From contig CALVEH010000004.1 of NCBI GenBank assembly GCA_944326545.1, forward strand, positions 62,001 to 126,000: a stretch of 64,000 nucleotides of DNA, read 5' to 3'. The stretch comes from Candidatus Gastranaerophilales bacterium. Lineage in GTDB: Bacteria; Cyanobacteriota; Vampirovibrionia; Gastranaerophilales; Gastranaerophilaceae. The notes beneath the pieces are model-generated. The model was not told the DNA's origin, ran no database searches, and worked only from the letters and a program-made list of their open reading frames with translations. Below are positions 1 through 64,000 of this stretch, piece after piece (positions within the stretch are counted from its first letter, which is position 1; each line of letters begins with the position of its first letter). Both the position numbers and the translations under genes were made by a program.

Positions 1-1328
<1,328 letters not shown>

Positions 1329-1333
1329 AATCT

Positions 1334-1738
1334 ATGTCAAAAAAAATAAACTTAAAAATTATAACTCATGAAGAAGAACTATTTAACGAAGAGGTTGATG
1401 GAATTTATTCCAAAAGCGTTGAAGGTGAATTTGGTATATTACCTGATCACCAACCTTTCATGAGTGCATTGGATATTGGTGTAACCAGAGCTGAAAAAGA
1501 CGGTAAAATGGAATATTTTACAACAATGGGCGGTATTTTTCAGTTTAAAAATAACGAGGCTCTTATCTTAACTGATTTGGCAGAAAGAGGTAGTGATATT
1601 GATGTTACTCGCGCAAAATCTGCTAAAGAAAGAGCTGAGGCAAGACTTGGTTCACACGAAGCAGAAATAGATAATGCACGTGCACAAATTGCACTTGCAA
1701 AAGCTATGGCAAGACTAAAAGCTGCTTTACAAAAGTAG
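1334..1738 (+). CDS. atpC: ATP synthase F1 subunit epsilon
   Basis: Epsilon subunit of the F1 central stalk, which couples rotation to catalysis and can inhibit ATP hydrolysis. The 134-residue product has the usual length. Its N-terminal beta domain contains EGEFGILPDHQPF, the typical epsilon signature, and it ends in two helices rich in Ala, Arg and Lys (about residues 90-134). It lies 5 bases downstream of atpD and is last in the operon; a strong intrinsic terminator follows within 25 bases. Confidence 0.96.
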   Translation: MSKKINLKIITHEEELFNEEVDGIYSKSVEGEFGILPDHQPFMSALDIGVTRAEKDGKMEYFTTMGGIFQFKNNEALILTDLAERGSDIDVTRAKSAKERAEARLGSHEAEIDNARAQIALAKAMARLKAALQK

Positions 1739-1760
1739 TTTTTGGTTAAAATAAAACTTT

Positions 1761-1800
1761 AAAAGGCAGAGTTTTTGGCTCTGCCTTTTATTTTTATTTA
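1761..1800 (+). terminator. Intrinsic terminator after atpDC
   Basis: An 11-bp perfect stem (1761-1771 with 1779-1789, core GGCAGAG/CTCTGCC) with a 7-base loop is followed by a T-rich run. It ends the ATP synthase operon before uppS. Confidence 0.9.
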
Positions 1801-1841
1801 GAATATAATATTAAAAGGGATTTAAAAAAAGGTAGTTAATT

Positions 1842-2567
1842 TTGGAACTTTCATCAGATCAAAACATAAAAAATATTGTTGAATCAACAAATCTTAAACA
1901 TATTGCAATTATTATGGATGGAAACAGACGTTGGGCAAAAGAAAAATTTTTGCCGTCTGCTATGGGTCATCAAAAAGGCGTTGATTCTTTGAGAAGTACA
2001 ATGCGTTTGTTTGATAAGTTTGGAATTAAGTATCTCACTGTTTATGCTTTTTCTACAGAAAATTGGAACAGAAAAAAAGAAGAAGTTGAGTTTTTAATGG
2101 GTTTGTTAGCAAAAACTTTGCTTAATGAGCTTGATGATATGCATAAAGAAAATGTTAGAATAAGATTTTTGGGTAATATTTCTCAACTTAATTCTAACTT
2201 AATAGAAATAGTAAAAAATGCAGAAGAAAAAACTAAAAATAATACAGGTGTAAATCTTAATATTGCATTTAATTATGGCTCGAGAGATGAAATAACAAAT
2301 GCTGTAAAACAAATTGTAAAAGAAGGTATAAATCCGGAAGATATTACAGAAGAACTTATTTCACAACATCTTTATACAAAAGATATTCCTGACCCTGATT
2401 TATTAATACGTACAGGCGGAGAAAAAAGAATAAGTAATTATCTTTTGTGGCAGCTTGCGTATTCTGAATTGTATGTAACAGATGCATATTGGCCTGAGTT
2501 TGATAAAAGTGAACTTACAAAAGCAATACAGGAATTTGAAAAAAGAAACAGACGTTTTGGTAAATAG
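1842..2567 (+). CDS. uppS: Isoprenyl (undecaprenyl diphosphate) synthase
   Basis: Cis-prenyltransferase that extends farnesyl diphosphate with isopentenyl diphosphate to make the C55 lipid carrier for peptidoglycan and LPS glycans. The hallmark IIMDGNRRWAK (catalytic Asp and Arg/Trp substrate site) is near residue 28, followed by GHQKGVDSLR, YAFSTENWNR and the C-terminal DPDLLIRTGGEKRISNYLLW block. The start is TTG, chosen because an A/G-rich site (AAAGGT at 1828-1833) lies 8 bases upstream and the 241-residue length fits the family. The gene is convergent with the kinase-like gene, with 2 bases between the stop codons. Confidence 0.95.
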   Translation: MELSSDQNIKNIVESTNLKHIAIIMDGNRRWAKEKFLPSAMGHQKGVDSLRSTMRLFDKFGIKYLTVYAFSTENWNRKKEEVEFLMGLLAKTLLNELDDMHKENVRIRFLGNISQLNSNLIEIVKNAEEKTKNNTGVNLNIAFNYGSRDEITNAVKQIVKEGINPEDITEELISQHLYTKDIPDPDLLIRTGGEKRISNYLLWQLAYSELYVTDAYWPEFDKSELTKAIQEFEKRNRRFGK

Positions 2568-2569
2568 CG

Positions 2570-3337
2570 TTATTGTTTGAAAAACTTTTCTTTTAGTTTG
2601 TTTTTTATTCTTTTTATATTAAAAAATTCTTTATTTGGAGCAATAGCACAACCAGGGTCTATAAGATATATTTTACCGTTTTTTGCTCTACCAAATTGAG
2701 ATGTTTTTATTGTTGCTCCATCATTTTCTTCATCATAATGCACAAGGTAATCTTTCATATGATAACCTTTACTTTTTATATGTTTTACAAGTTCTCTAAG
2801 TTCTTCTTGTGACAAGTTATCTTGTGATATTTTTTCTTCAAAATAATAATAACAGTTTTTTATTTTGCCTTTTTGTTTTATTGGTAAATCAAAATCATCC
2901 GGCGTTCTGTTTTGTGGAAAATGGTTTACGTCTGTGATTTTTAATATATTTCCGTCTTCTGTTTCAAACACTAAAGCAAATGCTCCTATTCCAATAAGAG
3001 ATTTGACTTTTGTGTTTCCTATTTTTGATGATTCTAGTTCTATAGCAATTTGTTCTAAATCTTCTTGAGAGTGCAAGTGTTTTAAAAGTTCATCTGATAT
3101 AAAAGTATCTTTTGTTAATGAAAGCTCATAAAAAATATCTTTAATTTTTGTTGGCCTTTTAAATATTATTGATTTAAGACAATTGTTTTTTGTTGTTTTT
3201 ACAAAAGCAATATTTTTTTTGTCACCTTCAAAACGCTCGCTAAAAGAATCTTTTAAAGAGTCGTAATCTATGTCTTGTTTAAAAGATGGTTTAATTATTT
3301 TATTGTTATATGCAAAATTTACTGATTTTATATTCAT
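2570..3337 (-). CDS. Kinase-fold-like protein with the M-x-I-K-S N-terminal signature
   Basis: Function unknown. The chosen start gives MNIKSVNFA, matching the N-terminal signature of other proteins in this window, with PSFKQ soon after (residues 17-21). An in-frame ATG 18 bases upstream is possible. The middle resembles a protein-kinase N-lobe: a glycine-rich loop IGIGAFALVFE (about 115-125) followed by LKIT with a possible ATP-binding Lys. Later YLIDPGC (about 224-230) sits where kinases have DFG. No clear HRD catalytic loop is visible, so activity is uncertain. It is oriented divergently from rdgB and reads towards uppS. Confidence 0.7.
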   Translation of the reverse strand: MNIKSVNFAYNNKIIKPSFKQDIDYDSLKDSFSERFEGDKKNIAFVKTTKNNCLKSIIFKRPTKIKDIFYELSLTKDTFISDELLKHLHSQEDLEQIAIELESSKIGNTKVKSLIGIGAFALVFETEDGNILKITDVNHFPQNRTPDDFDLPIKQKGKIKNCYYYFEEKISQDNLSQEELRELVKHIKSKGYHMKDYLVHYDEENDGATIKTSQFGRAKNGKIYLIDPGCAIAPNKEFFNIKRIKNKLKEKFFKQ

Positions 3338-3409
3338 ATTCTGTGTAAAAAACATAAAGAATAAAATTTGCTTATTAATGATAAAATAAATAAAAATTGG
3401 GAGAATATT

Positions 3410-4003
3410 ATGTTAAAAATAGCTTTGGGTACTTCAAACCCACATAAATTGGAAGAAATAAATGATATGATACGAGAAATTCACCCTGATAGTGTGGAAT
3501 TTGTTCTTGTAGAAGGCGATTTTGACCCAATAGAAAATGGAACAACTTTTGAAGAAAATTCTTATATAAAAGCTGCAGAAGCTGCAAAAATAATGGGGAT
3601 TCCCGCTCTTGCTGATGATACCGGCTTATGCGTTGATGCTTTAGACGGACGCCCTGGAATTTATTCTGCAAGATATGCTCCTGATCAAAAGTCTAAGATC
3701 TCAAAATTACTCGATGAGATGAAAGATGTTGAGCAAAAAAACAGAAAAGCTCATTTTGTTTGCACAATGACTCTTGTTGCTCCAAATGGAGAAAAATTGT
3801 TTTCAAATACAGGACGTATTGATGGCTATATAGATACAAAACCATCAGGTGAACATGGTTTTGGGTATGACCCTTTGTTTTTTATACCTGATTTGAATAA
3901 AACAATGGCAGAAATGACTTTAAAAGAAAAAAATACTCTTTCTCATAGAGCTAGAGCTCTAAGACCAATGATTGAGTGGATAAAGTCTAATTTAGCTGAT
4001 TAA
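3410..4003 (+). CDS. rdgB: XTP/dITP diphosphatase (RdgB/HAM1 family)
   Basis: House-cleaning nucleotide pyrophosphatase that hydrolyses dITP, ITP and XTP to monophosphates, preventing incorporation of deaminated purines. The 197-residue product has LGTSNPHKLEEI at the N-terminus (triphosphate binding), ADDTGLCVDAL with the catalytic Asp pair, GRPGIYSARYA, GFGYDPLF and the C-terminal SHRARAL motif. The start is ATG 3410 because GGGAG (3399-3403) lies 6 bases upstream; an open extension of 14 codons upstream is not family-like. Confidence 0.95.
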   Translation: MLKIALGTSNPHKLEEINDMIREIHPDSVEFVLVEGDFDPIENGTTFEENSYIKAAEAAKIMGIPALADDTGLCVDALDGRPGIYSARYAPDQKSKISKLLDEMKDVEQKNRKAHFVCTMTLVAPNGEKLFSNTGRIDGYIDTKPSGEHGFGYDPLFFIPDLNKTMAEMTLKEKNTLSHRARALRPMIEWIKSNLAD

Positions 4004-4015
4004 GTATAAAAGATT

Positions 4016-4044
4016 AAAAAAATCAGACCTTTCGGTCTGAGTTT
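4016..4044. terminator. Bidirectional terminator between rdgB and a small minus-strand gene
   Basis: A 7-bp stem (TCAGACC 4023-4029 with GGTCTGA 4034-4040) has a 4-base loop. The minus strand ends in a seven-T run, so it best serves the small minus-strand gene at 4120-4413. The plus-strand T run is short. Confidence 0.75.
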
Positions 4045-4119
4045 ACTGCATCTATTCAAATTAAAATTGTAAACGGGGGAAAAAATTATTTTGTTATAAT
4101 GTTTTGGCTTAAAAATATA

Positions 4120-4413
4120 TTATGCGTTGTATAATATATTTTGAGTTGAATCATAGCTTTCGATAGCTTTTTTCAATTGTTGAGCGTGTCTTGTGTTTTC
4201 ATCAGAGAATAAAACATCTTTGAGGAAGTTTATTTTGCTCACAAAATTGTTTTTGTTTTTCTTATCGTTAGAAGATTCAACAAATGCTTCTAAAATAGCC
4301 GGAGAAACAACGCTATCTGTTTGAGATTGTTTGAAAACAGGTCTAGTAGCGTATAGTTTGTGGTTATTATTTATATTTGAATAGCTATTTGTATTTATGC
4401 TATTAATTTTCAT
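4120..4413 (-). CDS. Small protein with the M-x-I-N-S...F-K-Q N-terminal signature
   Basis: Unknown 97-residue protein. It begins MKINSINTN and has VFKQS near residue 30, the same pattern as the gene at 27569 and the kinase-like protein at 2570. The rest is hydrophilic, rich in Asn, Lys and Ser, with no hydrophobic segment, so it is probably soluble or exported by a route that uses the N-terminus. AAGGAC lies about 8 bases before the ATG. A terminator follows the gene, so it is likely monocistronic. Confidence 0.75.
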   Translation of the reverse strand: MKINSINTNSYSNINNNHKLYATRPVFKQSQTDSVVSPAILEAFVESSNDKKNKNNFVSKINFLKDVLFSDENTRHAQQLKKAIESYDSTQNILYNA

Positions 4414-4635
4414 TTTTTCTGTCCTTATGTTGTGACTGAATTTAATTAAGTGTTTTATCTACACTATTTAGTACATTTTTATTATGTACTATAAAGGTTT
4501 TTTTGTCAACCCTTCTTAAAAAATTCTTAATAAGTTCTGAAAACCCTTGTAAATACTATGTTTTTGATAAAGTGCTTTTTGTACACTTAATAAGTGTTTT
4601 TGTACTATTTTTCATTAATTTGATATAAAATCAGA

Positions 4636-4775
4636 AGAATTATTCAAAAATACCCACTCGGCTAATTGTATAAAGACCCTATTTAAAGTTATATATAATT
4701 AAATCTTTTTCATACTTCCAACTATTCTTAATTCCAGACAGCTAGGGCTTTTCTAGACCAAAGCCCTATTTTTTT
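4636..4775 (+). ncRNA. Candidate small RNA
   Basis: A possible transcript of about 140 bases. Upstream is TGATATAAA (4621-4629), an extended -10 box; the -35 region is poor. Downstream is a good intrinsic terminator. No protein gene on this strand would need that terminator: the nearest upstream + gene, rdgB, ends 740 bases earlier and a minus-strand gene intervenes. The candidate resembles no RNA family I recognise. Confidence 0.35.
4743..4775 (+). terminator. Intrinsic terminator of the candidate small RNA
   Basis: A 9-bp perfect stem (TAGGGCTTT 4743-4751 with AAAGCCCTA 4760-4768) and 8-base loop are followed by seven T residues. The orientation is opposite to both flanking genes. Confidence 0.8.
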
Positions 4776-4865
4776 ATTTAAAATTTTGCCAAAAATTGAA
4801 TGTTAAAAAGTGTAAAATTGACAATTATTTTTTAGGTATAAATTTGGTAATAAAGAGTAAAAAAA

Positions 4866-5405
4866 CTAGTCTTTATTGATTATAGCGGAAGTTGCTTGCT
4901 CGTATTTCCCTGTTGCTTTTAATATCAGGTTGCAGAGTTCTCTAACAGCGCCTCTACCGCCATTTTTAGTTGATATAAACAAAGCATGTGATTGAACTTC
5001 TTCTACCGCATCAAAAGGGCATGACGGCAATCCTACAACTTTTAAACAGCATATATCAGGCAAATCATCGCCCATATAGGCTATTTCTTCATAATTTAGG
5101 TTATATTCTTCCATCAGTTCTTTAAGTGCAGCTATTTTGTTTTTGCAGCCTTCTACCAGTTTTGTCATTCCAAGGTTGTTAAATCTATGACGAACAGTTC
5201 CGTTTTGTCTGGCTGTTATAATAGCCGTAACAAAACCTGATTTGTTAAGCATAACAATGCCTTGACCGTCTTTTGCGTTAAAAGTTTTGTATTCAACGCC
5301 GTTTTCATCAAAAACTAAAGAACCGTCTGTCATAACGCCGTCAACATCAAGTACTAAGGCTTTTATTTTAGAAGCTTTTTTTAAAATTTCTTGTTCTTTT
5401 TCCAT
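4866..5405 (-). CDS. kdsC: 3-deoxy-D-manno-octulosonate 8-phosphate phosphatase (KdsC)
   Basis: HAD-superfamily phosphatase that removes phosphate from KDO-8-P to give KDO, the inner-core sugar of LPS. The 179-residue product has the nucleophile motif VLDVDGVMTDG near residue 16, the Thr motif ITARQ near 60 and MGDDLPD near 112 for Mg binding. It lacks a cap domain, as KdsC does. Its ATG overlaps the kdsD stop by one base (TAATG), so translation is coupled. Together with KdsD it indicates a KDO-containing outer membrane. Confidence 0.94.
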   Translation of the reverse strand: MEKEQEILKKASKIKALVLDVDGVMTDGSLVFDENGVEYKTFNAKDGQGIVMLNKSGFVTAIITARQNGTVRHRFNNLGMTKLVEGCKNKIAALKELMEEYNLNYEEIAYMGDDLPDICCLKVVGLPSCPFDAVEEVQSHALFISTKNGGRGAVRELCNLILKATGKYEQATSAIINKD

Positions 5406-6391
5406 TATGCAACACCTGCTTTTAATAGGTCATGGATATGTATTAATCCAACAGGTTTTCCATCGTTATCACATACAGCAAGAGACGTGATAGAGTGTTT
5501 TTCCATTATGTGTAAAGCTTTTGCTGCAAGGTCTGTTTCTAAAATTATTTTAGGATTTTTTGTCATTACATCTTTTGTTACAAGGTTTGAAGTATCGTTG
5601 TATTTTAACAATGTACGTCTTATATCACCGTCTGTGAGAATACCTGTCATAAGACCTTTGTTATCAACCATAATCGCACAGCCGAGTTTTTTGTCTGAAA
5701 TAAATTGTATTGTTTCGTGGAAGCTTGTGTTTTCGTTTAATACCGGTATTCTGTCACCTGTAATCATTAAATCAGAAACATGATATAAAACACCTCTGCC
5801 AAGAGCGCCTGACGGATGGAACATTAAGAAATCTTCTTCTGTAAAACCTCTTTTTTTCAAAAGACATATTGCAACAGCGTCACCCATTGCTAGAGTTGCT
5901 GTTGTGCTTGCTGTAGGGGCTTTTCCAAGAGGGCATGCTTCTTTTTCAACAGAGATATCAAGAACAACATCGGCTTTTTTACCGAGAGTTGATTCTTTTT
6001 TTCCTGTCATAGCGACCATTTTTACGCCAAATCTTTCAATAAGAGGCAAAAGATTCATTAATTCTGCTGTTTCTCCGCTGTTTGATATTGCTATAACAAC
6101 GTCTTCTCTTGTTATAAGACCTGAGTCGCCATGGGTGCTTTCTGCAGGGTGAAGAAAATAAGAAGGTGTACCTGTAGAAGATAAAGTTGCTGCAATTTTC
6201 TTGCCGATATGGCCTGATTTGCCCATACCTGTAACAATTACTCTACCTTTGCAGTTGTATAGAATATCTATTGCTTTTTCAAAATCTTCACCGATTCTTT
6301 CTTTTAGTTTTAATATAGAATCAGCTTCGATTTGAAGAACTTCTTGTGCCAAATCTTGTATAGAATTAATTTTATTTAGTGTTTGCAGCAT
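5405..6391 (-). CDS. kdsD: D-arabinose-5-phosphate isomerase (KdsD/KpsF family)
   Basis: Interconverts ribulose-5-phosphate and arabinose-5-phosphate, the first step to KDO. The SIS sugar-isomerase domain (about 35-170) contains GMGKSGHIGKKIA and HPAESTHGDSG with the conserved His. Two CBS domains occupy about 200-328 and probably regulate activity. The start is ATG 6391 because AGAGGG lies 8 bases upstream; a GTG three codons earlier overlaps that site and is unlikely. It is the first gene of kdsD-kdsC. Confidence 0.94.
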   Translation of the reverse strand: MLQTLNKINSIQDLAQEVLQIEADSILKLKERIGEDFEKAIDILYNCKGRVIVTGMGKSGHIGKKIAATLSSTGTPSYFLHPAESTHGDSGLITREDVVIAISNSGETAELMNLLPLIERFGVKMVAMTGKKESTLGKKADVVLDISVEKEACPLGKAPTASTTATLAMGDAVAICLLKKRGFTEEDFLMFHPSGALGRGVLYHVSDLMITGDRIPVLNENTSFHETIQFISDKKLGCAIMVDNKGLMTGILTDGDIRRTLLKYNDTSNLVTKDVMTKNPKIILETDLAAKALHIMEKHSITSLAVCDNDGKPVGLIHIHDLLKAGVA

Positions 6392-6461
6392 AATCCTCAC
6401 CCTCTTTTTCTTTTAATTATATGATAAAAAGGTCATTAAAGGCAAAATTATTATTGTTTTA

Positions 6462-9400
6462 TTAATCTAAAGAGAATATATCTTTCAAATCTTCGTAAGT
6501 TAATGATTTACCAATATTTCTATCGACAGAAATTACGCTGTCAACAAGGTCTCTTTTTCTTGATTTAAGTTTTTGAATTTTTTCTTCAACAGTACCTTTA
6601 GTAATCATTCTATAAACAAATACTTTTTTAGTTTGACCGATACGATAAGCTCTGTCTGTTGCTTGATCTTCAACAGCAGGGTTCCACCAAGGGTCATAGT
6701 GTATTACGTAATCTGCACCTGTAAGGTTCAAACCTGTACCGCCGGCTTTTAAACTGATTAAGAAAATAGGTATAGTCGGGTCAGAGTTGAATCTTTCAAC
6801 AACTTCTTGTCTATCTTTTGTGCTTCCTGTTAAGTATTCGTGTTTGATACCTTCTTTAGTAAGCCATTCTTTAACTATATCAAGCATATCTACAAATTGG
6901 CTGAACAGAAGAACTCTGTGTTTTTCTGCAATAATTTCTTCCAACATCACTTTGAGTTGTTCAAATTTGCCTGATTGTTTTATGCCTTTGACATTTTCTT
7001 TGTCGTAAAGTCTCGGGTGGCAGCAAATTTGTCTCAAGCGCAATAACGCAGAGAAAATAGACATTCTGCTTTTTTCGATACCTTTTTCTTCGATAGATTT
7101 AAAGAGTTCTTCTCTTGTTGAATCCATAACTTCAAGGTAAAAGTCTTTTTGTTCAGGTGTAAGTTCGCAGTATGCAACGTTTTCAATCTTATCTGGCAAG
7201 TCTTTTGCAACGTCTCTTTTCATACGACGCAATATGAACGGATAAATCTGTGACTTAAGACGTTTTTCAACAGTTTTATCTTCTCTTTCCATGATAGGAG
7301 TTACGTATCTGTAGTTAAATTCGTTTTTATCAAACAAGAATCCAGGCATCAAGAAATCAAATATTGACCATAATTCTTCAAGTCTGTTTTCAATAGGTGT
7401 ACCAGACAGAGCCAATTTGTGTCTGCAGTTGAGTTGTTTAACACTTTGAGCAGTCATTGATTCTGCGTTTTTGATATTTTGAGATTCATCTAAGATAACA
7501 TATCTGAACTCGTATTTTTTAAGTTTTGCTATATCTCGTCTGATTAACGCATAGCTTGTAATAACTACATCATATTTAGGTATTTCTTTAAATAAATCGT
7601 TTCTTTCTGTTCCGCTAAGTTTTAGACAAGATAACCCGGGAGCAAATTTTTCAATTTCATTTTCCCAGTTAAATACAACAGAAGTCGGGCATATTACAAG
7701 GTTTGGTGCTTTTTTGTTCTTTTCTTTTGCTTTTTGAAGCAAAGCAAGAGCCTGTAATGTTTTACCAAGACCCATATCATCAGCCAAAATACCGTTTAAG
7801 CCGTATTGATACAAGAACCATAACCAGCCAAAACCTCTTGTTTGGTATTCACGAAATTCTGCTTTGATTCCTTTAGGAAGCGCAGGAACATCCATTGTTG
7901 AGAAGGTAGAAATTTGTTTCCAGAATTTATTAAATCTTCTGCTCATTTTTAGTTTGAGTCCAAGATTTTCCATTTCTGAAATCAAACCTGCTCGATAGGT
8001 TTTTACTATATATTTATTGTCATCGTTTTTGTAAACATCGAATGTGTTGAACGCTCTCATTAATGAATAAATATCCATTGTAGGAACTTCAGCAAAACCT
8101 AAGTTTCTTATTCTTACGTATTTGCTGTTATCGATGGTTAATGAGTAAACATCGTCAAACGGAATAATTTCTTCTCCGACTCTACCGTACAATTCGAGTT
8201 CAAAACTGTCTGTAGAATCAATTGCAAAGTCTATATCCGCGCATAATTCAAAAGGATCTTTTGTAAGTTTAAAGAATGACATGTCGTCTTTTTCTTCAAA
8301 TCTCCAGCCGTCGCCTGCTTGTTGAATATAGTAGTTATAAAAATCTATAGCGTTTTCTTTTTCTAACGCCAGATTGTTTGTTTGCATTGGTGCAAATTTA
8401 CAAGCAAGAAGCATGTTGTATGCGGCTTCTTCGTGTTGAGGGTTTCTTTTCACCCAGTACAATAAATCTTCTTTAGGTTTTTTGATTGTTACATAAGGAG
8501 TTTTTTCAGTGTGTTTTGAGTATGGAACACGAGTACCATCGTATTCAAATTCAAGTTCTGCTTTTAATGAACCGTCATAATCAAGACCCATTGTAACAAT
8601 ATTTATTGGCGGTTTTTGCTCTAGGAACAACTTTTCTATTGTTTCTGAGACAGTTACTTTCATTGCTTTTTGAAGTTTAGGCAATTCTTCGTATAAGAAT
8701 TTTGCTCCATCAGCGTCTTTTACATCTGTAAAGCTTGCTTTAATAAGGCTTTGAGGTAAAGCTGATACAGGTGTTGATGTTGGGAAAATAACGTTTTTAT
8801 ATCTTCCCCATTTTAACTGTCTTGAAAAATATCTGATTTCTTCAAACGGATAAGAATCGCTTCCGTCAGGTCTTTCCCAAGTTAGAGAAAGAAGAACGTT
8901 TCCTACCATTGAGAAATTGACAGACAAAGCCAAATCCCATTCTTGGTCATCAAAACGTAATCTTTCTTTTGTTTTTCCGTCTATAACTTCTTCTGCTTTA
9001 GATAAAAGTTGGAAGAATCCGTCAAATTTGTTTATAGGTACATCATACCAGCCTGCTTTTTTGTCTAATCTTGAACGTTGCAAAAGCAGTTGGAAAATTG
9101 CTATTTCAAGTTTTTCTTCATCGTTTAATACAAAAGATTTGTCGTTTCTTTGAACTTCAATGATTGCTCTTAAAATAGCCTCTAAATCTCTTATAACTTT
9201 GCCTGATTCTCTATCCATGACAAGGATTGAGAAAAAGTTTTGTCTTCTTTTAGGGTTAAAATGGAAAACATATCTGCCTGTAGGGTGTTCAACAGGAGGA
9301 ACATCTTCATCAGGATATTCTGGTTTTATTTTGTGAACACGCTCAAGGTATTCATCAAAAACTTTGTCTTCAATGACTTTTAAACCTACAGCGATAGAGT

Positions 9401-9638
9401 GTTTGCACCATTCTTCTTTTAATGGGCAGCTGCAATCAGCTTTTACGCCGTTTTTTGTAAAAGTAAGGCTTGTTTCATAGGCATCTTTAAAGTTGCCTTT
9501 TACTTTTGCTTCTACACCGGCAATTTTCTTTTCGTAAGACATTACAATGTCTTTTTGAAAGCCTTCGTAACCCCTTCTCCAACTTCCGGGGGTGGCTTTA
9601 TCTTTGATGTATTTGTAATTAAATTTGCAAACGCTCAT
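6462..9638 (-). CDS. SNF2-family DNA-dependent ATPase with SWIM zinc finger
   Basis: Large (1058-residue) SWI2/SNF2 ATPase, a family that moves along or remodels DNA-protein complexes without strand separation. The N-terminus carries a SWIM zinc finger (Cys69, Cys71, Cys78, His80). A long family-specific middle region follows. The C-terminal half has the helicase motifs: ADDMGLGKT (about 620, Walker A), DESQNIKN (about 718, where DEAH is typical), SGTPIEN, LLFSQF, and GGTGLNL plus DRAYRIGQ near 1000. There is no clear ribosome-binding site before the ATG. The role is probably chromosomal maintenance or transcription recycling; the exact substrate is unknown. Confidence 0.92.
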   Translation of the reverse strand: MSVCKFNYKYIKDKATPGSWRRGYEGFQKDIVMSYEKKIAGVEAKVKGNFKDAYETSLTFTKNGVKADCSCPLKEEWCKHSIAVGLKVIEDKVFDEYLERVHKIKPEYPDEDVPPVEHPTGRYVFHFNPKRRQNFFSILVMDRESGKVIRDLEAILRAIIEVQRNDKSFVLNDEEKLEIAIFQLLLQRSRLDKKAGWYDVPINKFDGFFQLLSKAEEVIDGKTKERLRFDDQEWDLALSVNFSMVGNVLLSLTWERPDGSDSYPFEEIRYFSRQLKWGRYKNVIFPTSTPVSALPQSLIKASFTDVKDADGAKFLYEELPKLQKAMKVTVSETIEKLFLEQKPPINIVTMGLDYDGSLKAELEFEYDGTRVPYSKHTEKTPYVTIKKPKEDLLYWVKRNPQHEEAAYNMLLACKFAPMQTNNLALEKENAIDFYNYYIQQAGDGWRFEEKDDMSFFKLTKDPFELCADIDFAIDSTDSFELELYGRVGEEIIPFDDVYSLTIDNSKYVRIRNLGFAEVPTMDIYSLMRAFNTFDVYKNDDNKYIVKTYRAGLISEMENLGLKLKMSRRFNKFWKQISTFSTMDVPALPKGIKAEFREYQTRGFGWLWFLYQYGLNGILADDMGLGKTLQALALLQKAKEKNKKAPNLVICPTSVVFNWENEIEKFAPGLSCLKLSGTERNDLFKEIPKYDVVITSYALIRRDIAKLKKYEFRYVILDESQNIKNAESMTAQSVKQLNCRHKLALSGTPIENRLEELWSIFDFLMPGFLFDKNEFNYRYVTPIMEREDKTVEKRLKSQIYPFILRRMKRDVAKDLPDKIENVAYCELTPEQKDFYLEVMDSTREELFKSIEEKGIEKSRMSIFSALLRLRQICCHPRLYDKENVKGIKQSGKFEQLKVMLEEIIAEKHRVLLFSQFVDMLDIVKEWLTKEGIKHEYLTGSTKDRQEVVERFNSDPTIPIFLISLKAGGTGLNLTGADYVIHYDPWWNPAVEDQATDRAYRIGQTKKVFVYRMITKGTVEEKIQKLKSRKRDLVDSVISVDRNIGKSLTYEDLKDIFSLD

Positions 9639-9743
9639 ATTTATAAGTAAACAAAAAATTTCTTAAACAAAAGAGAAAGATTCAGCCAACTACTCTTTTG
9701 CTAGAATAAACAATAGCAGCAAAAAAACCTTTTATTACGCTGC

Positions 9744-9778
9744 TAATTAGATTATACACAAAATATGGAAAATAACAA
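9744..9778 (-). promoter_or_regulatory. Promoter of the SNF2 gene
   Basis: On the minus strand, TTGTTA (9773-9778), a 16-base spacer and TATAAT (9751-9756) preceded by TGTG form a near-consensus promoter. It gives a leader of about 105 bases with two stem-loops: CAAAAGAG paired with CTCTTTTG, and AGCAG paired with CTGCT. Confidence 0.6.
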
Positions 9779-9793
9779 GACTCATTAACAAAT

Positions 9794-10723
9794 TTAGAAT
9801 AGTTTAAACTGTGGAGTTATAAAACTTTCTTGTTTTCCTTCTATGATTGTGTCAGTTTCTTTCAAATCTCCTAACAACAAAGGCGAATTTGGGTTATGAA
9901 GTTTAAAATTTTTGTATGCAATATCAGGATTTTTGTTTGCATAACAGTATTTGCATCCGTTCAAGCAAGTATCATAAGCTCCTATATCTCTGCTTGGCAT
10001 ACATTTGCAATTTTTTCTGTTTCCTTTATGAGCTATTTTTTTGAATTCAATATTATTGGCTCTTTTTAATATTTCAGAAGTTATACAACCGCTTTGATAA
10101 ATTCCGTATTGTGAAAAGTCTTCCCCTGATGCGCAAGTTTGGATTTTCATATTATATTTTTTGCTTATTTGACCTAATGCTTTTAGAATTACTTTTTTGT
10201 CGTTATCTGAAAAGGGTATTATTTCCGGCATGTTTTTTTCCAGCTTTTTATACATTTCTACAAAACTGAAAATACAAAAAGCAATGTGTGGTGAAATATT
10301 TTTTGCCAGATATTCAAAAGTTTGTATATGTTTTTCTATTGTGTAATTAGTTGTTAATAAAATAGGATCATAACGCCAAGCTATTCTCTGTTTTCCTACA
10401 ATTTGGCTTAATTTAATCAAAGTTTCAATACTTTCTTCCAGATTAGGAACATTTGGTTCAATATCTTTGCCGTAAGCTGTGATGGTGTAGTGACAAAATA
10501 CATTATATTTATCGCTAATTTTGTGTAATTTTTCTAATATAGGTTTATAATTTTTTGAACAAAAAATAACACAATCTACAATCTCCGGATTTAAGTTGTA
10601 TTTATAAACCGTGTTTGGAAATAAGGGATTTCTTGAATAGACAAAACCTTCTTCAAATCTTTTTATTAGCCAATCACTGAAATAGTTTACTGTATCAGTT
10701 CTTCCGCCTGTATTTATTATCAT
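9794..10723 (-). CDS. DUF1848 family protein with Cys-rich C-terminus
   Basis: A DUF1848 protein (309 residues). The family has a TIM-barrel-like core and a Cys cluster near the C-terminus reminiscent of radical SAM or Fe-S sites. Here CKCMPSRDIGAYDTC and GCKYCYANK lie at about 238-265, giving several closely spaced Cys residues. The N-terminus (MIINTGGRTDTVNYF) is also typical. AAGGAA lies about 7 bases before the ATG. It is divergent from the yitT-like gene across an 89-base region that holds a 28-bp perfect palindrome. Reaction unknown. Confidence 0.85.
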   Translation of the reverse strand: MIINTGGRTDTVNYFSDWLIKRFEEGFVYSRNPLFPNTVYKYNLNPEIVDCVIFCSKNYKPILEKLHKISDKYNVFCHYTITAYGKDIEPNVPNLEESIETLIKLSQIVGKQRIAWRYDPILLTTNYTIEKHIQTFEYLAKNISPHIAFCIFSFVEMYKKLEKNMPEIIPFSDNDKKVILKALGQISKKYNMKIQTCASGEDFSQYGIYQSGCITSEILKRANNIEFKKIAHKGNRKNCKCMPSRDIGAYDTCLNGCKYCYANKNPDIAYKNFKLHNPNSPLLLGDLKETDTIIEGKQESFITPQFKLF

Positions 10724-10766
10724 GATTTTTTCCTTATGACTAATTATATTTTACAATATATTGTGC

Positions 10767-10794
10767 TTAAATTTTGTTGTACAACAAAATTTAA
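10767..10794. promoter_or_regulatory. 28-bp perfect palindrome, candidate operator
   Basis: The left half-site TTAAATTTTGTTGT is followed by its exact reverse complement, with no spacer. It lies between divergent genes. Its centre provides TTGTAC, a possible -35 box for the yitT-like gene: an 18-base spacer leads to TATTAT at 10801-10806, only 6 bases before the ATG. This looks like a dimeric repressor site; the regulator is unknown. Confidence 0.6.
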
Positions 10795-10812
10795 ACGTGT
10801 TATTATAAACCC

Positions 10813-11661
10813 ATGAAGAAACATATTTTAAATCTCTTTGTGATGACGCTTGGCGCTTTAATTGCTGCATTCGCTTTGGAATGTTTTTTAATACCCAACA
10901 AAATTATTGATGGCGGTATTATGGGTGTAGCGATTATGACAAGCTATAAAACAGAGTTTTTGCTTGGCTGGTGTATTTTTGCATTGAATTTGCCTTTTAT
11001 TTTTCTTGCTTTGCAAAAAATGGGTAAAATGTTTGTTTTTTCTACTTTTTATGCAGTAACAATTTTATCTTTAGGCGTTTCTTTCATACCTGTATGGGTA
11101 TCTCATAAACATGTATCAGATCCTTTTCTTGCTTGTATTTTTGGCGGTTTGATACTTGGTGCAGGTGTGGGTCTTGTTTTAAGAAGCAATTCTTCGCTTG
11201 ATGGAACAGAAATTTTGTCTATACGACTGTCTAAAAAATGGGGATTTTCTGTAGGCGAGATTATAATGTTTTTTAATCTTTTTATCTTTACTGCTGCAGG
11301 GTTTGTTTATAATAACTGGCGCAGTTCAATGTATTCGATAATATCTTATTTTATTGCTTACAGGGTAATAGATATCGTTATAGAAGGTTTGAATGAATCT
11401 AAAGCTGTTAGAATCATTACAGAAAAGCACACTGATATAGGTAACGCTATTATGGAAAACTTTGATGTTAGTGTTACTTATTTAAAAGCCAGAGGCGGGT
11501 ATTCAGGAGCTGAAAAAAAGATTATTTTTTGTGTAATAAACAGGCTTGAAATTGCAAAACTAAAACAAGTTGTTAAAAATGTTGATGAGTCTGCATTTAT
11601 TACGATTGAAAACGTTCACGAAGTTGACGGCGGACGTGTTAAAAGACACAATTATTTGTAA
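10813..11661 (+). CDS. YitT family membrane protein
   Basis: A YitT-family integral membrane protein (282 residues) with five or six hydrophobic segments in the first 190 residues and a soluble C-terminal DUF2179-type domain (about 195-280, ending HEVDGGRVKRH). The glycine-rich segment GGLILGAGVGLVLRSNSSLDGTE is typical. Substrate unknown. No Shine-Dalgarno site is visible and the -10 box ends 6 bases before the ATG, so the message is probably leaderless. A palindromic operator candidate overlaps its promoter. Confidence 0.85.
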   Translation: MKKHILNLFVMTLGALIAAFALECFLIPNKIIDGGIMGVAIMTSYKTEFLLGWCIFALNLPFIFLALQKMGKMFVFSTFYAVTILSLGVSFIPVWVSHKHVSDPFLACIFGGLILGAGVGLVLRSNSSLDGTEILSIRLSKKWGFSVGEIIMFFNLFIFTAAGFVYNNWRSSMYSIISYFIAYRVIDIVIEGLNESKAVRIITEKHTDIGNAIMENFDVSVTYLKARGGYSGAEKKIIFCVINRLEIAKLKQVVKNVDESAFITIENVHEVDGGRVKRHNYL

Positions 11662-11670
11662 TTATTATTT

Positions 11671-11919
11671 TTAGTCTTCGTTAGAATAATTTATGTTTAA
11701 ATGAACAATAATGTTTTCTAATGGAGTTTCTAACCCTCTGGCGTATTTTATAAGAGTGCAGAATTTTGTATCGACAAGACCGTTTTCTATTCTACTTACT
11801 GTAGCCGTTGTAAGGTCGTTTTCGTATGCGAAGATATTAAGAGAAATTCCCTTATTCTCTCTTAGCGTTTTTAGGTAGTTTCCTAAATTTTTTCTTATGT
11901 TTTCTTCGCTAAATTCCAT
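11671..11919 (-). CDS. XRE-family helix-turn-helix regulator
   Basis: Small DNA-binding protein (82 residues from the chosen ATG) with a Cro/C1-type helix-turn-helix: LGNYLKTLRENKGISLNIFA, then TTATVSRIENGL as recognition helix. The start at 11919 is chosen because the homologous gene at 39957 begins just before the equivalent helix, and TATAAT ends 7 bases upstream, suggesting a leaderless message. An upstream in-frame ATG at 11952 would add 11 residues. An inverted repeat ATTAC/GTAAT (11953-11968) upstream could be an autoregulatory site. Confidence 0.8.
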   Translation of the reverse strand: MEFSEENIRKNLGNYLKTLRENKGISLNIFAYENDLTTATVSRIENGLVDTKFCTLIKYARGLETPLENIIVHLNINYSNED

Positions 11920-12020
11920 ATCTGTAATTATATTTATTTTGAAATTTAACATATTACATATACGTAATTTTGAGCGTATTTTCCGTTTTGCTAAAAAAAT
12001 AAAAAATTTTTTTGAAAAAA

Positions 12021-12054
12021 TAAAAAAACAGACCCAAAATCTTGAGTCTGTTTC
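12021..12054 (-). terminator. Terminator after groEL
   Basis: On the minus strand a 10-bp stem (AAACAGACTC with GGGTCTGTTT, one wobble) is followed by seven T residues, just downstream of the groEL stop. Confidence 0.85.
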
Positions 12055-12084
12055 TTTTTTTGTAAAAGCTTTTGATGTTAATAA

Positions 12085-13915
<1,831 letters not shown>

Positions 13916-13920
<5 letters not shown>

Positions 13921-14203
13921 CTAATACGCCTAGTACATCTTTAACAGACAAGATTTTTAAGATATCGTTGCCCATTTTTACGTCTGTACCTGCATATTTT
14001 GCAAATAAAACAATTTCTCCTACTTTGACATCCATTTCGTCTTTTTTACCGTCTTCAAGAGTTTTGCCAGGGCCTACAGCAATAACTTCACCTTTTTGTG
14101 GTTTTTCTTTTGCAGAATCAGGAATAAAAATACCGCCTGAAGTTTGTTCTGTATCTTCAATAACTTTGATAACGATTTTGTCGCCTAACGGTCTGATTGA
14201 CAT
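13916..14203 (-). CDS. groS: Co-chaperonin GroES
   Basis: The 10-kDa lid of the GroEL cavity (95 residues). MSIRPLGDKIVIKVIE at the N-terminus, the mobile loop EQTSGGIFIPDSAKEKPQ that docks on GroEL, and EIVLFAKYAGTDVK are all present. A strong AAAGGAGG lies about 6 bases before the ATG. First gene of groES-groEL; its stop lies inside one copy of a direct repeat. Confidence 0.97.
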
Positions 14204-14304
14204 AATGTCCTCCTTTTTGATATTACTTTTTACATTTATTTTATTTTACTATTCCTTTATAGCATTTCATTTTGAAAAATTTTTAAATATTAATGAAAAA
14301 TTAA

Positions 14305-15819
14305 TTATTTGTTTTCACCCATATATTCGTATATCCTAAACCCTTCAAATTTTACGATTGCAGGGTGGCTTTCATATATAAGTTTGTAATTTTTTAGTTC
14401 AGTAACGTTTAATCTGTCTGCATCAAAAAATGGTACGAGTGCGTATATTTTTTTGTTTTTAAAATTTGGCAGGTATTCTAAAGCGTATTTTGCGTATTCG
14501 TTCCAACCGTTTTTATCCAGTATGTAGAAAATCTTTTTGTCCCAAACAACGTATTTAATATTGTATTCGTGTTGGGCAGACCAAATTTCGTTTTTTCCTT
14601 TAAGGTAATAAACAACTCCAATAGCGTGAGGGTCGTTATCAGTTACAATAATAGAATTATTTTTATCTATATTTTGGGTTATCCATTGAGCAGTCTCTTT
14701 TGCTGCAGAATAGTTGTATTTGATATCAAATATAGAATATTTAAGGCCGTTCATTAGTGTAAAAATAAAGAACAAACCGATTATAAAATTTGTTGTTATT
14801 TTTAATTTTTCGGATAAATTTTCTTGGTTTAAAAGTAGCCACAAGCAGAACAATAAAATGATATGTCCGCAAAATATTCTTGTAACAAATATCCAGTGGT
14901 TATAACCAAGAATATAAATAATTATTTGAAATAAAATGCTTAAAAAAGCTATAGAAAAAAGTTTTTTATTCTTTATAAAAAGAATTACAAACAAAGATAA
15001 ATATAATAAAACAGAAAGCATTATTAACGGTATATTTATCATTGGGAACATAATTTTCCCTATATCCGGCCATTGATTGTCAACAGAGTTTATGAAAAAT
15101 TGGCTTAATACCTTAGTAATGCTTATTCCTAAATCACTTGTATCAATCTTTATAACTACATTGCTTGATGTTGTTCCGTGCAGCTGTAAAACTACTGCAA
15201 GCAAACCAAAAGCCATAATTATAAAGGCTGTAGAAAATATCTTTTTTTGTTTTGGTTCTAATGTTTTCCATTTAATAAAAACGTTTTTGTATAAAAAGTC
15301 CAAAGTTAAAAGTCCGCAAAAAGCAAGCATAATAATGTGCGTATTTGCTAACATAAATATTAAAGATGCATACCAAAACGGATGTTTGTCTGATTTTGGG
15401 TAAAGGTATGCAAGACCAAAAACTAATAACGGTAAAATTGAATAACTTCTTGCTATTACAGGGAAAAAGTATAAAAATCCCGCACTTGTTAAAATGGCAA
15501 ATTTAGCAAATTTGTTAAACGGTGACTTTTGCAAAAATAAAAATACTGTAGCTACCATACTGAGCCAGCAAAAGATTTGCATAAACATAATTGATATATT
15601 CAACTTTGCAAACGGCATCATCAGTAAATAAAAGAATGACGGATGACCTTCATTAACAAGGTGTTTGAATAATTGAAAAATGTTCATATTTTTGGCTAAC
15701 AGCCAAACTTGTGCTTCGTCTGCCCATGTTTCGTGGTGTATAACCAGTATCAGTGTAAAAATTGCATATAAAAATGTGATTAAGATGTTTTTTATAAGAT
15801 TTTTTTTTGTTTCGCTCAT
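14305..15819 (-). CDS. GT-C-type membrane glycosyltransferase, subfamily A (copy 2)
   Basis: Predicted polytopic glycosyltransferase (504 residues, roughly ten hydrophobic segments) of the GT-C fold, which uses polyprenyl-phosphate-linked sugars outside the inner membrane. The first periplasmic loop has the acidic pair expected in these enzymes: HHETWADEAQ (Asp34, Glu35), then NEGHP (56-60). A soluble C-terminal part starts around YNYSAAKETA. It is closely similar in plan to the gene at 18625 (both FKHLVNEGHP), hence subfamily A. It is last in a six-gene minus-strand array that opens opposite gtrA-gtrB. Sugar and acceptor unknown. Confidence 0.75.
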   Translation of the reverse strand: MSETKKNLIKNILITFLYAIFTLILVIHHETWADEAQVWLLAKNMNIFQLFKHLVNEGHPSFFYLLMMPFAKLNISIMFMQIFCWLSMVATVFLFLQKSPFNKFAKFAILTSAGFLYFFPVIARSYSILPLLVFGLAYLYPKSDKHPFWYASLIFMLANTHIIMLAFCGLLTLDFLYKNVFIKWKTLEPKQKKIFSTAFIIMAFGLLAVVLQLHGTTSSNVVIKIDTSDLGISITKVLSQFFINSVDNQWPDIGKIMFPMINIPLIMLSVLLYLSLFVILFIKNKKLFSIAFLSILFQIIIYILGYNHWIFVTRIFCGHIILLFCLWLLLNQENLSEKLKITTNFIIGLFFIFTLMNGLKYSIFDIKYNYSAAKETAQWITQNIDKNNSIIVTDNDPHAIGVVYYLKGKNEIWSAQHEYNIKYVVWDKKIFYILDKNGWNEYAKYALEYLPNFKNKKIYALVPFFDADRLNVTELKNYKLIYESHPAIVKFEGFRIYEYMGENK

Positions 15820-15836
15820 TTTGTTTTATCCGTAAT

Positions 15837-17201
15837 TTAGTAGTATCTGACAAAAGTCATTATAAAAGTTTGGAAAAGTAAAAATAAAGATAATAAAACC
15901 AAACTTATCGGTAGTACTTTATTTTTTATTGAAAATTTTGTTGAACTTAAAAGAAGTATTAAAGGTAATATCAAAGGAGTCAGATATCTGCCTTGAACTC
16001 CTATAATATAGGGTTTTGTTTGATATATCAGATAAACAGATGTCATTATTATAAAGTGAATAAGTATAATAACTGCAAAAAGCATTATTCTATCTGCAAT
16101 TTTTATGTTGCACTCAGTTTCATTTTCTGATTTGTAAAATACTGATGCAATCAGCCCTATCCATGCAAAATGAATGTACTGTGCAGGTATCATTGCGAGT
16201 GTTACACCTATGCTTGAAATCATGTTCTGGTATAAAAATCCTTTTAAAAAGTTTGTTGAAGCCAAAACATTTTTTATATAAGCAAATGGTGCAAAAATAA
16301 TTTCTTTAATCAAATCGAATTTATTTACAAATTGATGTTCAAGCCCATAGTTGCTTGTTATTGGTGATTGCATAATTGTCAAAAGAAACAAGCAAATAAT
16401 TAATATATTGATTATTGTTGTTATTGAAAAAATTTTTATGTAATTTTTTGTACTTTCAAATTTGTCTTTTGGTATCAAAAAATATAATAAAATTAGCGGA
16501 AAATAAGCGAATTTTAAAATGCTTACAAGAGTAATTAAACTACCCCACACAAAAAATCCATTATGATTTATTTGTTTAGAATCACCATAAGCAAGTTTTA
16601 ATGTGTATGTAATGTATAACATTATAAAACCTAAAGTTATACCGTCAGTGCTTACTGATGCTGCTTGATAGACGTTTATTGGTAATAATGCAAAGAAAAA
16701 TATCAACCATTTTTTGCAGGGAGCAATTTTTATTGCAGAATAAGTTAAAGCCAGATAAACCAACAAAGAACAAAACCTCAAAATATACATCATACAAAGA
16801 GGTTTAATATTCAAAAGTTTTAAAATCCACAAAACAATAAAAGACGGAAAATACGATAAAGGAGTATAACTTGTCGGTGTAAAGTTTAAAAATTGAGTGT
16901 TGTTTTTATCAAGTTTTATTTTAGTAGCGTTTAAAGTTGCATTAAAAGGAATTTTTTCATTCGACATTCTATATGCGTTATAAAATGCGTGTATGTTAGA
17001 AAAACTTTTTGGTAAAGTAAGCCCTGTTTGTCCTTCTTTAATTTCGTATTTTAAAGTATGTTGTGTGTATCCCCACATTTTATAAAAATGTTCAAGTTCG
17101 TCAGGAGATTGAAAAGGCGGGTTTATGAACAAAAAAACAATTCCCCAAAACAAACATAGTATTAAAAATATGTTTTCTGTTTTTAATAAGGCTTTTTTCA
17201 T
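15837..17201 (-). CDS. DUF2142-like membrane protein (copy 2)
   Basis: Polytopic membrane protein (454 residues, roughly ten hydrophobic segments) of DUF2142 type, related to GT-C glycosyltransferases. The first loop after the N-terminal helix has INPPFQSPDELEH (27-39) with the acidic PDE motif; GVQGRYLTPL lies near the C-terminus. The same landmarks occur in the gene at 21532, so the two are paralogues. It lies 17 bases downstream of an upstream array gene's transcription unit and before the subfamily A gene. Probably transfers a lipid-linked sugar; specificity unknown. Confidence 0.72.
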   Translation of the reverse strand: MKKALLKTENIFLILCLFWGIVFLFINPPFQSPDELEHFYKMWGYTQHTLKYEIKEGQTGLTLPKSFSNIHAFYNAYRMSNEKIPFNATLNATKIKLDKNNTQFLNFTPTSYTPLSYFPSFIVLWILKLLNIKPLCMMYILRFCSLLVYLALTYSAIKIAPCKKWLIFFFALLPINVYQAASVSTDGITLGFIMLYITYTLKLAYGDSKQINHNGFFVWGSLITLVSILKFAYFPLILLYFLIPKDKFESTKNYIKIFSITTIINILIICLFLLTIMQSPITSNYGLEHQFVNKFDLIKEIIFAPFAYIKNVLASTNFLKGFLYQNMISSIGVTLAMIPAQYIHFAWIGLIASVFYKSENETECNIKIADRIMLFAVIILIHFIIMTSVYLIYQTKPYIIGVQGRYLTPLILPLILLLSSTKFSIKNKVLPISLVLLSLFLLFQTFIMTFVRYY

Positions 17202-17214
17202 TCCTCGTTCCCCG

Positions 17215-18609
17215 TTAATTTGTTTTTTTCACTACGTGATAAATAGAAAACTTTTCTTGATTATTAAAAACTTTATCAGATGAGGCATAAATAGGTATTA
17301 TGTCATCGTAAAAAGAACCTGCGCTCATAATAACATAAATGTCTTTTCGGTGTTTTAAATATTCTGCCAACGGTACAGGTGCAAAACTCGGGCTTATGTT
17401 TTTGTCCCATTTTGAGAATGTATAGTAGTCATTATATCCTTGGTAGAAAAATTTCCATTTTCCTTTGTTTTGTGGCAGATATGCGCTTATTGCGACAGTT
17501 GTTAAAGGATAATTTGATACAATAAAAGCGTCTTCCGGTATATGTTTTTTTATAAATTTTGCAACTCTTTCTCCGTCAGAAAAACTTTTTTGCATATCTT
17601 GTTTTATAAGTTCAAATCCGCAAGGCAATGTAGAGAAAAATGCCAACATAATCAAAAGATTTGTTGTTATTTTTAATTTGTTATCAAAGTCTTTGAACAT
17701 AACCCAAAAACAAAACATAATTACAAAAAACAATGTGTATATTCTTTGAGGAAGTTGTCCCCACACATATACATAAACCGCAAATTGAAAAAGAGTACTA
17801 AATGCATAAACAAACAACATTTGTCTGTTTTTAAAAGCCGTTATTATTGCCGCACAAGCCGTAAATATATAAAATACTGCGGTATAGGACCAATTAACAC
17901 TACCGTAAAGGTTGAATATAGATCTGTCTAATGCATGGATTATATTTTGCGGGAACGGTAACGGTTGTGCAATTTTGACAATGATATTTTCGTTTTGGCT
18001 TCCCCACAAGTACAATGTGATACAAGCAAAAGAAACAAACATCAATGCTGCTGCGGTTATTGATTTTTTATCTCTGTTATTCCACAAGAATATAACAGCC
18101 AATGCGGTGCAAAATCCAAGCATTATTACATGGGTGTTTGCAAGCATTATGACTAACAAAGCGTATATAAAAGGATGCTCTTTTTGCTTTTGATAAAAAA
18201 CAGCAAGCAAAAACATAAATAAAGGAATAAAACAGTAGCTTCTTGCCGTCGCTGCGTACCAGTACAAAAATCCTGAACTTGAGACCACAGCCAACCTGCT
18301 AAAAAAGTTAAAAGGTGATTTAAAAAATAAAACACCAACAGAAACTACAACAACCAGCCAATTTAAAATTTGCATTGACATTATCGGCAAACCTGATTTA
18401 GCAAAAGGTAATAATACATAATACCAAAATAGAGGGTGTCCTTCTGTTCTTACGTGTTTTATTATTCCCAAAAGGTCTAAATCTCTTACAACAAGCCAAG
18501 CTTGTGCTTCATCAGCCCAAACTTCGTGATGTAAAAGTATTATCAAAGTTGTTATTGCGAATAAAAAAATGCAAATTGAATTAATTATTAAAGATTTTTT
18601 ATTTTCCAT
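17215..18609 (-). CDS. GT-C-type membrane glycosyltransferase, subfamily B (copy 2)
   Basis: Polytopic protein (464 residues) with the same plan as its neighbours: an N-terminal helix, HHEVWADEAQ (Asp33, Glu34), RTEGHP (54-59), about ten hydrophobic segments and a soluble C-terminal end. It is closest to the gene at 20114: both share LVVRDL, the EGHP motif and SMQI in the same order. Inferred to use a polyprenyl-phosphate sugar donor made by the adjacent GtrB-like enzyme. 15 bases separate it from the upstream gene at 18625. Confidence 0.75.
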   Translation of the reverse strand: MENKKSLIINSICIFLFAITTLIILLHHEVWADEAQAWLVVRDLDLLGIIKHVRTEGHPLFWYYVLLPFAKSGLPIMSMQILNWLVVVVSVGVLFFKSPFNFFSRLAVVSSSGFLYWYAATARSYCFIPLFMFLLAVFYQKQKEHPFIYALLVIMLANTHVIMLGFCTALAVIFLWNNRDKKSITAAALMFVSFACITLYLWGSQNENIIVKIAQPLPFPQNIIHALDRSIFNLYGSVNWSYTAVFYIFTACAAIITAFKNRQMLFVYAFSTLFQFAVYVYVWGQLPQRIYTLFFVIMFCFWVMFKDFDNKLKITTNLLIMLAFFSTLPCGFELIKQDMQKSFSDGERVAKFIKKHIPEDAFIVSNYPLTTVAISAYLPQNKGKWKFFYQGYNDYYTFSKWDKNISPSFAPVPLAEYLKHRKDIYVIMSAGSFYDDIIPIYASSDKVFNNQEKFSIYHVVKKTN

Positions 18610-18624
18610 ACTGTTTTATTCAAA

Positions 18625-20127
18625 CTATCCCTTAAATTTGTAAACTTTAAAACTTTCTCCGAGTGACAATGCCTTAGAAGATGAAAAAATGAGTTCATAT
18701 TTTGATGGGATTTTTTCTTCAAAATGATGAAGATTCATAAAATCCGATGACAAAATATAAACATTTTTCAGGTTATATTTTTGAACATTATATTCTAAAA
18801 TTTTTGTAAAATAATAATCCTCATATACATCGTTATCTTCTTTAACCCATTTCATATATTTTATAAAAGTTTTTCTTCTTATAGACCAAAAATTTCTTGA
18901 TGGCAGATAATAATAAATGCCCAAAGAACAGCCGTCTTCCGTCGGTATTAAAATTGCGTTTTCAGGTATGTTTTTTTGTATAAATTCAGCTGTTTCTTTG
19001 GCAGAAGAATAATTCCCCACAAAATCTTTATAAGCGTAATTTATTCCGTTAAAACAGCTCATAGCAAAAAATATTGCGATTAAACTATTAACAACTTTTG
19101 TAGAAAACAGTTTTGTTTTTTTGTTTTCTTTTTTGCTTTTATCTAATGCTATCCACCAACAGAATATTGTTATTAAAAATGCACAAAAAATTCTTGAAGG
19201 GTACATTAAAGCCGAATATGCAAAAACGTAAATAAAAAGTTGAAACATGACGCTAAAACTGTTTAAAGCAAAAATCTTTTTATCATAACCCCATAAACCA
19301 ATACACAAGTTTATATACAAAATTAAAAATACAAAAATATACAAAAAGTATGCGATGTTAGCAAAAGGAAGTTTTTGTATTTCAAAAAGTATAGAGTTAT
19401 AAAAATCAACTGCATTAACAAAAAATTGTATTGGAACAACTATTGCAGAACGAAAAATATCTTGTGTGGAAAAATTTATCATACTATTGGAGTTTTCTGT
19501 TCCCCAAAGCTGTAAAACAACTGCAGTTAAACCCATAAAAATTATTGTTGCAGGTAAAAAGACTTTTTGTTTTTTTTCTTTAATATTTTCTATGACAAAA
19601 AACAATCCCAATAAAAAAGCAAAACAAAACATAATAACATGCGTATTTGCAATTAAAACAAGCAATATTGAATAAAAAATCGGGTGTTTATTTTTGTCTT
19701 GATATAATGTGGCTGTTAAAAAAAGTAATAATGGCAATAATGAATAACTTCTTGCTATAACAGGGAAAAAGTACAAAAATCCTGCGCTTAAAGTTATTGC
19801 TAATTTTGTGGTTTTTTGAAACGGCGCAAATTGCCATAACAAAAAGACACTAAAACAGGTGCTTAACCAGCACAGAATTTGCATAAAAAATATCGGTAAC
19901 TTCAATTTTGCAAATGGCATTATAAGCAGGTAAAAAAGCGACGGGTGCCCTTCATTAACAAGGTGTTTGAATAAATCAATAAATCCCAAATTTTGAACAA
20001 TAAGCCAAGCTTGTGCTTCGTCTGCCCAGATTTCGTGGCGTATTACAAAAAAAATAGTAATAACCGCAAACAATCCTGTGTATATTAAATTTAGTATTAA
20101 TGATTTTTTATCGCTAATTTTTAACAT
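18625..20127 (-). CDS. GT-C-type membrane glycosyltransferase, subfamily A (copy 1)
   Basis: Polytopic protein (500 residues) with HEIWADEAQ (Asp36, Glu37), HLVNEGHP (55-62) and about ten hydrophobic segments, matching the gene at 14305. A shared C-terminal landmark is NYSSAKETAEFI, after which the chain is soluble. Its start overlaps the 3' end of the preceding gene by 14 bases, so translation is probably coupled. Specificity unknown. Confidence 0.75.
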   Translation of the reverse strand: MLKISDKKSLILNLIYTGLFAVITIFFVIRHEIWADEAQAWLIVQNLGFIDLFKHLVNEGHPSLFYLLIMPFAKLKLPIFFMQILCWLSTCFSVFLLWQFAPFQKTTKLAITLSAGFLYFFPVIARSYSLLPLLLFLTATLYQDKNKHPIFYSILLVLIANTHVIMFCFAFLLGLFFVIENIKEKKQKVFLPATIIFMGLTAVVLQLWGTENSNSMINFSTQDIFRSAIVVPIQFFVNAVDFYNSILFEIQKLPFANIAYFLYIFVFLILYINLCIGLWGYDKKIFALNSFSVMFQLFIYVFAYSALMYPSRIFCAFLITIFCWWIALDKSKKENKKTKLFSTKVVNSLIAIFFAMSCFNGINYAYKDFVGNYSSAKETAEFIQKNIPENAILIPTEDGCSLGIYYYLPSRNFWSIRRKTFIKYMKWVKEDNDVYEDYYFTKILEYNVQKYNLKNVYILSSDFMNLHHFEEKIPSKYELIFSSSKALSLGESFKVYKFKG

Positions 20128-21532
20128 TGTTTTGTTTACCGTCTAAGTTATCCAAAATATAAAATCTCTCTGTCATAATTAATGTAGTATCTTTTGATTT
20201 GTACAAAACTTTTTCTTCCGGTACGGCAAGAGAACTGAAAAGGTAGTATATTTTTTTCCCTTTAAATTTTTGCAGATTTTTTTCTTGTACATCTATAGGG
20301 ATGTAATCATTTGCTTTGCTGTCATATCCGTATGTATAAAAAGTATCGGTAATCGGATAGTAGAATTTATAACCTTTTATATAAGCAGCAATACTGCTTG
20401 TAAAAATTGGGCGATTTGTGATTATTATATCGTTTTGGTTTATGTGTTTTTTGATAAAGTTTGCAGTATTTTTGCTGCCTGAATAATCATATTTTATATC
20501 GTTGTTTCTTAGTTGGAATCCAAGATTAATACTGAGACCGAAAAATAAAATCAAAATTAAATTGTAAATAACTTTTTTTGTTTTGCTTAGATTGTCTTGC
20601 AAAAATATTATCCAAAAACAAAATAACAAAACACATATTCCTGCCCATGTTTTTTCAGGAGCTGACATCCAAATGTAGTTATATATAAAAAACTGATAAG
20701 CAATATTTACTAAAAAAGCACAAAACAGTTTTTTGTTTTCAATAAATATCGCAATCCCTGATGCTAAAAGTAATATAGAAAGAAATATTCCTTTTATATT
20801 TCCCATAACCCCAAACAGGTTAATCATATATGTGATATAAGTCTTAGTAAAAAATTTGTCTGCCAATACTATGTATTGAGAAACACTTTCGTTTTTATGA
20901 GGACAAGTGAAGATGTACAAACATAAAAATAAAATTGGTAAAAATATAATTAAAAATGGAGCTATATAATTTTTTTTATTAATCTTATTTTTAAAAATGT
21001 TGTCATAAAAAAATAAAATTCCCATTACCGTACAAAAAGCACACATCAATACATGAGTTTGTGACAACAACGCCAAACTGATTGCGTACAAATATGGTCT
21101 TTGTTTTTGTGTCGGGTAAAACAATGCAGCCAAAAATATAAACAAAGGCACTAATGAATAGCTTCTTGAAAGTACGGGAAGCCAATATAAAAAACCTGCG
21201 CTAAAAATTACGCTCAATTTTGTGATTATGTTAAATGGAGATTTCCATAAAAAAACACCAACGGCTGTTGTCATAAAAAGCCAGCTTATTATTTGCATTG
21301 AAGTGATTGACATTCCCAACTTTGCAAAAGGAAATACCATCAAATACCACATTAAAGGGTGTCCTTCTATTCTTACGTGGTCTATTATTCCCCAAAAATT
21401 TAAATCTCTTACGACAAGCCAAACTTGTGCTTCGTCTCTCCAGACTTCATGATTTAATACACAAATAACGGTTAATACTGCATATAAAATTAAACATATT
21501 ACATTAACAATAAGTGTTTTTTTATTTTCCAT
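20114..21532 (-). CDS. GT-C-type membrane glycosyltransferase, subfamily B (copy 1)
   Basis: Polytopic protein (472 residues) with NHEVWRDEAQ (Asp33, Glu34), RIEGHP and SMQI, matching the gene at 17215. C-terminal YDYSGSKNTANFI corresponds to the similar segment in the other array members. The ATG touches the stop codon of the DUF2142-like gene upstream, so the genes are cotranscribed. Predicted to act on the outer face of the inner membrane with a lipid-linked sugar. Confidence 0.75.
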   Translation of the reverse strand: MENKKTLIVNVICLILYAVLTVICVLNHEVWRDEAQVWLVVRDLNFWGIIDHVRIEGHPLMWYLMVFPFAKLGMSITSMQIISWLFMTTAVGVFLWKSPFNIITKLSVIFSAGFLYWLPVLSRSYSLVPLFIFLAALFYPTQKQRPYLYAISLALLSQTHVLMCAFCTVMGILFFYDNIFKNKINKKNYIAPFLIIFLPILFLCLYIFTCPHKNESVSQYIVLADKFFTKTYITYMINLFGVMGNIKGIFLSILLLASGIAIFIENKKLFCAFLVNIAYQFFIYNYIWMSAPEKTWAGICVLLFCFWIIFLQDNLSKTKKVIYNLILILFFGLSINLGFQLRNNDIKYDYSGSKNTANFIKKHINQNDIIITNRPIFTSSIAAYIKGYKFYYPITDTFYTYGYDSKANDYIPIDVQEKNLQKFKGKKIYYLFSSLAVPEEKVLYKSKDTTLIMTERFYILDNLDGKQNNVKN

Positions 21533-22899
21533 TAAACGTACCCGACAAGTATTGTGATAAGTGTTTCAAAAAGCAAGAATTGTGATATAAGAAAACACAA
21601 AACAGGCAAAACCATACTTTTAGTTCGGAATTTTTTCGTGCAAAAAATCATTAGTCCAAACAACAACAATGGTGTTAAGTATCTGCCTTGTATACCTACT
21701 ATGTAAGTTTTGCTTTTATAAATTAAATATACGGATGTAACTATAATCAAATATGAAATAATTATTGCACTTAGTATTAAAAATTTTTGTTTTAAGTTGA
21801 TACTAAAAGTTTTTTCTTTAGCCGTTTTATAAAACATTGAAACTATCAACGCAAAATATGCAATATTAACTGCGAACATAGGTATCATCTTAAAAAATAC
21901 ACTTACGCTTGAGATGATATTTCTGTAGCAAAAGCCTCTCAATATGTATGTTGATTGAATGACTTTTTTTAAGTAGCCGACAGGTGATAATATGATTTGT
22001 TTTATCAAATCAGTTTTGTCGGAAATTAAAAAAGCCTTTGTATGTTCATTCATTATTGGGCTGCTCATTACAAAAGAAAGAAACAAAACTATTATAAAAA
22101 TTGAACATAAAGCTATAATTGACGGATATTTAAAATATTCTTTTATACATTCAAATTTTGATTTTGGCAAAATGAAATATGTAACAATAAGAGGGAAATA
22201 TGCGTATTTTAAAATACAAATGTAAATAAATAACAGTCCCCAAATTGCAATTTGTTTTGTGTTAATAATTTTTACTCTGTCGTCAAAAGCAAGATTTAAT
22301 GTATATGCCAAAAACAAAATTATTAAACCGAAAGTTAGCCCGTCAACACTAACAGAGGCGGCTTGGTATATGTTAATAGGTAAAACCGAAAATAAAAAGA
22401 AAGTCCATTTATATCCGGGTGTGATTCTTATTGCTGCATAACACAAAGCCAAATAAACTACCAGAGAACAAAATCTCATAATGTACAGCATAAACAAAGG
22501 TTTTATGTTTAACAATTTTAAAACCCACAATAAAATACAAGATGGAAAATACGATAAAGGTGTATAACTTGATGGGTTAAAGTTTAAAAATTGTTGGTTT
22601 GTTTTGTCTAAATTAAGTTTAGATGCTTGTAATGTTCCTTCAAAAGGAATTTTTGTATCTATCCTTCTAAAATAATCATAAAAGTTATACATATCGACAA
22701 AACTTTTAGGCAGAGTTTGACCGCTTATGCCTTCTTTTATCTGATATCTTAAAGAGCCTTGTGTGTAACCCCACATTTTAAAAAGGTGTTCCGGTTCATC
22801 AGGTGTCTGAAAAGGCGGGTTAATAAATAAAAAGATTATTCCCCATAACAGACAAATTATTAAAAATAAGTTTTCTATTTTAAACAAAGTTTTTTCCAT
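21532..22899 (-). CDS. DUF2142-like membrane protein (copy 1)
   Basis: First gene of the six-gene array (455 residues, roughly ten hydrophobic segments). INPPFQTPDEPEH (27-39) and GIQGRYLTPL near the C-terminus match the paralogue at 15837. The N-terminal helices LFLIICLLWG are also shared. The start codon is only 26 bases from the gtrA start on the other strand, and the promoter -10 box is part of a shared palindrome. The leader is short, about 9 bases, with a weak TAGAG site. Confidence 0.72.
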   Translation of the reverse strand: MEKTLFKIENLFLIICLLWGIIFLFINPPFQTPDEPEHLFKMWGYTQGSLRYQIKEGISGQTLPKSFVDMYNFYDYFRRIDTKIPFEGTLQASKLNLDKTNQQFLNFNPSSYTPLSYFPSCILLWVLKLLNIKPLFMLYIMRFCSLVVYLALCYAAIRITPGYKWTFFLFSVLPINIYQAASVSVDGLTFGLIILFLAYTLNLAFDDRVKIINTKQIAIWGLLFIYICILKYAYFPLIVTYFILPKSKFECIKEYFKYPSIIALCSIFIIVLFLSFVMSSPIMNEHTKAFLISDKTDLIKQIILSPVGYLKKVIQSTYILRGFCYRNIISSVSVFFKMIPMFAVNIAYFALIVSMFYKTAKEKTFSINLKQKFLILSAIIISYLIIVTSVYLIYKSKTYIVGIQGRYLTPLLLFGLMIFCTKKFRTKSMVLPVLCFLISQFLLFETLITILVGYV

Positions 22900-22906
22900 C
22901 TCTAAA

Positions 22907-22922
22907 TTTATAATATTATAAA
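22907..22922. promoter_or_regulatory. Palindromic bidirectional -10 region
   Basis: A 16-base perfect palindrome (TTTATAATATTATAAA) gives TATAAT on both strands: 22909-22914 for gtrA and 22915-22920 for the array. Only 26 bases separate the two start codons, so both operons seem to share one melting region and have very short leaders. Confidence 0.6.
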
Positions 22923-22925
22923 GTT

Positions 22926-23300
22926 ATGAAAATAGATTGGCTTTTTGTAAAATTTATTCTTGTCGGAATCTTAAATACCGCATTTGGTTATTTGGTATTT
23001 GCAGCGTTGTTATATTTTGGTTTGCATTATACATTAGCAGTTGTTTTATCAACAATTGCAGGAGTCCTTTTTAACTTTAAAACGACAGGTACGCTTGTTT
23101 TTAAAAATAATAACAACAAGCTCATATTTAAGTTTGTTGCAGTATATGCGCTTACTTGCATTATTGGTATAATAGTTTTGCGTTTGGCAGAATTGGTTAA
23201 TGTAAATCTGTATTTGGCAGGCATGGTTTCAACCGGAATCTGTGCGATTATAGCGTTTATACTTAACAAAAATTGGGTTTTTAAATATGAAAAAAATTAG
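22926..23300 (+). CDS. GtrA-like membrane protein
   Basis: Small four-helix membrane protein (124 residues) of the GtrA family, thought to flip polyprenyl-phosphate-linked sugars across the inner membrane. FVKFILVGILNTAFGY at the N-terminus and FILNKNWVFKYE at the C-terminus are family hallmarks. It overlaps the next gene, a GtrB-like transferase, by 14 bases. Paired with the membrane glycosyltransferases opposite, it completes a Gtr-type pathway. Confidence 0.88.
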   Translation: MKIDWLFVKFILVGILNTAFGYLVFAALLYFGLHYTLAVVLSTIAGVLFNFKTTGTLVFKNNNNKLIFKFVAVYALTCIIGIIVLRLAELVNVNLYLAGMVSTGICAIIAFILNKNWVFKYEKN

Positions 23301-24228
23301 TCTTGTTTCAAGTTGTTACAATGAAGAAGAAAATATAGATACTCTTTATGACAGAGTTACAAAAGCTATAGAACCTTTTTGTGACAAATATGAGTTTGAA
23401 TATATTTTGCTAGATAACGGTTCAACCGATAATACCGAATCAAAATTGAGAGAAATAGCAGCTAAAGATTCAAGAATAAAAGTCATATTGAATGCAAGAA
23501 ATTTTGGACATATCCGCTCCCCTTATTACGGAATGATTCAAGCAACGGGTGATGCTGTTATTTATCTTGCTTCTGATTTACAAGACCCTCCTGAATTGAT
23601 AAAAGACTTTATTCAAAAATGGGAAGACGGTTATAAAATCGTTCTTGGCCAAAAAACAAAAAGTGAAGAGTCTATTCTTATGTTTTTGATAAGAAGTGCA
23701 TACTATGAGTTAATTTCTCGTATTGCGGATGACGATTCGGGTCTTGTTAAAAACTGCACAGGGTTTGGTTTGTATGACAAAAAGGTTATAGAAATAATAA
23801 AAAGTATGGATGATCCATACCCTTATATCAGAGGTCTTGTTTGTGACATAGGTTTTGAAAAAGCTTTTGTAGAGTTTACTCAACCTACAAGAAAAAGAGG
23901 TATCACAAAAAATAATTTCTATACATTGTATGACAACGCAATGATAGGTATTGTAAAACATTCTAAGGTTCCGCTTAGAATAATGACTTTTTTAGGTTTT
24001 GGATTTTCGTTTTTAAGCCTTTTGATTGCCTTTTTATACTTTGTATTAAAACTGATTTTTTGGGAAGAATTTTCTCTTGGCTTAGCACCTATAATTATCA
24101 GCCTGTTCTTCTTTGCTTCAATTCAATTGTTTTGTTTGGGCGTTCTTGGAGAATATATCGGAGCAATCTATACAAGGGTAAACAAAAAACCTGTTGTTGT
24201 TGAAAAAGAAAGAATAAATTTTCTATAA
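23287..24228 (+). CDS. Polyprenyl-phosphate glycosyltransferase (GtrB/DPM-like GT2)
   Basis: GT2-family enzyme (313 residues) that transfers a sugar from a nucleotide donor to polyprenyl phosphate on the cytoplasmic face. SSCYNEEENIDTLY begins the GT-A fold, with LDNGSTDNTES and SSDLQDPPELI (the DxD-like QDPPE motif). Two C-terminal hydrophobic helices (about 230-250 and 265-290) anchor it. It overlaps gtrA by 14 bases. Donor sugar cannot be read from sequence. Confidence 0.88.
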   Translation: MKKISLVSSCYNEEENIDTLYDRVTKAIEPFCDKYEFEYILLDNGSTDNTESKLREIAAKDSRIKVILNARNFGHIRSPYYGMIQATGDAVIYLASDLQDPPELIKDFIQKWEDGYKIVLGQKTKSEESILMFLIRSAYYELISRIADDDSGLVKNCTGFGLYDKKVIEIIKSMDDPYPYIRGLVCDIGFEKAFVEFTQPTRKRGITKNNFYTLYDNAMIGIVKHSKVPLRIMTFLGFGFSFLSLLIAFLYFVLKLIFWEEFSLGLAPIIISLFFFASIQLFCLGVLGEYIGAIYTRVNKKPVVVEKERINFL

Positions 24229-24318
24229 GTCAACTGCTCCGCCTGTTTATTGAACATGTGCATTACAAAAGTCTATCCTAACAAACTATGGCTTGCACCT
24301 GCAATAATAACCATAGAG

Positions 24319-25521
24319 TTAAAGACACAAGGCTTTTCCCGCAATATAACCTGTTGACCAGCAGTTTTGAAGGTTAAATCCACCTGTTAGGCCGTCTATG
24401 TCTAAGATTTCTCCGCAAAAGTATAAATCGGAAACTATCTTAGACCCCATAGTTTTGGAATCAATCTCTTTTAAATCAACCCCGCCTGCCGTTACTATTT
24501 CTTCTCCACGAGCGACTTTTAGGGCGTTAAAGGTTAGTGATGTTAAATTTTTTACGATTTTTTCTCTAAATTGTTTAGAAAGTTGCCCTGATTTTATGTC
24601 GTGAGAGATGTTTTCTTTCTTTAATATCACTGCAGCAAGGTTTTTGGGAATATAGTTGCTTACGGTATTTAAAATATCCTTTTGAGCATTAGTTTTTAAG
24701 ACTTCTGAGAGTTCTTTGTCAAAATCTTGAGATTCTTTGTTGACAAGGTTTAATACAATTTTAAGAGGGTTTTTGTCATCAAAATTTAAATAAGCGCAAT
24801 ATGATGATATTTTGTAAACCAAAGGCCCTGATATGCCGTTGTGAGTGAATAAGAAATCCCCTGAAAGATTTTTTACTTTTTTGTTGTTAAAAAATACTTG
24901 AGCTTCAATGTTTTTAAGGCTTATTCCGCTTATTGTCGCAAAATCCTTTTCTTTTGTGATTAAAGAACTCAAAGCAGGGCGAAGCTCTGTAACGTTGTGT
25001 CCCAAACTTTTGGCAAGGGAATGACCGTTGCCTTTTCCGCCTGTAGCAATAACGAGTTTGTCAAAGTGATGGAATCCTTTGTCTGTTGTCACATCAAAGC
25101 CTTGAGGTGTTTTTTTTATTTTTAGCACATTTTCAAAAAGTTTTTTGATATTTTTTCTATCAACTTGTTTTAAAAGAGCGTTTTTAACCTCTTTTGAAGA
25201 ATCAGAAACGGGGAATACTCTTAAATCTTCTTGCACATAAGTTTCTACACCTATATTGTTAAAAAATTCTATTGTGTCAGCTGTTGAAAATTTAGAAAGA
25301 ATACTGTACAGGAATTTTTCTCCTCTTGGGTAAAATTTTGCAAGTTCTTTAAAGTTGTATTCGCAATAAGCAAGGTTGCATCTGCCTCCGCCTGTTGGGA
25401 GAATTGTGTTTAAGATGATGCTTTTATCAAGTATAAAAACTTTGTTATTCGGGTTTTTTGCGGCAAAAATTACACACATAATCCCTGCCGGGCCGCCTCC
25501 TATAATACCTATATCAGACAT
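24319..25521 (-). CDS. BaiN/HI0933-like flavoprotein
   Basis: FAD-binding oxidoreductase (400 residues) of the BaiN/HI0933 family, some members of which reduce C=C bonds. The N-terminus DIGIIGGGPAGIM is the Rossmann dinucleotide motif; LPTGGGRCNLAY, IATGGKGNG and the C-terminal GEILDIDGLTGGFNLQ FAD block are diagnostic. The start at 25521 is chosen because AGAGG lies 8 bases upstream; the longer frame runs back into folK. The ATG overlaps the folK stop by 8 bases. Substrate unknown. Confidence 0.9.
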   Translation of the reverse strand: MSDIGIIGGGPAGIMCVIFAAKNPNNKVFILDKSIILNTILPTGGGRCNLAYCEYNFKELAKFYPRGEKFLYSILSKFSTADTIEFFNNIGVETYVQEDLRVFPVSDSSKEVKNALLKQVDRKNIKKLFENVLKIKKTPQGFDVTTDKGFHHFDKLVIATGGKGNGHSLAKSLGHNVTELRPALSSLITKEKDFATISGISLKNIEAQVFFNNKKVKNLSGDFLFTHNGISGPLVYKISSYCAYLNFDDKNPLKIVLNLVNKESQDFDKELSEVLKTNAQKDILNTVSNYIPKNLAAVILKKENISHDIKSGQLSKQFREKIVKNLTSLTFNALKVARGEEIVTAGGVDLKEIDSKTMGSKIVSDLYFCGEILDIDGLTGGFNLQNCWSTGYIAGKALCL

Positions 25522-26026
25522 TTTCGCAACCTCTTGTTCCGTAAAGAAAAACATCTTCAACCTGTTCAAGGTCATCATATAAATCTGATATTGATTTATT
25601 TAAAACAGGGTGTACAAAATCGGGTATCAATTCCAATAATGGCACTAATACAAAGGCTCTTTGGTGCATTCTCGGGTGAGGGATTGTTAAGATTTCCGTG
25701 TTTATTATTTCTTTGTCATAGAAAATTATGTCAATATCAATTGGTCTTTCGCCCCATCTTTGTTCTTTGTCTCTGTTTCTGCCAAGAGTTTTTTCTATAT
25801 TCAGGCATTTCATCATCAAATCTTGTGCACTTAGGCTTGTTTTTATCTCAACGGCTAAATTTAAAAACCAATTTTGTTCTTTTATTCCCCAAGGTTCTGT
25901 TTCGTAAAGGGCAGAACTTCTTATGAGCTTGATGTTTTCGGTAAGACTGAGAAAACTTACCGCTTGTTCGATAAGTTTTAGTCTGTCGCCTGAATTTGAA
26001 CCTAAACACAAGTACGCAATAGCCAT
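25514..26026 (-). CDS. folK: Hydroxymethyldihydropterin pyrophosphokinase (HPPK)
   Basis: Transfers pyrophosphate from ATP to 6-hydroxymethyl-7,8-dihydropterin in folate synthesis. The 170-residue product has CLGSNSGDR at the N-terminus, YETEPWG, the RWGERPIDIDI block with the two Mg-binding Asp residues, and PHPRMHQRAFVLVPL. TATAAT ends about 8 bases before the ATG and no ribosome site is visible, so the message may be leaderless. It is the first gene of a two-gene unit with the flavoprotein. Confidence 0.95.
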   Translation of the reverse strand: MAIAYLCLGSNSGDRLKLIEQAVSFLSLTENIKLIRSSALYETEPWGIKEQNWFLNLAVEIKTSLSAQDLMMKCLNIEKTLGRNRDKEQRWGERPIDIDIIFYDKEIINTEILTIPHPRMHQRAFVLVPLLELIPDFVHPVLNKSISDLYDDLEQVEDVFLYGTRGCENV

Positions 26027-26176
26027 AATAAAATATTATAATTTTTGACTGCTAAATACAATTAATAATAAAAATTTTGTGCCTATTCTTTATAAATGTT
26101 AAAAATTATCGGCGCTAATTGTGTTTTCGTTCTTTTTTATGTTAAGATTTTATACATCAGAAAATGAGGAAAATCT

Positions 26177-26734
26177 ATGATATCAGTAAATGATTTAAAA
26201 ACAGGCTTAACACTTGAATTAGACAATGGACTTTGGTCAGTTGTAGAATTTTTACACGTAAAACCCGGTAAAGGTGCTGCGTTTGTTAGAACAAAACTTA
26301 AAAACGTTGAAACTGGTAACGTTGTTGAAAAAACATTCAGAGCCGGTGAAAAAGTTGCAAAAGCAACTCTTGATAAACGTGAAATGCAATACCTTTACAA
26401 AGAAGGTTCAGATTACGTTATGATGGATACAGAAAACTATGAACAATTGTCTGTACCTGAAAATCACATTGGTGACGGCGTTAAATATCTTAAAGAAAAC
26501 ATGAACGTACAAATTCTTTTACACGACGGTAAAATTATCGGTTTGGATATTCCTAACCACGTTGAATTGGAAGTTGTTGATACTCCTCCGTCAGAAAAGG
26601 GCAACACATCACAAGGCGGTACAAAACCTGCTACTTTAGAAACTGGTGCTGTTGTTAACGTTCCTTTCTTTATCGCTAACGGTGACAAAATCAGAGTTGA
26701 TACAAGAACAAACGAATACCTCGACAGAGTGTAG
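26177..26734 (+). CDS. efp: Elongation factor P
   Basis: Stimulates peptide bonds at polyproline stalls by binding between the P and E sites. The 185-residue product has the three beta-barrel domains; the loop KPGKGAAFVR contains the Lys that is modified in some bacteria. C-terminal GDKIRVDTRTNEYLDRV is diagnostic. GAGGAAA lies about 8 bases before the ATG. accB follows after 102 bases occupied by a structured RNA; the efp-accB order is also found in cyanobacteria. Confidence 0.96.
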   Translation: MISVNDLKTGLTLELDNGLWSVVEFLHVKPGKGAAFVRTKLKNVETGNVVEKTFRAGEKVAKATLDKREMQYLYKEGSDYVMMDTENYEQLSVPENHIGDGVKYLKENMNVQILLHDGKIIGLDIPNHVELEVVDTPPSEKGNTSQGGTKPATLETGAVVNVPFFIANGDKIRVDTRTNEYLDRV

Positions 26735-26803
26735 AGGAATCCGTGCGGACACGAAGATGTCCCTGTGATGCAAAACCACATTTTTGCGGAACACCGGTTT
26801 CCT
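26735..26803 (+). ncRNA. Three-way-junction RNA motif, copy 1 (efp-accB)
   Basis: Starts at the base after the efp stop. P1 pairs AGGAA-t-CCG (26735-26743) with CGG-t-TTCCT (26795-26803). P2 pairs GGACA with TGTCC (26747-26751/26758-26762). P3 pairs GCAAAA with TTTTGC (26770-26775/26782-26787), loop CCACAT. Junction strands are TGC, CTGTGA and GGAACAC. The copy at 43948 has different bases in all three helices but keeps the pairing and the junctions. Possible cis-regulator of accB; no known family recognised. Confidence 0.7.
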
Positions 26804-26836
26804 ATAAGAGTTAAATCTTAGTAAAAGGATGTTACT

Positions 26837-27292
26837 ATGAAATTTGAATTAGATTATATTGAACAATTGGTTAAAATGGTATCAGATAGTGAGTTAACAG
26901 AGTTGACTCTTGAAGATGCAGATAAAGCAATTGTTATCAGAAAAGAAAAAGAAGTAGTACAAGCACAAGTTATGCCTCAAGCTTTTGCGGCTGCACCTGT
27001 TGCTCAAGCTCCTGTAGCAGCACCTGCTGCAGAAGAAAAGAAAGAAGAAGCTCCTAAAGGAAAACCAATTACTTCTCCTATGGTAGGTACTTTCTATATG
27101 GCTTCTTCACCTGGAGCTAAACCGTTTGTAGAAGTTGGTCAAACAGTTTCTACAGGTCAGGTTGTTTGTATTATCGAAGCTATGAAACTTATGAACGAAA
27201 TCGAGTCAGAAGTTTCAGGTAAAGTTACTCAAATTTGCGTAAAAGACGGCGAAGCTGTTGAATACGGTCAAGTTTTGATGTACGTAGAATAA
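26837..27292 (+). CDS. accB: Biotin carboxyl carrier protein of acetyl-CoA carboxylase
   Basis: Carries the biotin that moves CO2 in the first step of fatty acid synthesis. The 151-residue product has an N-terminal helix, an Ala/Pro-rich linker (about 48-78) and the biotinyl domain with CIIEAMKLMNEIES; the Lys of EAMKLM is biotinylated. AAGGA lies about 8 bases before the ATG. accC is also downstream, but 800 bases away with a small membrane protein and repeat elements between. Confidence 0.96.
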   Translation: MKFELDYIEQLVKMVSDSELTELTLEDADKAIVIRKEKEVVQAQVMPQAFAAAPVAQAPVAAPAAEEKKEEAPKGKPITSPMVGTFYMASSPGAKPFVEVGQTVSTGQVVCIIEAMKLMNEIESEVSGKVTQICVKDGEAVEYGQVLMYVE

Positions 27293-27306
27293 TATATTTA
27301 AAAAAA

Positions 27307-27472
27307 CGACACTAAATATGTTCGAGAAAAATTTGCGATAAGGAACGTGAGCAAATTTTTTGAGTGACACATTGAAAAGGTGAGTCTTTGAGCTTCGAAG
27401 GCTCGAAGCAAGGACTCCGTTAAGGGTTGACTAAACGTCAAGCCTTAATGGATGGAAAGACGACACTAGATT
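27307..27472 (+). repeat. Intergenic repeat family, copy A
   Basis: Shares with copies B (47529) and C (55370) the blocks GATAAGGA (A and B), CGTGA, ATTTTTTGAG, GAAAAGGTGAG, CGAAGGCTCGA and the end CGACACTAGATT. Hairpins: AATTTGC with GCAAATT, and GCTTCGA (27392-27398) with TCGAAGC (27403-27409) inside GAGTC/GACTC. Copy A has an extra hairpin (TTGAC/GTCAA within TTAAGG/CCTTAA) before the shared end, and a further CGACACTA at its 5' edge. Confidence 0.8.
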
Positions 27473-27486
27473 AGGAAAGTTACAAG

Positions 27487-27553
27487 TTTGTATTAAATGT
27501 AAAGATTTTTGTTTGCAATAGCAAATAAAAGTCTTTACGTTTTTTATACAAGC
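27487..27553 (+). terminator. Long inverted repeat with T run
   Basis: An imperfect stem of about 30 bp with 4-base loop AATA (27517-27520); the best paired parts are TGTAAAGA/TCTTTAC and TTTGC/GCAAA. A six-T run follows the inner stem. It may be an intrinsic terminator after accB, or a transposon-like inverted repeat. It ends 15 bases before the start codon of the next gene, so any read-through message would carry it. Confidence 0.6.
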
Positions 27554-27568
27554 AAAAAGAGGTAAACT

Positions 27569-27997
27569 ATGACAATAAACAGTATCAGCGCTCAACCATT
27601 AAAATCAGATGTAAGCTTTAAACAAAACCTTTCAAAAGAAGCTAAAGAATCACAAAATAAAAAACATTCCGTTGCTAAAACTGTTGCTTGGACAGCTGCA
27701 GGAGTAGCCGGAGTAGCTGCATTGACTATTGCAGGTATTAAGCTTGCTAAATCAGGCAAATTAGATGGAATTACTCAAAAACTTAAAAATGTTGTAAAAA
27801 CATCTCCAAAAGAATATACCTACTATGGTACAGCAACAAGATCATTTGAATCTAATAAAGCTATGGCAGATGAAATAGTTGCTAATTTTAAAGCTATGAA
27901 AGATCGTGTGAGAGGTCACAATCTTAAACAGTGGATTTATAACAATAAGATTGATTGGTCTCAGGCACCTCAACCAAGAGCTAATGTTGTAAAATAG
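27569..27997 (+). CDS. Small membrane protein with N-terminal M-x-I-N-S...F-K-Q signature
   Basis: Unknown 142-residue protein. It starts MTINSISAQ with SFKQ at about 16-19, like the genes at 2570 and 4120. A single hydrophobic helix (about 38-60, Ala/Gly-rich, TAAGVAGVAALTIAG) is followed by a basic soluble part. AGAGG lies 7 bases before the ATG. It separates accB from accC and is preceded by repeat copy A, as the similar 47678 gene is preceded by copy B. The role may concern the envelope; no function recognised. Confidence 0.8.
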   Translation: MTINSISAQPLKSDVSFKQNLSKEAKESQNKKHSVAKTVAWTAAGVAGVAALTIAGIKLAKSGKLDGITQKLKNVVKTSPKEYTYYGTATRSFESNKAMADEIVANFKAMKDRVRGHNLKQWIYNNKIDWSQAPQPRANVVK

Positions 27998-28092
27998 TTT
28001 ACATTGTAACTTAATAAATATAAAAATTATGGAAAATTCCCAAGTTTGGTATAAAATTATACTATCTATCAGACTTAGGGAATTTATTTTAT

Positions 28093-29466
28093 ATGATAAA
28101 AAAAGTTTTAATTGCTAATAGAGGCGAAATTGCTGTCAGAATAATCAGAGCTTGCAGAGAACTTGGTATCAAAACTGTTGCTGTTTATTCACAAGCAGAT
28201 GCTGATTCATTACACGTTAGTTTAGCAGATGAGGCTTATTGTATTGGGCCTGCACAAAGCGCAAAAAGCTACTTAAATATTCCTGCGATTATTTCTGTTG
28301 CTTTAACAAGCGGCGCTGATGCTATCCACCCCGGTTACGGTTTTATGTCAGAAAGAGCTGATTTTGTTGATATTTGTACTGATCACGGTATAAAATTTAT
28401 CGGACCTTCAGCAGAAGCTATGCGTAAAATGGGTGATAAAGCTACAGCAAGAAAAACAATGACTGCAAACGGTGTTCCTGTTACTCCGGGTACAGACCTT
28501 GTTGAAGATATGGAAGCTGCAAAAGAATTTGCTGCAAAAGCTAAATACCCAGTAATTGTTAAAGCTACTGCAGGCGGCGGCGGTAAAGGCATGAGAATTG
28601 CAAATTCTCCTGAAGAATTGGAAGAAGCAATCACACTTTGTCAGACAGAAGCTCAAAACGCTTTTGGTAACGCAGGTGTTTATCTTGAAAAATATATTAT
28701 CAACCCACGTCACATTGAGGTTCAAATCATTGCAGATAGTTATGGCAATGTTGTTCACTTAGGTGAGCGTGATTGTTCAGTACAAAGAAGACACCAAAAA
28801 CTTCTTGAAGAAGCTCCATCTCCTGCAATTGATGAAGAAACAAGAAAAGCTATGGGTGCTGCTGCAGTTACTGCTGCAAAATCTATTAATTATGAAGGTG
28901 CAGGTACAATAGAATTCTTGCTTGACCACGATGGAAGCTGGTATTTTATGGAAATGAATACTCGTATTCAGGTTGAGCACTGCGTTTCTGAGATGATTTC
29001 AAGCGTTGATTTGTTAAAAGAACAAATCAGAGTTGCTGCAGGTGAAAAATTGTCTTTCACTCAAGATGACATTGTGTTAAGAGGTCACGCTATTGAGTGT
29101 CGTATTAACGCAGAAGATGCAGACAAAGACTTTATGCCTTGCCCTGGAGAAATAAGAGGCTATATAGCTCCTGGCGGTTTTGGTGTAAGAGTTGATTCTC
29201 ACTCATATACAGGTTACAAAATTCCGCCTTATTATGATTCTATGATAGGCAAACTTATTTGCTGGGGTAGAGATAGAGAAGATGCAAGAAAAAGAATGTT
29301 GCGTGCTTTAGATGAGTACGTAATTACAGGAATTAAGACAACAATTCCTTATCACAAAAAAATTCTTACAAATGAAGTATTTATCTCAGGCAACTTCAAT
29401 ACAGGTTTTATACCTGAGCATATGACTCCTAAGAAGGAAGAAGTTGAAGAAGAAGCAAAAGTATAA
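28093..29466 (+). CDS. accC: Biotin carboxylase subunit of acetyl-CoA carboxylase
   Basis: ATP-dependent carboxylation of the biotin on AccB. The 457-residue product begins [15 protein letters not shown], has the ATP-grasp glycine-rich loop [25 protein letters not shown] and the [13 protein letters not shown] active-site stretch. The start is ATG 28093; GGGAA lies about 10 bases upstream and can pair with ATTCCC at 28036-28041, possibly limiting initiation. It probably has its own promoter (TATAAA near 28050). Confidence 0.96.
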
Positions 29467-29473
29467 GTATAAG

Positions 29474-29510
29474 AAAAAGCCCTCTAAATAAAGAGGGCTT
29501 TTATTTTTTG
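29474..29510. terminator. Bidirectional terminator after accC
   Basis: A 10-bp stem (AAAGCCCTCT 29476-29485 with AGAGGGCTTT 29492-29501) with T-rich sequence following on the + strand and T residues on the minus strand. It overlaps the stop codon of the convergent GNAT gene. Confidence 0.85.
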
Positions 29511-30232
29511 ATTTTATTATAAATTCTTTTATACCAAGGCTCTGTTTGGTTTGTTTCATCAAGTCTTTTATCCATAAATGTTATGTAGTCTGGATAATCT
29601 CCCCTAAATTTGTTGAGATAGTCAATAATAGCTTTTTCTTCTTTATTAGAATAATCCATTATCCTGTATCCGTTTTTTAATTGAAAAGGCACAGCCATAT
29701 TATCTGAAGCAAGAAAAACATCCGTATAAATATCTTTCGAACAGTTTATGGCTTTTTCCATAAGGATTTGTCCTACGTGGTTTTTTCTGTATTCTTTTTT
29801 TACTGCTACAGAGTCAACGTAACAAGTTTTATCGTCTTGTATTCCAGAATAATCTTTGAATGTTTGGGTTATAACTGCACCACAAAGCTCTCCTATGGCA
29901 TTTCTTGCTTCTAATGCAGTTAGGTTTCCGTCATCTTCCTCAAACATTTGTTTGTAATATTTTTTTATTCTGTCGAGTAAATCAAGGTATTTTTCAAAAT
30001 TTTCAGGATTTTTATATTGAGTTAAAGATGGATCTTTGGTGTTGTAGATAAAATTATCGGTAAAAAATTTAGTTAGTTCATAAATTTTTGCTTCATATTG
30101 AGCATCTTTGTTTGTGAACTCTTTTACATAAAGGGTTCCTTTATTTGTTTTTATTTGAAATTTTTCTACAGGATGATTTTTAGAACCGAAACTTGTACGG
30201 TAATCTCTGCAAGATAATCTTGATACAACCAT
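29501..30232 (-). CDS. GNAT-like acetyltransferase with a TSFGS N-terminus
   Basis: Predicted acyltransferase (243 residues). The middle has the GNAT acetyl-CoA fold signature: YVDSVAVKKEYRKNHVGQ (about 138-155), with the basic/Gly pyrophosphate loop. The N-terminus MVVSRLSCRDYRTSFGSKN resembles the signature of other proteins in this window but ends in F-G instead of F-K. A Phe-Arg-rich C-terminus follows. Substrate unknown. Convergent with accC, sharing a terminator. Confidence 0.75.
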   Translation of the reverse strand: MVVSRLSCRDYRTSFGSKNHPVEKFQIKTNKGTLYVKEFTNKDAQYEAKIYELTKFFTDNFIYNTKDPSLTQYKNPENFEKYLDLLDRIKKYYKQMFEEDDGNLTALEARNAIGELCGAVITQTFKDYSGIQDDKTCYVDSVAVKKEYRKNHVGQILMEKAINCSKDIYTDVFLASDNMAVPFQLKNGYRIMDYSNKEEKAIIDYLNKFRGDYPDYITFMDKRLDETNQTEPWYKRIYNKIKK

Positions 30233-30325
30233 AACTTTCTCTCTTGTTATGATGTATCAAAACTACTAAACTGATTTTTTTGTTAGTTTAGCGCCAGATT
30301 ATTAAATAATGTAAAATGAAAAATT

Positions 30326-31360
30326 TTAAAACTGTTTTAAGAATCTTGTGTCGTTATTAAAGAACAGTCTTATGTCATCGATTCCCCATTTGAGCATAGC
30401 GAGTCTTTCAACACCCATACCAAATGCAAAACCTGTGTAAACTTCAGGATCAATACCAACACCTTTTAATACGTTAGGGTCAACCATACCGCTACCTAAA
30501 ATTTCAAGCCAACCTGTGCCTGAGCATACTCTGCAGCCTTTGCCTTGACACATAATACATTGAACGTCAATTTCTGCAGAAGGTTCTGTGAATGGGAAGA
30601 AACTGCTTCTGAATCTTGTTGGTCTTGCTGAGCCGAAATAAAGTCTCAAGAATTCGTTCATAACACCTTTTAAGTCAGCAAAAGTAATGTCTTTATCTAC
30701 AAGAAGCCCTTCTATCTGGTGGAAAAGGTTGTTTTTTCTTGCGCTGACTGATTCGCATCTATAAACACGTCCCGGGGCAATAACTCTTATAGGCGGTTTG
30801 CTTGAGAGCATTTCGTGCACTTGAGCGCCGGAAGTTTGGCTTCTTAAAATAACGTTTGGAGCAACTTTTGTATAGAAAGTATCTTGCATATCACGTGCAG
30901 GGTGATCTTGCGGAATATTTAACATATCAAAGTTAAAATATTCTGTTTCAACTTCGGGAGAATTTTCGTTGTGTACAAGAGAAAATCCCATACCTTGGAA
31001 AATTTCCACGATTTCATCTACTGTTTGGGTAAGAGGGTGAACTTTGCCAAACGGAGTATATGAACCCGGAAGTGTTATGTCTATGCTTTCTTTTTCAAGT
31101 TTTTCATTGAGCTCTTTTTGGTAGAAAAATTGAAATTTTTCGTTTAATTTTTCTTCGATATCTTTTGTAATCATATTAGACATAGAGCCAACAATTCTTT
31201 TATCTTCGTTAGACATGTCTTTCAGATTTTTTTTGATATTGTTGAGTTCGCTTTTTCTGCTTAAGTATGTATTTTTAACTTCTTCTATATCTGCTGTAGA
31301 TTGAATTTTTTCAATAGCTTCTAATGCTGAAGCGTGAATTTTTTCTAAAGTTTCTTTCAT
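30326..31360 (-). CDS. pheS: Phenylalanyl-tRNA synthetase alpha subunit
   Basis: Catalytic subunit of the alpha2-beta2 enzyme that charges tRNA-Phe. The 344-residue product has an N-terminal coiled coil (about 1-85), then HPLTQTVDEIVEIFQGMGF, RDMQDTFY, RSQTSGAQVHEM and the C-terminal FGMGVERLAMLKWGIDDIR class II motif 3. The start is ATG 31360: GAGGGTG lies 4 bases upstream, and an in-frame ATG four codons earlier sits inside that site. pheT is not adjacent in this window. Confidence 0.95.
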   Translation of the reverse strand: MKETLEKIHASALEAIEKIQSTADIEEVKNTYLSRKSELNNIKKNLKDMSNEDKRIVGSMSNMITKDIEEKLNEKFQFFYQKELNEKLEKESIDITLPGSYTPFGKVHPLTQTVDEIVEIFQGMGFSLVHNENSPEVETEYFNFDMLNIPQDHPARDMQDTFYTKVAPNVILRSQTSGAQVHEMLSSKPPIRVIAPGRVYRCESVSARKNNLFHQIEGLLVDKDITFADLKGVMNEFLRLYFGSARPTRFRSSFFPFTEPSAEIDVQCIMCQGKGCRVCSGTGWLEILGSGMVDPNVLKGVGIDPEVYTGFAFGMGVERLAMLKWGIDDIRLFFNNDTRFLKQF

Positions 31361-31430
31361 TTTCACCCTCATAAATTTTGTTTATAAGTCTATTATATTA
31401 TAAATAAGCAGATTAGATTCAAATAAACTA

Positions 31431-31461
31431 AAAAAAGAGGTCTTATTAAGACCTCTTTTTT
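31431..31461. terminator. Bidirectional intrinsic terminator
   Basis: A 15-bp perfect stem (31431-31445 with 31447-31461, core GAGGTCTTA/TAAGACCTC) with a one-base centre and A/T runs on both sides. It ends the 57-residue gene before pheS. Confidence 0.9.
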
Positions 31462-31483
31462 GATTGAATACGTTTAAAAAGAT

Positions 31484-31657
31484 TTACTCAAACGATACAG
31501 TATCTTGCATTGGAGTTCTCTCAAGGGAGTTTTCTCTAAGCGGTGATGCAATTCTTTCTGATATTCCTTTTCTAAATGTAGGAGTTTTTTCCATTGAGTT
31601 GTCTTCAACTTTAGATAGTATTCTTCTAAACATGTTGTTTCCGTTTACACCACTCAT
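31484..31657 (-). CDS. 57-residue protein with Ser/Thr-Pro repeats
   Basis: Unknown small protein. The start at 31657 is chosen because AGAGG lies 6 bases upstream; the frame is open for 16 more codons with no supporting site. It contains related segments NSMEKTPTF and NSLERTPMQ and ends VSFE. Charged, no membrane helix. It has its own ribosome site and a strong terminator, so it is probably a real gene. Confidence 0.65.
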   Translation of the reverse strand: MSGVNGNNMFRRILSKVEDNSMEKTPTFRKGISERIASPLRENSLERTPMQDTVSFE

Positions 31658-31897
31658 TACAGACCTCTTTTCTAGACCTTTTAAGGCATAATTAAATAAA
31701 CACAAATTAAATATTAGATGACCAAATAACCTAATTATTATTATGCACTATTTTTTTGATTTTGCCAATACGCTTGTAGTAGTAAAGTCAAAATTGTTAC
31801 ATTTGCACTATTAAAAATTACTGAAAGTTAATAAAAATATGGACATTCAGACATGTTAATACTAAGATACAGTTATATAAATTAAGGAGATTTTTTT

Positions 31898-32713
31898 ATG
31901 AAATTAATGGAAGGCAAAAAAGGTATTATTTTCGGTGTTTCTAACGCCAGAGGTATTGCATACTCTATTGCTAAACAGATTCATGAAGCTGGAGGAGAAA
32001 TTGCATTTACATACGCTAACGAGGCTATGGAATCAAGAGTTCGTCCTTTAGCTGAAGAAATGAATGCAAAAATGATTGTTGAATGTGACGTTACAAACGA
32101 AGAACAAGTTAAAAGCGTTTTTGCCGAATATGAAAAAACTTACGGAAAGTTGGATTTTGTAATCCACGCTGTAGCTTTTGCTAATAAAGAAGACTTAATG
32201 GGTGATTTTATTGATACATCTAAAGAAGGCTGGGATACAGCATTGGGTGTTAGCGCATACTCACTCGTTACTTTAGCTAGAGCAGCAAAACCTTTGTTCA
32301 ACGAAGGTGGTGCTATCCTTGCTTTGACATATCTTGGTTCAGAAAAAGTTGTTGCAAATTACAACGTAATGGGTGTTGCTAAAGCAGCTCTCGAATCTTC
32401 TGCAAGATACTTAGCTGATAACCTTGGCAAAATTGGTGTAAGAGTTAACTGTTTATCAGCAGGTGCTGTGAAAACTCTTGCTGCTAAAGGTATTTCAGGC
32501 TTTGATAGAATGTTAAAAGCTGCTATTTTGAAAGCTCCTTTAAGAAGAAATGTTTCTCTTGAAGATGTAGGCAAAACAGGTCTTTACCTTGTTTCTGATT
32601 TATCTTCAGGTGTTACCGGTGAAATTGTTCACGTAGATTGCGGATGTCACTCCGTTTATGCATCTATAGATGAAATGGAAGCTACATACGCTTATCAAAA
32701 AGAACATCAATAA
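31898..32713 (+). CDS. fabI: Enoyl-ACP reductase (NADH)
   Basis: Reduces the enoyl-ACP double bond in the last step of each fatty acid elongation cycle. The 271-residue product has IIFGVSNARGIAYSIA (nucleotide binding), TYLGSEKVVANYNVMGVAKAA with the catalytic Tyr and Lys, and C-terminal GLYLVSDLSSGVTGEIVHVD. AAGGAG lies about 8 bases before the ATG. Monocistronic, with a terminator at 32722. Confidence 0.96.
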   Translation: MKLMEGKKGIIFGVSNARGIAYSIAKQIHEAGGEIAFTYANEAMESRVRPLAEEMNAKMIVECDVTNEEQVKSVFAEYEKTYGKLDFVIHAVAFANKEDLMGDFIDTSKEGWDTALGVSAYSLVTLARAAKPLFNEGGAILALTYLGSEKVVANYNVMGVAKAALESSARYLADNLGKIGVRVNCLSAGAVKTLAAKGISGFDRMLKAAILKAPLRRNVSLEDVGKTGLYLVSDLSSGVTGEIVHVDCGCHSVYASIDEMEATYAYQKEHQ

Positions 32714-32721
32714 ACAGACTT

Positions 32722-32752
32722 AGGGCATACCAAAAGGTGTGCCCTTTTAAAA
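32722..32752 (+). terminator. Terminator after fabI
   Basis: A 10-bp stem (AGGGCATACC with GGTGTGCCCT, one G-T wobble) with loop AAAA and a short T run. Confidence 0.8.
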
Positions 32753-32799
32753 TTTAAAAAACGATTTATTTAGTCGAAACGAAATAAGGAAGTAGAAAA

Positions 32800-34230
32800 A
32801 TGATGAAAAAAAACAAAACAAAAATTGTTGCCACGCTTGGACCTGCAAGCTGTGAAGAATCTATCATTGAAGAATTGGTACACGCCGGTGCTACAATGTT
32901 CAGAATTAACACTTCTCACAACACTGCAGAAGCTCACGCAGAAACAATTAAAAAAATTAGAAGTGTAGAAAAAAGATTAAAAACGTTTATCCCTGTTTTA
33001 GTTGACCTTCAAGGTCCTAAAATCAGAGTTGGTAACTTAATTGAACCTATTCCAATAGAACCTGGTAAAGAACTCGTTTTGGAATATGGTCTTGAACAAA
33101 CTGATCCTAACATTGTACCTGTTGACTACAAAGGTGTAGCAGAAGACGTTCGTGAAGGTGAATACATTCTTATGGATGATGGTAAGATCAGAATCCAAGT
33201 TCTAAGAAGAGAAGGTTCAAGAGTTCATGTAAAAGTTATTGACGGTGAATTACTTAAACCAAGAAAAGGTATCAACATCCCTGGTGGAACAAAGAGCCTT
33301 TCTGCTATTACAGAACGAGACGTAAACTTTATCAAGTTTGCTGTTGATAATGATGCTGATTACTTAGCATTGTCATTTGTTAGAGACAAAGACGATATCT
33401 TGTTGGCTAAAAAATATTTGAGCCACTTTGGAGCAGATATTCCTATAGTTGCAAAAATCGAAAAACCTGAAGCTGTTAAAAACATCGAATCTATCCTTGA
33501 TGTTGTTGACGCTGTAATGGTTGCTCGTGGTGACTTGGGTATTGAGTTGGCTCCTGAAAAAGTTCCTATGGTACAAAAACAAATTGTTGATGCAGCATTT
33601 GCTCACAGAAAAACTTGTATCGTAGCTACTCAAATGTTGGAATCAATGATTGATAACCCAATCCCAACAAGAGCAGAAGCTTCTGACGTTGCTAACGCTA
33701 TTCTTGACGGTGCAGACGCAGTTATGTTGTCTGGTGAAACTGCTGCAGGTAAACACCCTGTAGAAGCTGTTAAGATGATGGCTATGATTGCTCACGATGT
33801 GGAACAAAGCAACTTTGTAAGCTATAACTTAGACTTGCCTATGAATCCTAACTATGAACCAACTCCACAAGCAGTTGCTGCTGCAGCTGTAAAAATGGCT
33901 CATGATTTAGGTGCTAAAGCTATCTTAGCATTCACTCATACAGGTTATACAGTTAAATTGCTTTCAAAATTGAGACCTTCTGTACCTGTATTGGCTATTT
34001 CTGACAGTGAAAAAGCTTGCAGAAAATTGAACTTATTCTGGGACATGCACCCATATCAAAAAGATTGGGATGTTGTTCTTAACGATGAATTGTTGAAAAA
34101 AATCGATAAATTGTTGTTAGAAAAAACAGAATTCAAAAAAGACGACAGAGTTATCATTATCGGTTCTATTCCAAAACTTATCTCTGGTAGAACTAACTTT
34201 GTTCGTGTTCACAGAATGTGTGCATTTTAA
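32800..34230 (+). CDS. pyk: Pyruvate kinase
   Basis: Converts phosphoenolpyruvate and ADP to pyruvate and ATP at the end of glycolysis. The 476-residue product has KIVATLGPAS at the N-terminus, VDLQGPKIRVG, the active site IVAKIEKPEAVKNI with catalytic Lys, ARGDLGIELAPE, and IVATQMLESMIDNPIPTRAE. The C-terminal domain is about 110 residues, within the usual range. Starts with two Met codons; AAGGAA is about 10 bases upstream. A strong terminator follows. Confidence 0.96.
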   Translation: MMKKNKTKIVATLGPASCEESIIEELVHAGATMFRINTSHNTAEAHAETIKKIRSVEKRLKTFIPVLVDLQGPKIRVGNLIEPIPIEPGKELVLEYGLEQTDPNIVPVDYKGVAEDVREGEYILMDDGKIRIQVLRREGSRVHVKVIDGELLKPRKGINIPGGTKSLSAITERDVNFIKFAVDNDADYLALSFVRDKDDILLAKKYLSHFGADIPIVAKIEKPEAVKNIESILDVVDAVMVARGDLGIELAPEKVPMVQKQIVDAAFAHRKTCIVATQMLESMIDNPIPTRAEASDVANAILDGADAVMLSGETAAGKHPVEAVKMMAMIAHDVEQSNFVSYNLDLPMNPNYEPTPQAVAAAAVKMAHDLGAKAILAFTHTGYTVKLLSKLRPSVPVLAISDSEKACRKLNLFWDMHPYQKDWDVVLNDELLKKIDKLLLEKTEFKKDDRVIIIGSIPKLISGRTNFVRVHRMCAF

Positions 34231-34252
34231 TCTGTTTAAGAAACATACAAAT

Positions 34253-34288
34253 AAAAAAGGCTGTCACGTTTGTGACAGTCTTTTTTTT
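34253..34288 (+). terminator. Terminator after pyk
   Basis: Stem CTGTCAC with GTGACAG (7 bp, loop GTTT) extended by A-T pairs, followed by nine or more T residues. Also functional on the minus strand. Confidence 0.92.
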
Positions 34289-34309
34289 ATTATTAAAAGT
34301 TATTTTAGA

Positions 34310-34645
34310 TTATTCTTGTGGCTGCTTTTTGGCATTTTTATCAATTCCCATATCTTCGAGAGATTTGATAAAGTTTTCTGCAGCAGATTTTTGTATTTCC
34401 GGAGGAACAACTCTCAACAGTTCTACTGTTTTTGATATAACAGGGTCTTTGTCATACCATCTGTTGCCGTTTATAGGTTTAACCATTTCATAAAATTTGT
34501 CTATAGTTTCTTTGGATACTTTTTCTTCTATTTTAGAGAGAAAAACCTCTGCTTGAGCTCTTAATTCGTCTTGGTAATTGCGTAAAAGCTCAACTACTTC
34601 CATTAAAACCGGATCATGATCGTACCATCTTTTATATTGAGGCAT
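34310..34645 (-). CDS. Two-repeat protein with RWYD-DP motif
   Basis: Unknown 111-residue protein with two tandem repeats: RWYDHDPVLMEVVELLR (6-22) and RWYDKDPVISKTVELLR (62-78). After each comes a charged helix, so each unit is probably a helical hairpin. No signal sequence or membrane helix. Its ATG is inside the 3' end of murA (14-base overlap), so it is cotranscribed. It may act with MurA or simply share its operon. Confidence 0.72.
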   Translation of the reverse strand: MPQYKRWYDHDPVLMEVVELLRNYQDELRAQAEVFLSKIEEKVSKETIDKFYEMVKPINGNRWYDKDPVISKTVELLRVVPPEIQKSAAENFIKSLEDMGIDKNAKKQPQE

Positions 34646-35969
34646 TTATATTTCCTTTATTGTTAACCTCTATGATATTTTTTGGTAAAATATCACTTTC
34701 ATCATTGTATCTTACTATATCTGCCCCTAAATTGGCAAATTTAGTTTCAAACAACTCATAACCTCTATCGATGTGATGAAGTGCTTCAATCTCGCTTTCG
34801 CCTTCTGCCATAAGTGCTGCAACGATTAGCGATGCACCTGCTCTAAGGTCACTTGCCTTGACATTTGCTCCGTTAAGGCAATTTACTCCTCTTATAAGTG
34901 CGTGATTTCTTTCTTGATGAATATCAGCACCCATTCTGCGAAGTTCAGGAACTTGCATGAATCTATTTTCGTACAAGCTTTCTGTAACAATGCTCACTCC
35001 GTCTGCTGTTGTTAACATTGCCATTGCAATTGCTTGCAAGTCTGTTGGAAATCCTGGGTACGGCTGAGTTACAATGTTTACTGAGTTAAGTCTTTGATTG
35101 CAGCTTACTTCAATAACTGTAGGTTCAATCAATTTTATGTTTGCACCCATCTTGATTAACTTTGAATTATAAAAAGTTAAATGTGATGGTAAAACGTTTT
35201 TGATTATACCTTTACCTTTGGTAGCAATAATAGCTGCCATGTAGGTTCCTGCTTCGATTCTATCAGGTATTGTAGTGTATTCTATAGGGTGTAAGTCTTC
35301 TTGTTTTACACCGTTGATTACAATCTCTGATGTACCTGCGCCTGAAATATCTGCACCCATAGCATTTAAGAAGTTTGCTAAGTCAACAATTTCAGGTTCT
35401 TGAGCAGCATTTTGGATTCTTGTTGCGCCTTCTGCTAATATAGCTGCAAGCATTAAGTTTTCTGTTGCACCTACAGAAGGTATATCAAGATAAATGTCTG
35501 TTCCAACAAGTTTTTGTGCATTTGCATGTACATAGCCGTTTTCGATTTTTATTTCTGCTCCAAGAGCTTCAAGACCTTTGATATGGAAATCAACACGTCT
35601 TTCGCCGATAGCACAACCGCCAGGCAACGCAACAATAGCTTCTTTACATCTAGTTACTAATGCACCAAGAATTATGAATGAAGCTCTCATTTTGCTAACA
35701 AGTTCATATTTAGCAGTGATACTTGTAATATCTGTCGCATCAATAGCAACTGTTTTAGCTATTTTGTCATATTTTGTTTTTACGCCAAGTTCTTCGATTA
35801 CACGAAGCATTATATTTACATCGGTAAGCTCAGGTACATTATGGATAACAGATTCACCTTTTGGCAAAATTGCTGCAGCCATAAGCTTTAATACAGCATT
35901 TTTTGCACCGCTGATTGAAACCTCTCCTTTTAATGTATTACCGCCTTTTATTTTTAGTTTTTCAACCAA
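34632..35969 (-). CDS. murA: UDP-N-acetylglucosamine 1-carboxyvinyltransferase
   Basis: First committed step of peptidoglycan synthesis, the target of fosfomycin. The 445-residue product has KGEVSISGAKNAVLKL, LPGGCAIGERRVDFH with the catalytic Cys, and ATENLMLAAILAEG. The start is TTG 35969: GGAGGG lies 5 bases upstream, and no ATG gives a family-like N-terminus. C-terminal DLRAGASLIVAALMAEGES is diagnostic. Confidence 0.96.
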   Translation of the reverse strand: MVEKLKIKGGNTLKGEVSISGAKNAVLKLMAAAILPKGESVIHNVPELTDVNIMLRVIEELGVKTKYDKIAKTVAIDATDITSITAKYELVSKMRASFIILGALVTRCKEAIVALPGGCAIGERRVDFHIKGLEALGAEIKIENGYVHANAQKLVGTDIYLDIPSVGATENLMLAAILAEGATRIQNAAQEPEIVDLANFLNAMGADISGAGTSEIVINGVKQEDLHPIEYTTIPDRIEAGTYMAAIIATKGKGIIKNVLPSHLTFYNSKLIKMGANIKLIEPTVIEVSCNQRLNSVNIVTQPYPGFPTDLQAIAMAMLTTADGVSIVTESLYENRFMQVPELRRMGADIHQERNHALIRGVNCLNGANVKASDLRAGASLIVAALMAEGESEIEALHHIDRGYELFETKFANLGADIVRYNDESDILPKNIIEVNNKGNINASI

Positions 35970-36060
35970 GATATCCCTCCGGGATTATTCCATATATTGT
36001 CCGTTCTATTATCATAATATAACCAACATGGATTGTCGTACATAATTTAATTAATGTAAA

Positions 36061-37335
36061 TTACAGTTTTCCGATTTGTTGAAGGTTAATGTTTTTTAAA
36101 TTCCAATCATATTTTGGTAATTCTTTTTTCTGGTTTTGTTTATTTTCTGGTTTAGAATAATATACTGATGGTTTTGTGTTGTTTTGTTGTGGTTTGTCCA
36201 TTATCGGAGTAAGAACTTTTGGCTCTTGTTTTTTGATTGAAGGTTCGATTTGTACTGCGGGTGTAATTTTTTGTTCTTTTTCTGGCGGTAATGAATTTGA
36301 AACATCATCGATATTGTTTTTGATTGTGTCAAAAAGTTGAGTTTCTTCTTTTTGTTGTTTTACCTTATTTTTTGTTTTTGTTGGTTGAGAAATACTTTGT
36401 TCAAGCTGTTTTATTTCTTCTGCTTGACGTTTTTGTTCCAACAACCTCACGTTTTCAATATGTTTTTTTTGTTCTTTTTCTAATCTGCGTTTTTCTCGTT
36501 TTGTATTGTAGTTATTTTTTGCATCGTTAAAGTTTTGCTTTACAACTTCTCCGTTTACAGACGGGTAATAGAGTTTTGTTCCTTCATTGAGGAATTTGCT
36601 TTTCATTTCTATGGCTTTAGGTTCTTCTTTAGGGTGAAGCGAAGGATTAACTTTTTTATCAATTTCACGAGTTACGTATTGAGACATTGTCGCAGAGTAT
36701 TTTTTAATTTTTGCAAGTTGTGGATAACTTGGTGAAAACTGAGTTATACCCAAATCATAATTGTCAGCTTTCAAATCTCTTAGATACATATCTTGCCATA
36801 CTATGGAGTAGGTTTTTTTGTCGATTAATGTTATTAAAGTGCTCAATTTGTAGGTAGGTACAATAGGGTCACCTTCTGCGAGTCCCAGTTTGTTCCACCA
36901 AGTAGTTTTTAAAAAGTGACTTTGAATATCCATCCCGCTTGTTACCATAAGAATGTAATCAGCATTTATATTTTGCGTTACACGTTTGAGGTTTACAAAG
37001 TCAATGTTGTAGTTGTTTTTGTATTCTCTAAAAAATGTCAAATAATAAAGAGGGATGTTTCTTTGTGTAATTTTTGACATTGTATCACCAAGTAATGGAG
37101 CTTTTATGCGACCTGTTTTGTTGAGTTCGTTAATGATATCTTCTGCAATAATATCTGATGCGGCACCGCAGATTATGTATGTTGTGCCGTTTCTGTGACC
37201 GGAGTCGCTTAATACTGCCACAGTTGGAATTTTTTTGTTTTGATTGGCGGCAAAACATTTGTTATCAATGCCAAAAAACGTTGCAAATAAAGCTAATACG
37301 CACAAAATATATTTTATAGTTTTATTAAAAATCAT
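36061..37335 (-). CDS. Exported protein of unknown function
   Basis: Unrecognised secreted protein (424 residues). An N-terminal signal peptide ends near CFA-AN (about residue 30). A globular domain (about 35-240) contains VAVLSDSGHRNGTTYII and ADYILMV, possibly a Rossmann-like fold. The C-terminal half is low-complexity: Lys/Glu/Gln-rich coiled-coil (about 265-320), then Pro/Gln/Lys-rich to the end. The start at 37335 has GGGGATAGG immediately upstream; an ATG four codons earlier is equally possible. Probably periplasmic. Confidence 0.72.
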   Translation of the reverse strand: MIFNKTIKYILCVLALFATFFGIDNKCFAANQNKKIPTVAVLSDSGHRNGTTYIICGAASDIIAEDIINELNKTGRIKAPLLGDTMSKITQRNIPLYYLTFFREYKNNYNIDFVNLKRVTQNINADYILMVTSGMDIQSHFLKTTWWNKLGLAEGDPIVPTYKLSTLITLIDKKTYSIVWQDMYLRDLKADNYDLGITQFSPSYPQLAKIKKYSATMSQYVTREIDKKVNPSLHPKEEPKAIEMKSKFLNEGTKLYYPSVNGEVVKQNFNDAKNNYNTKREKRRLEKEQKKHIENVRLLEQKRQAEEIKQLEQSISQPTKTKNKVKQQKEETQLFDTIKNNIDDVSNSLPPEKEQKITPAVQIEPSIKKQEPKVLTPIMDKPQQNNTKPSVYYSKPENKQNQKKELPKYDWNLKNINLQQIGKL

Positions 37336-37488
37336 ACCTATCCCCATTATTCTTTCAACATTATCGTTGTTTTTAGACTTTTTTTTATCCCTTAAATACT
37401 GTATTTTTGGATATTTGGAGTTAAAAATTTTTATAATTGTAGTAAAATATATTTTACGGAATATAAATAATTACAGGTAAACAACGGA

Positions 37489-37881
37489 ATGTTAGATAAT
37501 CAAGAACTTTTAAACTTGGCAAAACAAGCTTGTGAAAACGCTTATGTACCGTATTCAAAATTTCACGTAGGTGCTTGTGCTTTATATGATACGGGCAATT
37601 ATTACCTTGGCTGTAACGTAGAAAACGCAAGTTACGGATTGTCTTTGTGTGCAGAGCGTAACGCTATGTCTAATGCTGTTGTTGCAGGCGAAAAAGGTAA
37701 GCTTGTTAAGATTGCAATTTTTTCAAAAGACAGAACAAACTGTATGCCTTGTGGGGCTTGCAGACAGTGGATGGCAGAGTTTAAAAAAGATAAGGATTTG
37801 CAAATAATTCTTGAAAGTGAAGACGCAAAATGTGCTGTTTTCACTATTGATGAGCTTTTGCCTTACGGCTTTGAGCTTTAA
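37489..37881 (+). CDS. cdd: Cytidine deaminase
   Basis: Zn-dependent deamination of cytidine to uridine in pyrimidine salvage. The 130-residue product has GLSLCAERNAMSNAV (catalytic Glu and Zn Cys) and CMPCGACRQWMAEF (two Zn Cys), and the family length is right. No strong ribosome-binding site is visible; the gene is monocistronic and convergent with the next (4-base overlap). Confidence 0.94.
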   Translation: MLDNQELLNLAKQACENAYVPYSKFHVGACALYDTGNYYLGCNVENASYGLSLCAERNAMSNAVVAGEKGKLVKIAIFSKDRTNCMPCGACRQWMAEFKKDKDLQIILESEDAKCAVFTIDELLPYGFEL

Positions 37882-38111
37882 TTCTTTTTAGCGGTGTCGC
37901 CGTAATCCCACATATAAATCTGCCCGCAATAACGGCAGACTGCGTGTTGATTCATAAAATTCAAATCGGGAATAAATGTGTAACCATCAACGGTAATAAC
38001 AATATCACCGTTTTTGTTGTATTCCTGTTTATAATTTTTTGCACCTTTGTAATTAGGTGCAAACATCAATTCAAATTTATCTACTGATTTACAATTTTTG
38101 CAGATAAACAT
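37878..38111 (-). CDS. Small zinc-ribbon-like protein
   Basis: Unknown 77-residue protein with two CxxC pairs, Cys4/Cys7 and Cys59/Cys62 (ICKNC and CRYC), suggesting a zinc ribbon. The centre is polar with aromatic residues. The ATG overlaps the previous stop (TAATG), so it is translationally coupled to the membrane protein upstream. No function assigned. Confidence 0.7.
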   Translation of the reverse strand: MFICKNCKSVDKFELMFAPNYKGAKNYKQEYNKNGDIVITVDGYTFIPDLNFMNQHAVCRYCGQIYMWDYGDTAKKN

Positions 38112-39100
38112 TAATCTTCGTCATCCTCGTCTTTGATTCTTCTTTTAGAAGGTCTTGCTGCTCTTTGAGCTAGTTTTTCAGCAGCTATTTTACCTGCATA
38201 GTTTCTTTTGTTTATGTCTTTATACAACTCTGTACAACAAAGGCTCCTTAAAGGCAAAGAGAACCCTGTCACGGCAAATGATACAACTGCAAGCACAATA
38301 TGTTTTGCTATATCGTAGCTTTTTAATGTCAGTGGAATACGGTTTTGAGCCAGTATAGAATTAAAATCATCTAACGGTAAAAGTCTTATATATTGTTCAA
38401 CAGGGTAAGAGAAAAATCCTGCTAAATCACCGACTTCAAAACCCCAACTGATAAGACCGGGGATGAGCCAATAAGTCGTTATGCCAAGTATTATCAAAAG
38501 TGATGCGGTTTTCCAAAAATTGAATTTTACATATCCGATAGCTGTCCTTATTGCGTCAAAGGCACTTTTGTCTTCTTCAATGGCAAAAACCTGAAAACTT
38601 AGTGCAAGATATACAAATACTACAGCCAAAAGCCCCCACAAAAGCGGGAATGATAAAATCAAATATATTATAGAAATAAATAACAAAAATAGTATGTAAG
38701 AACCTGCTCTGCGTCTTATTAATTCTGTGTGTACGCCGGTGTCTTCTATGTTACCGCCTTCTAAAAGTGAGCTTGCCATAGAGTTTAAAGCTGCAAGCGC
38801 AACAAGATAATCCCAAAAAGCCTTACAAAAGATAAAGAACCCAGGTAATGTCAATACAATAAGCATTAAAAATACCAAAGGTATGTTATCAAAAATAGGG
38901 CTTTTATTGGTTAATGTTGACACATGCAGTGTGAAAATATAAGAAGCAAAAAATATTAACGAGATTCCGACAATTTGTCCAAATATAGGAAAAGCCATAT
39001 ACTTAAAAAACTTTTCAAAGTTTAAAAAGTATAGTTTTACCCCATTTAAAAATATTTTCATAACGCTTGCAAAAGCCGAATCTTTTTTAGTTTTTGCCAT
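38111..39100 (-). CDS. Integral membrane protein of unknown function
   Basis: Unrecognised polytopic protein (329 residues) with about six hydrophobic segments (about 35-60, 75-100, 130-170, 200-225, 270-290). Its C-terminus is highly charged (SKRRIKDEDDED), probably cytoplasmic. The segment EEDKSAFDAIRTAIGYVK between helices is typical of membrane families with repeats of paired helices. It is first in a two-gene unit with the zinc-ribbon protein and is divergent from the PHP gene. Confidence 0.65.
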   Translation of the reverse strand: MAKTKKDSAFASVMKIFLNGVKLYFLNFEKFFKYMAFPIFGQIVGISLIFFASYIFTLHVSTLTNKSPIFDNIPLVFLMLIVLTLPGFFIFCKAFWDYLVALAALNSMASSLLEGGNIEDTGVHTELIRRRAGSYILFLLFISIIYLILSFPLLWGLLAVVFVYLALSFQVFAIEEDKSAFDAIRTAIGYVKFNFWKTASLLIILGITTYWLIPGLISWGFEVGDLAGFFSYPVEQYIRLLPLDDFNSILAQNRIPLTLKSYDIAKHIVLAVVSFAVTGFSLPLRSLCCTELYKDINKRNYAGKIAAEKLAQRAARPSKRRIKDEDDED

Positions 39101-39143
39101 ACAATTCCTCTCATAAACTTATGTTTATATTAACATGTAAAGT

Positions 39144-39800
39144 ATGGACGAGCAAAAGAAAAATATACTGGATTTTTTGAGAAGTTTAACAGAGGAAGAT
39201 TTTAAGGGTCAGGTTGATTTGCATATGCATTCAAATTTTTCTGACGGCGAACTTACTCCGCAAGAACTTGTGCAAGATGCTATTAATAAAGGTTATCGAA
39301 AAATTGCAATAGCTGATCATAATACTGTAGAGGGTTATAAAAAAACAGATATTCTTGAATCAGGTATGGTTTTGACGGCAATAGAATTTGATTGTTGGTA
39401 CAAAGGTGTGCTTGTTCATTTACTTGGTTATGGTGTTGATATAAATAATGCAGACTTGTTGAAGCTGTGTGCAAAAAATAAAAAGGAAACAGAAGCCGAT
39501 ATTGTAAGACTTTTTAATCATCGCCACCCAAAAGAAGTTATAAAAGCTATACATTCAGCCGGTGGTGCTGCTGTTTTGGCGCATCCGGCATGTTATTGGG
39601 CGATAAATCTGGACCATTTTGTTAAAACCTTGATAGATTTGGGTTTAGACGGTATAGAATCATATTATCCGTACAGACGCCACAGGGGAATAATTAAATT
39701 CCATACGGCAGAAGCTGTAAGACGTATTGCAAGAAAATACAATCTCATTATGACAGGCGGGTCAGATTCGCACGGAGTGATTGAGGGTATTTTTCACTAG
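39144..39800 (+). CDS. PHP-domain phosphoesterase
   Basis: PHP-family metal-dependent phosphoesterase (218 residues), related to YciV/RNase AM-like enzymes. HxH motif VDLHMHSNFSDG (about 22-33) is followed by IADHNTVEGY, AVLAHPACYW and the C-terminal TGGSDSHG; these give the metal-binding His and Asp ligands. No clear ribosome-binding site; TATATT is 12 bases before the ATG. It may act on a phosphorylated nucleotide or a 5'-monophosphate RNA. Confidence 0.85.
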   Translation: MDEQKKNILDFLRSLTEEDFKGQVDLHMHSNFSDGELTPQELVQDAINKGYRKIAIADHNTVEGYKKTDILESGMVLTAIEFDCWYKGVLVHLLGYGVDINNADLLKLCAKNKKETEADIVRLFNHRHPKEVIKAIHSAGGAAVLAHPACYWAINLDHFVKTLIDLGLDGIESYYPYRRHRGIIKFHTAEAVRRIARKYNLIMTGGSDSHGVIEGIFH

Positions 39801-39838
39801 ATTTTAGTTTTTGCACTATTTTTATTTATAATGCTTTT

Positions 39839-39964
39839 GTGAAAAATGTTATAGAAAAAGAAATAATAGAGTTATTTAAAGTGCTTGCAAAAAAGAAAAA
39901 CCGTTCTGCAAGTAATTTAGCTGCCACTTCAATAAAAAATTATGTAGAAGAACATACTAAATAG
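39839..39964 (+). CDS. Possible 41-residue protein with leaderless GTG start
   Basis: Small open frame below the usual size limit: GTG, then KNVIEKEIIELFK, a Lys-rich helix and YVEEHTK at the end. TATAAT (39827-39832) is 6 bases before the GTG, as in several leaderless genes here. It overlaps the XRE gene's 3' end by 8 bases. No homologue recognised; could be chance. Confidence 0.4.
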   Translation: MKNVIEKEIIELFKVLAKKKNRSASNLAATSIKNYVEEHTK

Positions 39965-40193
39965 CAGAGATATTTTGTTCTTCTTCAAAGTCATGTAATA
40001 ACTGTGCGGGGGTTTTGTTATAGCCTGTTGCTATTTTTTCAAGCACAGAAATTTTTATTTCTAAAAGATTATTTTCGACGCGACTGAGCGTTGAGGGTTC
40101 AATTCCATTTTTGTATGCAAAGGAGTTAAGTTTATAACCCTTTGCTTCTCTTATTTTTTTTAAATATTTAGATAATTTTTGATTGTATTGCAT
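39957..40193 (-). CDS. XRE-family helix-turn-helix regulator
   Basis: Cro/C1-type DNA-binding protein (78 residues) with YLKKIREAKGYKLNSFA and PSTLSRVENNL as helix-turn-helix, similar to the one at 11671. It follows infC by 30 bases on the same strand and may be cotranscribed. No strong ribosome site; both XRE genes have CAGAT directly before ATG. Target unknown. Confidence 0.8.
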   Translation of the reverse strand: MQYNQKLSKYLKKIREAKGYKLNSFAYKNGIEPSTLSRVENNLLEIKISVLEKIATGYNKTPAQLLHDFEEEQNISAI

Positions 40194-40223
40194 ATCTGCA
40201 ATTCTTTAACTTTTGGAAAAATC

Positions 40224-40760
40224 CTAGTTAGCAGGTGCAAGGATGATGATAAGGTTTCTGCCTTCCATAGAAGGTTTTTTCTCAACATTGATAGGTTCAC
40301 CTTCTAAGTCTGCAATAAATCTGTTTGCAAGGTCAAAAGCAAGTTCTGTGTGTTGCATTTCACGACCTCTTAACATGATAACGATTTTAACTTTGTCACC
40401 TGATGCAATAAACTTTTTGATGTTTTTGATTCTTACGTTGTAATCATGAACATCTATTTTATATCTGATTTTGATTTCTTTGATTTCTACGGTATGTTGT
40501 TTTTTCTTGGCTTCTTTAGCCTTTTTTTCCATCTCGTATTTGTACTTTCCGTAGTTCATAATTTTCGCTACGGGTGGGTTTTGGTTTGGAGATACAACTA
40601 CCAAATCCAGGTCTTTTTCATCGGCCATTCTTTGGGCTTCTATTGTAGGGATAACTCCGAAGTTCTCACCTTCACTACCTATCAATCTTACTTCTTTACA
40701 TCTTATGTTTCTGTTAATTAAAGCTGCGTCCTTGTTGCCGCTTGAAAAATCTCTGCTAAT
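40224..40760 (-). CDS. infC: Translation initiation factor IF-3, ATT start
   Basis: IF-3 (178 residues) binds the 30S subunit and checks initiator tRNA and start codon. The start is ATT at 40760: AAAGGAG lies 8 bases upstream and the frame then gives ALINRNIRCKEVRLIGSEG, the typical N-terminal IF-3 pattern, which a TTG 25 codons later would lose. ATT is the classic infC start, used for IF-3 autoregulation. The C-terminal domain has VKIVIMLRGREMQH. rpmI and rplT are not adjacent. Confidence 0.93.
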   Translation of the reverse strand: MSRDFSSGNKDAALINRNIRCKEVRLIGSEGENFGVIPTIEAQRMADEKDLDLVVVSPNQNPPVAKIMNYGKYKYEMEKKAKEAKKKQHTVEIKEIKIRYKIDVHDYNVRIKNIKKFIASGDKVKIVIMLRGREMQHTELAFDLANRFIADLEGEPINVEKKPSMEGRNLIIILAPAN

Positions 40761-40852
40761 GGTTTGTTCTCCTTTATTACGCTATTGTATTTTAATTATT
40801 GTAGTGTGCTAAATGCTTAAATGTCAACAAGCATACGTAGTATAGACTGTTT

Positions 40853-41386
40853 CTATATTCTTACGTTGTAAAGCTCGTTGTATGCGTTAACGAGTTTGTT
40901 TCTCATTTGTAATGCCATTTGCATTGTCAAATTGGCTTTTTGAGACGCAAGCATAACTTCGTGAACGCTTATATCTCCGCCGGAAGCAAATGTTTCTGCA
41001 GCTTCATAAGCTGCATTTTGAGATTTGTTTACATCGTTTAAGCTGTTAGAAAAAGCGTTACCGATGTCATTTGCCATGTTTTCTACAGCAGAATTTGATC
41101 TTCTTTGATTTTGTGAGTTCAATGAGTTTTCTTGAACTTGTGCTACGTTGTCCAGTCTGTCGATTGGCGAAATGCCCATATTCTCAAGACCCACATTCAT
41201 TTGAATACCTGTGTTTATAATAGGTCCTTGCGGAATATTGTTCATATCCTGCATTTTGCCGTTTAATATGTTGTCAAAGTTTGTCATTCCGTTTTTGTCT
41301 GACGAAATGTTGAATGACTCCATATTCTGGTTAAAAATTTTGTTATAGTTTTGTATTGAATTGTTTGCTATTTGATTAAATTGCAA
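40853..41386 (-). CDS. fliE: Flagellar hook-basal body protein FliE (extended)
   Basis: Joins the MS ring to the proximal rod. The C-terminal part has the FliE signature: SVHEVMLASQKANLTMQMALQMRNKLVNAY near residues 140-170. FliE is usually around 100 residues; here 177, with an Asn/Gln/Met-rich N-terminal extension. It lies 11 bases downstream of flgC, in the same operon. Confidence 0.9.
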   Translation of the reverse strand: MQFNQIANNSIQNYNKIFNQNMESFNISSDKNGMTNFDNILNGKMQDMNNIPQGPIINTGIQMNVGLENMGISPIDRLDNVAQVQENSLNSQNQRRSNSAVENMANDIGNAFSNSLNDVNKSQNAAYEAAETFASGGDISVHEVMLASQKANLTMQMALQMRNKLVNAYNELYNVRI

Positions 41387-41397
41387 TTTTTATACTC

Positions 41398-41904
41398 CTA
41401 GATTTTTAATGCGGCAGAAATCATACCTTTTGTTGTTTCTGCTGTCGTTACGTTTGCTTCATAAGCACGTGAAGCTGATACCATGTTTACCATTTCTTCA
41501 ACAACGTTAATGTTAGGTAAAGTCACAAATCCGTCTGCGTCAGCTTCAGGATTTGACGGGTCATAAACTGTTTTGTATGGATCGTTAGAAGGTGTAATTT
41601 CCGCAACTTCTACTCCTTGAGAGATTGTTCTGTCGTCGTAAGAAATACCGCCTTTTAACATTACGGTATTGTTTGTAGGGCTGAAGAAAGCCTCGTGTTG
41701 GCCGTCAGGAAAAGCCGGAGCATGAGAACCTAGTCTGTCTGCGTAGATGGCTTTAAAGCTTACGTTTTTTTTGATATAAACCCCAGGTGTGCCGTCAGGG
41801 TTTCTTGTTGTGTTAACGTTGGCGATGTTACTTGCAATGTTATCCATCATTGTTCTTTGAGCATACATGCCGCTGCCTGATATGTCGAATGCGCTAAAAC
41901 TCAT
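41398..41904 (-). CDS. flgC: Flagellar proximal rod protein FlgC
   Basis: Rod component (168 residues). The N-terminal AFDISGSGMYAQRTMMDNIASNIANVNT is the rod/hook motif, and the C-terminal PNINVVEEMVNMVSASRAYEANVT is typical. It lies between flgB (3 bases) and fliE (11 bases). Confidence 0.94.
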   Translation of the reverse strand: MSFSAFDISGSGMYAQRTMMDNIASNIANVNTTRNPDGTPGVYIKKNVSFKAIYADRLGSHAPAFPDGQHEAFFSPTNNTVMLKGGISYDDRTISQGVEVAEITPSNDPYKTVYDPSNPEADADGFVTLPNINVVEEMVNMVSASRAYEANVTTAETTKGMISAALKI

Positions 41905-41907
41905 CTA

Positions 41908-42420
41908 TTATGAACCTCCGCTTTTAATTATGTCTTGAAGATTTGTCATAAAGCGTCCCTCTAACGTTGCTAAAACGTTGTATTGAGAACCTGCCTTAGC
42001 CATGTCCATCATTTCTTCTTCGACGTTAACATTGTTCCCGTTGCCGTAGTCAATCCATCTTGTATCTCTGATTACCTCAGGAGCGTAGTTGTTTGTATCT
42101 GCTTGTGTTTGTTGAATATACATAAATTGCTCTTGAGGAAGTCTTTGTGCAATATTTTGCTGCATTGGGTTTGTTGACATTGTATAGCCCGGTTTATATT
42201 CATCGTTTTTATAAGCCTGACTGTTTTGCATTCTCAAATCTCGTCTTACATCGTCTTTTGCAATGATTTCTCTTAACTGGTCTTCAAAAGCAACCTGTTT
42301 TCTTTGATAATTGGGTGTCATTGCGTTAGCAGTGTTTGAGGCAATTGCTGTTTGTCTTTTTACTAACCCGTCCATTGCAAGTTTTGATACTTCAATGGCT
42401 CTTACATTAAACAAATCCAA
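41908..42420 (-). CDS. flgB: Flagellar proximal rod protein FlgB
   Basis: Rod component (170 residues). N-terminal KRQTAIASNTANAMTPNYQRK is the rod motif; the C-terminal NNVNVEEEMMDMAKAGSQY is typical of FlgB. It follows the histidine kinase by 20 bases. GGAGAGGAGG lies before the ATG. Confidence 0.93.
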   Translation of the reverse strand: MDLFNVRAIEVSKLAMDGLVKRQTAIASNTANAMTPNYQRKQVAFEDQLREIIAKDDVRRDLRMQNSQAYKNDEYKPGYTMSTNPMQQNIAQRLPQEQFMYIQQTQADTNNYAPEVIRDTRWIDYGNGNNVNVEEEMMDMAKAGSQYNVLATLEGRFMTNLQDIIKSGGS

Positions 42421-42440
42421 TTTTTACCTCCTCTCCTTTT

Positions 42441-43745
42441 TTATAATTTGGGTACTGTTATTTCAAAAGTAGTACCGTTTTCGTCTGAGCTTATGAGTTT
42501 TAAATCTCCGTATTGCTCTTGCATTGCTTCTTTTGAAATATACAGTCCGAGTCCGCTGCCTGTAACTTTTGATGTGTAACCTTCTTCAAAAACTTTTGAA
42601 CATTTGTCTTTTTCTATACCGCAGCCGTTATCCGTGATTAAAATCTTGAGCATATTGTCTGATGTTTCTTCGGTTTTAATTTTTATTGTTCCGTTCTCTT
42701 TTACCGCGTCTATTGCGTTATAGAAAAGATTTATCATTACGTTCAAAAGTTTGTTTTCATCGGCTAAAATATTGCCGTTGTAAGGGTTTGAAACTTCAAA
42801 TTTTACGCCTGTTTGTTGTGCTTTTGCGTTTACAAGGTTTATGGCATTTTGCAATATTTGTGCAAAATTTAGTGTTTCAAGTTTGACGCTTTGGATTGTT
42901 CTAAGCTCTGTTAATAGAACCTCGATAGCCTCTTTAGATTTTTTTATGCTTGAAATTGCGTTTGTTATTGAGTCATGGAGTTCTGCGTTAGCAACAATTT
43001 CAAGTCTTTTTTCTATTATTTTTGAATACAAATCGATGATAGAAAGGTGATTTTTTATATCGTGAGAGATTACTTTTGCTTTTGTTGATATGTAATCATA
43101 TTTTTTTGCAATATCATCGCTTTCACCTAACAAGCCCACTTCTGCTTGGGTCATAGAGGCTTCTTCAACAAACGAATCTGCAAAGTTGATGAACTTGTGC
43201 ACCGCTTGGTTTAAAAGTTCGTTGCTTCTTCTTTCAGGGGTGTATTCTTGAATGTATCTGGTTAAATCAATTTTAGAGTTTTCAGAGATTATTTGAATAA
43301 CGTTGTTTACATCTCTTGAGTTTAAAAGGTAGTACAAACAAGATGTTTCTTTGATTGTTTCTGTAGAATAATCCCACAACATGCAGGCAGAATATCTTGG
43401 AGAAAGTAATACAAGGAATTCTGTTTGTCCCCAGATGTCATCTTTTGTGAGATTTTCGCCTTTTGTAACATCGTCAAAGGAGTAAACTTCTGCGTTTGTG
43501 AACTCGAGTCTTTTTAAAACTCCGTCAAGTTCTTTTGTATCAAAGAGTCTGATTAAAACAACAGCTTTTTGAGTTTGGGCTTCTAAAAGAGGTTCTAACG
43601 CAAAGCGAAACAAACCTTTGATGGTTTGTTTGTTGACAGGTTTTGTCTGTCCTAAATATATCAAATCTTTTAAAAGATTTTTTTGTCTAAAGTTTGCTCC
43701 GCTCATTTTTCTCTCTTGAATTTCCTTTGCGCTCAGACCTGTCAT
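42441..43745 (-). CDS. Histidine kinase linked to flagellar genes
   Basis: Soluble sensor kinase (434 residues). An N-terminal region of unknown sensing domain (about 1-200) precedes the DHp helix with SHDIKNHLS (His228) and the HATPase domain with NLFYNA (Asn343), DNGCGI (372-377) and GSGLGLYI. There is no membrane segment, so the sensor is cytoplasmic. It lies between the response regulator and flgB, so it may control flagellar expression or motility. An alternative start at 43706 is possible. Confidence 0.88.
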   Translation of the reverse strand: MTGLSAKEIQERKMSGANFRQKNLLKDLIYLGQTKPVNKQTIKGLFRFALEPLLEAQTQKAVVLIRLFDTKELDGVLKRLEFTNAEVYSFDDVTKGENLTKDDIWGQTEFLVLLSPRYSACMLWDYSTETIKETSCLYYLLNSRDVNNVIQIISENSKIDLTRYIQEYTPERRSNELLNQAVHKFINFADSFVEEASMTQAEVGLLGESDDIAKKYDYISTKAKVISHDIKNHLSIIDLYSKIIEKRLEIVANAELHDSITNAISSIKKSKEAIEVLLTELRTIQSVKLETLNFAQILQNAINLVNAKAQQTGVKFEVSNPYNGNILADENKLLNVMINLFYNAIDAVKENGTIKIKTEETSDNMLKILITDNGCGIEKDKCSKVFEEGYTSKVTGSGLGLYISKEAMQEQYGDLKLISSDENGTTFEITVPKL

Positions 43746-44026
43746 TCACTTCGCTGTCGCTTCTGTTCATTTTGGTCTTCGCTTTCCGGATTTCATCCGT
43801 TCGGAAATTCGCTTACCATTATTTAATCTGCTGGCGTTATGCCCGCTTGTAGTTTTTTTCGTCGGACAAGTCGTTCATTCACTATTGTCCTCATTACTTC
43901 GGCGCTCCTTCGCTTTGCTCAGTCAGCCTGCACAAAATCCGCTTCTTAGATTACCGGCGTTCGGAGAAAGCGTGGTTTCTCCTCACATGGGGCGTTTCGT
44001 TTCACTTCAGCCCCGCACGGAATCCG
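43746..44026 (-). other. Structured spacer between response regulator and kinase
   Basis: 281 bases with no ORF. The 5' part (minus strand) holds the second three-way-junction motif (43948-44026). Downstream are other hairpins: GGACAA/TTGTCC, and a stem ending in TTTCCG/CGGAAA with GGAT/ATCC inside. TTGTCCGA here also begins repeat copies B and C. Many GCGAAG-type units recur. Confidence 0.6.
43948..44026 (-). ncRNA. Three-way-junction RNA motif, copy 2
   Basis: Starts just after the response regulator stop. P1 pairs GGATTCCG with CGGTAATC (44018-44025/43949-43956). P2 pairs GGGGC with GCCCC (44010-44014/43989-43993). P3 pairs GGAGAAA with TTTCTCC (43977-43983/43963-43969). Junctions TGC, ATGTGA and GAACGC match copy 1 except for small changes. 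The P3 loop CCACGC resembles CCACAT in copy 1. Cis-regulation of the kinase-flgB-flgC-fliE genes is possible. Confidence 0.7.
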
Positions 44027-44737
44027 CTATATAGCGATTTTGACTTTTCTTCTGTTCAAAAATCCGTTGTTCAATGCGTACAACACAGCTTGTGTTCTAT
44101 CATTAACCTGCAATTTTTGGAAGATATTGTTTACGTGTGTTTTTACTGTTGTTTCTGAAATAAACAGTTTTTGTGCCACACCTTTGTAAGTTATGCCTTG
44201 TGTTAACAAATCAAGAACTTCTTCTTCTCTTTGTGTAAGGTAGTTAAGAAGATTTTCTTCATCTGCTGTATTTTCTGCTTCTTCTTTGAAAGATTTTTGG
44301 AAATATTCGAAAAATCTTGAGGACAAAGTTGCAGGTAAGTAAATTTTGCCTGCTGCAACTTCGTCTATTGCATAGATGAGTTGAGCAGAGGCCATTGTTT
44401 TTAAGATATAGCCTTTTGCACCAATCTTCATAGCTCTGAAAATTAAGTCAGGATCATCATAGCCTGTCAAAGCGATAATACGCACTCCCAAATCCAGTTT
44501 TTCAATCTCTGCTATCGCAGTTAGACCGTCTTTTTCAGGCATGTTGATATCCATTAACACGATTTCGGGACGATACTTCTTAATAAGACTGATTGCAACA
44601 CTTGCGCTTGTTGCTGTTGCCACAACATCGAAATCGCTCTCAATTTCAATCAATTCCTTGATACCTGACAAATGATCGTAATTGTCATCTACTAGAATGA
44701 TTCTGGCTTTCTTCTTAAATTCAAGACCTCTTCTCAT
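44027..44737 (-). CDS. NarL/LuxR-type response regulator
   Basis: Two-component regulator (236 residues). Receiver with Asp17, Asp18 and Asp63 (LMDINMPEKDG), then a C-terminal LuxR-type helix-turn-helix: LTQREEEVLDLLTQG and ETTVKTHVNNIFQKL. The ATG is 3 bases after a GGGGGGAG site. First gene of the run leading to the histidine kinase and flagellar rod genes, which are likely its partner and targets. Confidence 0.92.
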   Translation of the reverse strand: MRRGLEFKKKARIILVDDNYDHLSGIKELIEIESDFDVVATATSASVAISLIKKYRPEIVLMDINMPEKDGLTAIAEIEKLDLGVRIIALTGYDDPDLIFRAMKIGAKGYILKTMASAQLIYAIDEVAAGKIYLPATLSSRFFEYFQKSFKEEAENTADEENLLNYLTQREEEVLDLLTQGITYKGVAQKLFISETTVKTHVNNIFQKLQVNDRTQAVLYALNNGFLNRRKVKIAI

Positions 44738-45020
44738 CTACTCCCCCCAAGATTTTATTTTTAAATTGTTATTAATCGTGTGATTGTATTATTTACACAT
44801 GTTATGTTACCTCTAAATGCAGTAGGCTCTCATCGGCTATGGGGTTGAAATAGCGGGGAAAACGCATCTTCTTAATGATTTAGACCACATGGTCTATAGA
44901 TAGGTCTTTTTGCTTACAGTGAAAAGGATTTCAGGATTATTTAAAAATAATTTATTAGTATTACTTTTCAAAGTTGAAGTAATAGATTTAAATTAGTCAT
45001 AATGTATGATAAATTATTGT
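44738..45020. other. Intergenic region between the response regulator and rnpB
   Basis: 283 bases without an ORF. AT-rich flanks enclose a more G-rich stretch (44815-44870) with CTAT/ATAG, then TAGACC/GGTCTA (44880-44896), and a possible alternative pairing of AGACC with AGGTCT followed by TTTT. It may hold a leader or small RNA; not confirmed. Confidence 0.35.
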
Positions 45021-45378
45021 CTAGGAGCAGTCGGATAATCGCGCAGATGAAAAATTCTGTGAGGAAAGTCCGGGCACCCAAGGGCAGACCGCCTGATAAC
45101 GTCAGGTACGGGCGACCGTGAGGATAGTGCCACAGAAATGCAGACTGCCGATGATTCCTGACTTTGTCAGCGAAAACAGGCGATGGTGCAACGGCGAGGT
45201 AAGAGCTCACCGGCAAGGCTGAGAGGTCTTGGCCAGGTAAACCCCGGTCGGGTGCAAGGTCAACTAAAAGGTTAAGGTGACCCGCCGTCTTTTGACAGAC
45301 CGCTTGAGCTTGCAGGCAACTGTAGGTCGAGACAGATGATTATCTAAAAACAGAACCCGGCTTATGAGCTGCTCCTTT
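45021..45378 (+). ncRNA. rnpB: RNase P RNA, class A
   Basis: Catalytic RNA of RNase P. Near the 5' end GAGGAAAGTCCGGGC and near the 3' end CAGAACCCGGCTTA are the universal signature blocks. P1 pairs AGGAGCAG (45023-45030) with CTGCTCCT (45369-45376), followed by a T run that ends the transcript. Length about 355 bases, typical of class A. A minus-strand frame of 82 codons overlapping it is a shadow. Confidence 0.97.
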
Positions 45379-45475
45379 TTATTTTTGTAAAAGCGGTTTC
45401 GCTTGTAGAAGTGGTTTGGACTTGTTTATTGCACAGGTTCATCAAGTGTTTCGAGTCAGTTGACAATATGAAATA

Positions 45476-47356
45476 TTATTCTTGGTTTGAAGATTGTTCT
45501 TCTTCTTCGGATTTAATTTCTTGTGCATCTACAAATGCTGTTTGTTTGTACATTTTGATACGAGAAATTCTTCTGCCGTCCATTTCTAAAATAGTATATG
45601 TAATATTTTTGTCTTCGATAACATCGTTCAGTTCAGGTTCTCTGCCTAAAAGACCGAACACATATCCGCCAATTGTTTGGAAATCTTCGTTAGGAATATC
45701 TAAATCAAATCTTTCGTTGATGTCTTCGATATCCATTTTGCAAGATACATTCAGTGTGTTATCGTCTATTTTTACAACTTCAGGAGTTTCTACCTTGTCA
45801 AATTCGTCGTAGATTTCGCCTACGATTTCTTCCAAAATATCTTCAATCGTAACAATACCTGCAACACCGCCGTGTTCATCAACAACTGCTGCAATTTGAT
45901 TTTTTGATGCCGTAAAATCACTCAACAAGTCTGAGATAAATTTGTTCTCAGGTACTATTAAAAGTTCTCTTGAAAGTAATTCTATAGAAAAATGATCGTC
46001 AATGTGATTATTTTTTATAACCTTTAATACATCTTTTGCGTTGATTACGCCGATAATATTATCAACGTTATCTCTGTAAACAGGGATACGTGTATGACCT
46101 GAGTTGATTATTAAATCAGCAAGTTCATTGATATTTTGCTCAACATTAATCATAAAGATTTCTGTTCTTGGAACCATGATTTCTTTAACAACTGTGTTTG
46201 CAAAACCAAAGAAGTTAGAAAGCATTTGAGCCTCGTGGCTGTCTATAGTTTCAAGTTTTTCGCCTTCTTTGATGAGTTTGTGGAATTTTTCTTCCCAGTT
46301 ATCTTCTGCGTCGTGTGCCTGCAATTCTATTGTGATATGTGTAATGTTTCTGATTACTTTTTTGATTTTTCTTTCCAACATATCAGCAATGTCATCGGCA
46401 TCTTTCATTTGCGTTTCGGGGTCAACTTCAATGGTCATATTAATAATCAACCCTGATGAACCCAAATCGATAGTTTTTAGTTCAACAACGTCAGTAATTC
46501 CGTGGATAGTTGAAGCAACTTGTCTGATTTTTTCTTCTACTTTAGGTTCTGCAGCTTGAACAGTCAGGCTGCTTACGTTGTTTTTAAGCAAGTATATTGC
46601 CAAGAAAAACAATATAGTACCGATTATGATAGATGCGATAGCATCAGGTATATATGCAAGTTCCATTGGCATTACAAATTTTGAAAGTGTAAGAGCAATA
46701 AATGCAACGATTACACCTGTGAATGCTGCTGTGTCTTCGTACCATACAAATTTTGTTGTAGGGCTTTTGATTTTTCCTATGTATTTTATAGAAATAAAGA
46801 ACTCTTTGAATATGTTTTTTTCTTGGATGCCGACTTCATGCAAAACTGCTTTAGATGCGCTTACAACAGCCCAACCTTCGAAACAGATACTGCATAAAAG
46901 AGCAACTGCGATATAAGGATAATTTTTAAGTAATTCTGCTGCTTCTTCTGCGTGTAAAAGTTTTTCAAACCCGTGGTATAAAGCGACAAAAGTACCGCCT
47001 AGCATCAATATTGATGCAAACATTGCCCATACGTTAGCTTCCAAACCGTAGCCAAAAGGGTGGACATTATCTGCCGGTCTTGAACCTCTTTTTATACCAA
47101 CAAGAAGGCATATACTGTTAAAAGAGTCTACACCTGAGTGAATGGCTTCTGCAAGCATTGCAGAACTTGATGAAAATAAAAAGCAGATAAATTTAACAAG
47201 TGCAATTCCAAGATTAGCAATTAGGGCCTTTATTACGGCCATAAATTTTGAGTTTTCTGCTTCTTCGTGTGATATATCTTCGTCGTTTATTGAAATATTA
47301 ATTTTGTTATTTTCTGTATCGTTTTCTAATTCTATGTTTTTACTGTCTGATGACAT
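45476..47356 (-). CDS. CDF cation-efflux domain fused to CBS and CorC/HlyC domains
   Basis: 626-residue fusion. The N-terminal part is a cation diffusion facilitator: six membrane segments up to about 260, HSGVD (His73, Asp77) in TM2 and YEDTAAFTG (Glu207, Asp208) in TM5, close to ZnT9-like members. The CDF cytoplasmic domain follows (268-345). Two CBS domains (about 390-515, starting KEIMVPRTEI) and a CorC/HlyC domain (about 527-605, TIGGYVFGLLGREPE) come next. In known CorC proteins the membrane part is DUF21, not CDF. Inferred divalent cation export with nucleotide-responsive regulation. AAGGA lies before the ATG. Confidence 0.9.
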   Translation of the reverse strand: MSSDSKNIELENDTENNKINISINDEDISHEEAENSKFMAVIKALIANLGIALVKFICFLFSSSSAMLAEAIHSGVDSFNSICLLVGIKRGSRPADNVHPFGYGLEANVWAMFASILMLGGTFVALYHGFEKLLHAEEAAELLKNYPYIAVALLCSICFEGWAVVSASKAVLHEVGIQEKNIFKEFFISIKYIGKIKSPTTKFVWYEDTAAFTGVIVAFIALTLSKFVMPMELAYIPDAIASIIIGTILFFLAIYLLKNNVSSLTVQAAEPKVEEKIRQVASTIHGITDVVELKTIDLGSSGLIINMTIEVDPETQMKDADDIADMLERKIKKVIRNITHITIELQAHDAEDNWEEKFHKLIKEGEKLETIDSHEAQMLSNFFGFANTVVKEIMVPRTEIFMINVEQNINELADLIINSGHTRIPVYRDNVDNIIGVINAKDVLKVIKNNHIDDHFSIELLSRELLIVPENKFISDLLSDFTASKNQIAAVVDEHGGVAGIVTIEDILEEIVGEIYDEFDKVETPEVVKIDDNTLNVSCKMDIEDINERFDLDIPNEDFQTIGGYVFGLLGREPELNDVIEDKNITYTILEMDGRRISRIKMYKQTAFVDAQEIKSEEEEQSSNQE

Positions 47357-47485
47357 TTTAAATCCTTATATTTTTAACAGTATATATAATACTTGGAAAT
47401 TTTAGTATATGCAACAAATTTAACTATTTTGGAATTGTTACCTATTGTTAAAATGGAATATTTGACATAGCAAAAAATATTTTGT

Positions 47486-47514
47486 TTGAACTTAATTTTG
47501 TAGGACAATAAAAT
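47486..47514 (+). promoter_or_regulatory. Promoter of the 47678 gene
   Basis: TTGAAC, a 17-base spacer and TAAAAT match the sigma-70 consensus well. The predicted start near 47521 places repeat copy B in the leader. Confidence 0.55.
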
Positions 47515-47528
47515 CATGGTCTTATAAA

Positions 47529-47648
47529 TTGTCCGAAAAAAATTCGTGATAAGGAGCAAAGCGACGTGAACGAATTTTTTGAGTGTCACCTTGAAAAGGT
47601 GAGCAGTGGCGGCTCGAAGGTTCGAAGCGACAACTGCGACACTAGATT
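47529..47648 (+). repeat. Intergenic repeat family, copy B
   Basis: Best-preserved copy, 120 bases. From TTGTCCGA to CGACACTAGATT. Hairpin 1 pairs AAAAATTCG with CGAATTTTT. Hairpin 2 is CACCTT-GAAA-AGGTG (47587-47601). Hairpin 3 pairs GCAGT (47603-47607) with ACTGC (47633-47637), around TCGAA-gg-TTCGA. It lies in the predicted leader of the 47678 gene. Confidence 0.85.
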
Positions 47649-47677
47649 AAATTACTTACTATATTAGGGAGCTTTTT

Positions 47678-49192
47678 ATGGATATTAAATCAATCAGTAC
47701 GCTAACTTTGCCTCAAACAGGTATATATTCTGCTGCACCAAAACCGCAAAACACTACGCCTGTGAGTCAGCCGATGCGAGAAAGTACAAATCACAAGACT
47801 AACAAAAATTTTAAAAAGAAACTCCCTTATATTGCAGGTGCAATAGTTTTGGCTGGTTTAGGCATATATTTTACAAGAGGCAAGTCTTCTAAAAATGTTA
47901 TTAATAACGAAAACCTTGATAAATTAGGCGAAAATGTTGTTGCTAAACTCCAAAAAAAAGAAGAAAGACTTTTGGAAGCTGTAATACCAGAAAATTCTAA
48001 TAAATTAGGTGAAAAGGTTGTTGATCAGATTAAAAAAGAAGAAACACTTGCTGAAGCATTAACACCGGGAAAGATTGAAGTACCTAAACAAAAAAATAAA
48101 GCCAGTTTAAAAGACTTGATGAAAATTGATAAAAATGATCCTGATATAGAAGACGCTGTTGAAGTTATTGAAGATGAGATCAGTGAAAATTTGCCATCAT
48201 TCCCTGAAAATATTTGTGTAGGTTTTGAAAATAATCAACCTGTTTTTGAAAAATATGCGCATGTTGTTGAAGTGGAAGTTCAACCTGTAATTAGCGCATT
48301 TGATGAAGCTAAAAAATCGATAAACCTTTTAAATGACGAAATTATCGCAAAAATAGTTGAAAACAAGAAAAAAGATGCGCAAGAGGTAAATCGTATTATC
48401 TCGGAAAATACAAAAGACGGTCACATAAACTTTAATATTATGCGTAAAGTTGCCCATGATTTTTCTACAGATGAAGCAAATAGAGGTGCAGACAGATTCC
48501 ATCAAGCTGCTGATGTTTTAGAACAATCTTATTTAAAAGAGTTTATTAAAACTGAAAATGGTGAAACAAAAGGTGTTTATAATCTTTTTGATTCTATGAA
48601 AACAGATACCGAGCTGTTCTCAATTTATACTCAAATGCCTATGGAAGAAGCTGCTAACAGGTTGAATTATCTTCGTCATAACGAGCTTTTAAACTGCAAA
48701 GCTCCTAAAGATATGACACCTGATGAATTTTTTGAAAAAAGTTTTGAAAAACTTGTAGAAAAATTTCAGTTTAAAAAATACAATGACAAATTTAAAGTTG
48801 ACGGCAATTTTATCGATGTTATGCAAAAAAACCAAAATTTGAGAAAAGAAACAAATGAGATTTTGGATTCTGTAACAGGCGAATACGGTACTGTTGATCT
48901 TGTTAAACTTAAATCAATAATAGCAAATGAATCAGATGCGCATAAAGCAGCTAATTTAATGGAAAAAGCTCTGCTCAAAAACTACAGTGGAATTTCTTCT
49001 GTTGAAGAGTTTCAAGATGCTTTTGTTTCTAACAAGACGCTTTTTGATATCTACAAAAAAATGCCTAAAGAACAAGCTACTCAAAGAATTAACGCATTCA
49101 GACGTTTCGAAATAACACCGTTTTTCAAAGACGCTGATGAGTCAAAAACTTTGGAATTCTTTAACGAAGCTGTTAAAAAATTAGACGCTTAA
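47678..49192 (+). CDS. Membrane-anchored protein with N-terminal signature and repeats
   Basis: Unknown 504-residue protein. MDIKSISTL begins like the other signature proteins; NKNFKKK replaces the F-K-Q. One hydrophobic helix (about 50-66) is followed by short repeats NLDKLGENVV and NKLGEKVV (about 85-130). The C-terminal region has two repeats centred on YTQMPMEEAANRLN and YKKMPKEQATQRIN, each in a helical segment of about 130 residues. AGGGAG lies 7 bases before the ATG. Leader holds repeat copy B. Confidence 0.78.
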   Translation: MDIKSISTLTLPQTGIYSAAPKPQNTTPVSQPMRESTNHKTNKNFKKKLPYIAGAIVLAGLGIYFTRGKSSKNVINNENLDKLGENVVAKLQKKEERLLEAVIPENSNKLGEKVVDQIKKEETLAEALTPGKIEVPKQKNKASLKDLMKIDKNDPDIEDAVEVIEDEISENLPSFPENICVGFENNQPVFEKYAHVVEVEVQPVISAFDEAKKSINLLNDEIIAKIVENKKKDAQEVNRIISENTKDGHINFNIMRKVAHDFSTDEANRGADRFHQAADVLEQSYLKEFIKTENGETKGVYNLFDSMKTDTELFSIYTQMPMEEAANRLNYLRHNELLNCKAPKDMTPDEFFEKSFEKLVEKFQFKKYNDKFKVDGNFIDVMQKNQNLRKETNEILDSVTGEYGTVDLVKLKSIIANESDAHKAANLMEKALLKNYSGISSVEEFQDAFVSNKTLFDIYKKMPKEQATQRINAFRRFEITPFFKDADESKTLEFFNEAVKKLDA

Positions 49193-49196
49193 GCTG

Positions 49197-49628
49197 TTAT
49201 TTCCAAAGAGTGAGCTTAGTTGTTTCATCAAGTTCTCTGACCAAATCTTCGCCGAGAATTTCTTGAATAACAACTTCTGCTGCATAAACAGATGTACCCG
49301 CCACAAGGTGCCCGCCAACGCATTTACCTTTTTTGTCTGATGCGACTATGTGCATGTGGCAGAAAGGCTTTCCGTCTTTGACAGAAACATTGCCTGAGCA
49401 GGAAACTATTTCCATAGATTCGTCGTAAGCGTACGTGTTATATGTGTATTCTTTTTCGTCTTGATCAAAAAAACCGTATTTAAGGCTTGATATAGCTCCA
49501 ATTACCTGTATGTAACCTGCTTTAATGTATTCGTGCTGACATATTTTATTTAATTCTTCAAGCAAATCTGCTTGATAATCTAGTTTAGCAACAAAAGTTC
49601 TGCCTCTTTCAAATTGTTTTAAAAACAT
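49197..49628 (-). CDS. PPC/DUF296-domain protein
   Basis: PPC (plant and prokaryote conserved, DUF296) domain protein (143 residues). Family members form trimers and are DNA-binding or regulatory. KAGYIQVIGAISSLKYGFFD and HMHIVASDKKGKCVGGHL are typical. The gene is convergent with the 47678 gene (4 bases apart). Function unknown. Confidence 0.85.
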   Translation of the reverse strand: MFLKQFERGRTFVAKLDYQADLLEELNKICQHEYIKAGYIQVIGAISSLKYGFFDQDEKEYTYNTYAYDESMEIVSCSGNVSVKDGKPFCHMHIVASDKKGKCVGGHLVAGTSVYAAEVVIQEILGEDLVRELDETTKLTLWK

Positions 49629-49798
49629 ATTTTTACCTGTATTATCTCAAATCTTTTTCTTTAAAAGTGCTTTAAATGCCGTATTTTAATTATTCCAAAA
49701 ATAATATATAATTAACCACGTTATAGCTTTTTTTTAAACTTTTGTAAAGTTTTTGGTTAAAGTTATAAAGTTTTGACCCCATTTGGTCGAAATAAAAA

Positions 49799-50938
49799 AT
49801 GTATTATGGTGTATATATGGAAAATTTTACGATATTAAAAGAAGATTCTTTTGAAGAGAGCTTGAGCGAAATTCTTCAATTGAACCAAAGGAATGAAAAA
49901 CATACAATTCTGATTGTAGACGACGAGGTGAATAACCTTCAGTTGCTGCGCAGAACACTCAGACACGATTATAATATACTCACTGCTTCAAACGGAAAGG
50001 AAGCTCTTGAGATAGTTGAGGGTAAAGGTGATGAGATTGCTCTTATTGTAAGCGACCAAAAAATGCCCGAAATGGAGGGTACAGAGTTTTTAAAACGTGT
50101 TGCAGGTGAGTATCCTGATATTGTTAAAATTCTTTTAACAGGGCATCTTGATGTAGATGCGATTGTTGATTCTATTAACGATTGTCATTTGTATCAATAC
50201 ATTGTTAAACCTTTTGACCCTGAAGAACTTAAGATGACAATAGATTCAGGTATCAAAAAATTTGATTTGGTTAATAACAAAACTGTTATTTTAAAAGATT
50301 TAAGAGAATTATTTTATAAAACTATAAAACTCATCGCATCTGCATTAGATGCTAAAGACCCTTATACACACGGTCATTCTTTGAGAGTTACTATGTATTC
50401 TTTGATTTTGGCAAAGAGTCTCAATCTTGATGATACAACTCTTGAAGAAATCGAAACAGCAGGATTGTTGCACGATATAGGAAAAATCGGTATTCCTCAA
50501 AAGATTCTTTGCAAGCCTGACAAGCTTACTGATGAAGAATACGAGTTGATGAAATCACATCCTGCACGTGCAGAAAAAATGTTGATGGGTATTAAAAAAC
50601 TTACGGTAGTATCTAACTGGTTGAGATGTCACCACGAAAGATGGGACGGCAAAGGCTATCCTTATGGGTTAAAAGGTGAAGAAATTCCTATATCAGGTCG
50701 TATAATTGCGTTGGCTGATACTTACGATGCAATGACTTCAACACGTTCTTATCGTAAAGCTTTAGAACATGAGGTTGCTATAGAAGAAATTAAAAGATGT
50801 GCAGGCACTCAGTTTGACCCTGTATTGGCGGATTTGTTTGTTAAATGTTCTGACGAAATCAAAGCTGCCAAAGAAGATCCTGAAACTTATTATCCTAAGT
50901 ACAGTTATCTTCAAAAACAAATTTACGAGACAAGATAG
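49799..50938 (+). CDS. Response regulator with HD-GYP domain
   Basis: Receiver plus HD-GYP phosphodiesterase (379 residues), likely hydrolysing cyclic di-GMP. The receiver has Asp41, Asp42 and Asp86; HD-GYP motifs are LLHDIGKIGIP (about 222-232) and HHERWDGKGYP (about 277-287). Additional helices lie between. The start could be ATG 49817, which has a shorter N-terminus; neither has a strong ribosome site. Typically controls motility versus surface life. Confidence 0.92.
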   Translation: MYYGVYMENFTILKEDSFEESLSEILQLNQRNEKHTILIVDDEVNNLQLLRRTLRHDYNILTASNGKEALEIVEGKGDEIALIVSDQKMPEMEGTEFLKRVAGEYPDIVKILLTGHLDVDAIVDSINDCHLYQYIVKPFDPEELKMTIDSGIKKFDLVNNKTVILKDLRELFYKTIKLIASALDAKDPYTHGHSLRVTMYSLILAKSLNLDDTTLEEIETAGLLHDIGKIGIPQKILCKPDKLTDEEYELMKSHPARAEKMLMGIKKLTVVSNWLRCHHERWDGKGYPYGLKGEEIPISGRIIALADTYDAMTSTRSYRKALEHEVAIEEIKRCAGTQFDPVLADLFVKCSDEIKAAKEDPETYYPKYSYLQKQIYETR

Positions 50939-50939
50939 G

Positions 50940-51839
50940 TTAAAAGAAACTTATAATACAAAGAATGGCAAATATTGCAATGAATTTTTGAACATTATTC
51001 ATTGTAAGCATAAATTCTTTTTCGTCTTTAATTTCTTTATCTGTGTAGTTTTGCAGTTGTTTGATTGTTTTTAATGCAGGGAATATTGAAAGAAATATAA
51101 TCCCAAATTTTGCTGACAATAAATGAGAATGTATGCCTAAAAATAAAATTGCATAGACTAAAAACATCATAAAAATGTAAAAGTAATATGCGTTATTTTT
51201 GCTACCCGAAAGAACAGGGATTGTTCTTTTGCCTTCTTCTTTGTCGTGGTTGTAATCCAAAAAGAAATCAGTATAAAGCAATGATATTGCAACCAATGCA
51301 AAAGATAATGATATCCACAATAATACATTTGAGATGTTGCCTGTCATTACGTAATAAACACCCGTAAAAAGCAACGGGGAGAATACTGTACCGATAATGA
51401 TTTCGCTCAATCCAAGGTAACCTGATTTTGGGTAAATTAAACACAGAATACCCGTTATAGCCATTAATTCTATTATGAGTAATTTATATAAATATATAAA
51501 AAACAATCCGATAATAGAGGCTATTCCAAACAAAATTGCACAAGCAAGCAGTGCCTTTTTTACAGTTATAAGCCCTTCTCTAAAACATCTGCATTTGCCT
51601 TTTTTAATATTTATGATTTTATCTTCTTCTTGTTTGCGTAAGTAGTTTTTATAATCCAATATGTCATCAAAAAGATTTGCTCCAAGGTGTACGCAAGTTA
51701 TTCCAATTAAAGCAATAATTCCATACACAATGCTTCCTTTTGCTGCAATACCTGCCGCAAAAGCTATTGCCCAAGCTGTAATTGACATTGGGAGCGAATA
51801 TGCACGTGTACAATCAAGCCAAAAAGTTAAATTTTTCAT
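50940..51839 (-). CDS. UbiA-family prenyltransferase (MenA-like)
   Basis: Polytopic prenyltransferase (about 299 residues). NLFDDILDYKNY (about 65-76) is the first Asp-rich motif, and the second is TDFFLDYNHDKEEGKRT (about 190-206). It is closest in plan to MenA, which attaches a polyprenyl chain to 1,4-dihydroxy-2-naphthoate. The start at 51839 begins MKNLTFW; an in-frame ATG 12 codons upstream is possible. The quinone product is inferred. Confidence 0.82.
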   Translation of the reverse strand: MKNLTFWLDCTRAYSLPMSITAWAIAFAAGIAAKGSIVYGIIALIGITCVHLGANLFDDILDYKNYLRKQEEDKIINIKKGKCRCFREGLITVKKALLACAILFGIASIIGLFFIYLYKLLIIELMAITGILCLIYPKSGYLGLSEIIIGTVFSPLLFTGVYYVMTGNISNVLLWISLSFALVAISLLYTDFFLDYNHDKEEGKRTIPVLSGSKNNAYYFYIFMMFLVYAILFLGIHSHLLSAKFGIIFLSIFPALKTIKQLQNYTDKEIKDEKEFMLTMNNVQKFIAIFAILCIISFF

Positions 51840-51920
51840 AGGCAACAGCATACCACAAAAAACTCGTCTTAACATTTGTTCATATTTGTTGTTTTTAATA
51901 GCAAAAAATATTTTGCCAAG

Positions 51921-52018
51921 ATTTCATGCAAGAGTAAACTCCTCTATAAACTCCGTAATACTAATTCTATCCATCTCGGCTTTAATCTGTTTTAGAAAAA
52001 GCCGATTTTTTTTATCCT
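51921..52018 (+). ncRNA. Candidate small RNA upstream of spoIID
   Basis: A possible transcript of about 100 bases. TTGTTG (51886-51891), a 17-base spacer and TATTTT (51909-51914) form a weak promoter. A good terminator lies at 51976-52014, and no gene on this strand ends here. It sits before the spoIID gene, whose own -10 is TATAAT near 52042. Could also be an attenuator. Confidence 0.35.
51976..52014 (+). terminator. Intrinsic terminator before spoIID
   Basis: An 8-bp stem (TCGGCTTT with AAAGCCGA), a 14-base loop, and eight T residues. No + strand gene precedes it. Confidence 0.7.
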
Positions 52019-52074
52019 TTTTTACCGTTTTTTTTACTTTTTATAATAAAATTGAAGTAAAAGAGAGAAACAAC

Positions 52075-53775
52075 ATGTTTAAAAAAATACTTATATCACT
52101 GAGTTTGTTAATTTTTGCCATAAATATTAATGCCGAAGTTCAGGCTGTACCTGCGTTAAAAGGGACTATTGTTAAAGTTGGCATAAGTAATCAAAATTTT
52201 TCAGATTATTATTTTAACAAAACAAAGTTAACAGCAACGGATTCATTTACACTTACTGACAAATCAACAAACACTGTTATTGGTGATTTTGGGCCTGAAG
52301 AAGTTGTTGATATAGTTATTAAAAATAATCTTTTTACGGTTATGCAAGATTCAACAGAAATTGCAAATTGTATTAAGGGGCCTGTTGTTATTTCTTCCGA
52401 TAACGGATATGTATCGGTTGCTGGGCTAAAAAGAGCAGGCAAACCTGCATTGTACAGAGGCACAATACAGATAACAAAAGTGCCTAAAAAAGACAATCTG
52501 TTCAATGTAATAAATGTTTTAGATGTGGAATCTTATCTTAGAGGCGTTGTTCCAAACGAAATGCCTGTAAGATTTGGCATAGAAGCTTTGAAAGCTCAGG
52601 CTGTGCTTGCAAGAAATTATGTGTTAAAACCTAAAGAAAAAAATTATCATAATTTTGATGTTTGTGACTCTGTGGCTTGTCAGGTTTATTTTGGGGCAAA
52701 TACCGAACACGAATTGTCTGATAAAGCAGTTTTTGAGACAGAAAATATTGTTGCAATGCATAATGATGAGTTGATTTTGGCATTGTACAGTTCAACAGCC
52801 GGCGGATATACAGAAAGTTATGAAAATGCTTTTTCAACGGATATGGCTAACGGTGTAAGAATATTCCCCGGAGTGCCAAAGCCGTTTTTAAAAGGAGTTC
52901 CGGATAACAAAAAAACGCCTGTATTGAATAACGAAAAAGAAGCAAGAAAGTTTTATACTTCTACTCCCGATACTTTTGACAATGATTCACCATATTTCAG
53001 ATGGACAAAAGAATGGGAACAAAAAGAACTTGAAAATGTTTTAAAAAGCACACTTAAAGTTCAATCTTCAACAGGATTTGTTAAACCAAAACTTGATAAT
53101 CCAAATGATTTTGGCACATTAAAAGATATAAAAGTTGTAAAACGTGGTGTGTCTGGCAAGGCTATGTCTATTGATATAGTTACTGACAAAAATACTTTTA
53201 ATGTTCAAAAAGAACTTGTTATAAGAAGAACATTCAAAAAAGACAATAAAGCGATGCCTTCGGCAAATGTAGTCTTTGATATCGAAAAAATTAAGCAGGA
53301 TAAAAATGACAAAAAGACAGATTTTGCAATAAAAATAACAGCTTATGGCGGAGGTTACGGTCACGGCGTTGGTATGAGCCAGTTTGGTGCAGGCAGTATG
53401 AATAAAAAAGGTTATTCATACTCTGATATTATTCAGCACTATTTTACAGATACAGCCATAACAACAATGCCTGTAACATTGTCTTGTGCAAGCGGTAAAG
53501 ATACTGCAGTACAAAAATTTTATTTAACCGATAAAGATAAAAAAGCAAAGTTAGTTGTAGAAAACAAGTTCCAATTCACTACAATGACAATGGTTCTAAA
53601 CGGTCAAGAGTTCAAGCTTGAGCTTGCGCCTAAATTGTTTAAGCCCGAAAAATTTGACCTTTCTCCATACCTTGTAGAAGGAGAAAATACAATTACATAT
53701 GTGCTGCCATACTCTGCAGCGCACAAAAAACCGGTGAGATTATACGTAGAATTAAAAGGTACAGAAAATGAATAA
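52075..53775 (+). CDS. SpoIID/LytB-domain protein
   Basis: Exported cell-wall protein (566 residues) related to SpoIID, a glycan-strand cutting or amidase-activating enzyme. A signal peptide occupies about 1-22. LDVESYLRGVVPNEMP, STAGGYTESYENAF and GGGYGHGVGMSQFGAG are family landmarks. The start at 52075 gives this signal peptide; the reading frame is open 138 codons upstream without support. A soluble C-terminal domain follows (about 475-566). The gene overlaps murJ by 8 bases, so they are linked. Confidence 0.88.
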   Translation: MFKKILISLSLLIFAININAEVQAVPALKGTIVKVGISNQNFSDYYFNKTKLTATDSFTLTDKSTNTVIGDFGPEEVVDIVIKNNLFTVMQDSTEIANCIKGPVVISSDNGYVSVAGLKRAGKPALYRGTIQITKVPKKDNLFNVINVLDVESYLRGVVPNEMPVRFGIEALKAQAVLARNYVLKPKEKNYHNFDVCDSVACQVYFGANTEHELSDKAVFETENIVAMHNDELILALYSSTAGGYTESYENAFSTDMANGVRIFPGVPKPFLKGVPDNKKTPVLNNEKEARKFYTSTPDTFDNDSPYFRWTKEWEQKELENVLKSTLKVQSSTGFVKPKLDNPNDFGTLKDIKVVKRGVSGKAMSIDIVTDKNTFNVQKELVIRRTFKKDNKAMPSANVVFDIEKIKQDKNDKKTDFAIKITAYGGGYGHGVGMSQFGAGSMNKKGYSYSDIIQHYFTDTAITTMPVTLSCASGKDTAVQKFYLTDKDKKAKLVVENKFQFTTMTMVLNGQEFKLELAPKLFKPEKFDLSPYLVEGENTITYVLPYSAAHKKPVRLYVELKGTENE

Positions 53776-55390
53776 CAGTGAGAGCAGTGCGCAGACAACA
53801 AATGTTTCTAAAACTCAGAGTTTGCTAAAGGCTGCGTGGATAATAGCTTTTGTAACTATAATCAGTAAGTTGATAGGCTTTTTAAGAGATGTAGTTATTG
53901 CAAATTTCTATGGTGCGGGTATGGTTTCCGACGCTTATTTTTATGCCTATCAAATACCTGCAATATCAATTATTTTGCTTGGTGGTATAGGCGGACCATT
54001 CCACAGTGCGGTCGTTTCCGTTTTTTCAAAACTTATACCAAACCTTGATGAAAAAGCACCCGATAACGTAAACAAGCTGTTTAATACATTTTTGACAAGT
54101 TCGTTTTTAGTATTTTTGGTTTTGGGTGTACTGGTTTTTGTATTTTCTGATGTAATTATGAAAATAATTATCGCAAACGGTTCTCCTGAATTGATAAGAC
54201 TTGCAAGTATTCACTTAAAAATAATGGCACCTGTTTTAACTGTTGGTGGCGTTGTTGGTATTTATTACGGGATTTTGATTGTTTATAAAGAATTTTTAAT
54301 CCCTAATATCTCACCTATTTTGATGAGTGTTGCAATTATTGCAATTATATCTCTTGTTCATAACGATAATTCAGGTGTAGTGCTTGCAGCTGCTACAACT
54401 GTTGGTGCGTTGTGTCAGTTTGTTTATCAACTGCCAAAACTTAAGCAGTTGGGCTTTAAGTTCAAACCAAATCTTGAGGTCTTTAATAACCCTCAGTACA
54501 AAAGTATCCTTGAGCTTTTGTTCCCTGCAATTTTAAGCTCTACAGTCGGACAAGTTTATATTTATGTAGATATGTTTTTTGCTTCGCAATTGCAAGAAGG
54601 TGCTTGGTCAGCAATCGGTTATGCAAACAGGCTGTTCCAGTTCCCTGTAGGGGTTTTGGTTACAGCGTTTTTAGTGCCGTTGTTCCCTATATTTTCAAAA
54701 CTTGTTGGAGAAAAAGACTACGACAATATCAGATATTATTTTAACAAGGGTGTAGGTTTGCTCAATTTTGTTGCTTTTCCAATCCTTGTATTGATTATTT
54801 TGCTTTCTACAAACGCAATTCAGTTGATTTTTCAAAGAGGTGCGTTTAACGAAGTAGCAACGATGATGGTGTCTGAGGCGTTATGTTATTTGTCAATTTC
54901 TATAATCTTTTATGTATTTAGAGATTCTATTACAAGAGTGTTCTATGCGTTTAATGATTCTAGAACACCGTTTCTTGTTGCGTTATCGTCTATAATTATA
55001 AAATTTATTTTGAACTTTTTGTTTGTAAAACATCTTGGTATAGGCGGTATCACACTTTCAACTTCTTTTGTAACGTTGATAAACGGTTTTTGGTTAGGGC
55101 TTTTAATCAAGAAAAAAATGAATATGGATTACGGTATTTATTTTAAAAACCTCTTTAAAATGGCAGTAATCTCAATAGCTACATATTACGTATGTTTGGG
55201 CGCATACAAATTGTGGGATAAATACTTTGAACCTACACAGTTCTTGTTAATCGTAAAAATTATTTTGATAACACTTTTATGCGGAATTGTTTACAGTATT
55301 TTTGCTGCGATAGTAAGAATCCCATACGTGTTTGAATTATACGGAAGACTAAAAGGTAAGTTGATGAAATTGTCCGATAAAAATTTGTAA
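53768..55390 (+). CDS. murJ: Lipid II flippase MurJ
   Basis: Flips lipid II to the outer face for peptidoglycan synthesis. The 540-residue product has about 14 hydrophobic segments, SKLIGFLRDVVIANFYGAG near the N-terminus, and FVVRDS-like segment YVFRDSITRVFYAFNDSRTP. It overlaps the spoIID end by 8 bases. Its last six codons and stop (from TTG 55370) are repeat copy C sequence, so the C-terminal LSDKNL comes from the element. Confidence 0.93.
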   Translation: MNNSESSAQTTNVSKTQSLLKAAWIIAFVTIISKLIGFLRDVVIANFYGAGMVSDAYFYAYQIPAISIILLGGIGGPFHSAVVSVFSKLIPNLDEKAPDNVNKLFNTFLTSSFLVFLVLGVLVFVFSDVIMKIIIANGSPELIRLASIHLKIMAPVLTVGGVVGIYYGILIVYKEFLIPNISPILMSVAIIAIISLVHNDNSGVVLAAATTVGALCQFVYQLPKLKQLGFKFKPNLEVFNNPQYKSILELLFPAILSSTVGQVYIYVDMFFASQLQEGAWSAIGYANRLFQFPVGVLVTAFLVPLFPIFSKLVGEKDYDNIRYYFNKGVGLLNFVAFPILVLIILLSTNAIQLIFQRGAFNEVATMMVSEALCYLSISIIFYVFRDSITRVFYAFNDSRTPFLVALSSIIIKFILNFLFVKHLGIGGITLSTSFVTLINGFWLGLLIKKKMNMDYGIYFKNLFKMAVISIATYYVCLGAYKLWDKYFEPTQFLLIVKIILITLLCGIVYSIFAAIVRIPYVFELYGRLKGKLMKLSDKNL

Positions 55391-55488
55391 AAAGGGGTAA
55401 AGTTACGTGAATGCATTTTTTGAGGACTTATAGAAAAGGTGAGCAGGTGACGGCTCGAAGGCTCGAGTCGGCACTGCGACACTAGATT
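55370..55488 (+). repeat. Intergenic repeat family, copy C
   Basis: 119 bases from TTGTCCGA to CGACACTAGATT, as in copy B. The first 21 bases encode the last six murJ residues and stop. Hairpin 1 is degenerate. Hairpin 3 has GCAG (55443-55446) with CTGC (55474-55477), around CTCGA and TCGAG. The sua5-like gene's AAAGGA site follows immediately, 16 bases before its ATG. Confidence 0.8.
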
Positions 55489-55503
55489 TTAAAGGATAAA
55501 TTT

Positions 55504-56100
55504 ATGGATATTTTTAGTGACGCTATATATGTAAAAAAATTGAACGAAAAACTTAAACAAGGCGGAGTAATATCGTTTGTTACAGATACCGTTTGGGGTG
55601 TCGGATGCTTGCCTGATAGTGAAAAAGGCGTGGAAAATATCTATGAACTCAAAAATCGTGATCGTTCAAAACCCCTTATTTTAATGTCCGATAAAGTAGA
55701 AAATCTTTTGCCCTATGTCAAAGATATTCCGCCGCACGCACATGAGCTTATGGAAAAACATTTTCCGGGAGCTTTGACTTTGATATTCGAAAAATCAGAC
55801 AAAACACCTGATTATGTTACATCGTTCAAAAATACCGTAGGCATCCGTGTTCCTAACAATCCGTTTTTTAAAAGCCTTTGTGAGGTAATTGACGGGCATG
55901 TTTTGGCTACTACAAGTGCTAACCTCTCAGGTCAAGAAGCTGCTGCGAGCTATGAAGAAGCAGTTGCGAATGTTAGTGAACATGTAGAATATGTGTTTGA
56001 AGATTACGGATTTAAAGCTCAGGGGCTTGCTTCTACCGTGGCGCTTGCTGTTAACGATGAGATAAAAGTGCTTCGTCAGGGCGAAGTTGTAATTGAGTAG
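55504..56100 (+). CDS. L-threonylcarbamoyladenylate synthase (Sua5/TsaC family)
   Basis: Makes the threonylcarbamoyl-AMP used for t6A at position 37 of ANN-reading tRNAs. The 198-residue product has GGVISFVTDTVWGVGCLP, KNRDRSKPLILM, FPGALTLIFEKS and ATTSANLSGQEAA. The length fits the short TsaC/YrdC class. AAAGGA lies 8 bases before the ATG and repeat copy C lies directly upstream. Confidence 0.92.
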   Translation: MDIFSDAIYVKKLNEKLKQGGVISFVTDTVWGVGCLPDSEKGVENIYELKNRDRSKPLILMSDKVENLLPYVKDIPPHAHELMEKHFPGALTLIFEKSDKTPDYVTSFKNTVGIRVPNNPFFKSLCEVIDGHVLATTSANLSGQEAAASYEEAVANVSEHVEYVFEDYGFKAQGLASTVALAVNDEIKVLRQGEVVIE

Positions 56101-56186
56101 TTTGTTTGTCTCTTTACACTATATAAATGATACTTTATTATTAATTATTGTTTTTTGTTATTTAATAATCACTATGGAGTTTTTTT

Positions 56187-57512
56187 GTGGAAAAGTTAAA
56201 AGATTTTTTTGTAAAGAATAAACATTTAGTTTTTATAATAATGTTTTTGTTTTTTATTTTTACAATAGTTGGTGGAGTTATAAAATCAGGTAATGTCATT
56301 GTACGTACGGGCAAAGATGTTCACATATACAAGGGTATGTCAACAGGTTTAAGGGCATACAAAATCAAATCTTTAAAAATGGCTGATGGCAATACTATTT
56401 TTGTAGTTATCGGTATAAAAAATTATTTAACAAGAAATTTGTGGCGCACTGTATACAAAATTAACGCGTATATATACGATACAAAAAAGCATACTTTTAA
56501 AAAGATAAAGTTTAAATATGCATCATTAGAGCTTCCTTCTGCAATTAACTCGGAAAATAAGTTTATTTATCCTGCGTACAAAACACTGTTTGATGATGAA
56601 ACTATTCATGTTTATGATATAAAAAATCAAAAATTGAACAGGACTGAACTTTGTAATTTTAGCAAAAAATGTAATTTAAAACCAAATAATCTGAATTTTA
56701 TCAAACAAATTGCGCCTGATACGGCTCTTGTAATGTCGCAAAATAATAAATTGTCTGGTAATCCGTACAATGTTCATGAACTAAAAAACAAAGAAAATAT
56801 GTATTTCTTTGATTTAAAGAAACTGACATTTAAAAAACTCCCTGATTTTGCAATACCATTAAAATATTATCCTCAAGAAAACGATATTTTAACTTTGAAA
56901 AACGGGAATTTTTTAATATTGGGGCGTGGTTTTGGTAAAAGCAAAATGCTTTATGACCATATAGAAATTTATGATGCTAAACAAAACAAATTTATTGCTG
57001 AAAAAAATACAAAATTTATTGAAGATAATATTTTTACAATAGATTTAGAAAACGGCAATATACTTTTCATTAACACTGACTCAAGTTTTTATTTTAATGT
57101 TGAAAAAAATAAATTTGAAAAAACCGATAGTTATGAATCGGGTAAAAATAAAATAGCAATATATCAACTTAAAAACAAATTAAAAGAAACCTTTAATATC
57201 TATCTTTATCCGGAACAAACCAAAAGGGTTAAATATATAAAAATAGCACCTCAAAAATATTTGATTACTTGCGGTGATGTTTATATGGATTTTCCGTACA
57301 AGAAAAACCCTAACGGTGTTTGTAAAAAATCATTAATATATGATTATCGGACAAATACTATTAAACAAGGACCAAACTTTGTGTATAAACATTATCAAAC
57401 AGCAATCACACCTCTTGGTGAAAATACATACGCAATAGGCGGTATAATTAATCCTAGTGGAGATTATTATTATCCGACAAATAAAAATTTACAGATAATT
57501 ACGGTCAAATAA
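56187..57512 (+). CDS. Membrane-anchored protein with beta-propeller-like repeats
   Basis: Unknown 441-residue protein. GTG start with GGAG 8 bases upstream. One hydrophobic helix (about 14-34) is followed by a periplasmic region with short segments such as LKNGNFLILGRG and LENGNILFINTD, then PLGENTYAIGG, resembling Kelch or beta-propeller blades. The next gene follows after 12 bases. Probable envelope protein. Confidence 0.72.
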   Translation: MEKLKDFFVKNKHLVFIIMFLFFIFTIVGGVIKSGNVIVRTGKDVHIYKGMSTGLRAYKIKSLKMADGNTIFVVIGIKNYLTRNLWRTVYKINAYIYDTKKHTFKKIKFKYASLELPSAINSENKFIYPAYKTLFDDETIHVYDIKNQKLNRTELCNFSKKCNLKPNNLNFIKQIAPDTALVMSQNNKLSGNPYNVHELKNKENMYFFDLKKLTFKKLPDFAIPLKYYPQENDILTLKNGNFLILGRGFGKSKMLYDHIEIYDAKQNKFIAEKNTKFIEDNIFTIDLENGNILFINTDSSFYFNVEKNKFEKTDSYESGKNKIAIYQLKNKLKETFNIYLYPEQTKRVKYIKIAPQKYLITCGDVYMDFPYKKNPNGVCKKSLIYDYRTNTIKQGPNFVYKHYQTAITPLGENTYAIGGIINPSGDYYYPTNKNLQIITVK

Positions 57513-57524
57513 CAGGAGAAGACC

Positions 57525-58463
57525 ATGAGTAAAGAGCTTTTTATATATCATATAGAGCAGGTGTTTTTTTATGTTGGTATAATTGCTCTCATTGCAGTGC
57601 CTGTATTAGCTTTAATTGTGGCTTGGCTTTTTAAGAAAAATAAAAAAGTAAGGAGTATCTTATGCTTGATTTTTATACTTCCGTTTATGCTGTCATTTTT
57701 TATTGCGTTACCTAATTATATTGCATTGTATCTTTTTGACAATAATGTAGAAGAACACCCGCTGCTTTGGAATTTTGCTGAGAAAATAGCTGTATTTCCG
57801 TTTGAATTAAAATCCGAAATTATTTATATACCTGCATTCCAAGCTAAAATGGCACTTAATCCTTATTTATATTCATCCCACAATAACAGTGAACAAAAAG
57901 ATTTGATTGATAAAACGTTATATTATTTTAACGAGGCATGTTTTTTAACAAAAAAAACTGATGGTTCTGCTTGTGCATATCTTGCTCAGACTTATGCAAT
58001 GCTTGGAAAGTATGACGAGGCTATTTACACTTCAGAATATATGCGAAAAGTTAATTCGGATATGGTGCGTAGTTGGGATTTGGTGCAATATTATATTTTG
58101 AATAAAGACTATGAAGGGGCTTTGGCTGTATTAAAAAAAAGCAAATTTAATAAAGAATATGAAGCTGAAGTATATAGAAATATTGGCAAATATGATGAGG
58201 CTCTTAAAATTTTAAATGCTTGCATTGAACACAATAAACATAATTCATTGGCTTATCGTTATAGAGCATATGTTTATAACGATTTGGGTAAAACAAAACT
58301 TGCAAAAGCTGATTATTACAAAATTTTGGAGAAAACAAAGCCATCAGGTTTGTATAAAGATTATGAAACTTTTATTAAAAATTCCGATCTTGAATATGTT
58401 TATGACCAGATTAGACAAACCGAAGGCTTTAAACCTTTAGGTAGGCACAAAATAATTGATTAA
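57525..58463 (+). CDS. TPR membrane protein
   Basis: Unknown 312-residue protein. Two hydrophobic segments (about 13-37 and 43-69), then TPR-like repeats: YLAQTYAMLGKYDEAIYTSE, YRNIGKYDEALKILNACIE and YRAYVYNDLGKTKLAKADY. Probably a scaffold for protein complexes at the membrane, linked with its upstream neighbour (12 bases). Confidence 0.75.
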   Translation: MSKELFIYHIEQVFFYVGIIALIAVPVLALIVAWLFKKNKKVRSILCLIFILPFMLSFFIALPNYIALYLFDNNVEEHPLLWNFAEKIAVFPFELKSEIIYIPAFQAKMALNPYLYSSHNNSEQKDLIDKTLYYFNEACFLTKKTDGSACAYLAQTYAMLGKYDEAIYTSEYMRKVNSDMVRSWDLVQYYILNKDYEGALAVLKKSKFNKEYEAEVYRNIGKYDEALKILNACIEHNKHNSLAYRYRAYVYNDLGKTKLAKADYYKILEKTKPSGLYKDYETFIKNSDLEYVYDQIRQTEGFKPLGRHKIID

Positions 58464-58517
58464 GCTATGTAACGCTCTGTATTAGTTTGTTTGACCCTGC
58501 TATACCTTTGATTTAAC

Positions 58518-58562
58518 ATGTTCCTAATCTCGCAGAGTAATGCGAGCGAAGAAAGGGAACAT
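58518..58562 (+). promoter_or_regulatory. Possible Shine-Dalgarno sequestering hairpin of metK
   Basis: ATGTTCC (58518-58524) pairs with GGAACAT (58556-58562), which covers the metK ribosome site AGGGAA. An inner hairpin CTCGCA-gagtaa-TGCGAG (58529-58546) is perfect. A promoter (TTGACC 58491, TAACAT 58514) would start inside this left arm, in which case it would not form. Confidence 0.45.
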
Positions 58563-58568
58563 AAAAAA

Positions 58569-59843
58569 ATGACATCAAAAAGATTTCTTTTTACGTCAGA
58601 ATCAGTTACAGAAGGTCACCCTGACAAAGTGTGCGACCAAATTTCTGACGCAATTTTAGATGAATTCCTCACAAAAGACAAAAGCTCAAGAGTTGCTGCA
58701 GAAACTACTGTTACAACAGGTATGGCTCTTGTTTGCGGTGAGATTACATCTGACTGCTACGTGGATATCCCCGCAGTAGTAAGAAATACTATCAAAAATA
58801 TCGGTTATGCCGGTGCAGAAGGCGGCGGTTTTGATTACAAAAACTGTGCCGTTTTAACATCTATTGACGAACAATCTACAGATATTGCAGGCGGTGTAAA
58901 TAAAGCTCTTGAATCAAGAAGTGACAACTCTGACACTTCCTCTTCAGAAACAGAAAACGTTGGTGCAGGTGACCAAGGTATTATGTTCGGTTTTGCTTGT
59001 GACGAAACTCCTGAACTTATGCCATTGCCAATCAGCCTTGCTCACAGATTGGCTTACAGACTTGCTCAAGTTAGAAAAAACGGTTCTTTAGGCTACTTAA
59101 GACCTGACGGTAAATCTCAAGTTACTGTTGAATATGTTGATGGCAGACCTTCAAGAATCGATACAATAGTACTTTCTACACAACACGATCCTGAAATCAA
59201 AGGCGTGTCTGATAACAAAGAAGTACAAGAAATCATCAGACAAGATTTAATTGAAAAAGTTATCAATCCTGTATTTGAAAACGATGCAATTAAACCTGAT
59301 GCTAACACAAAATATTTAATCAACCCTTCAGGAAGATTTGTAATCGGTGGTCCTCAAGGTGACGCTGGTCTTACAGGTAGAAAAATCATCGTAGATACTT
59401 ACGGCGGATATTCTCGTCACGGTGGCGGTGCTTTCTCTGGTAAAGATCCTACAAAAGTTGACCGTTCTGCTGCTTACGCTTCTCGTTATGTTGCTAAAAA
59501 CGTTGTAGCTGCCGGTTTGGCTCAAAAATGTGAGGTTGAACTTGCATACGCTATCGGTGTTGCAGAACCTGTTTCTGTAATGGTTGATACTTTTGGTACA
59601 GGCGTTATTTCTGATGACGAAATTTCAGCTTTGGTTCAAAAGAACTTTGACCTCAGACCTGCTGCAATTATCAAGCAATTTGACTTGAGAGGTTTGCCAG
59701 CTAAAAATGGCGGTAAATTCTATCAATTGCTTGCTGCATACGGACATATGGGTCGTACAGACATCGATGTTCCTTGGGAACATACAGACAAAGCTGCTCA
59801 ATTAAAAGAGCAAGCAGGTTTGAACTGTTGCGGTTGCAAATAA
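58569..59843 (+). CDS. metK: S-adenosylmethionine synthetase
   Basis: Makes S-adenosylmethionine from methionine and ATP. The 424-residue product has [33 protein letters not shown], and [16 protein letters not shown] (phosphate loop). The start is ATG 58569, with AGGGAA 9 bases upstream; an ATG 17 codons earlier is in frame but extends the family N-terminus. The ribosome site may be hidden in a hairpin. Confidence 0.96.
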
Positions 59844-59856
59844 GATAAATTCTATA

Positions 59857-59897
59857 GAAAAAACAGGCTGATTGTAAAAAATCGGTCTGTTTTTTTA
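59857..59897 (+). terminator. Terminator after metK
   Basis: Stem AAAACAG-g-CTGATT with AATCGG-t-CTGTTTT (one mismatch and one wobble), loop of A and G, followed by seven T residues. Confidence 0.85.
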
Positions 59898-59992
59898 ATT
59901 TATTGATTAAAAATTTATTATTTTGGGCTATTTTTTGGTATTTTCTGCAAAAAATGATAGAATATTAAAAAATACTACATTTGGGAGTAAAA

Positions 59993-61729
59993 ATGAGCGG
60001 TACTGAAACTCAACAAAAAACTGATAAATTAACTGGGGCGCAAATATTTCTGGAATGTTTAAGAAAAGAAGGTGTTAAAGAAATATTCGGTTACCCCGGG
60101 GGTGTAATTTTAACTATATACGAAGCTTTATATAACTGCGATTTTATAAAACACTATCTTGTAAGACACGAGCAAGCAGCTGTTCATGCTGCTGAAGGTT
60201 ATTCTCGTATTACGGGTAAGCCTGGTGTTGCTTTGGTTACTTCAGGTCCTGGTGCAACAAATTGTATTACAGGTATTGCAAACGCCTATTATGATGGCTA
60301 TCCGTTAGTTGTTTTTACAGGTCAGGTTGGTAGTAGTCAAATAGGCAATGATGCGTTTCAGGAAGCTGATATTATCGGTATTACTCGTTCTTGCTGTAAA
60401 CATAATTATCTTGTTAAAGATGTAAAAGATTTACCGAGAATAATAAAAGAAGCCTTTCATATCGCTACTACAGGCAAACCCGGTCCGGTTGTTGTGGATA
60501 TGCCAAAAGATATTTTAAGTGCATCTTGCGAATTTGTGTGGCCTGAAACGGTTAAATTACCCGGGTATAATCCAAATTATAACGGACACCCTAAGCAAAT
60601 TTCAAAAGCTCTTGAGCTGCTTTGCGAGGCAGAAAGACCTGTTATTATTGCGGGTGGTGGTATAGTTGCCTCTGAAGCTATGGAAGAATTAAAACAGCTT
60701 GCAGACAAGTTGCATGTTCCTGTTACAAATACTCTTATGGCAAAGGGCGTTTATCCTGAAACTGATGAAAAATCATTGGGTATGCTTGGAATGCACGGAA
60801 ACTTTTGGGCAAACCATGCTGTGACAAACTGTGATGTATTGTTCGCTGTTGGTACACGTTTTAATGACAGAATTACCGGTTGTTTAAAACGTTTTGCTAG
60901 AGATGCGCAAATCATTCATGTTGATATAGACCCTTGTTCTATCAACAAAAATGTTAAAGTCGATATCCCGATTATCGGTGACGCCAAAAATGTTCTAAGA
61001 GCTATGCTTGATGAGTTTAACAACAATAATTATGAAATTCACCATGAAGTTAAACAATCTTGGCTTGAACAAATTAACGAGTGGCGAAACAAACGCCCTA
61101 AAATTGAACATAACAGCGAAAAATTGAGTGCTATTACAGTTATTCAAAAGCTTTATGAATATACAAAAGACATGGACCCTGTAATTACAACGGAAGTAGG
61201 TCAACATCAGATGTGGGCTGCTCAGTTGTGGAAATGTGACAAACCAAGAAGATTTGTTACTTCAGGCGGTTTGGGCACAATGGGTTTTGGCTTCCCTGCT
61301 GCTATGGGTATTGCGGTTGCTGATAAAGACAGACTTGTTATCAACATCGCAGGGGATGGCAGTATTCAAATGAATATCCAAGAACTTGCAACTTGTGTTG
61401 AATATCAAATACCTGTTATAAACGTAATTATCAATAACGGTTATTTGGGTATGGTTCGTCAATGGCAAGAAAAGCTTTATCATCAGCATTATTCGGAAAC
61501 TAAAATTTCCGGCCCTGACTTTGTAAAAGTAGCAGAGGCTTATGGAGCCAGAGGCTTTAGAATTACGAAAGAAGAGGATATTATCCCTGTTATTCAACAG
61601 GCTATTGAATGCAGACAACCTGTATTTATCGATGTTGTTGTTGATGAGTATGAAATGGTTTATCCTTGGGTATTAGCCGGTAATCCTATCAATAAGGTTT
61701 TACTGTCCAATAATTGTCCTATAAATTAG
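59993..61729 (+). CDS. ilvB: Acetolactate synthase large subunit
   Basis: ThDP enzyme for branched-chain amino acids (578 residues). The catalytic Glu is in VRHEQAAVHAAEGY (Glu60). IAGDGSIQMN begins the ThDP-binding motif (GDGS...NN). The start is ATG 59993, with GGGAG 5 bases upstream. ilvN follows: its start codon lies 17 bases downstream of the ilvB stop. Confidence 0.94.
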   Translation: MSGTETQQKTDKLTGAQIFLECLRKEGVKEIFGYPGGVILTIYEALYNCDFIKHYLVRHEQAAVHAAEGYSRITGKPGVALVTSGPGATNCITGIANAYYDGYPLVVFTGQVGSSQIGNDAFQEADIIGITRSCCKHNYLVKDVKDLPRIIKEAFHIATTGKPGPVVVDMPKDILSASCEFVWPETVKLPGYNPNYNGHPKQISKALELLCEAERPVIIAGGGIVASEAMEELKQLADKLHVPVTNTLMAKGVYPETDEKSLGMLGMHGNFWANHAVTNCDVLFAVGTRFNDRITGCLKRFARDAQIIHVDIDPCSINKNVKVDIPIIGDAKNVLRAMLDEFNNNNYEIHHEVKQSWLEQINEWRNKRPKIEHNSEKLSAITVIQKLYEYTKDMDPVITTEVGQHQMWAAQLWKCDKPRRFVTSGGLGTMGFGFPAAMGIAVADKDRLVINIAGDGSIQMNIQELATCVEYQIPVINVIINNGYLGMVRQWQEKLYHQHYSETKISGPDFVKVAEAYGARGFRITKEEDIIPVIQQAIECRQPVFIDVVVDEYEMVYPWVLAGNPINKVLLSNNCPIN

Positions 61730-61746
61730 TCATTAAAGGTTATAAG

Positions 61747-62265
61747 ATGAGCAATAATAATAAAAATCACGTAATTTCCGTTCTTGTTAAAGACGAGGCA
61801 GGTATAGTTTCTCGAGTTAGCGGTTTATTCTCAGGCAGAGGCTACAGCATAGAAAGTATTACTGCTGCACAGACAAGTGAAAAAGGTTATGCAAGAATAA
61901 CTATAGAAACATCAGGCGGTGACGAAAATGTTATCGAACAAATTACAAAACAGTTAAACAGACTTATTCCTGTTTTAAAAGTTGTTGATTTGGGCGATGT
62001 TGAGTCTATTGAGCGTGAGCTTATTTTATGCAAAGTTATTGCTAAGGACGAAGATCGTTCCGAAATTTTAAGAATTGCCGAAATTTTTGGAGCAAAAATT
62101 ATCGATGTAACTCAAAGAACTTATACATTAGAGGCTATAGGTGACGAGCGTCAAATTCGTTCTTTAATTGAGTTGTTAAGACCAATTGGAATTAAAGAGT
62201 TAGTGCGTTCAGGCAAAGTAGGAATTACTCGTTCTAACCAATTCACCAGCACAAAAGCAGAGTAG
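61747..62265 (+). CDS. ilvN: Acetolactate synthase small subunit
   Basis: Regulatory subunit (172 residues) for valine feedback. The N-terminal ACT domain begins HVISVLVKDEAGIVSRVSGLFSGRGYSIESI. The start at 61747 has AAAGG 7 bases upstream; an upstream TTG would overlap ilvB. The C-terminal domain has GAKIIDVTQRTYTLEAIG. Confidence 0.93.
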   Translation: MSNNNKNHVISVLVKDEAGIVSRVSGLFSGRGYSIESITAAQTSEKGYARITIETSGGDENVIEQITKQLNRLIPVLKVVDLGDVESIERELILCKVIAKDEDRSEILRIAEIFGAKIIDVTQRTYTLEAIGDERQIRSLIELLRPIGIKELVRSGKVGITRSNQFTSTKAE

Positions 62266-62269
62266 TATT

Positions 62270-63646
62270 ATGGTTCAAATTGCTTTTATACCAATAGATA
62301 ACAGGCCTGTTTGTTATACGCTGGCTCAGCAAATTGCAGATATAGACGATAATTTGCATTTGTTTTTGCCTGACAGAAATTTGCTTGGTGATTTGACAAA
62401 AACAGCTGATGTTCAAGGCATTTTAGATTGGTTAGAAAATTTGCACGAGGTTGATAAGGTAATAGTTTCGCTTGATACTATTGCTTACGGCGGTTTGGTG
62501 CCTTCAAGAAGATGTGATGACAAGTTTGAACAGATTGTTGAACGATTAGAAAAATTTAAAAAAATTCTAGAAAAAAAGAATGCTCAAGTTTATGCTTTTT
62601 CGAGCATAATGCGTATTTCTAACAACAATTGTAACGAAGAAGAAAAAGAATACTGGAGTTTGTACGGTAAAGAGATTTTTAAGTATTCTTTTGACTATCA
62701 TAAAAACGGACATGCAAAAACCAATGTGCCCTCTGAGATTTTGGACGACTATTTAAAAACAAGAAACAGAAATTTTGAGATAAACAAGTTGTACATAAAA
62801 TGGTCTGAAGAAAACTTTTTTAACACTCTTGTTTTTTCAAAAGATGATTGTGCCGAGTACGGTTTAAATGTTGCTGAGGCAAAGGTTTTAAATATTAATA
62901 TTGCGGCAAATAAACTGAATGCATTGATAAAAACAGGCGCGGATGAAATCCCTCTTACTCTTTTGGCTCGTGCAATCGCAGAGGAGAAAAAACTAAAGAT
63001 AGCTCCTGTTTTCACTCAACCTGATTTTGTTGATAAAATTTCTAAATACGAAGATGTTTCTGTGTATGATTCTGTAAAAGGGCAGATTGAACTCGCAGGG
63101 GCAGAAGTTTCTTCACAAGAAGACGCTGATATAGTTTTGCTTGTGAATAATTTTAAAGACGAGCAGGGTGAACTTGTTATGGGTGTTGATGTTGAAGGGT
63201 TCTCAGGAAATTTGCAAATTCCCCAAAAACCTTATTTTGTTGCGGATATCCTTAACGCTAACGGTGCTGATAACTGTTTTGTAGAAAAATTTTTTGAAAA
63301 TAAAATTGATTGGAACAATTTTTTAGGCTATGGCGGTTGGAACACAACAGGCAACACGCTTGGCAGTGTTATATGTTGTGCATTTGTTAAATATTTGGCA
63401 AAAAATCCAGATATGAATGCATTTAAAAAGGTTCAAGCAGTTCGTTTTCTTGACGATTGGGCTTATCAGGCAAATGTGAGAAAAGTCCTTAAATCTCGAT
63501 TAAAAAGCATAGATATAGACGAGCTTGAAAAGGAAATGAAGCCTTATGAAGGATTTATAGAAGAAAAATTTGATGTAAAATTTCCAAAGATAAAATATTC
63601 TTATCCGTGGAACAGATTTTTTGAAATAGAGGTAGATATATTATGA
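62270..63646 (+). CDS. DUF4127 family protein
   Basis: DUF4127 protein (458 residues) with MVQIAFIPIDNRPVCY at the N-terminus and SLDTIAYGGLVPSRR near residue 67, both typical. The C-terminal AYQANVRKVLKSRLK is conserved. Function not established. ilvN ends 4 bases upstream; the next gene overlaps the stop (ATGA). Confidence 0.85.
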   Translation: MVQIAFIPIDNRPVCYTLAQQIADIDDNLHLFLPDRNLLGDLTKTADVQGILDWLENLHEVDKVIVSLDTIAYGGLVPSRRCDDKFEQIVERLEKFKKILEKKNAQVYAFSSIMRISNNNCNEEEKEYWSLYGKEIFKYSFDYHKNGHAKTNVPSEILDDYLKTRNRNFEINKLYIKWSEENFFNTLVFSKDDCAEYGLNVAEAKVLNINIAANKLNALIKTGADEIPLTLLARAIAEEKKLKIAPVFTQPDFVDKISKYEDVSVYDSVKGQIELAGAEVSSQEDADIVLLVNNFKDEQGELVMGVDVEGFSGNLQIPQKPYFVADILNANGADNCFVEKFFENKIDWNNFLGYGGWNTTGNTLGSVICCAFVKYLAKNPDMNAFKKVQAVRFLDDWAYQANVRKVLKSRLKSIDIDELEKEMKPYEGFIEEKFDVKFPKIKYSYPWNRFFEIEVDIL

Positions 63647-64000
63647 CAAAAGATATTAATGATTTAAGAAATGAAAATGAACTTGTAGATTTGTTTTGTA
63701 CGTTAGCGCAAATTCCTTCTCCGTCAGGCGAAGAAGATAAAGTATCTGCAAAGATTGTGGAAATTTTAACACAAGCTGGTATCGATGCTAAAGAAGACCA
63801 CTTTAAAAACGTAAGAGCAAAAATTCCTGCTACAAATCCTAATAAAAAACCAATTCTTTTATCAGCTCACATGGATGTTGTAGGTGATGCATCTGCTGTA
63901 AATATAAGAATTTCTGAAGACGGACAGTATATAGAAACTGATAAATCAAGACCATTAGGTTCTGATGACAAAGTTGGCGTTGCTGCTGCTATGTATTTGG
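63643..64000 (+). CDS. M20 family peptidase, PepT-like (3' partial)
   Basis: Start of a metal-dependent aminopeptidase (119 residues visible, cut by the window end). LSAHMDVVGDAS carries the first Zn-binding His and Asp; RPLGSDDKVGVAAAMYL has the bridging Asp. The ATG overlaps the preceding stop as ATGA. The likely substrate is a tripeptide, by similarity with PepT. Confidence 0.85.
   Translation, partial: MTKDINDLRNENELVDLFCTLAQIPSPSGEEDKVSAKIVEILTQAGIDAKEDHFKNVRAKIPATNPNKKPILLSAHMDVVGDASAVNIRISEDGQYIETDKSRPLGSDDKVGVAAAMYL

Follow-up and report, generated by a model that had tools for sequence, protein, structure and literature searches.

Three-way-junction repeats of the Gastranaerophilales as a probable REP/BOX-like family of miniature mobile DNA

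Introduction

Two spacers that follow stop codons within operons of a Candidatus Gastranaerophilales bacterium can each be folded into three helices around a similar core, the sequences of the helices differing between the two spacers. One question then is what maintains this fold. A preliminary description of the window, by which we mean the whole 64,000-nucleotide stretch of DNA analysed here, saw in the pattern a ligand-binding or protein-binding regulatory RNA of the operons concerned. We consider instead, with a probability of roughly 0.8, that the element, 70-140 bp long, is a miniature mobile repeat of DNA, non-autonomous and similar to the REP and BOX repeats; its top strand folds into a three-way junction and would be recognised in this folded state. 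The case would imply that strong covariation around a conserved core, a standard signature of a riboswitch, can arise from a mobile repeat under selection for transposition.

Two copies and their surroundings

The first copy lies in the efp-accB spacer, following the gene for elongation factor P (efp, 26177..26734, + strand). Its core (26735..26803, +) is closed by P1, in which 26735-26746 pair with 26793-26803, and bears two arms, namely P2 (26747..26762, +), reading GGACA-CGAAGA-UGUCC, and P3 (26765..26792, +), which consists of a GU/AC step, tandem G.A, the stem UGCAAAA/UUUUGCG and the loop CCACAU. The second core (43948..44026, - strand) occupies the spacer between the genes of a response regulator with LuxR-type output (44027..44737, -) and a histidine kinase. 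Both copies had been described as beginning directly after a stop codon, and this is so; the mobile unit delimited below extends one base further, such that in the efp-accB spacer (26734..26809, +) its first G is the final base of the efp TAG at 26734, while in the second copy (43943..44027, -) the first G, at 44027, finishes the TAG of the response-regulator gene. The 3' tail of the efp-accB unit has decayed to ATAAGA in place of AAGACA, and that of the second unit reads AAGAA.

Each MFE fold contains all three helices (-21.0 kcal/mol at 26735 and -28.8 kcal/mol at 43948; z-scores -2.07 and -2.61), in agreement with the pairing, sequences and coordinates first reported for them. Run on the window, a covariance model recovers the two copies with E values of 5.7e-19 and 4.2e-17, both having been used to seed it, and many copies elsewhere that were not in the seed are found at E 1e-9 to 1e-16. 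The three-helix pattern of the two window copies is not due to chance. The efp copy is slightly decayed, because its P1 pairs one position out of register (AGGAA/UUCCU, including a U.U) and the last P1 pair is C.A.

The second copy belongs to an array. Adjacent to it lies another miniature element (43812..43941, -), degenerate here (GCGGATTTTGTGCAGGCTGAC...) and represented in genome G017 by a counterpart with intact ends, followed by a third element, whose ends are similar but whose interior is of another type (CGAATTTCC...GGAAATTCAAGA; 43714..43811, -), and which overlaps the called start of the histidine-kinase gene. That start (43745) falls within repeat sequence (window 43706-43745); the true start is probably the ATG just past the repeat, or else the repeat adds an N-terminal extension. 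A complete class A RNase P RNA (Rfam RF00010, 242 bits) is encoded near this copy, at window positions 45023-45380.

Distribution of the family

A pattern search located a third copy in the same genome, in the rplN-rplX spacer, and returned eleven strict matches, spread over six of the genomes in the genus. A covariance model derived from seven distinct copies, a search of the kind initially suggested for related genomes, matched all 23 genomes of the genus (1-37 copies per genome), with helices that covary. Beyond the genus, copies at E<=1e-4 are present in 5 of 41 genera of the family sample (239 genomes) and 5 of 50 genera of the order sample (286 genomes), the five positive genera all belonging to one Gastranaerophilales family. 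When 84,980 species genomes were scanned for the core and 3' arm, matches were confined to Gastranaerophilales MAGs, one MAG named Heliobacteriaceae, the contigs of which match genome G041, itself within the GTDB family of the window, and one chance match in Microvirga, to which the covariance model gave no match. None of the viral contigs searched carried the element.

Many copies are situated at contig ends, the genomes being draft assemblies. Identical copies at different sites occur eight times in G018 (68 nt) and ten times in G041 (67 nt). Arrays of two or three units, joined by the short linkers AAGACAG, AAGAAG or AAGAGG, are common. We also looked for an autonomous form, in which the ends would enclose a gene; among the 3' ends that were read there were only short elements.

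Against Rfam neither window copy gave a match, at the gathering threshold or up to E=10, in keeping with the initial impression that no known riboswitch class is involved, and a literature search returned no repeat descriptions for Gastranaerophilales or Melainabacteria. Very small mobile repeats have been reported in cyanobacteria (Elhai et al. 2008, as cited in PMC3733652), and the element may overlap with a family described there. It is best regarded as a new family of the REP/BOX kind, missing from the catalogued RNA families.

Structure and covariation

The alignment comprises 105 copies, 80 of them distinct. Measured on an alignment fitted to the structure of the model, and against shuffles that ignore relatedness, so that the figures lean towards structure, standard pairs fill 98.2% of the pair cells in the 80 distinct copies as against 75.5% (sd 0.6) after shuffling, with double compensatory changes at 20 of the 24 pairs; with one representative per 90% cluster (n=40), 931 of 949 cells are paired. 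The covariation score is 0.637, compared with 0.210 for shuffled alignments and 0.03-0.15 when partner columns are offset by one to three, and since the slid controls are far lower and many pair types are represented, the conclusion of covariation is safe. The proposal that the fold is under selection, its core conserved and its helices covarying, is thus borne out.

The consensus P1 consists of 5 + 3 + 2 pairs with bulges and is followed by P2 and P3; compared with the helix first described, the wider alignment adds two covarying pairs and brings P1 up to the junction. P3 starts with GU/AC, replaced in other copies by GC/GC, and continues through a tandem G.A / A.G step into a seven-pair stem. 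The parts originally taken as unpaired and nearly identical, 'UGUGA ... GAAC', are indeed conserved, but because they constitute the GU/AC step and the tandem G.A/A.G that prolong P3, only about two junction nucleotides remain unpaired, with the consensus [A/C/U]U. A pseudoknot between CCAC in the P3 loop and the GUG before P2 was considered and rejected: copies with ACGGGG for GUGCGG retain CCAC, and other copies have a CGUUAC loop.

The view that the two copies covary throughout needs qualification. The arms act as modules, one and the same P2 arm (GGCUGUGGAGUC...GAACAGCC) being found with a P3 of the CCACGC, the CGUUAC or the long AACAAGGUU type, and since exchange of a whole arm keeps its pairing, such exchange explains part of the covariation between the window copies. 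True compensation is seen in P1, the strands of which lie at opposite ends of the element, and in the orthologous rplN-rplX copies, where double changes have occurred in place (A-U to G-C in P2, G-C to A-U in P1).

Counted as pair by cluster, G.U pairs number 32 as against 13 A.C mismatches, and in 54 of 79 copies the + strand, the one shown here, folds more stably than its complement. The excess of G.U together with the strand bias implies that one strand folds, either as RNA or as single-stranded DNA.

Boundaries, empty sites and targets

The limits of the inserted unit are given by empty sites. Three in G041, present in the same genome, match with 0 mismatches (AGATCCTGAAACA^AGTTCAGGATGAC, AGATTCCGGGTCA^AGCCCGGAATGAC and AGATGCTGAAATA^AATTCAGCATGAC); one in G018 (TAGGTTGGGCATA^CCTGCCCAACAAA) has a single mismatch, and a further one is found in G013 (GCACAGGCAACAA^GTGCATGGGGTCA). 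These sites define the unit as G-CGGATT...AATCC-AAGACA, and since the junctions have at most one base in common there is no target-site duplication. Most targets end in A. Palindrome arms of at least 6 bp surround the insertion point in 6 of 33 distinct flank families as against 2.6% of random positions (P ~2e-4), the remaining sites not being palindromic. Other miniature elements with different interiors have ends identical in type to those of the three-way-junction element, which points to the ends as a mobility signal.

G041 harbours a second repeat system (L067-L085, L183-L192), on whose palindromes, GATCCTGAAACAAGTTCAGGATGAC and GATTCCGGGTCAAGCCCGGAATGAC, the elements land. Other phyla are known to have similar palindromes.

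Could the mobile form be an RNA, the folding of which would be required for a ribozyme- or reverse-transcriptase-based cycle? The bias of the top strand towards G.U over A.C would suit such an RNA stage, as would the lack of a target-site duplication, but folded DNA likewise tolerates G.T, ribozyme families gave no match, and reverse transcriptase is missing from G010, G013, G016, G018 and G041, being found in G000 and G022. We therefore regard an RNA stage as unlikely.

Stop codons, orientation and host genes

The stop-codon fusion (TA^G) is found in 13 copies and involves eight different genes, encoding EF-P, a response regulator, ribosomal protein L14, an HD-domain protein (which we take to be RNase Y), a PSP1-like protein identified by eye and without a Pfam match, fructose-bisphosphate aldolase, GpsA and PheS. 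That the leading G of the element turns TA into TAG explains its placement after the stop codons of eight unrelated genes. All 13 fused copies are in sense orientation. Among the others, counted on ORFs of 120 aa or more that we called ourselves, those between codirectional genes are 7 sense and 7 antisense, and 24 lie in convergent or divergent spacers; away from stop codons the orientation is random.

This distribution bears directly on whether the family consists of cis-regulatory RNAs, riboswitches or protein-binding leaders of these operons. The conserved junction core with its covariation, the uniformly sense orientation of the fused copies, and an rplN-rplX copy kept in six genomes with compensation in place are all features that such RNAs would possess. 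Yet orientation elsewhere is random, units form tandem arrays and insert within other repeats, identical copies stand between unrelated genes, and the neighbouring genes have no common theme, as the fused genes themselves illustrate. In about ten sister genomes efp and accB are separated by a short spacer that lacks the element, and in others different repeat types occupy the same position at the stop codon. Dispersal, random orientation and exact empty sites together tell against the regulatory RNA first proposed, an explanation that we consider highly improbable; regulation cannot be the reason for the family's existence, while single old copies, such as that at rplN-rplX, may have a role in the mRNA.

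The efp-accB spacers of G011, G004 and G012 (L125-L127) are hairpin-like and end in CCGAACGCCGGTAT or CCGAACACCGGTAT; they may be related to the element as decayed or one-armed forms.

A related explanation is that the copies are old REP or MITE debris, formerly mobile and now retained in operons for mRNA stability or processing. The stop-fused rplN-rplX copies, with a locus-specific P1 (GTTTT/AAAAC) that still pairs and with double changes in place, are consistent with this, and the BOX repeats of pneumococci likewise provide stop codons (PMC3049150). The compensatory changes at rplN-rplX could reflect selection on the mRNA after insertion. Against retention as a general account, the identical copies in G018 and G041 imply recent amplification, P3 is mismatched in the copies that follow the HD-domain gene (L010, L106), P1 of the efp copy has its defects, and in G008 a degenerate spacer alone remains at rplN-rplX. 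As an account of the family we find retained debris doubtful, but it may apply to single copies alongside the mobile-repeat explanation.

In most sister genomes (L139-L147, L151) the rplN-rplX spacer is a different conserved structured sequence, GGTGTGTGAAACCCGTCGGGGTTCGAG...ACAGGCGG, unrelated to the three-way junction.

A possible mechanism and the mobilising enzyme

For a mobile DNA repeat, the mode of insertion can be read from the occupied and empty sites. The unit inserts 3' of an A, without target-site duplication, often into the loop of another palindromic repeat, otherwise at its own 3' end, giving tandem arrays, or into the TA of a stop codon, giving TAG. By analogy with the REP/TnpA-REP and IS200/IS605 systems, the folded single strand would be recognised by a trans-acting enzyme, and this recognition would maintain the helices and the junction. 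Copies in operons, once transcribed, would become structured spacers, and any influence on the mRNA would be secondary.

Candidate enzymes were sought by family. Y1_Tnp is found in 8 of the 23 genomes of the genus and in none of G010, G016, G018 and G041, and around the ten Y1 loci searched the model had no match; IS110 (DEDD) transposase is missing from all 10 genomes tested, control genomes being positive. Since these two families, like reverse transcriptase, are missing from relevant genomes, they were rejected as the mobilising enzyme. We tentatively suggest, at less than even odds, that the three-way junction is the substrate of some other mobility system, in which a branched single strand would be recognised by shape, through the junction and the tandem G.A, leaving the arm sequences free to change or exchange, and would enter hairpin loops and stop codons without duplicating the target.

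Comparison with known systems

The element has the general properties of small interspersed non-autonomous mobile repeats, namely dispersed near-identical copies, definable empty sites and no coding capacity. TnpA-REP (RAYT) is a HuH enzyme of the IS200/IS605 type. Like the REPs and REPINs, which are recognised in trans by TnpA-REP (PMC8266576, PMC6006769), the element is short, extragenic, clustered, non-autonomous and of high copy number, with a bulged folded single strand as its probable recognition element. It differs in being a three-way junction of 70-140 nt and not one hairpin of 20-65 nt, in having no GTAG/CGTC tag 5' of the palindrome, its stem being preceded by ..AG with a variable base before the AG, and in the lack of a cognate Y1/TnpA-REP in the four genomes named above, several genomes of highest copy number being without TnpA-REP. 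The family has clean empty sites, its arms exchange freely, and several of its highest-copy hosts have no recognisable transposase, so that one may now test in a new lineage, the non-photosynthetic relatives of cyanobacteria, what mobilises REP-like repeats.

Bacterial MITEs such as Correia/NEMIS, ERIC and RUP (a comparison class; PMC2229807) share a length of 100-200 bp, a terminal inverted repeat (here P1), non-autonomy and co-transcription with neighbouring genes, but the present element has neither target-site duplication nor TA target and conserves an internal three-way junction; a MITE of a DDE transposon was rejected because, despite the inverted ends, the empty-site junctions have at most one base in common. 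Insertion sequences that target REPs (ISPa11, ISPpu9, ISPsy8), some of the IS1111/IS110 type, also land within palindromic repeats, and IS1111 members add no bases on insertion (PMC1525189, PMC11187229); our element, by contrast, is geneless and its targets vary widely in sequence. By inspection, the boundaries GCGGATT / AATCCAAGACA do not fit the RYYYAAC / GTTRRRY core sites of an integron attC. The hammerhead ribozyme likewise has a three-way junction with tandem G.A beside one stem, but a hammerhead-like core was rejected, since GU/AC covaries to GC/GC, there is no unpaired third strand for a cleavage site, and Rfam gives no match.

The BOX elements of Streptococcus pneumoniae are modular and structured, and some supply the gene before them with its stop codon (PMC3049150). 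In these respects, as in being mobile and intergenic, they resemble the element; their sequence is unrelated, and the modularity seen here consists in the exchange of hairpin arms, with covariation, around a fixed junction.

What the first reader, a model, noticed from the sequence alone, without database searches (positions are those of the whole stretch)
27569..27997. Shared N-terminal signature M-x-I-[N/K]-S-[I/V]...F-K-Q on unrelated proteins
Seen: MNIKSVNFA...SFKQ (2570 gene), MKINSINTN...VFKQ (4120), MTINSISAQ...SFKQ (27569) and MDIKSISTL...NFKK (47678) share an N-terminus, but the downstream parts differ: kinase-like, small soluble, membrane and repeat proteins. The GNAT protein at 29501 has TSFGS at a similar position. 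A short, portable N-terminus on different domains suggests a sorting, secretion or modification tag. It is not a classical signal peptide.
Basis: partly seen in the sequence, partly recalled or inferred. Interest (0 to 1): 0.7.

Follow-up and report, generated by a model that had tools for sequence, protein, structure and literature searches.

The report
Probable export tag in gut Gastranaerophilales
Many otherwise unrelated proteins of this gut bacterium (a non-photosynthetic relative of cyanobacteria) begin with the same kind of short address label, and the evidence suggests it marks them for export, most likely through a flagellum-derived secretion machine that all sampled relatives keep even when they have no flagellum.

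Summary
The tag is real, but looser than described. The exact form M-x-I-[NK]-S-[IV] is nearly confined to this window. The general form is M-[polar]-[IV]-x-x-[IV]-x-[N/S], then a hypervariable linker rich in N, Q, S, T and poor in D, E, then [S/P]-[S/N]-F-x-[G/A/Q/R]. A model trained on part of the genome finds it in held-out Candidatus Gastranaerophilales proteins at about 4 to 7 times chance, and not in eight other families of the class. Orthologues keep both ends and scramble the linker.

None of 77 tagged proteins has a Sec-like N-terminal helix. Their bodies have half the normal cysteine content. Six genomes checked also keep an untagged, cysteine-richer GH77 enzyme beside tagged relatives, which suggests the tagged ones leave the cytosol.

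Every sampled Gastranaerophilales genome has a flagellar-type export apparatus, usually without flagellin. Each also has one soluble FlhA cytoplasmic domain (60 of 60 members, 0 of 96 other class members). In 14 of 17 loci its gene sits directly upstream of a tagged gene.

Best explanation: an N-terminal type III export signal, perhaps docked by the soluble FlhA-C. Export is well supported, the route moderately, the receptor is conjecture. No experiment was run.

The parts
27569..27625 (+). tag MTINSISAQPLKSDVSFKQ at the start of the 142-aa protein 27569-27997, which has one hydrophobic segment after the tag (from about residue 39)
   Evidence: orthologue in G082 at 34% identity starts MSVSNINAQSLRPVVNFKA beside accB
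27569..27997 (+). tagged protein of the finding, between accB and accC; no Pfam or NCBIfam family
4327..4413 (-). tag MKINSINTNSYSNINNNHKLYATRPVFKQ of the 97-aa protein 4120-4413
3275..3337 (-). tag MNIKSVNFAYNNKIIKPSFKQ of the protein 2570-3355 (start ambiguous by six residues; no family found)
47678..47818 (+). tag MDIKSIST, long linker, NFKK, of the 504-aa protein 47678-49192
30182..30232 (-). loose tag MVVSRLSCRDYRTSFGS of the GNAT protein 29501-30232
   Evidence: weaker match than the others

Best explanation
The tag is an N-terminal export signal. Proteins that start with M-[polar]-[IV]-x-x-[IV]-x-[N/S], followed by an acid-poor linker and an F-x-[G/A/Q/R] anchor, are taken out of the cytosol by a flagellar-type type III export apparatus (FlhA, FlhB, FliP, FliQ, FliR with FliF, FliH and FliI). 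All sampled Gastranaerophilales keep this apparatus as a filament-less set, beside or instead of the flagellum. A soluble paralogue of the FlhA cytoplasmic domain, found only in this group and encoded next to tagged genes, may dock the tagged cargo. Shown: the tag, its constraint, the cargo properties, the apparatus genes, and the distribution and gene linkage of the FlhA-C paralogue. Inferred: that the tag causes export, that this apparatus is the route, and that FlhA-C recognises the tag.
For: Held-out enrichment in Gastranaerophilales only. Orthologue groups keep the start pattern and, in GH77, the F-x-G anchor with unalignable linkers. 0 of 77 tagged proteins have a Sec-like N-terminal helix, against 19% of the others. 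Tagged bodies have 0.62% Cys against 1.35% in matched untagged cytosolic proteins, 0 of 2000 resamplings as low; Sec-type proteins are also depleted. Within the GH77 superfamily, untagged paralogues have 1.43% Cys and the two tagged groups 0.67% and 0.79%. The UshA-like 5'-nucleotidase, related to secreted and surface enzymes, has the tag and no signal peptide. A filament-less type III set is present in all sampled f1 genomes, and flagellin is absent from seven that were tested. Soluble FlhA-C: 60/60 against 0/96, directly upstream of a tagged gene in 14 of 17 loci. Precedent: N-terminal 20 residues of chlamydial MalQ and other glycogen enzymes act as type III signals (PMC4829429).
Against: No experiment. 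FlhA-family genes are wider than the tag: families f3, f4, f5, f6, f8 and f9 have them without a visible tag. Tag and soluble FlhA-C share one clade, so their co-occurrence is not independent evidence. The synteny is lost in the window's own genus. Tags did not appear enriched beside the main export operons. No outer-membrane exit such as a dedicated secretin was identified. Other export routes were only partly excluded.
Confidence: 0.55

Rival explanations
1. The tag is an export or surface-display signal read by another, unrecognised route, and the type III apparatus serves only its own rod parts.
For: Cargo properties fit export by any non-Sec route. Tag and FlhA-family genes do not have the same distribution across the class.
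Against: No contractile sheath and no VirB4 in 12 genomes; one secretin per f1 genome, presumably that of type IV pili (inference). The soluble FlhA-C paralogue ties tagged genes to type III machinery.
Confidence: 0.2
2. The tag is an intracellular address: it docks proteins to a cytosolic or membrane-associated structure, for example storage polysaccharide or an FlhA-C scaffold, without export.
For: Several cargo proteins act on alpha-glucans; others, such as the phosphoribosyltransferase, RelA/SpoT and GNAT proteins, would normally act on cytosolic substrates. The FlhA-C paralogue is soluble.
Against: Cysteine depletion like that of exported proteins, also within the GH77 superfamily; the 5'-nucleotidase is of an extracytoplasmic type; cargo is too diverse for one metabolic structure.
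Confidence: 0.2
3. There is no functional tag: these are low-complexity N-termini of lineage-specific proteins that look alike by composition and by selection of examples.
For: F-x-[GQA] is common near any N-terminus (202 of 667 proteins), and the strict signature is almost confined to the window. Most tagged proteins have no homologue in the outgroup sample.
Against: Composition-preserving shuffles of the same N-termini and internal-Met windows give 4 to 7 times fewer hits. Orthologues keep the ends and not the linker. The cysteine depletion lies outside the N-terminus.
Confidence: 0.05

Closest known systems
N-terminal type III secretion signals, in particular of chlamydial glycogen enzymes (PMC4829429)
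   Same: uncleaved-looking polar N-terminus on diverse enzymes including a 4-alpha-glucanotransferase; no Sec signal
   Different: here a recognisable two-part motif shared by many proteins; export not demonstrated; the organism is not a known intracellular pathogen
Flagellar type III export apparatus and its substrates (flagellin, FlgL)
   Same: FlhA, FlhB, FliE, FliF, FliH, FliI, FliO, FliP, FliQ, FliR and rod-protein homologues; flagellin and FlgL-like N-termini in class relatives start ITINTN and MSISRITTS
   Different: no flagellin in the aflagellate genomes tested; tagged proteins are not filament parts
Myxococcales-type non-flagellar T3SS without secretin (PMC3459982)
   Same: type III export components outside a flagellum, no dedicated secretin found
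   Different: the Myxo systems lack FlgB, FlgC and FliE according to that paper, whereas these sets keep them
FlhA/SctV cytoplasmic domain
   Same: the soluble paralogue matches it by sequence (3mix, E 4.5e-38) and by fold search (6ch2)
   Different: no membrane half; a short alpha/beta N-terminal domain and coiled coil instead; found in one order only at the threshold used

Membership tests
Type III secretion substrate | secretion that depends on a type III export gate | not testable with these tools
   needs an export assay
Type III secretion substrate | N-terminal signal within about the first 20-50 residues, no Sec signal peptide | tested here: met
   0 of 77 tagged proteins have a Sec-like N-terminal helix; tag within the first 50 residues
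Type III secretion substrate | organism encodes a type III export gate | tested here: met
   FlhA in all 60 sampled f1 genomes, FliP in 10 of 10, FlhB in 12 of 12 f1 genomes tested
Type III secretion substrate | gene linkage to export machinery or chaperones | tested here: inconclusive
   adjacent to the soluble FlhA-C gene in 14 of 17 loci, but not apparently enriched at the main export operons
Sec signal peptide | hydrophobic helix at the N-terminus | tested here: not met
Complete flagellum | flagellin | tested here: not met
   no flagellin in G006, G073, G050, G013, G076, G007, G001; present in the window's genus
Non-flagellar T3SS injectisome | dedicated secretin | tested here: not met
   one secretin per f1 genome, presumably of type IV pili
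T6SS or extracellular contractile injection cargo | sheath protein in the genome | tested here: not met
   PF04984 in 0 of 12 f1 genomes
T4SS cargo | VirB4-type ATPase in the genome | tested here: not met
   PF03135 in 0 of 12 f1 genomes
FlhA/SctV family (soluble paralogue) | FlhA cytoplasmic domain | tested here: met
FlhA/SctV family (soluble paralogue) | membrane half | tested here: not met
   match covers only about positions 309-653 of the family profile
FliG (for the 333-aa protein between FliF and FliH) | FliG sequence or fold | tested here: inconclusive
   no Pfam or NCBIfam match to FliG and no significant Foldseek match

The most novel reading that the evidence does not exclude
Gastranaerophilales run a filament-less flagellar apparatus as a general protein exporter for dozens of cargo proteins, addressed by a recognisable two-part N-terminal motif and delivered by a dedicated soluble FlhA-C receptor, an arrangement that the searches here did not find described for type III systems.
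Probability: 0.35. Interest if true: 0.88.

Novelty: new variant of a known kind. Interest (0 to 1): 0.72.

Why it matters
If true, a common gut lineage would have an unrecognised secretion route, and its exported proteins could be read directly from genome sequence. It would explain why Gastranaerophilales without flagellin keep flagellar genes, which the literature treats as incomplete sets left after loss (PMC4040986, PMC5877343). It would also give type III export a signal with visible sequence rules, where such signals usually show no recognisable motif (own knowledge), and a candidate receptor to test.

Tried and rejected
That stopped a check of FlhA-C-like proteins in family f5. Regex association of the two tag halves: weak and mixed, because F-x-[GQA] is common; replaced by a trained model with held-out tests. 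The trained model has false positives: RuvB (L130:12066), FliE and an ORF antisense to RNase P. Clustering of tags beside the main export operons: none apparent. Search for relatives of the 27569 protein by sequence: 4 of 97 family genomes only, so it evolves fast. FliG identity of the 333-aa operon protein: not confirmed. Flagellum-only export: rejected, since tags occur in genomes without flagellin. No paper found on a type III system or an N-terminal tag in this order, but only open-licence papers are held.

Full report
What was checked. The window is G000:C4:62001-126000 of a 2.19 Mb genome. Relatives of a protein from the same genome are recorded mostly as Candidatus Gastranaerophilales, one as Ca. 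Gastranaerophilus phascolarctosicola. The finding names five N-termini, and all five are present. Ribosome-binding sites support four of the starts; the 2570 start is ambiguous.

Is it more than chance? I read 804 kb of the genome, about 700 kb of other members of the family (called f1 here) at the time of the test, and about 950 kb of eight other families of the class, using a simple ORF caller of my own. The strict signature M.I[NK]S[IV] is almost confined to the window (1 of 667 proteins elsewhere). A looser two-part model was trained only on the window and contig C1 and then applied to the rest. At score 8 it found 16 of 438 held-out proteins of the same genome, against 2.9 expected from shuffled N-termini and 2.3 from internal-Met windows. 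In other f1 genomes it found 20 of 703 against 4.6 and 3.4, and in other families 6 of 880 against 5.0 and 1.3. The N-terminal half alone is enriched in f1 (p 2e-10 and 5e-28) and not outside; some of the f1 hits there are orthologues of each other, so the second p-value overstates the independent evidence.

Anatomy. The consensus is M-[polar]-[I/V]-x-x-[I/V]-x-[N/S], a linker of 0 to about 35 residues rich in N, Q, S, T, Y, H and poor in D, E, G, V, then [S/P]-[S/N]-F-[K/G/S/T/H]-[G/A/Q], or F-x-R-[R/K] in one enzyme group. Orthologue groups show the same behaviour. In one family of about 265 aa, starts such as MQVSPISN, MTITPISN, MQVNPINN and MKILPINN are kept in type while the next residues do not align. 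GH77 orthologues keep F-x-G-[V/I/L]-[N/D] at the end of the linker. This is what one expects of a signal with a free spacer. The 27569 protein has an orthologue at 34% identity beside accB that starts MSVSNINAQSLRPVVNFKA.

Cargo. Tagged proteins include two GH77 groups, alpha-amylase-like proteins, a UshA-like 5'-nucleotidase, an ADP-ribosylglycohydrolase, three CheR-type methyltransferases, a protein with a zeta-toxin-type domain, a RelA/SpoT-domain protein, a phosphoribosyltransferase, an HNH protein, the GNAT, and many proteins with no family. Some have a hydrophobic segment after the tag, as in 27569.

Evidence for export. None of 77 tagged proteins has a Sec-like N-terminal helix, against 19% of the others; part of this follows from how the tag is defined, since the model penalises hydrophobic linkers. 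Residues beyond position 50 hold 0.62% cysteine in tagged proteins and 1.35% in untagged cytosolic ones matched for composition and length; none of 2000 resamplings was as low. Untagged controls may include spurious ORFs, but cytosolic proteins with homologues outside the family also have 1.22%. A comparison within one enzyme superfamily removes much of this doubt. Each of six f1 genomes checked has an untagged GH77 (mean 1.43% Cys); the two tagged GH77 groups have 0.67% and 0.79% (p 4e-5 and 4e-4, though orthologues are not independent). The tagged proteins extend beyond the start of the untagged one.

Candidate machine. All 60 f1 genomes in the class sample have FlhA-family proteins. Seven f1 genomes from five genera have no flagellin but one FliP each, and the six of them tested have one FlhB each. 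Members of the window's genus have flagellin and two of each. The second set is an operon fliE-fliF-(333-aa protein)-fliH-flhA (fliE elsewhere and fliI next to it in the window's genus), a cluster with a FliM/N-like protein, FliO, P, Q, R, and a cluster with FlgF/G-like proteins, FlgB and FlgC. FliO, Q and R and the rod proteins were named from sequence and gene order by eye. The 333-aa protein could not be identified as FliG. Published work describes most Gastranaerophilales as having only a subset of flagellar genes that would not make a flagellum (PMC4040986; PMC5877343).

Candidate receptor. A soluble protein of about 490 aa contains the FlhA cytoplasmic domain without its membrane half (the structure model is of modest quality, pLDDT 68). 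It is single-copy in 60 of 60 f1 genomes and absent from 96 other class members at E 1e-70. In 14 of 17 loci, from five genera, its gene lies directly upstream of, and in the same direction as, a GH77-like gene of which most orthologues carry the tag (two lack the first half in my start calls); in 12 of these, two further families with tag-like starts follow. In the window's genus this synteny is lost. The tag and this protein have the same family-level distribution, but that is one clade, so the co-occurrence alone is weak; the gene linkage adds to it.

How it most likely works. Shown: the tag, its constraint, the cargo properties, the apparatus, the paralogue and its linkage. Inferred: that the tag drives export, that the flagellar-type gate is the route, and that the FlhA-C paralogue docks the tag. 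FlhA-C and SctV-C are docking sites for chaperones and substrates of type III export (own knowledge; entries such as 6ch2 and 7qij are such complexes). A hint comes from class relatives: flagellins of family f8 start MMGITINTNAQSL, and the only strict-pattern hit outside f1 is an FlgL-like protein, MSISRITTSYMRN. A published heterologous test shows that the N-terminal 20 residues of chlamydial MalQ and other glycogen enzymes act as type III signals (PMC4829429).

What speaks against it. Other families of the class have FlhA without a visible tag. No outer-membrane exit was identified. No tag clustering beside the main operons was apparent. There is no experiment. Intracellular targeting remains possible, as does another export route; sheath and VirB4 proteins were absent in 12 genomes, but T1SS, T7SS and T9SS were not searched for.

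Verdict. I give 0.75 to export in some form, 0.55 to export through the flagellar-type apparatus, and about 0.35 to the soluble FlhA-C as receptor. These are judgements, not calculated probabilities.

Noticed in passing
window 45023-45380 (+): RNase P RNA class A (Rfam RF00010, 242 bits). The ORF 44968-45216 (-) is antisense to it and is a false positive of the tag model.
   Followed up: yes
window 40853-42420 (-): FliE-FlgC-FlgB genes, next to a sensor kinase (42441-43745) and upstream of a response regulator (44027-44737). The genome has a separate second FliE-FlgB-FlgC set (L126).
   Followed up: partly
window 14305-22899 (-): Five large multi-pass membrane proteins of 454-504 aa in tandem that look like two paralogous groups, followed by small membrane and glycosyltransferase genes.
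   Followed up: no
G126:C103:5412-6488 and G126:C119:244-1101 (family f5): FlhA-C-only matches in proteins of about 390-560 aa outside Gastranaerophilales, below the threshold of the paralogue search; could be an independent soluble FlhA-C or fragments.
   Followed up: no
L163:3620-4606 (G005): A second paralogue of the 333-aa protein encoded between fliF and fliH.
   Followed up: no
L007:215-16675 (G000:C2): One ORF of about 5,486 aa with an N-terminal hydrophobic stretch, probably a giant surface protein.
   Followed up: no
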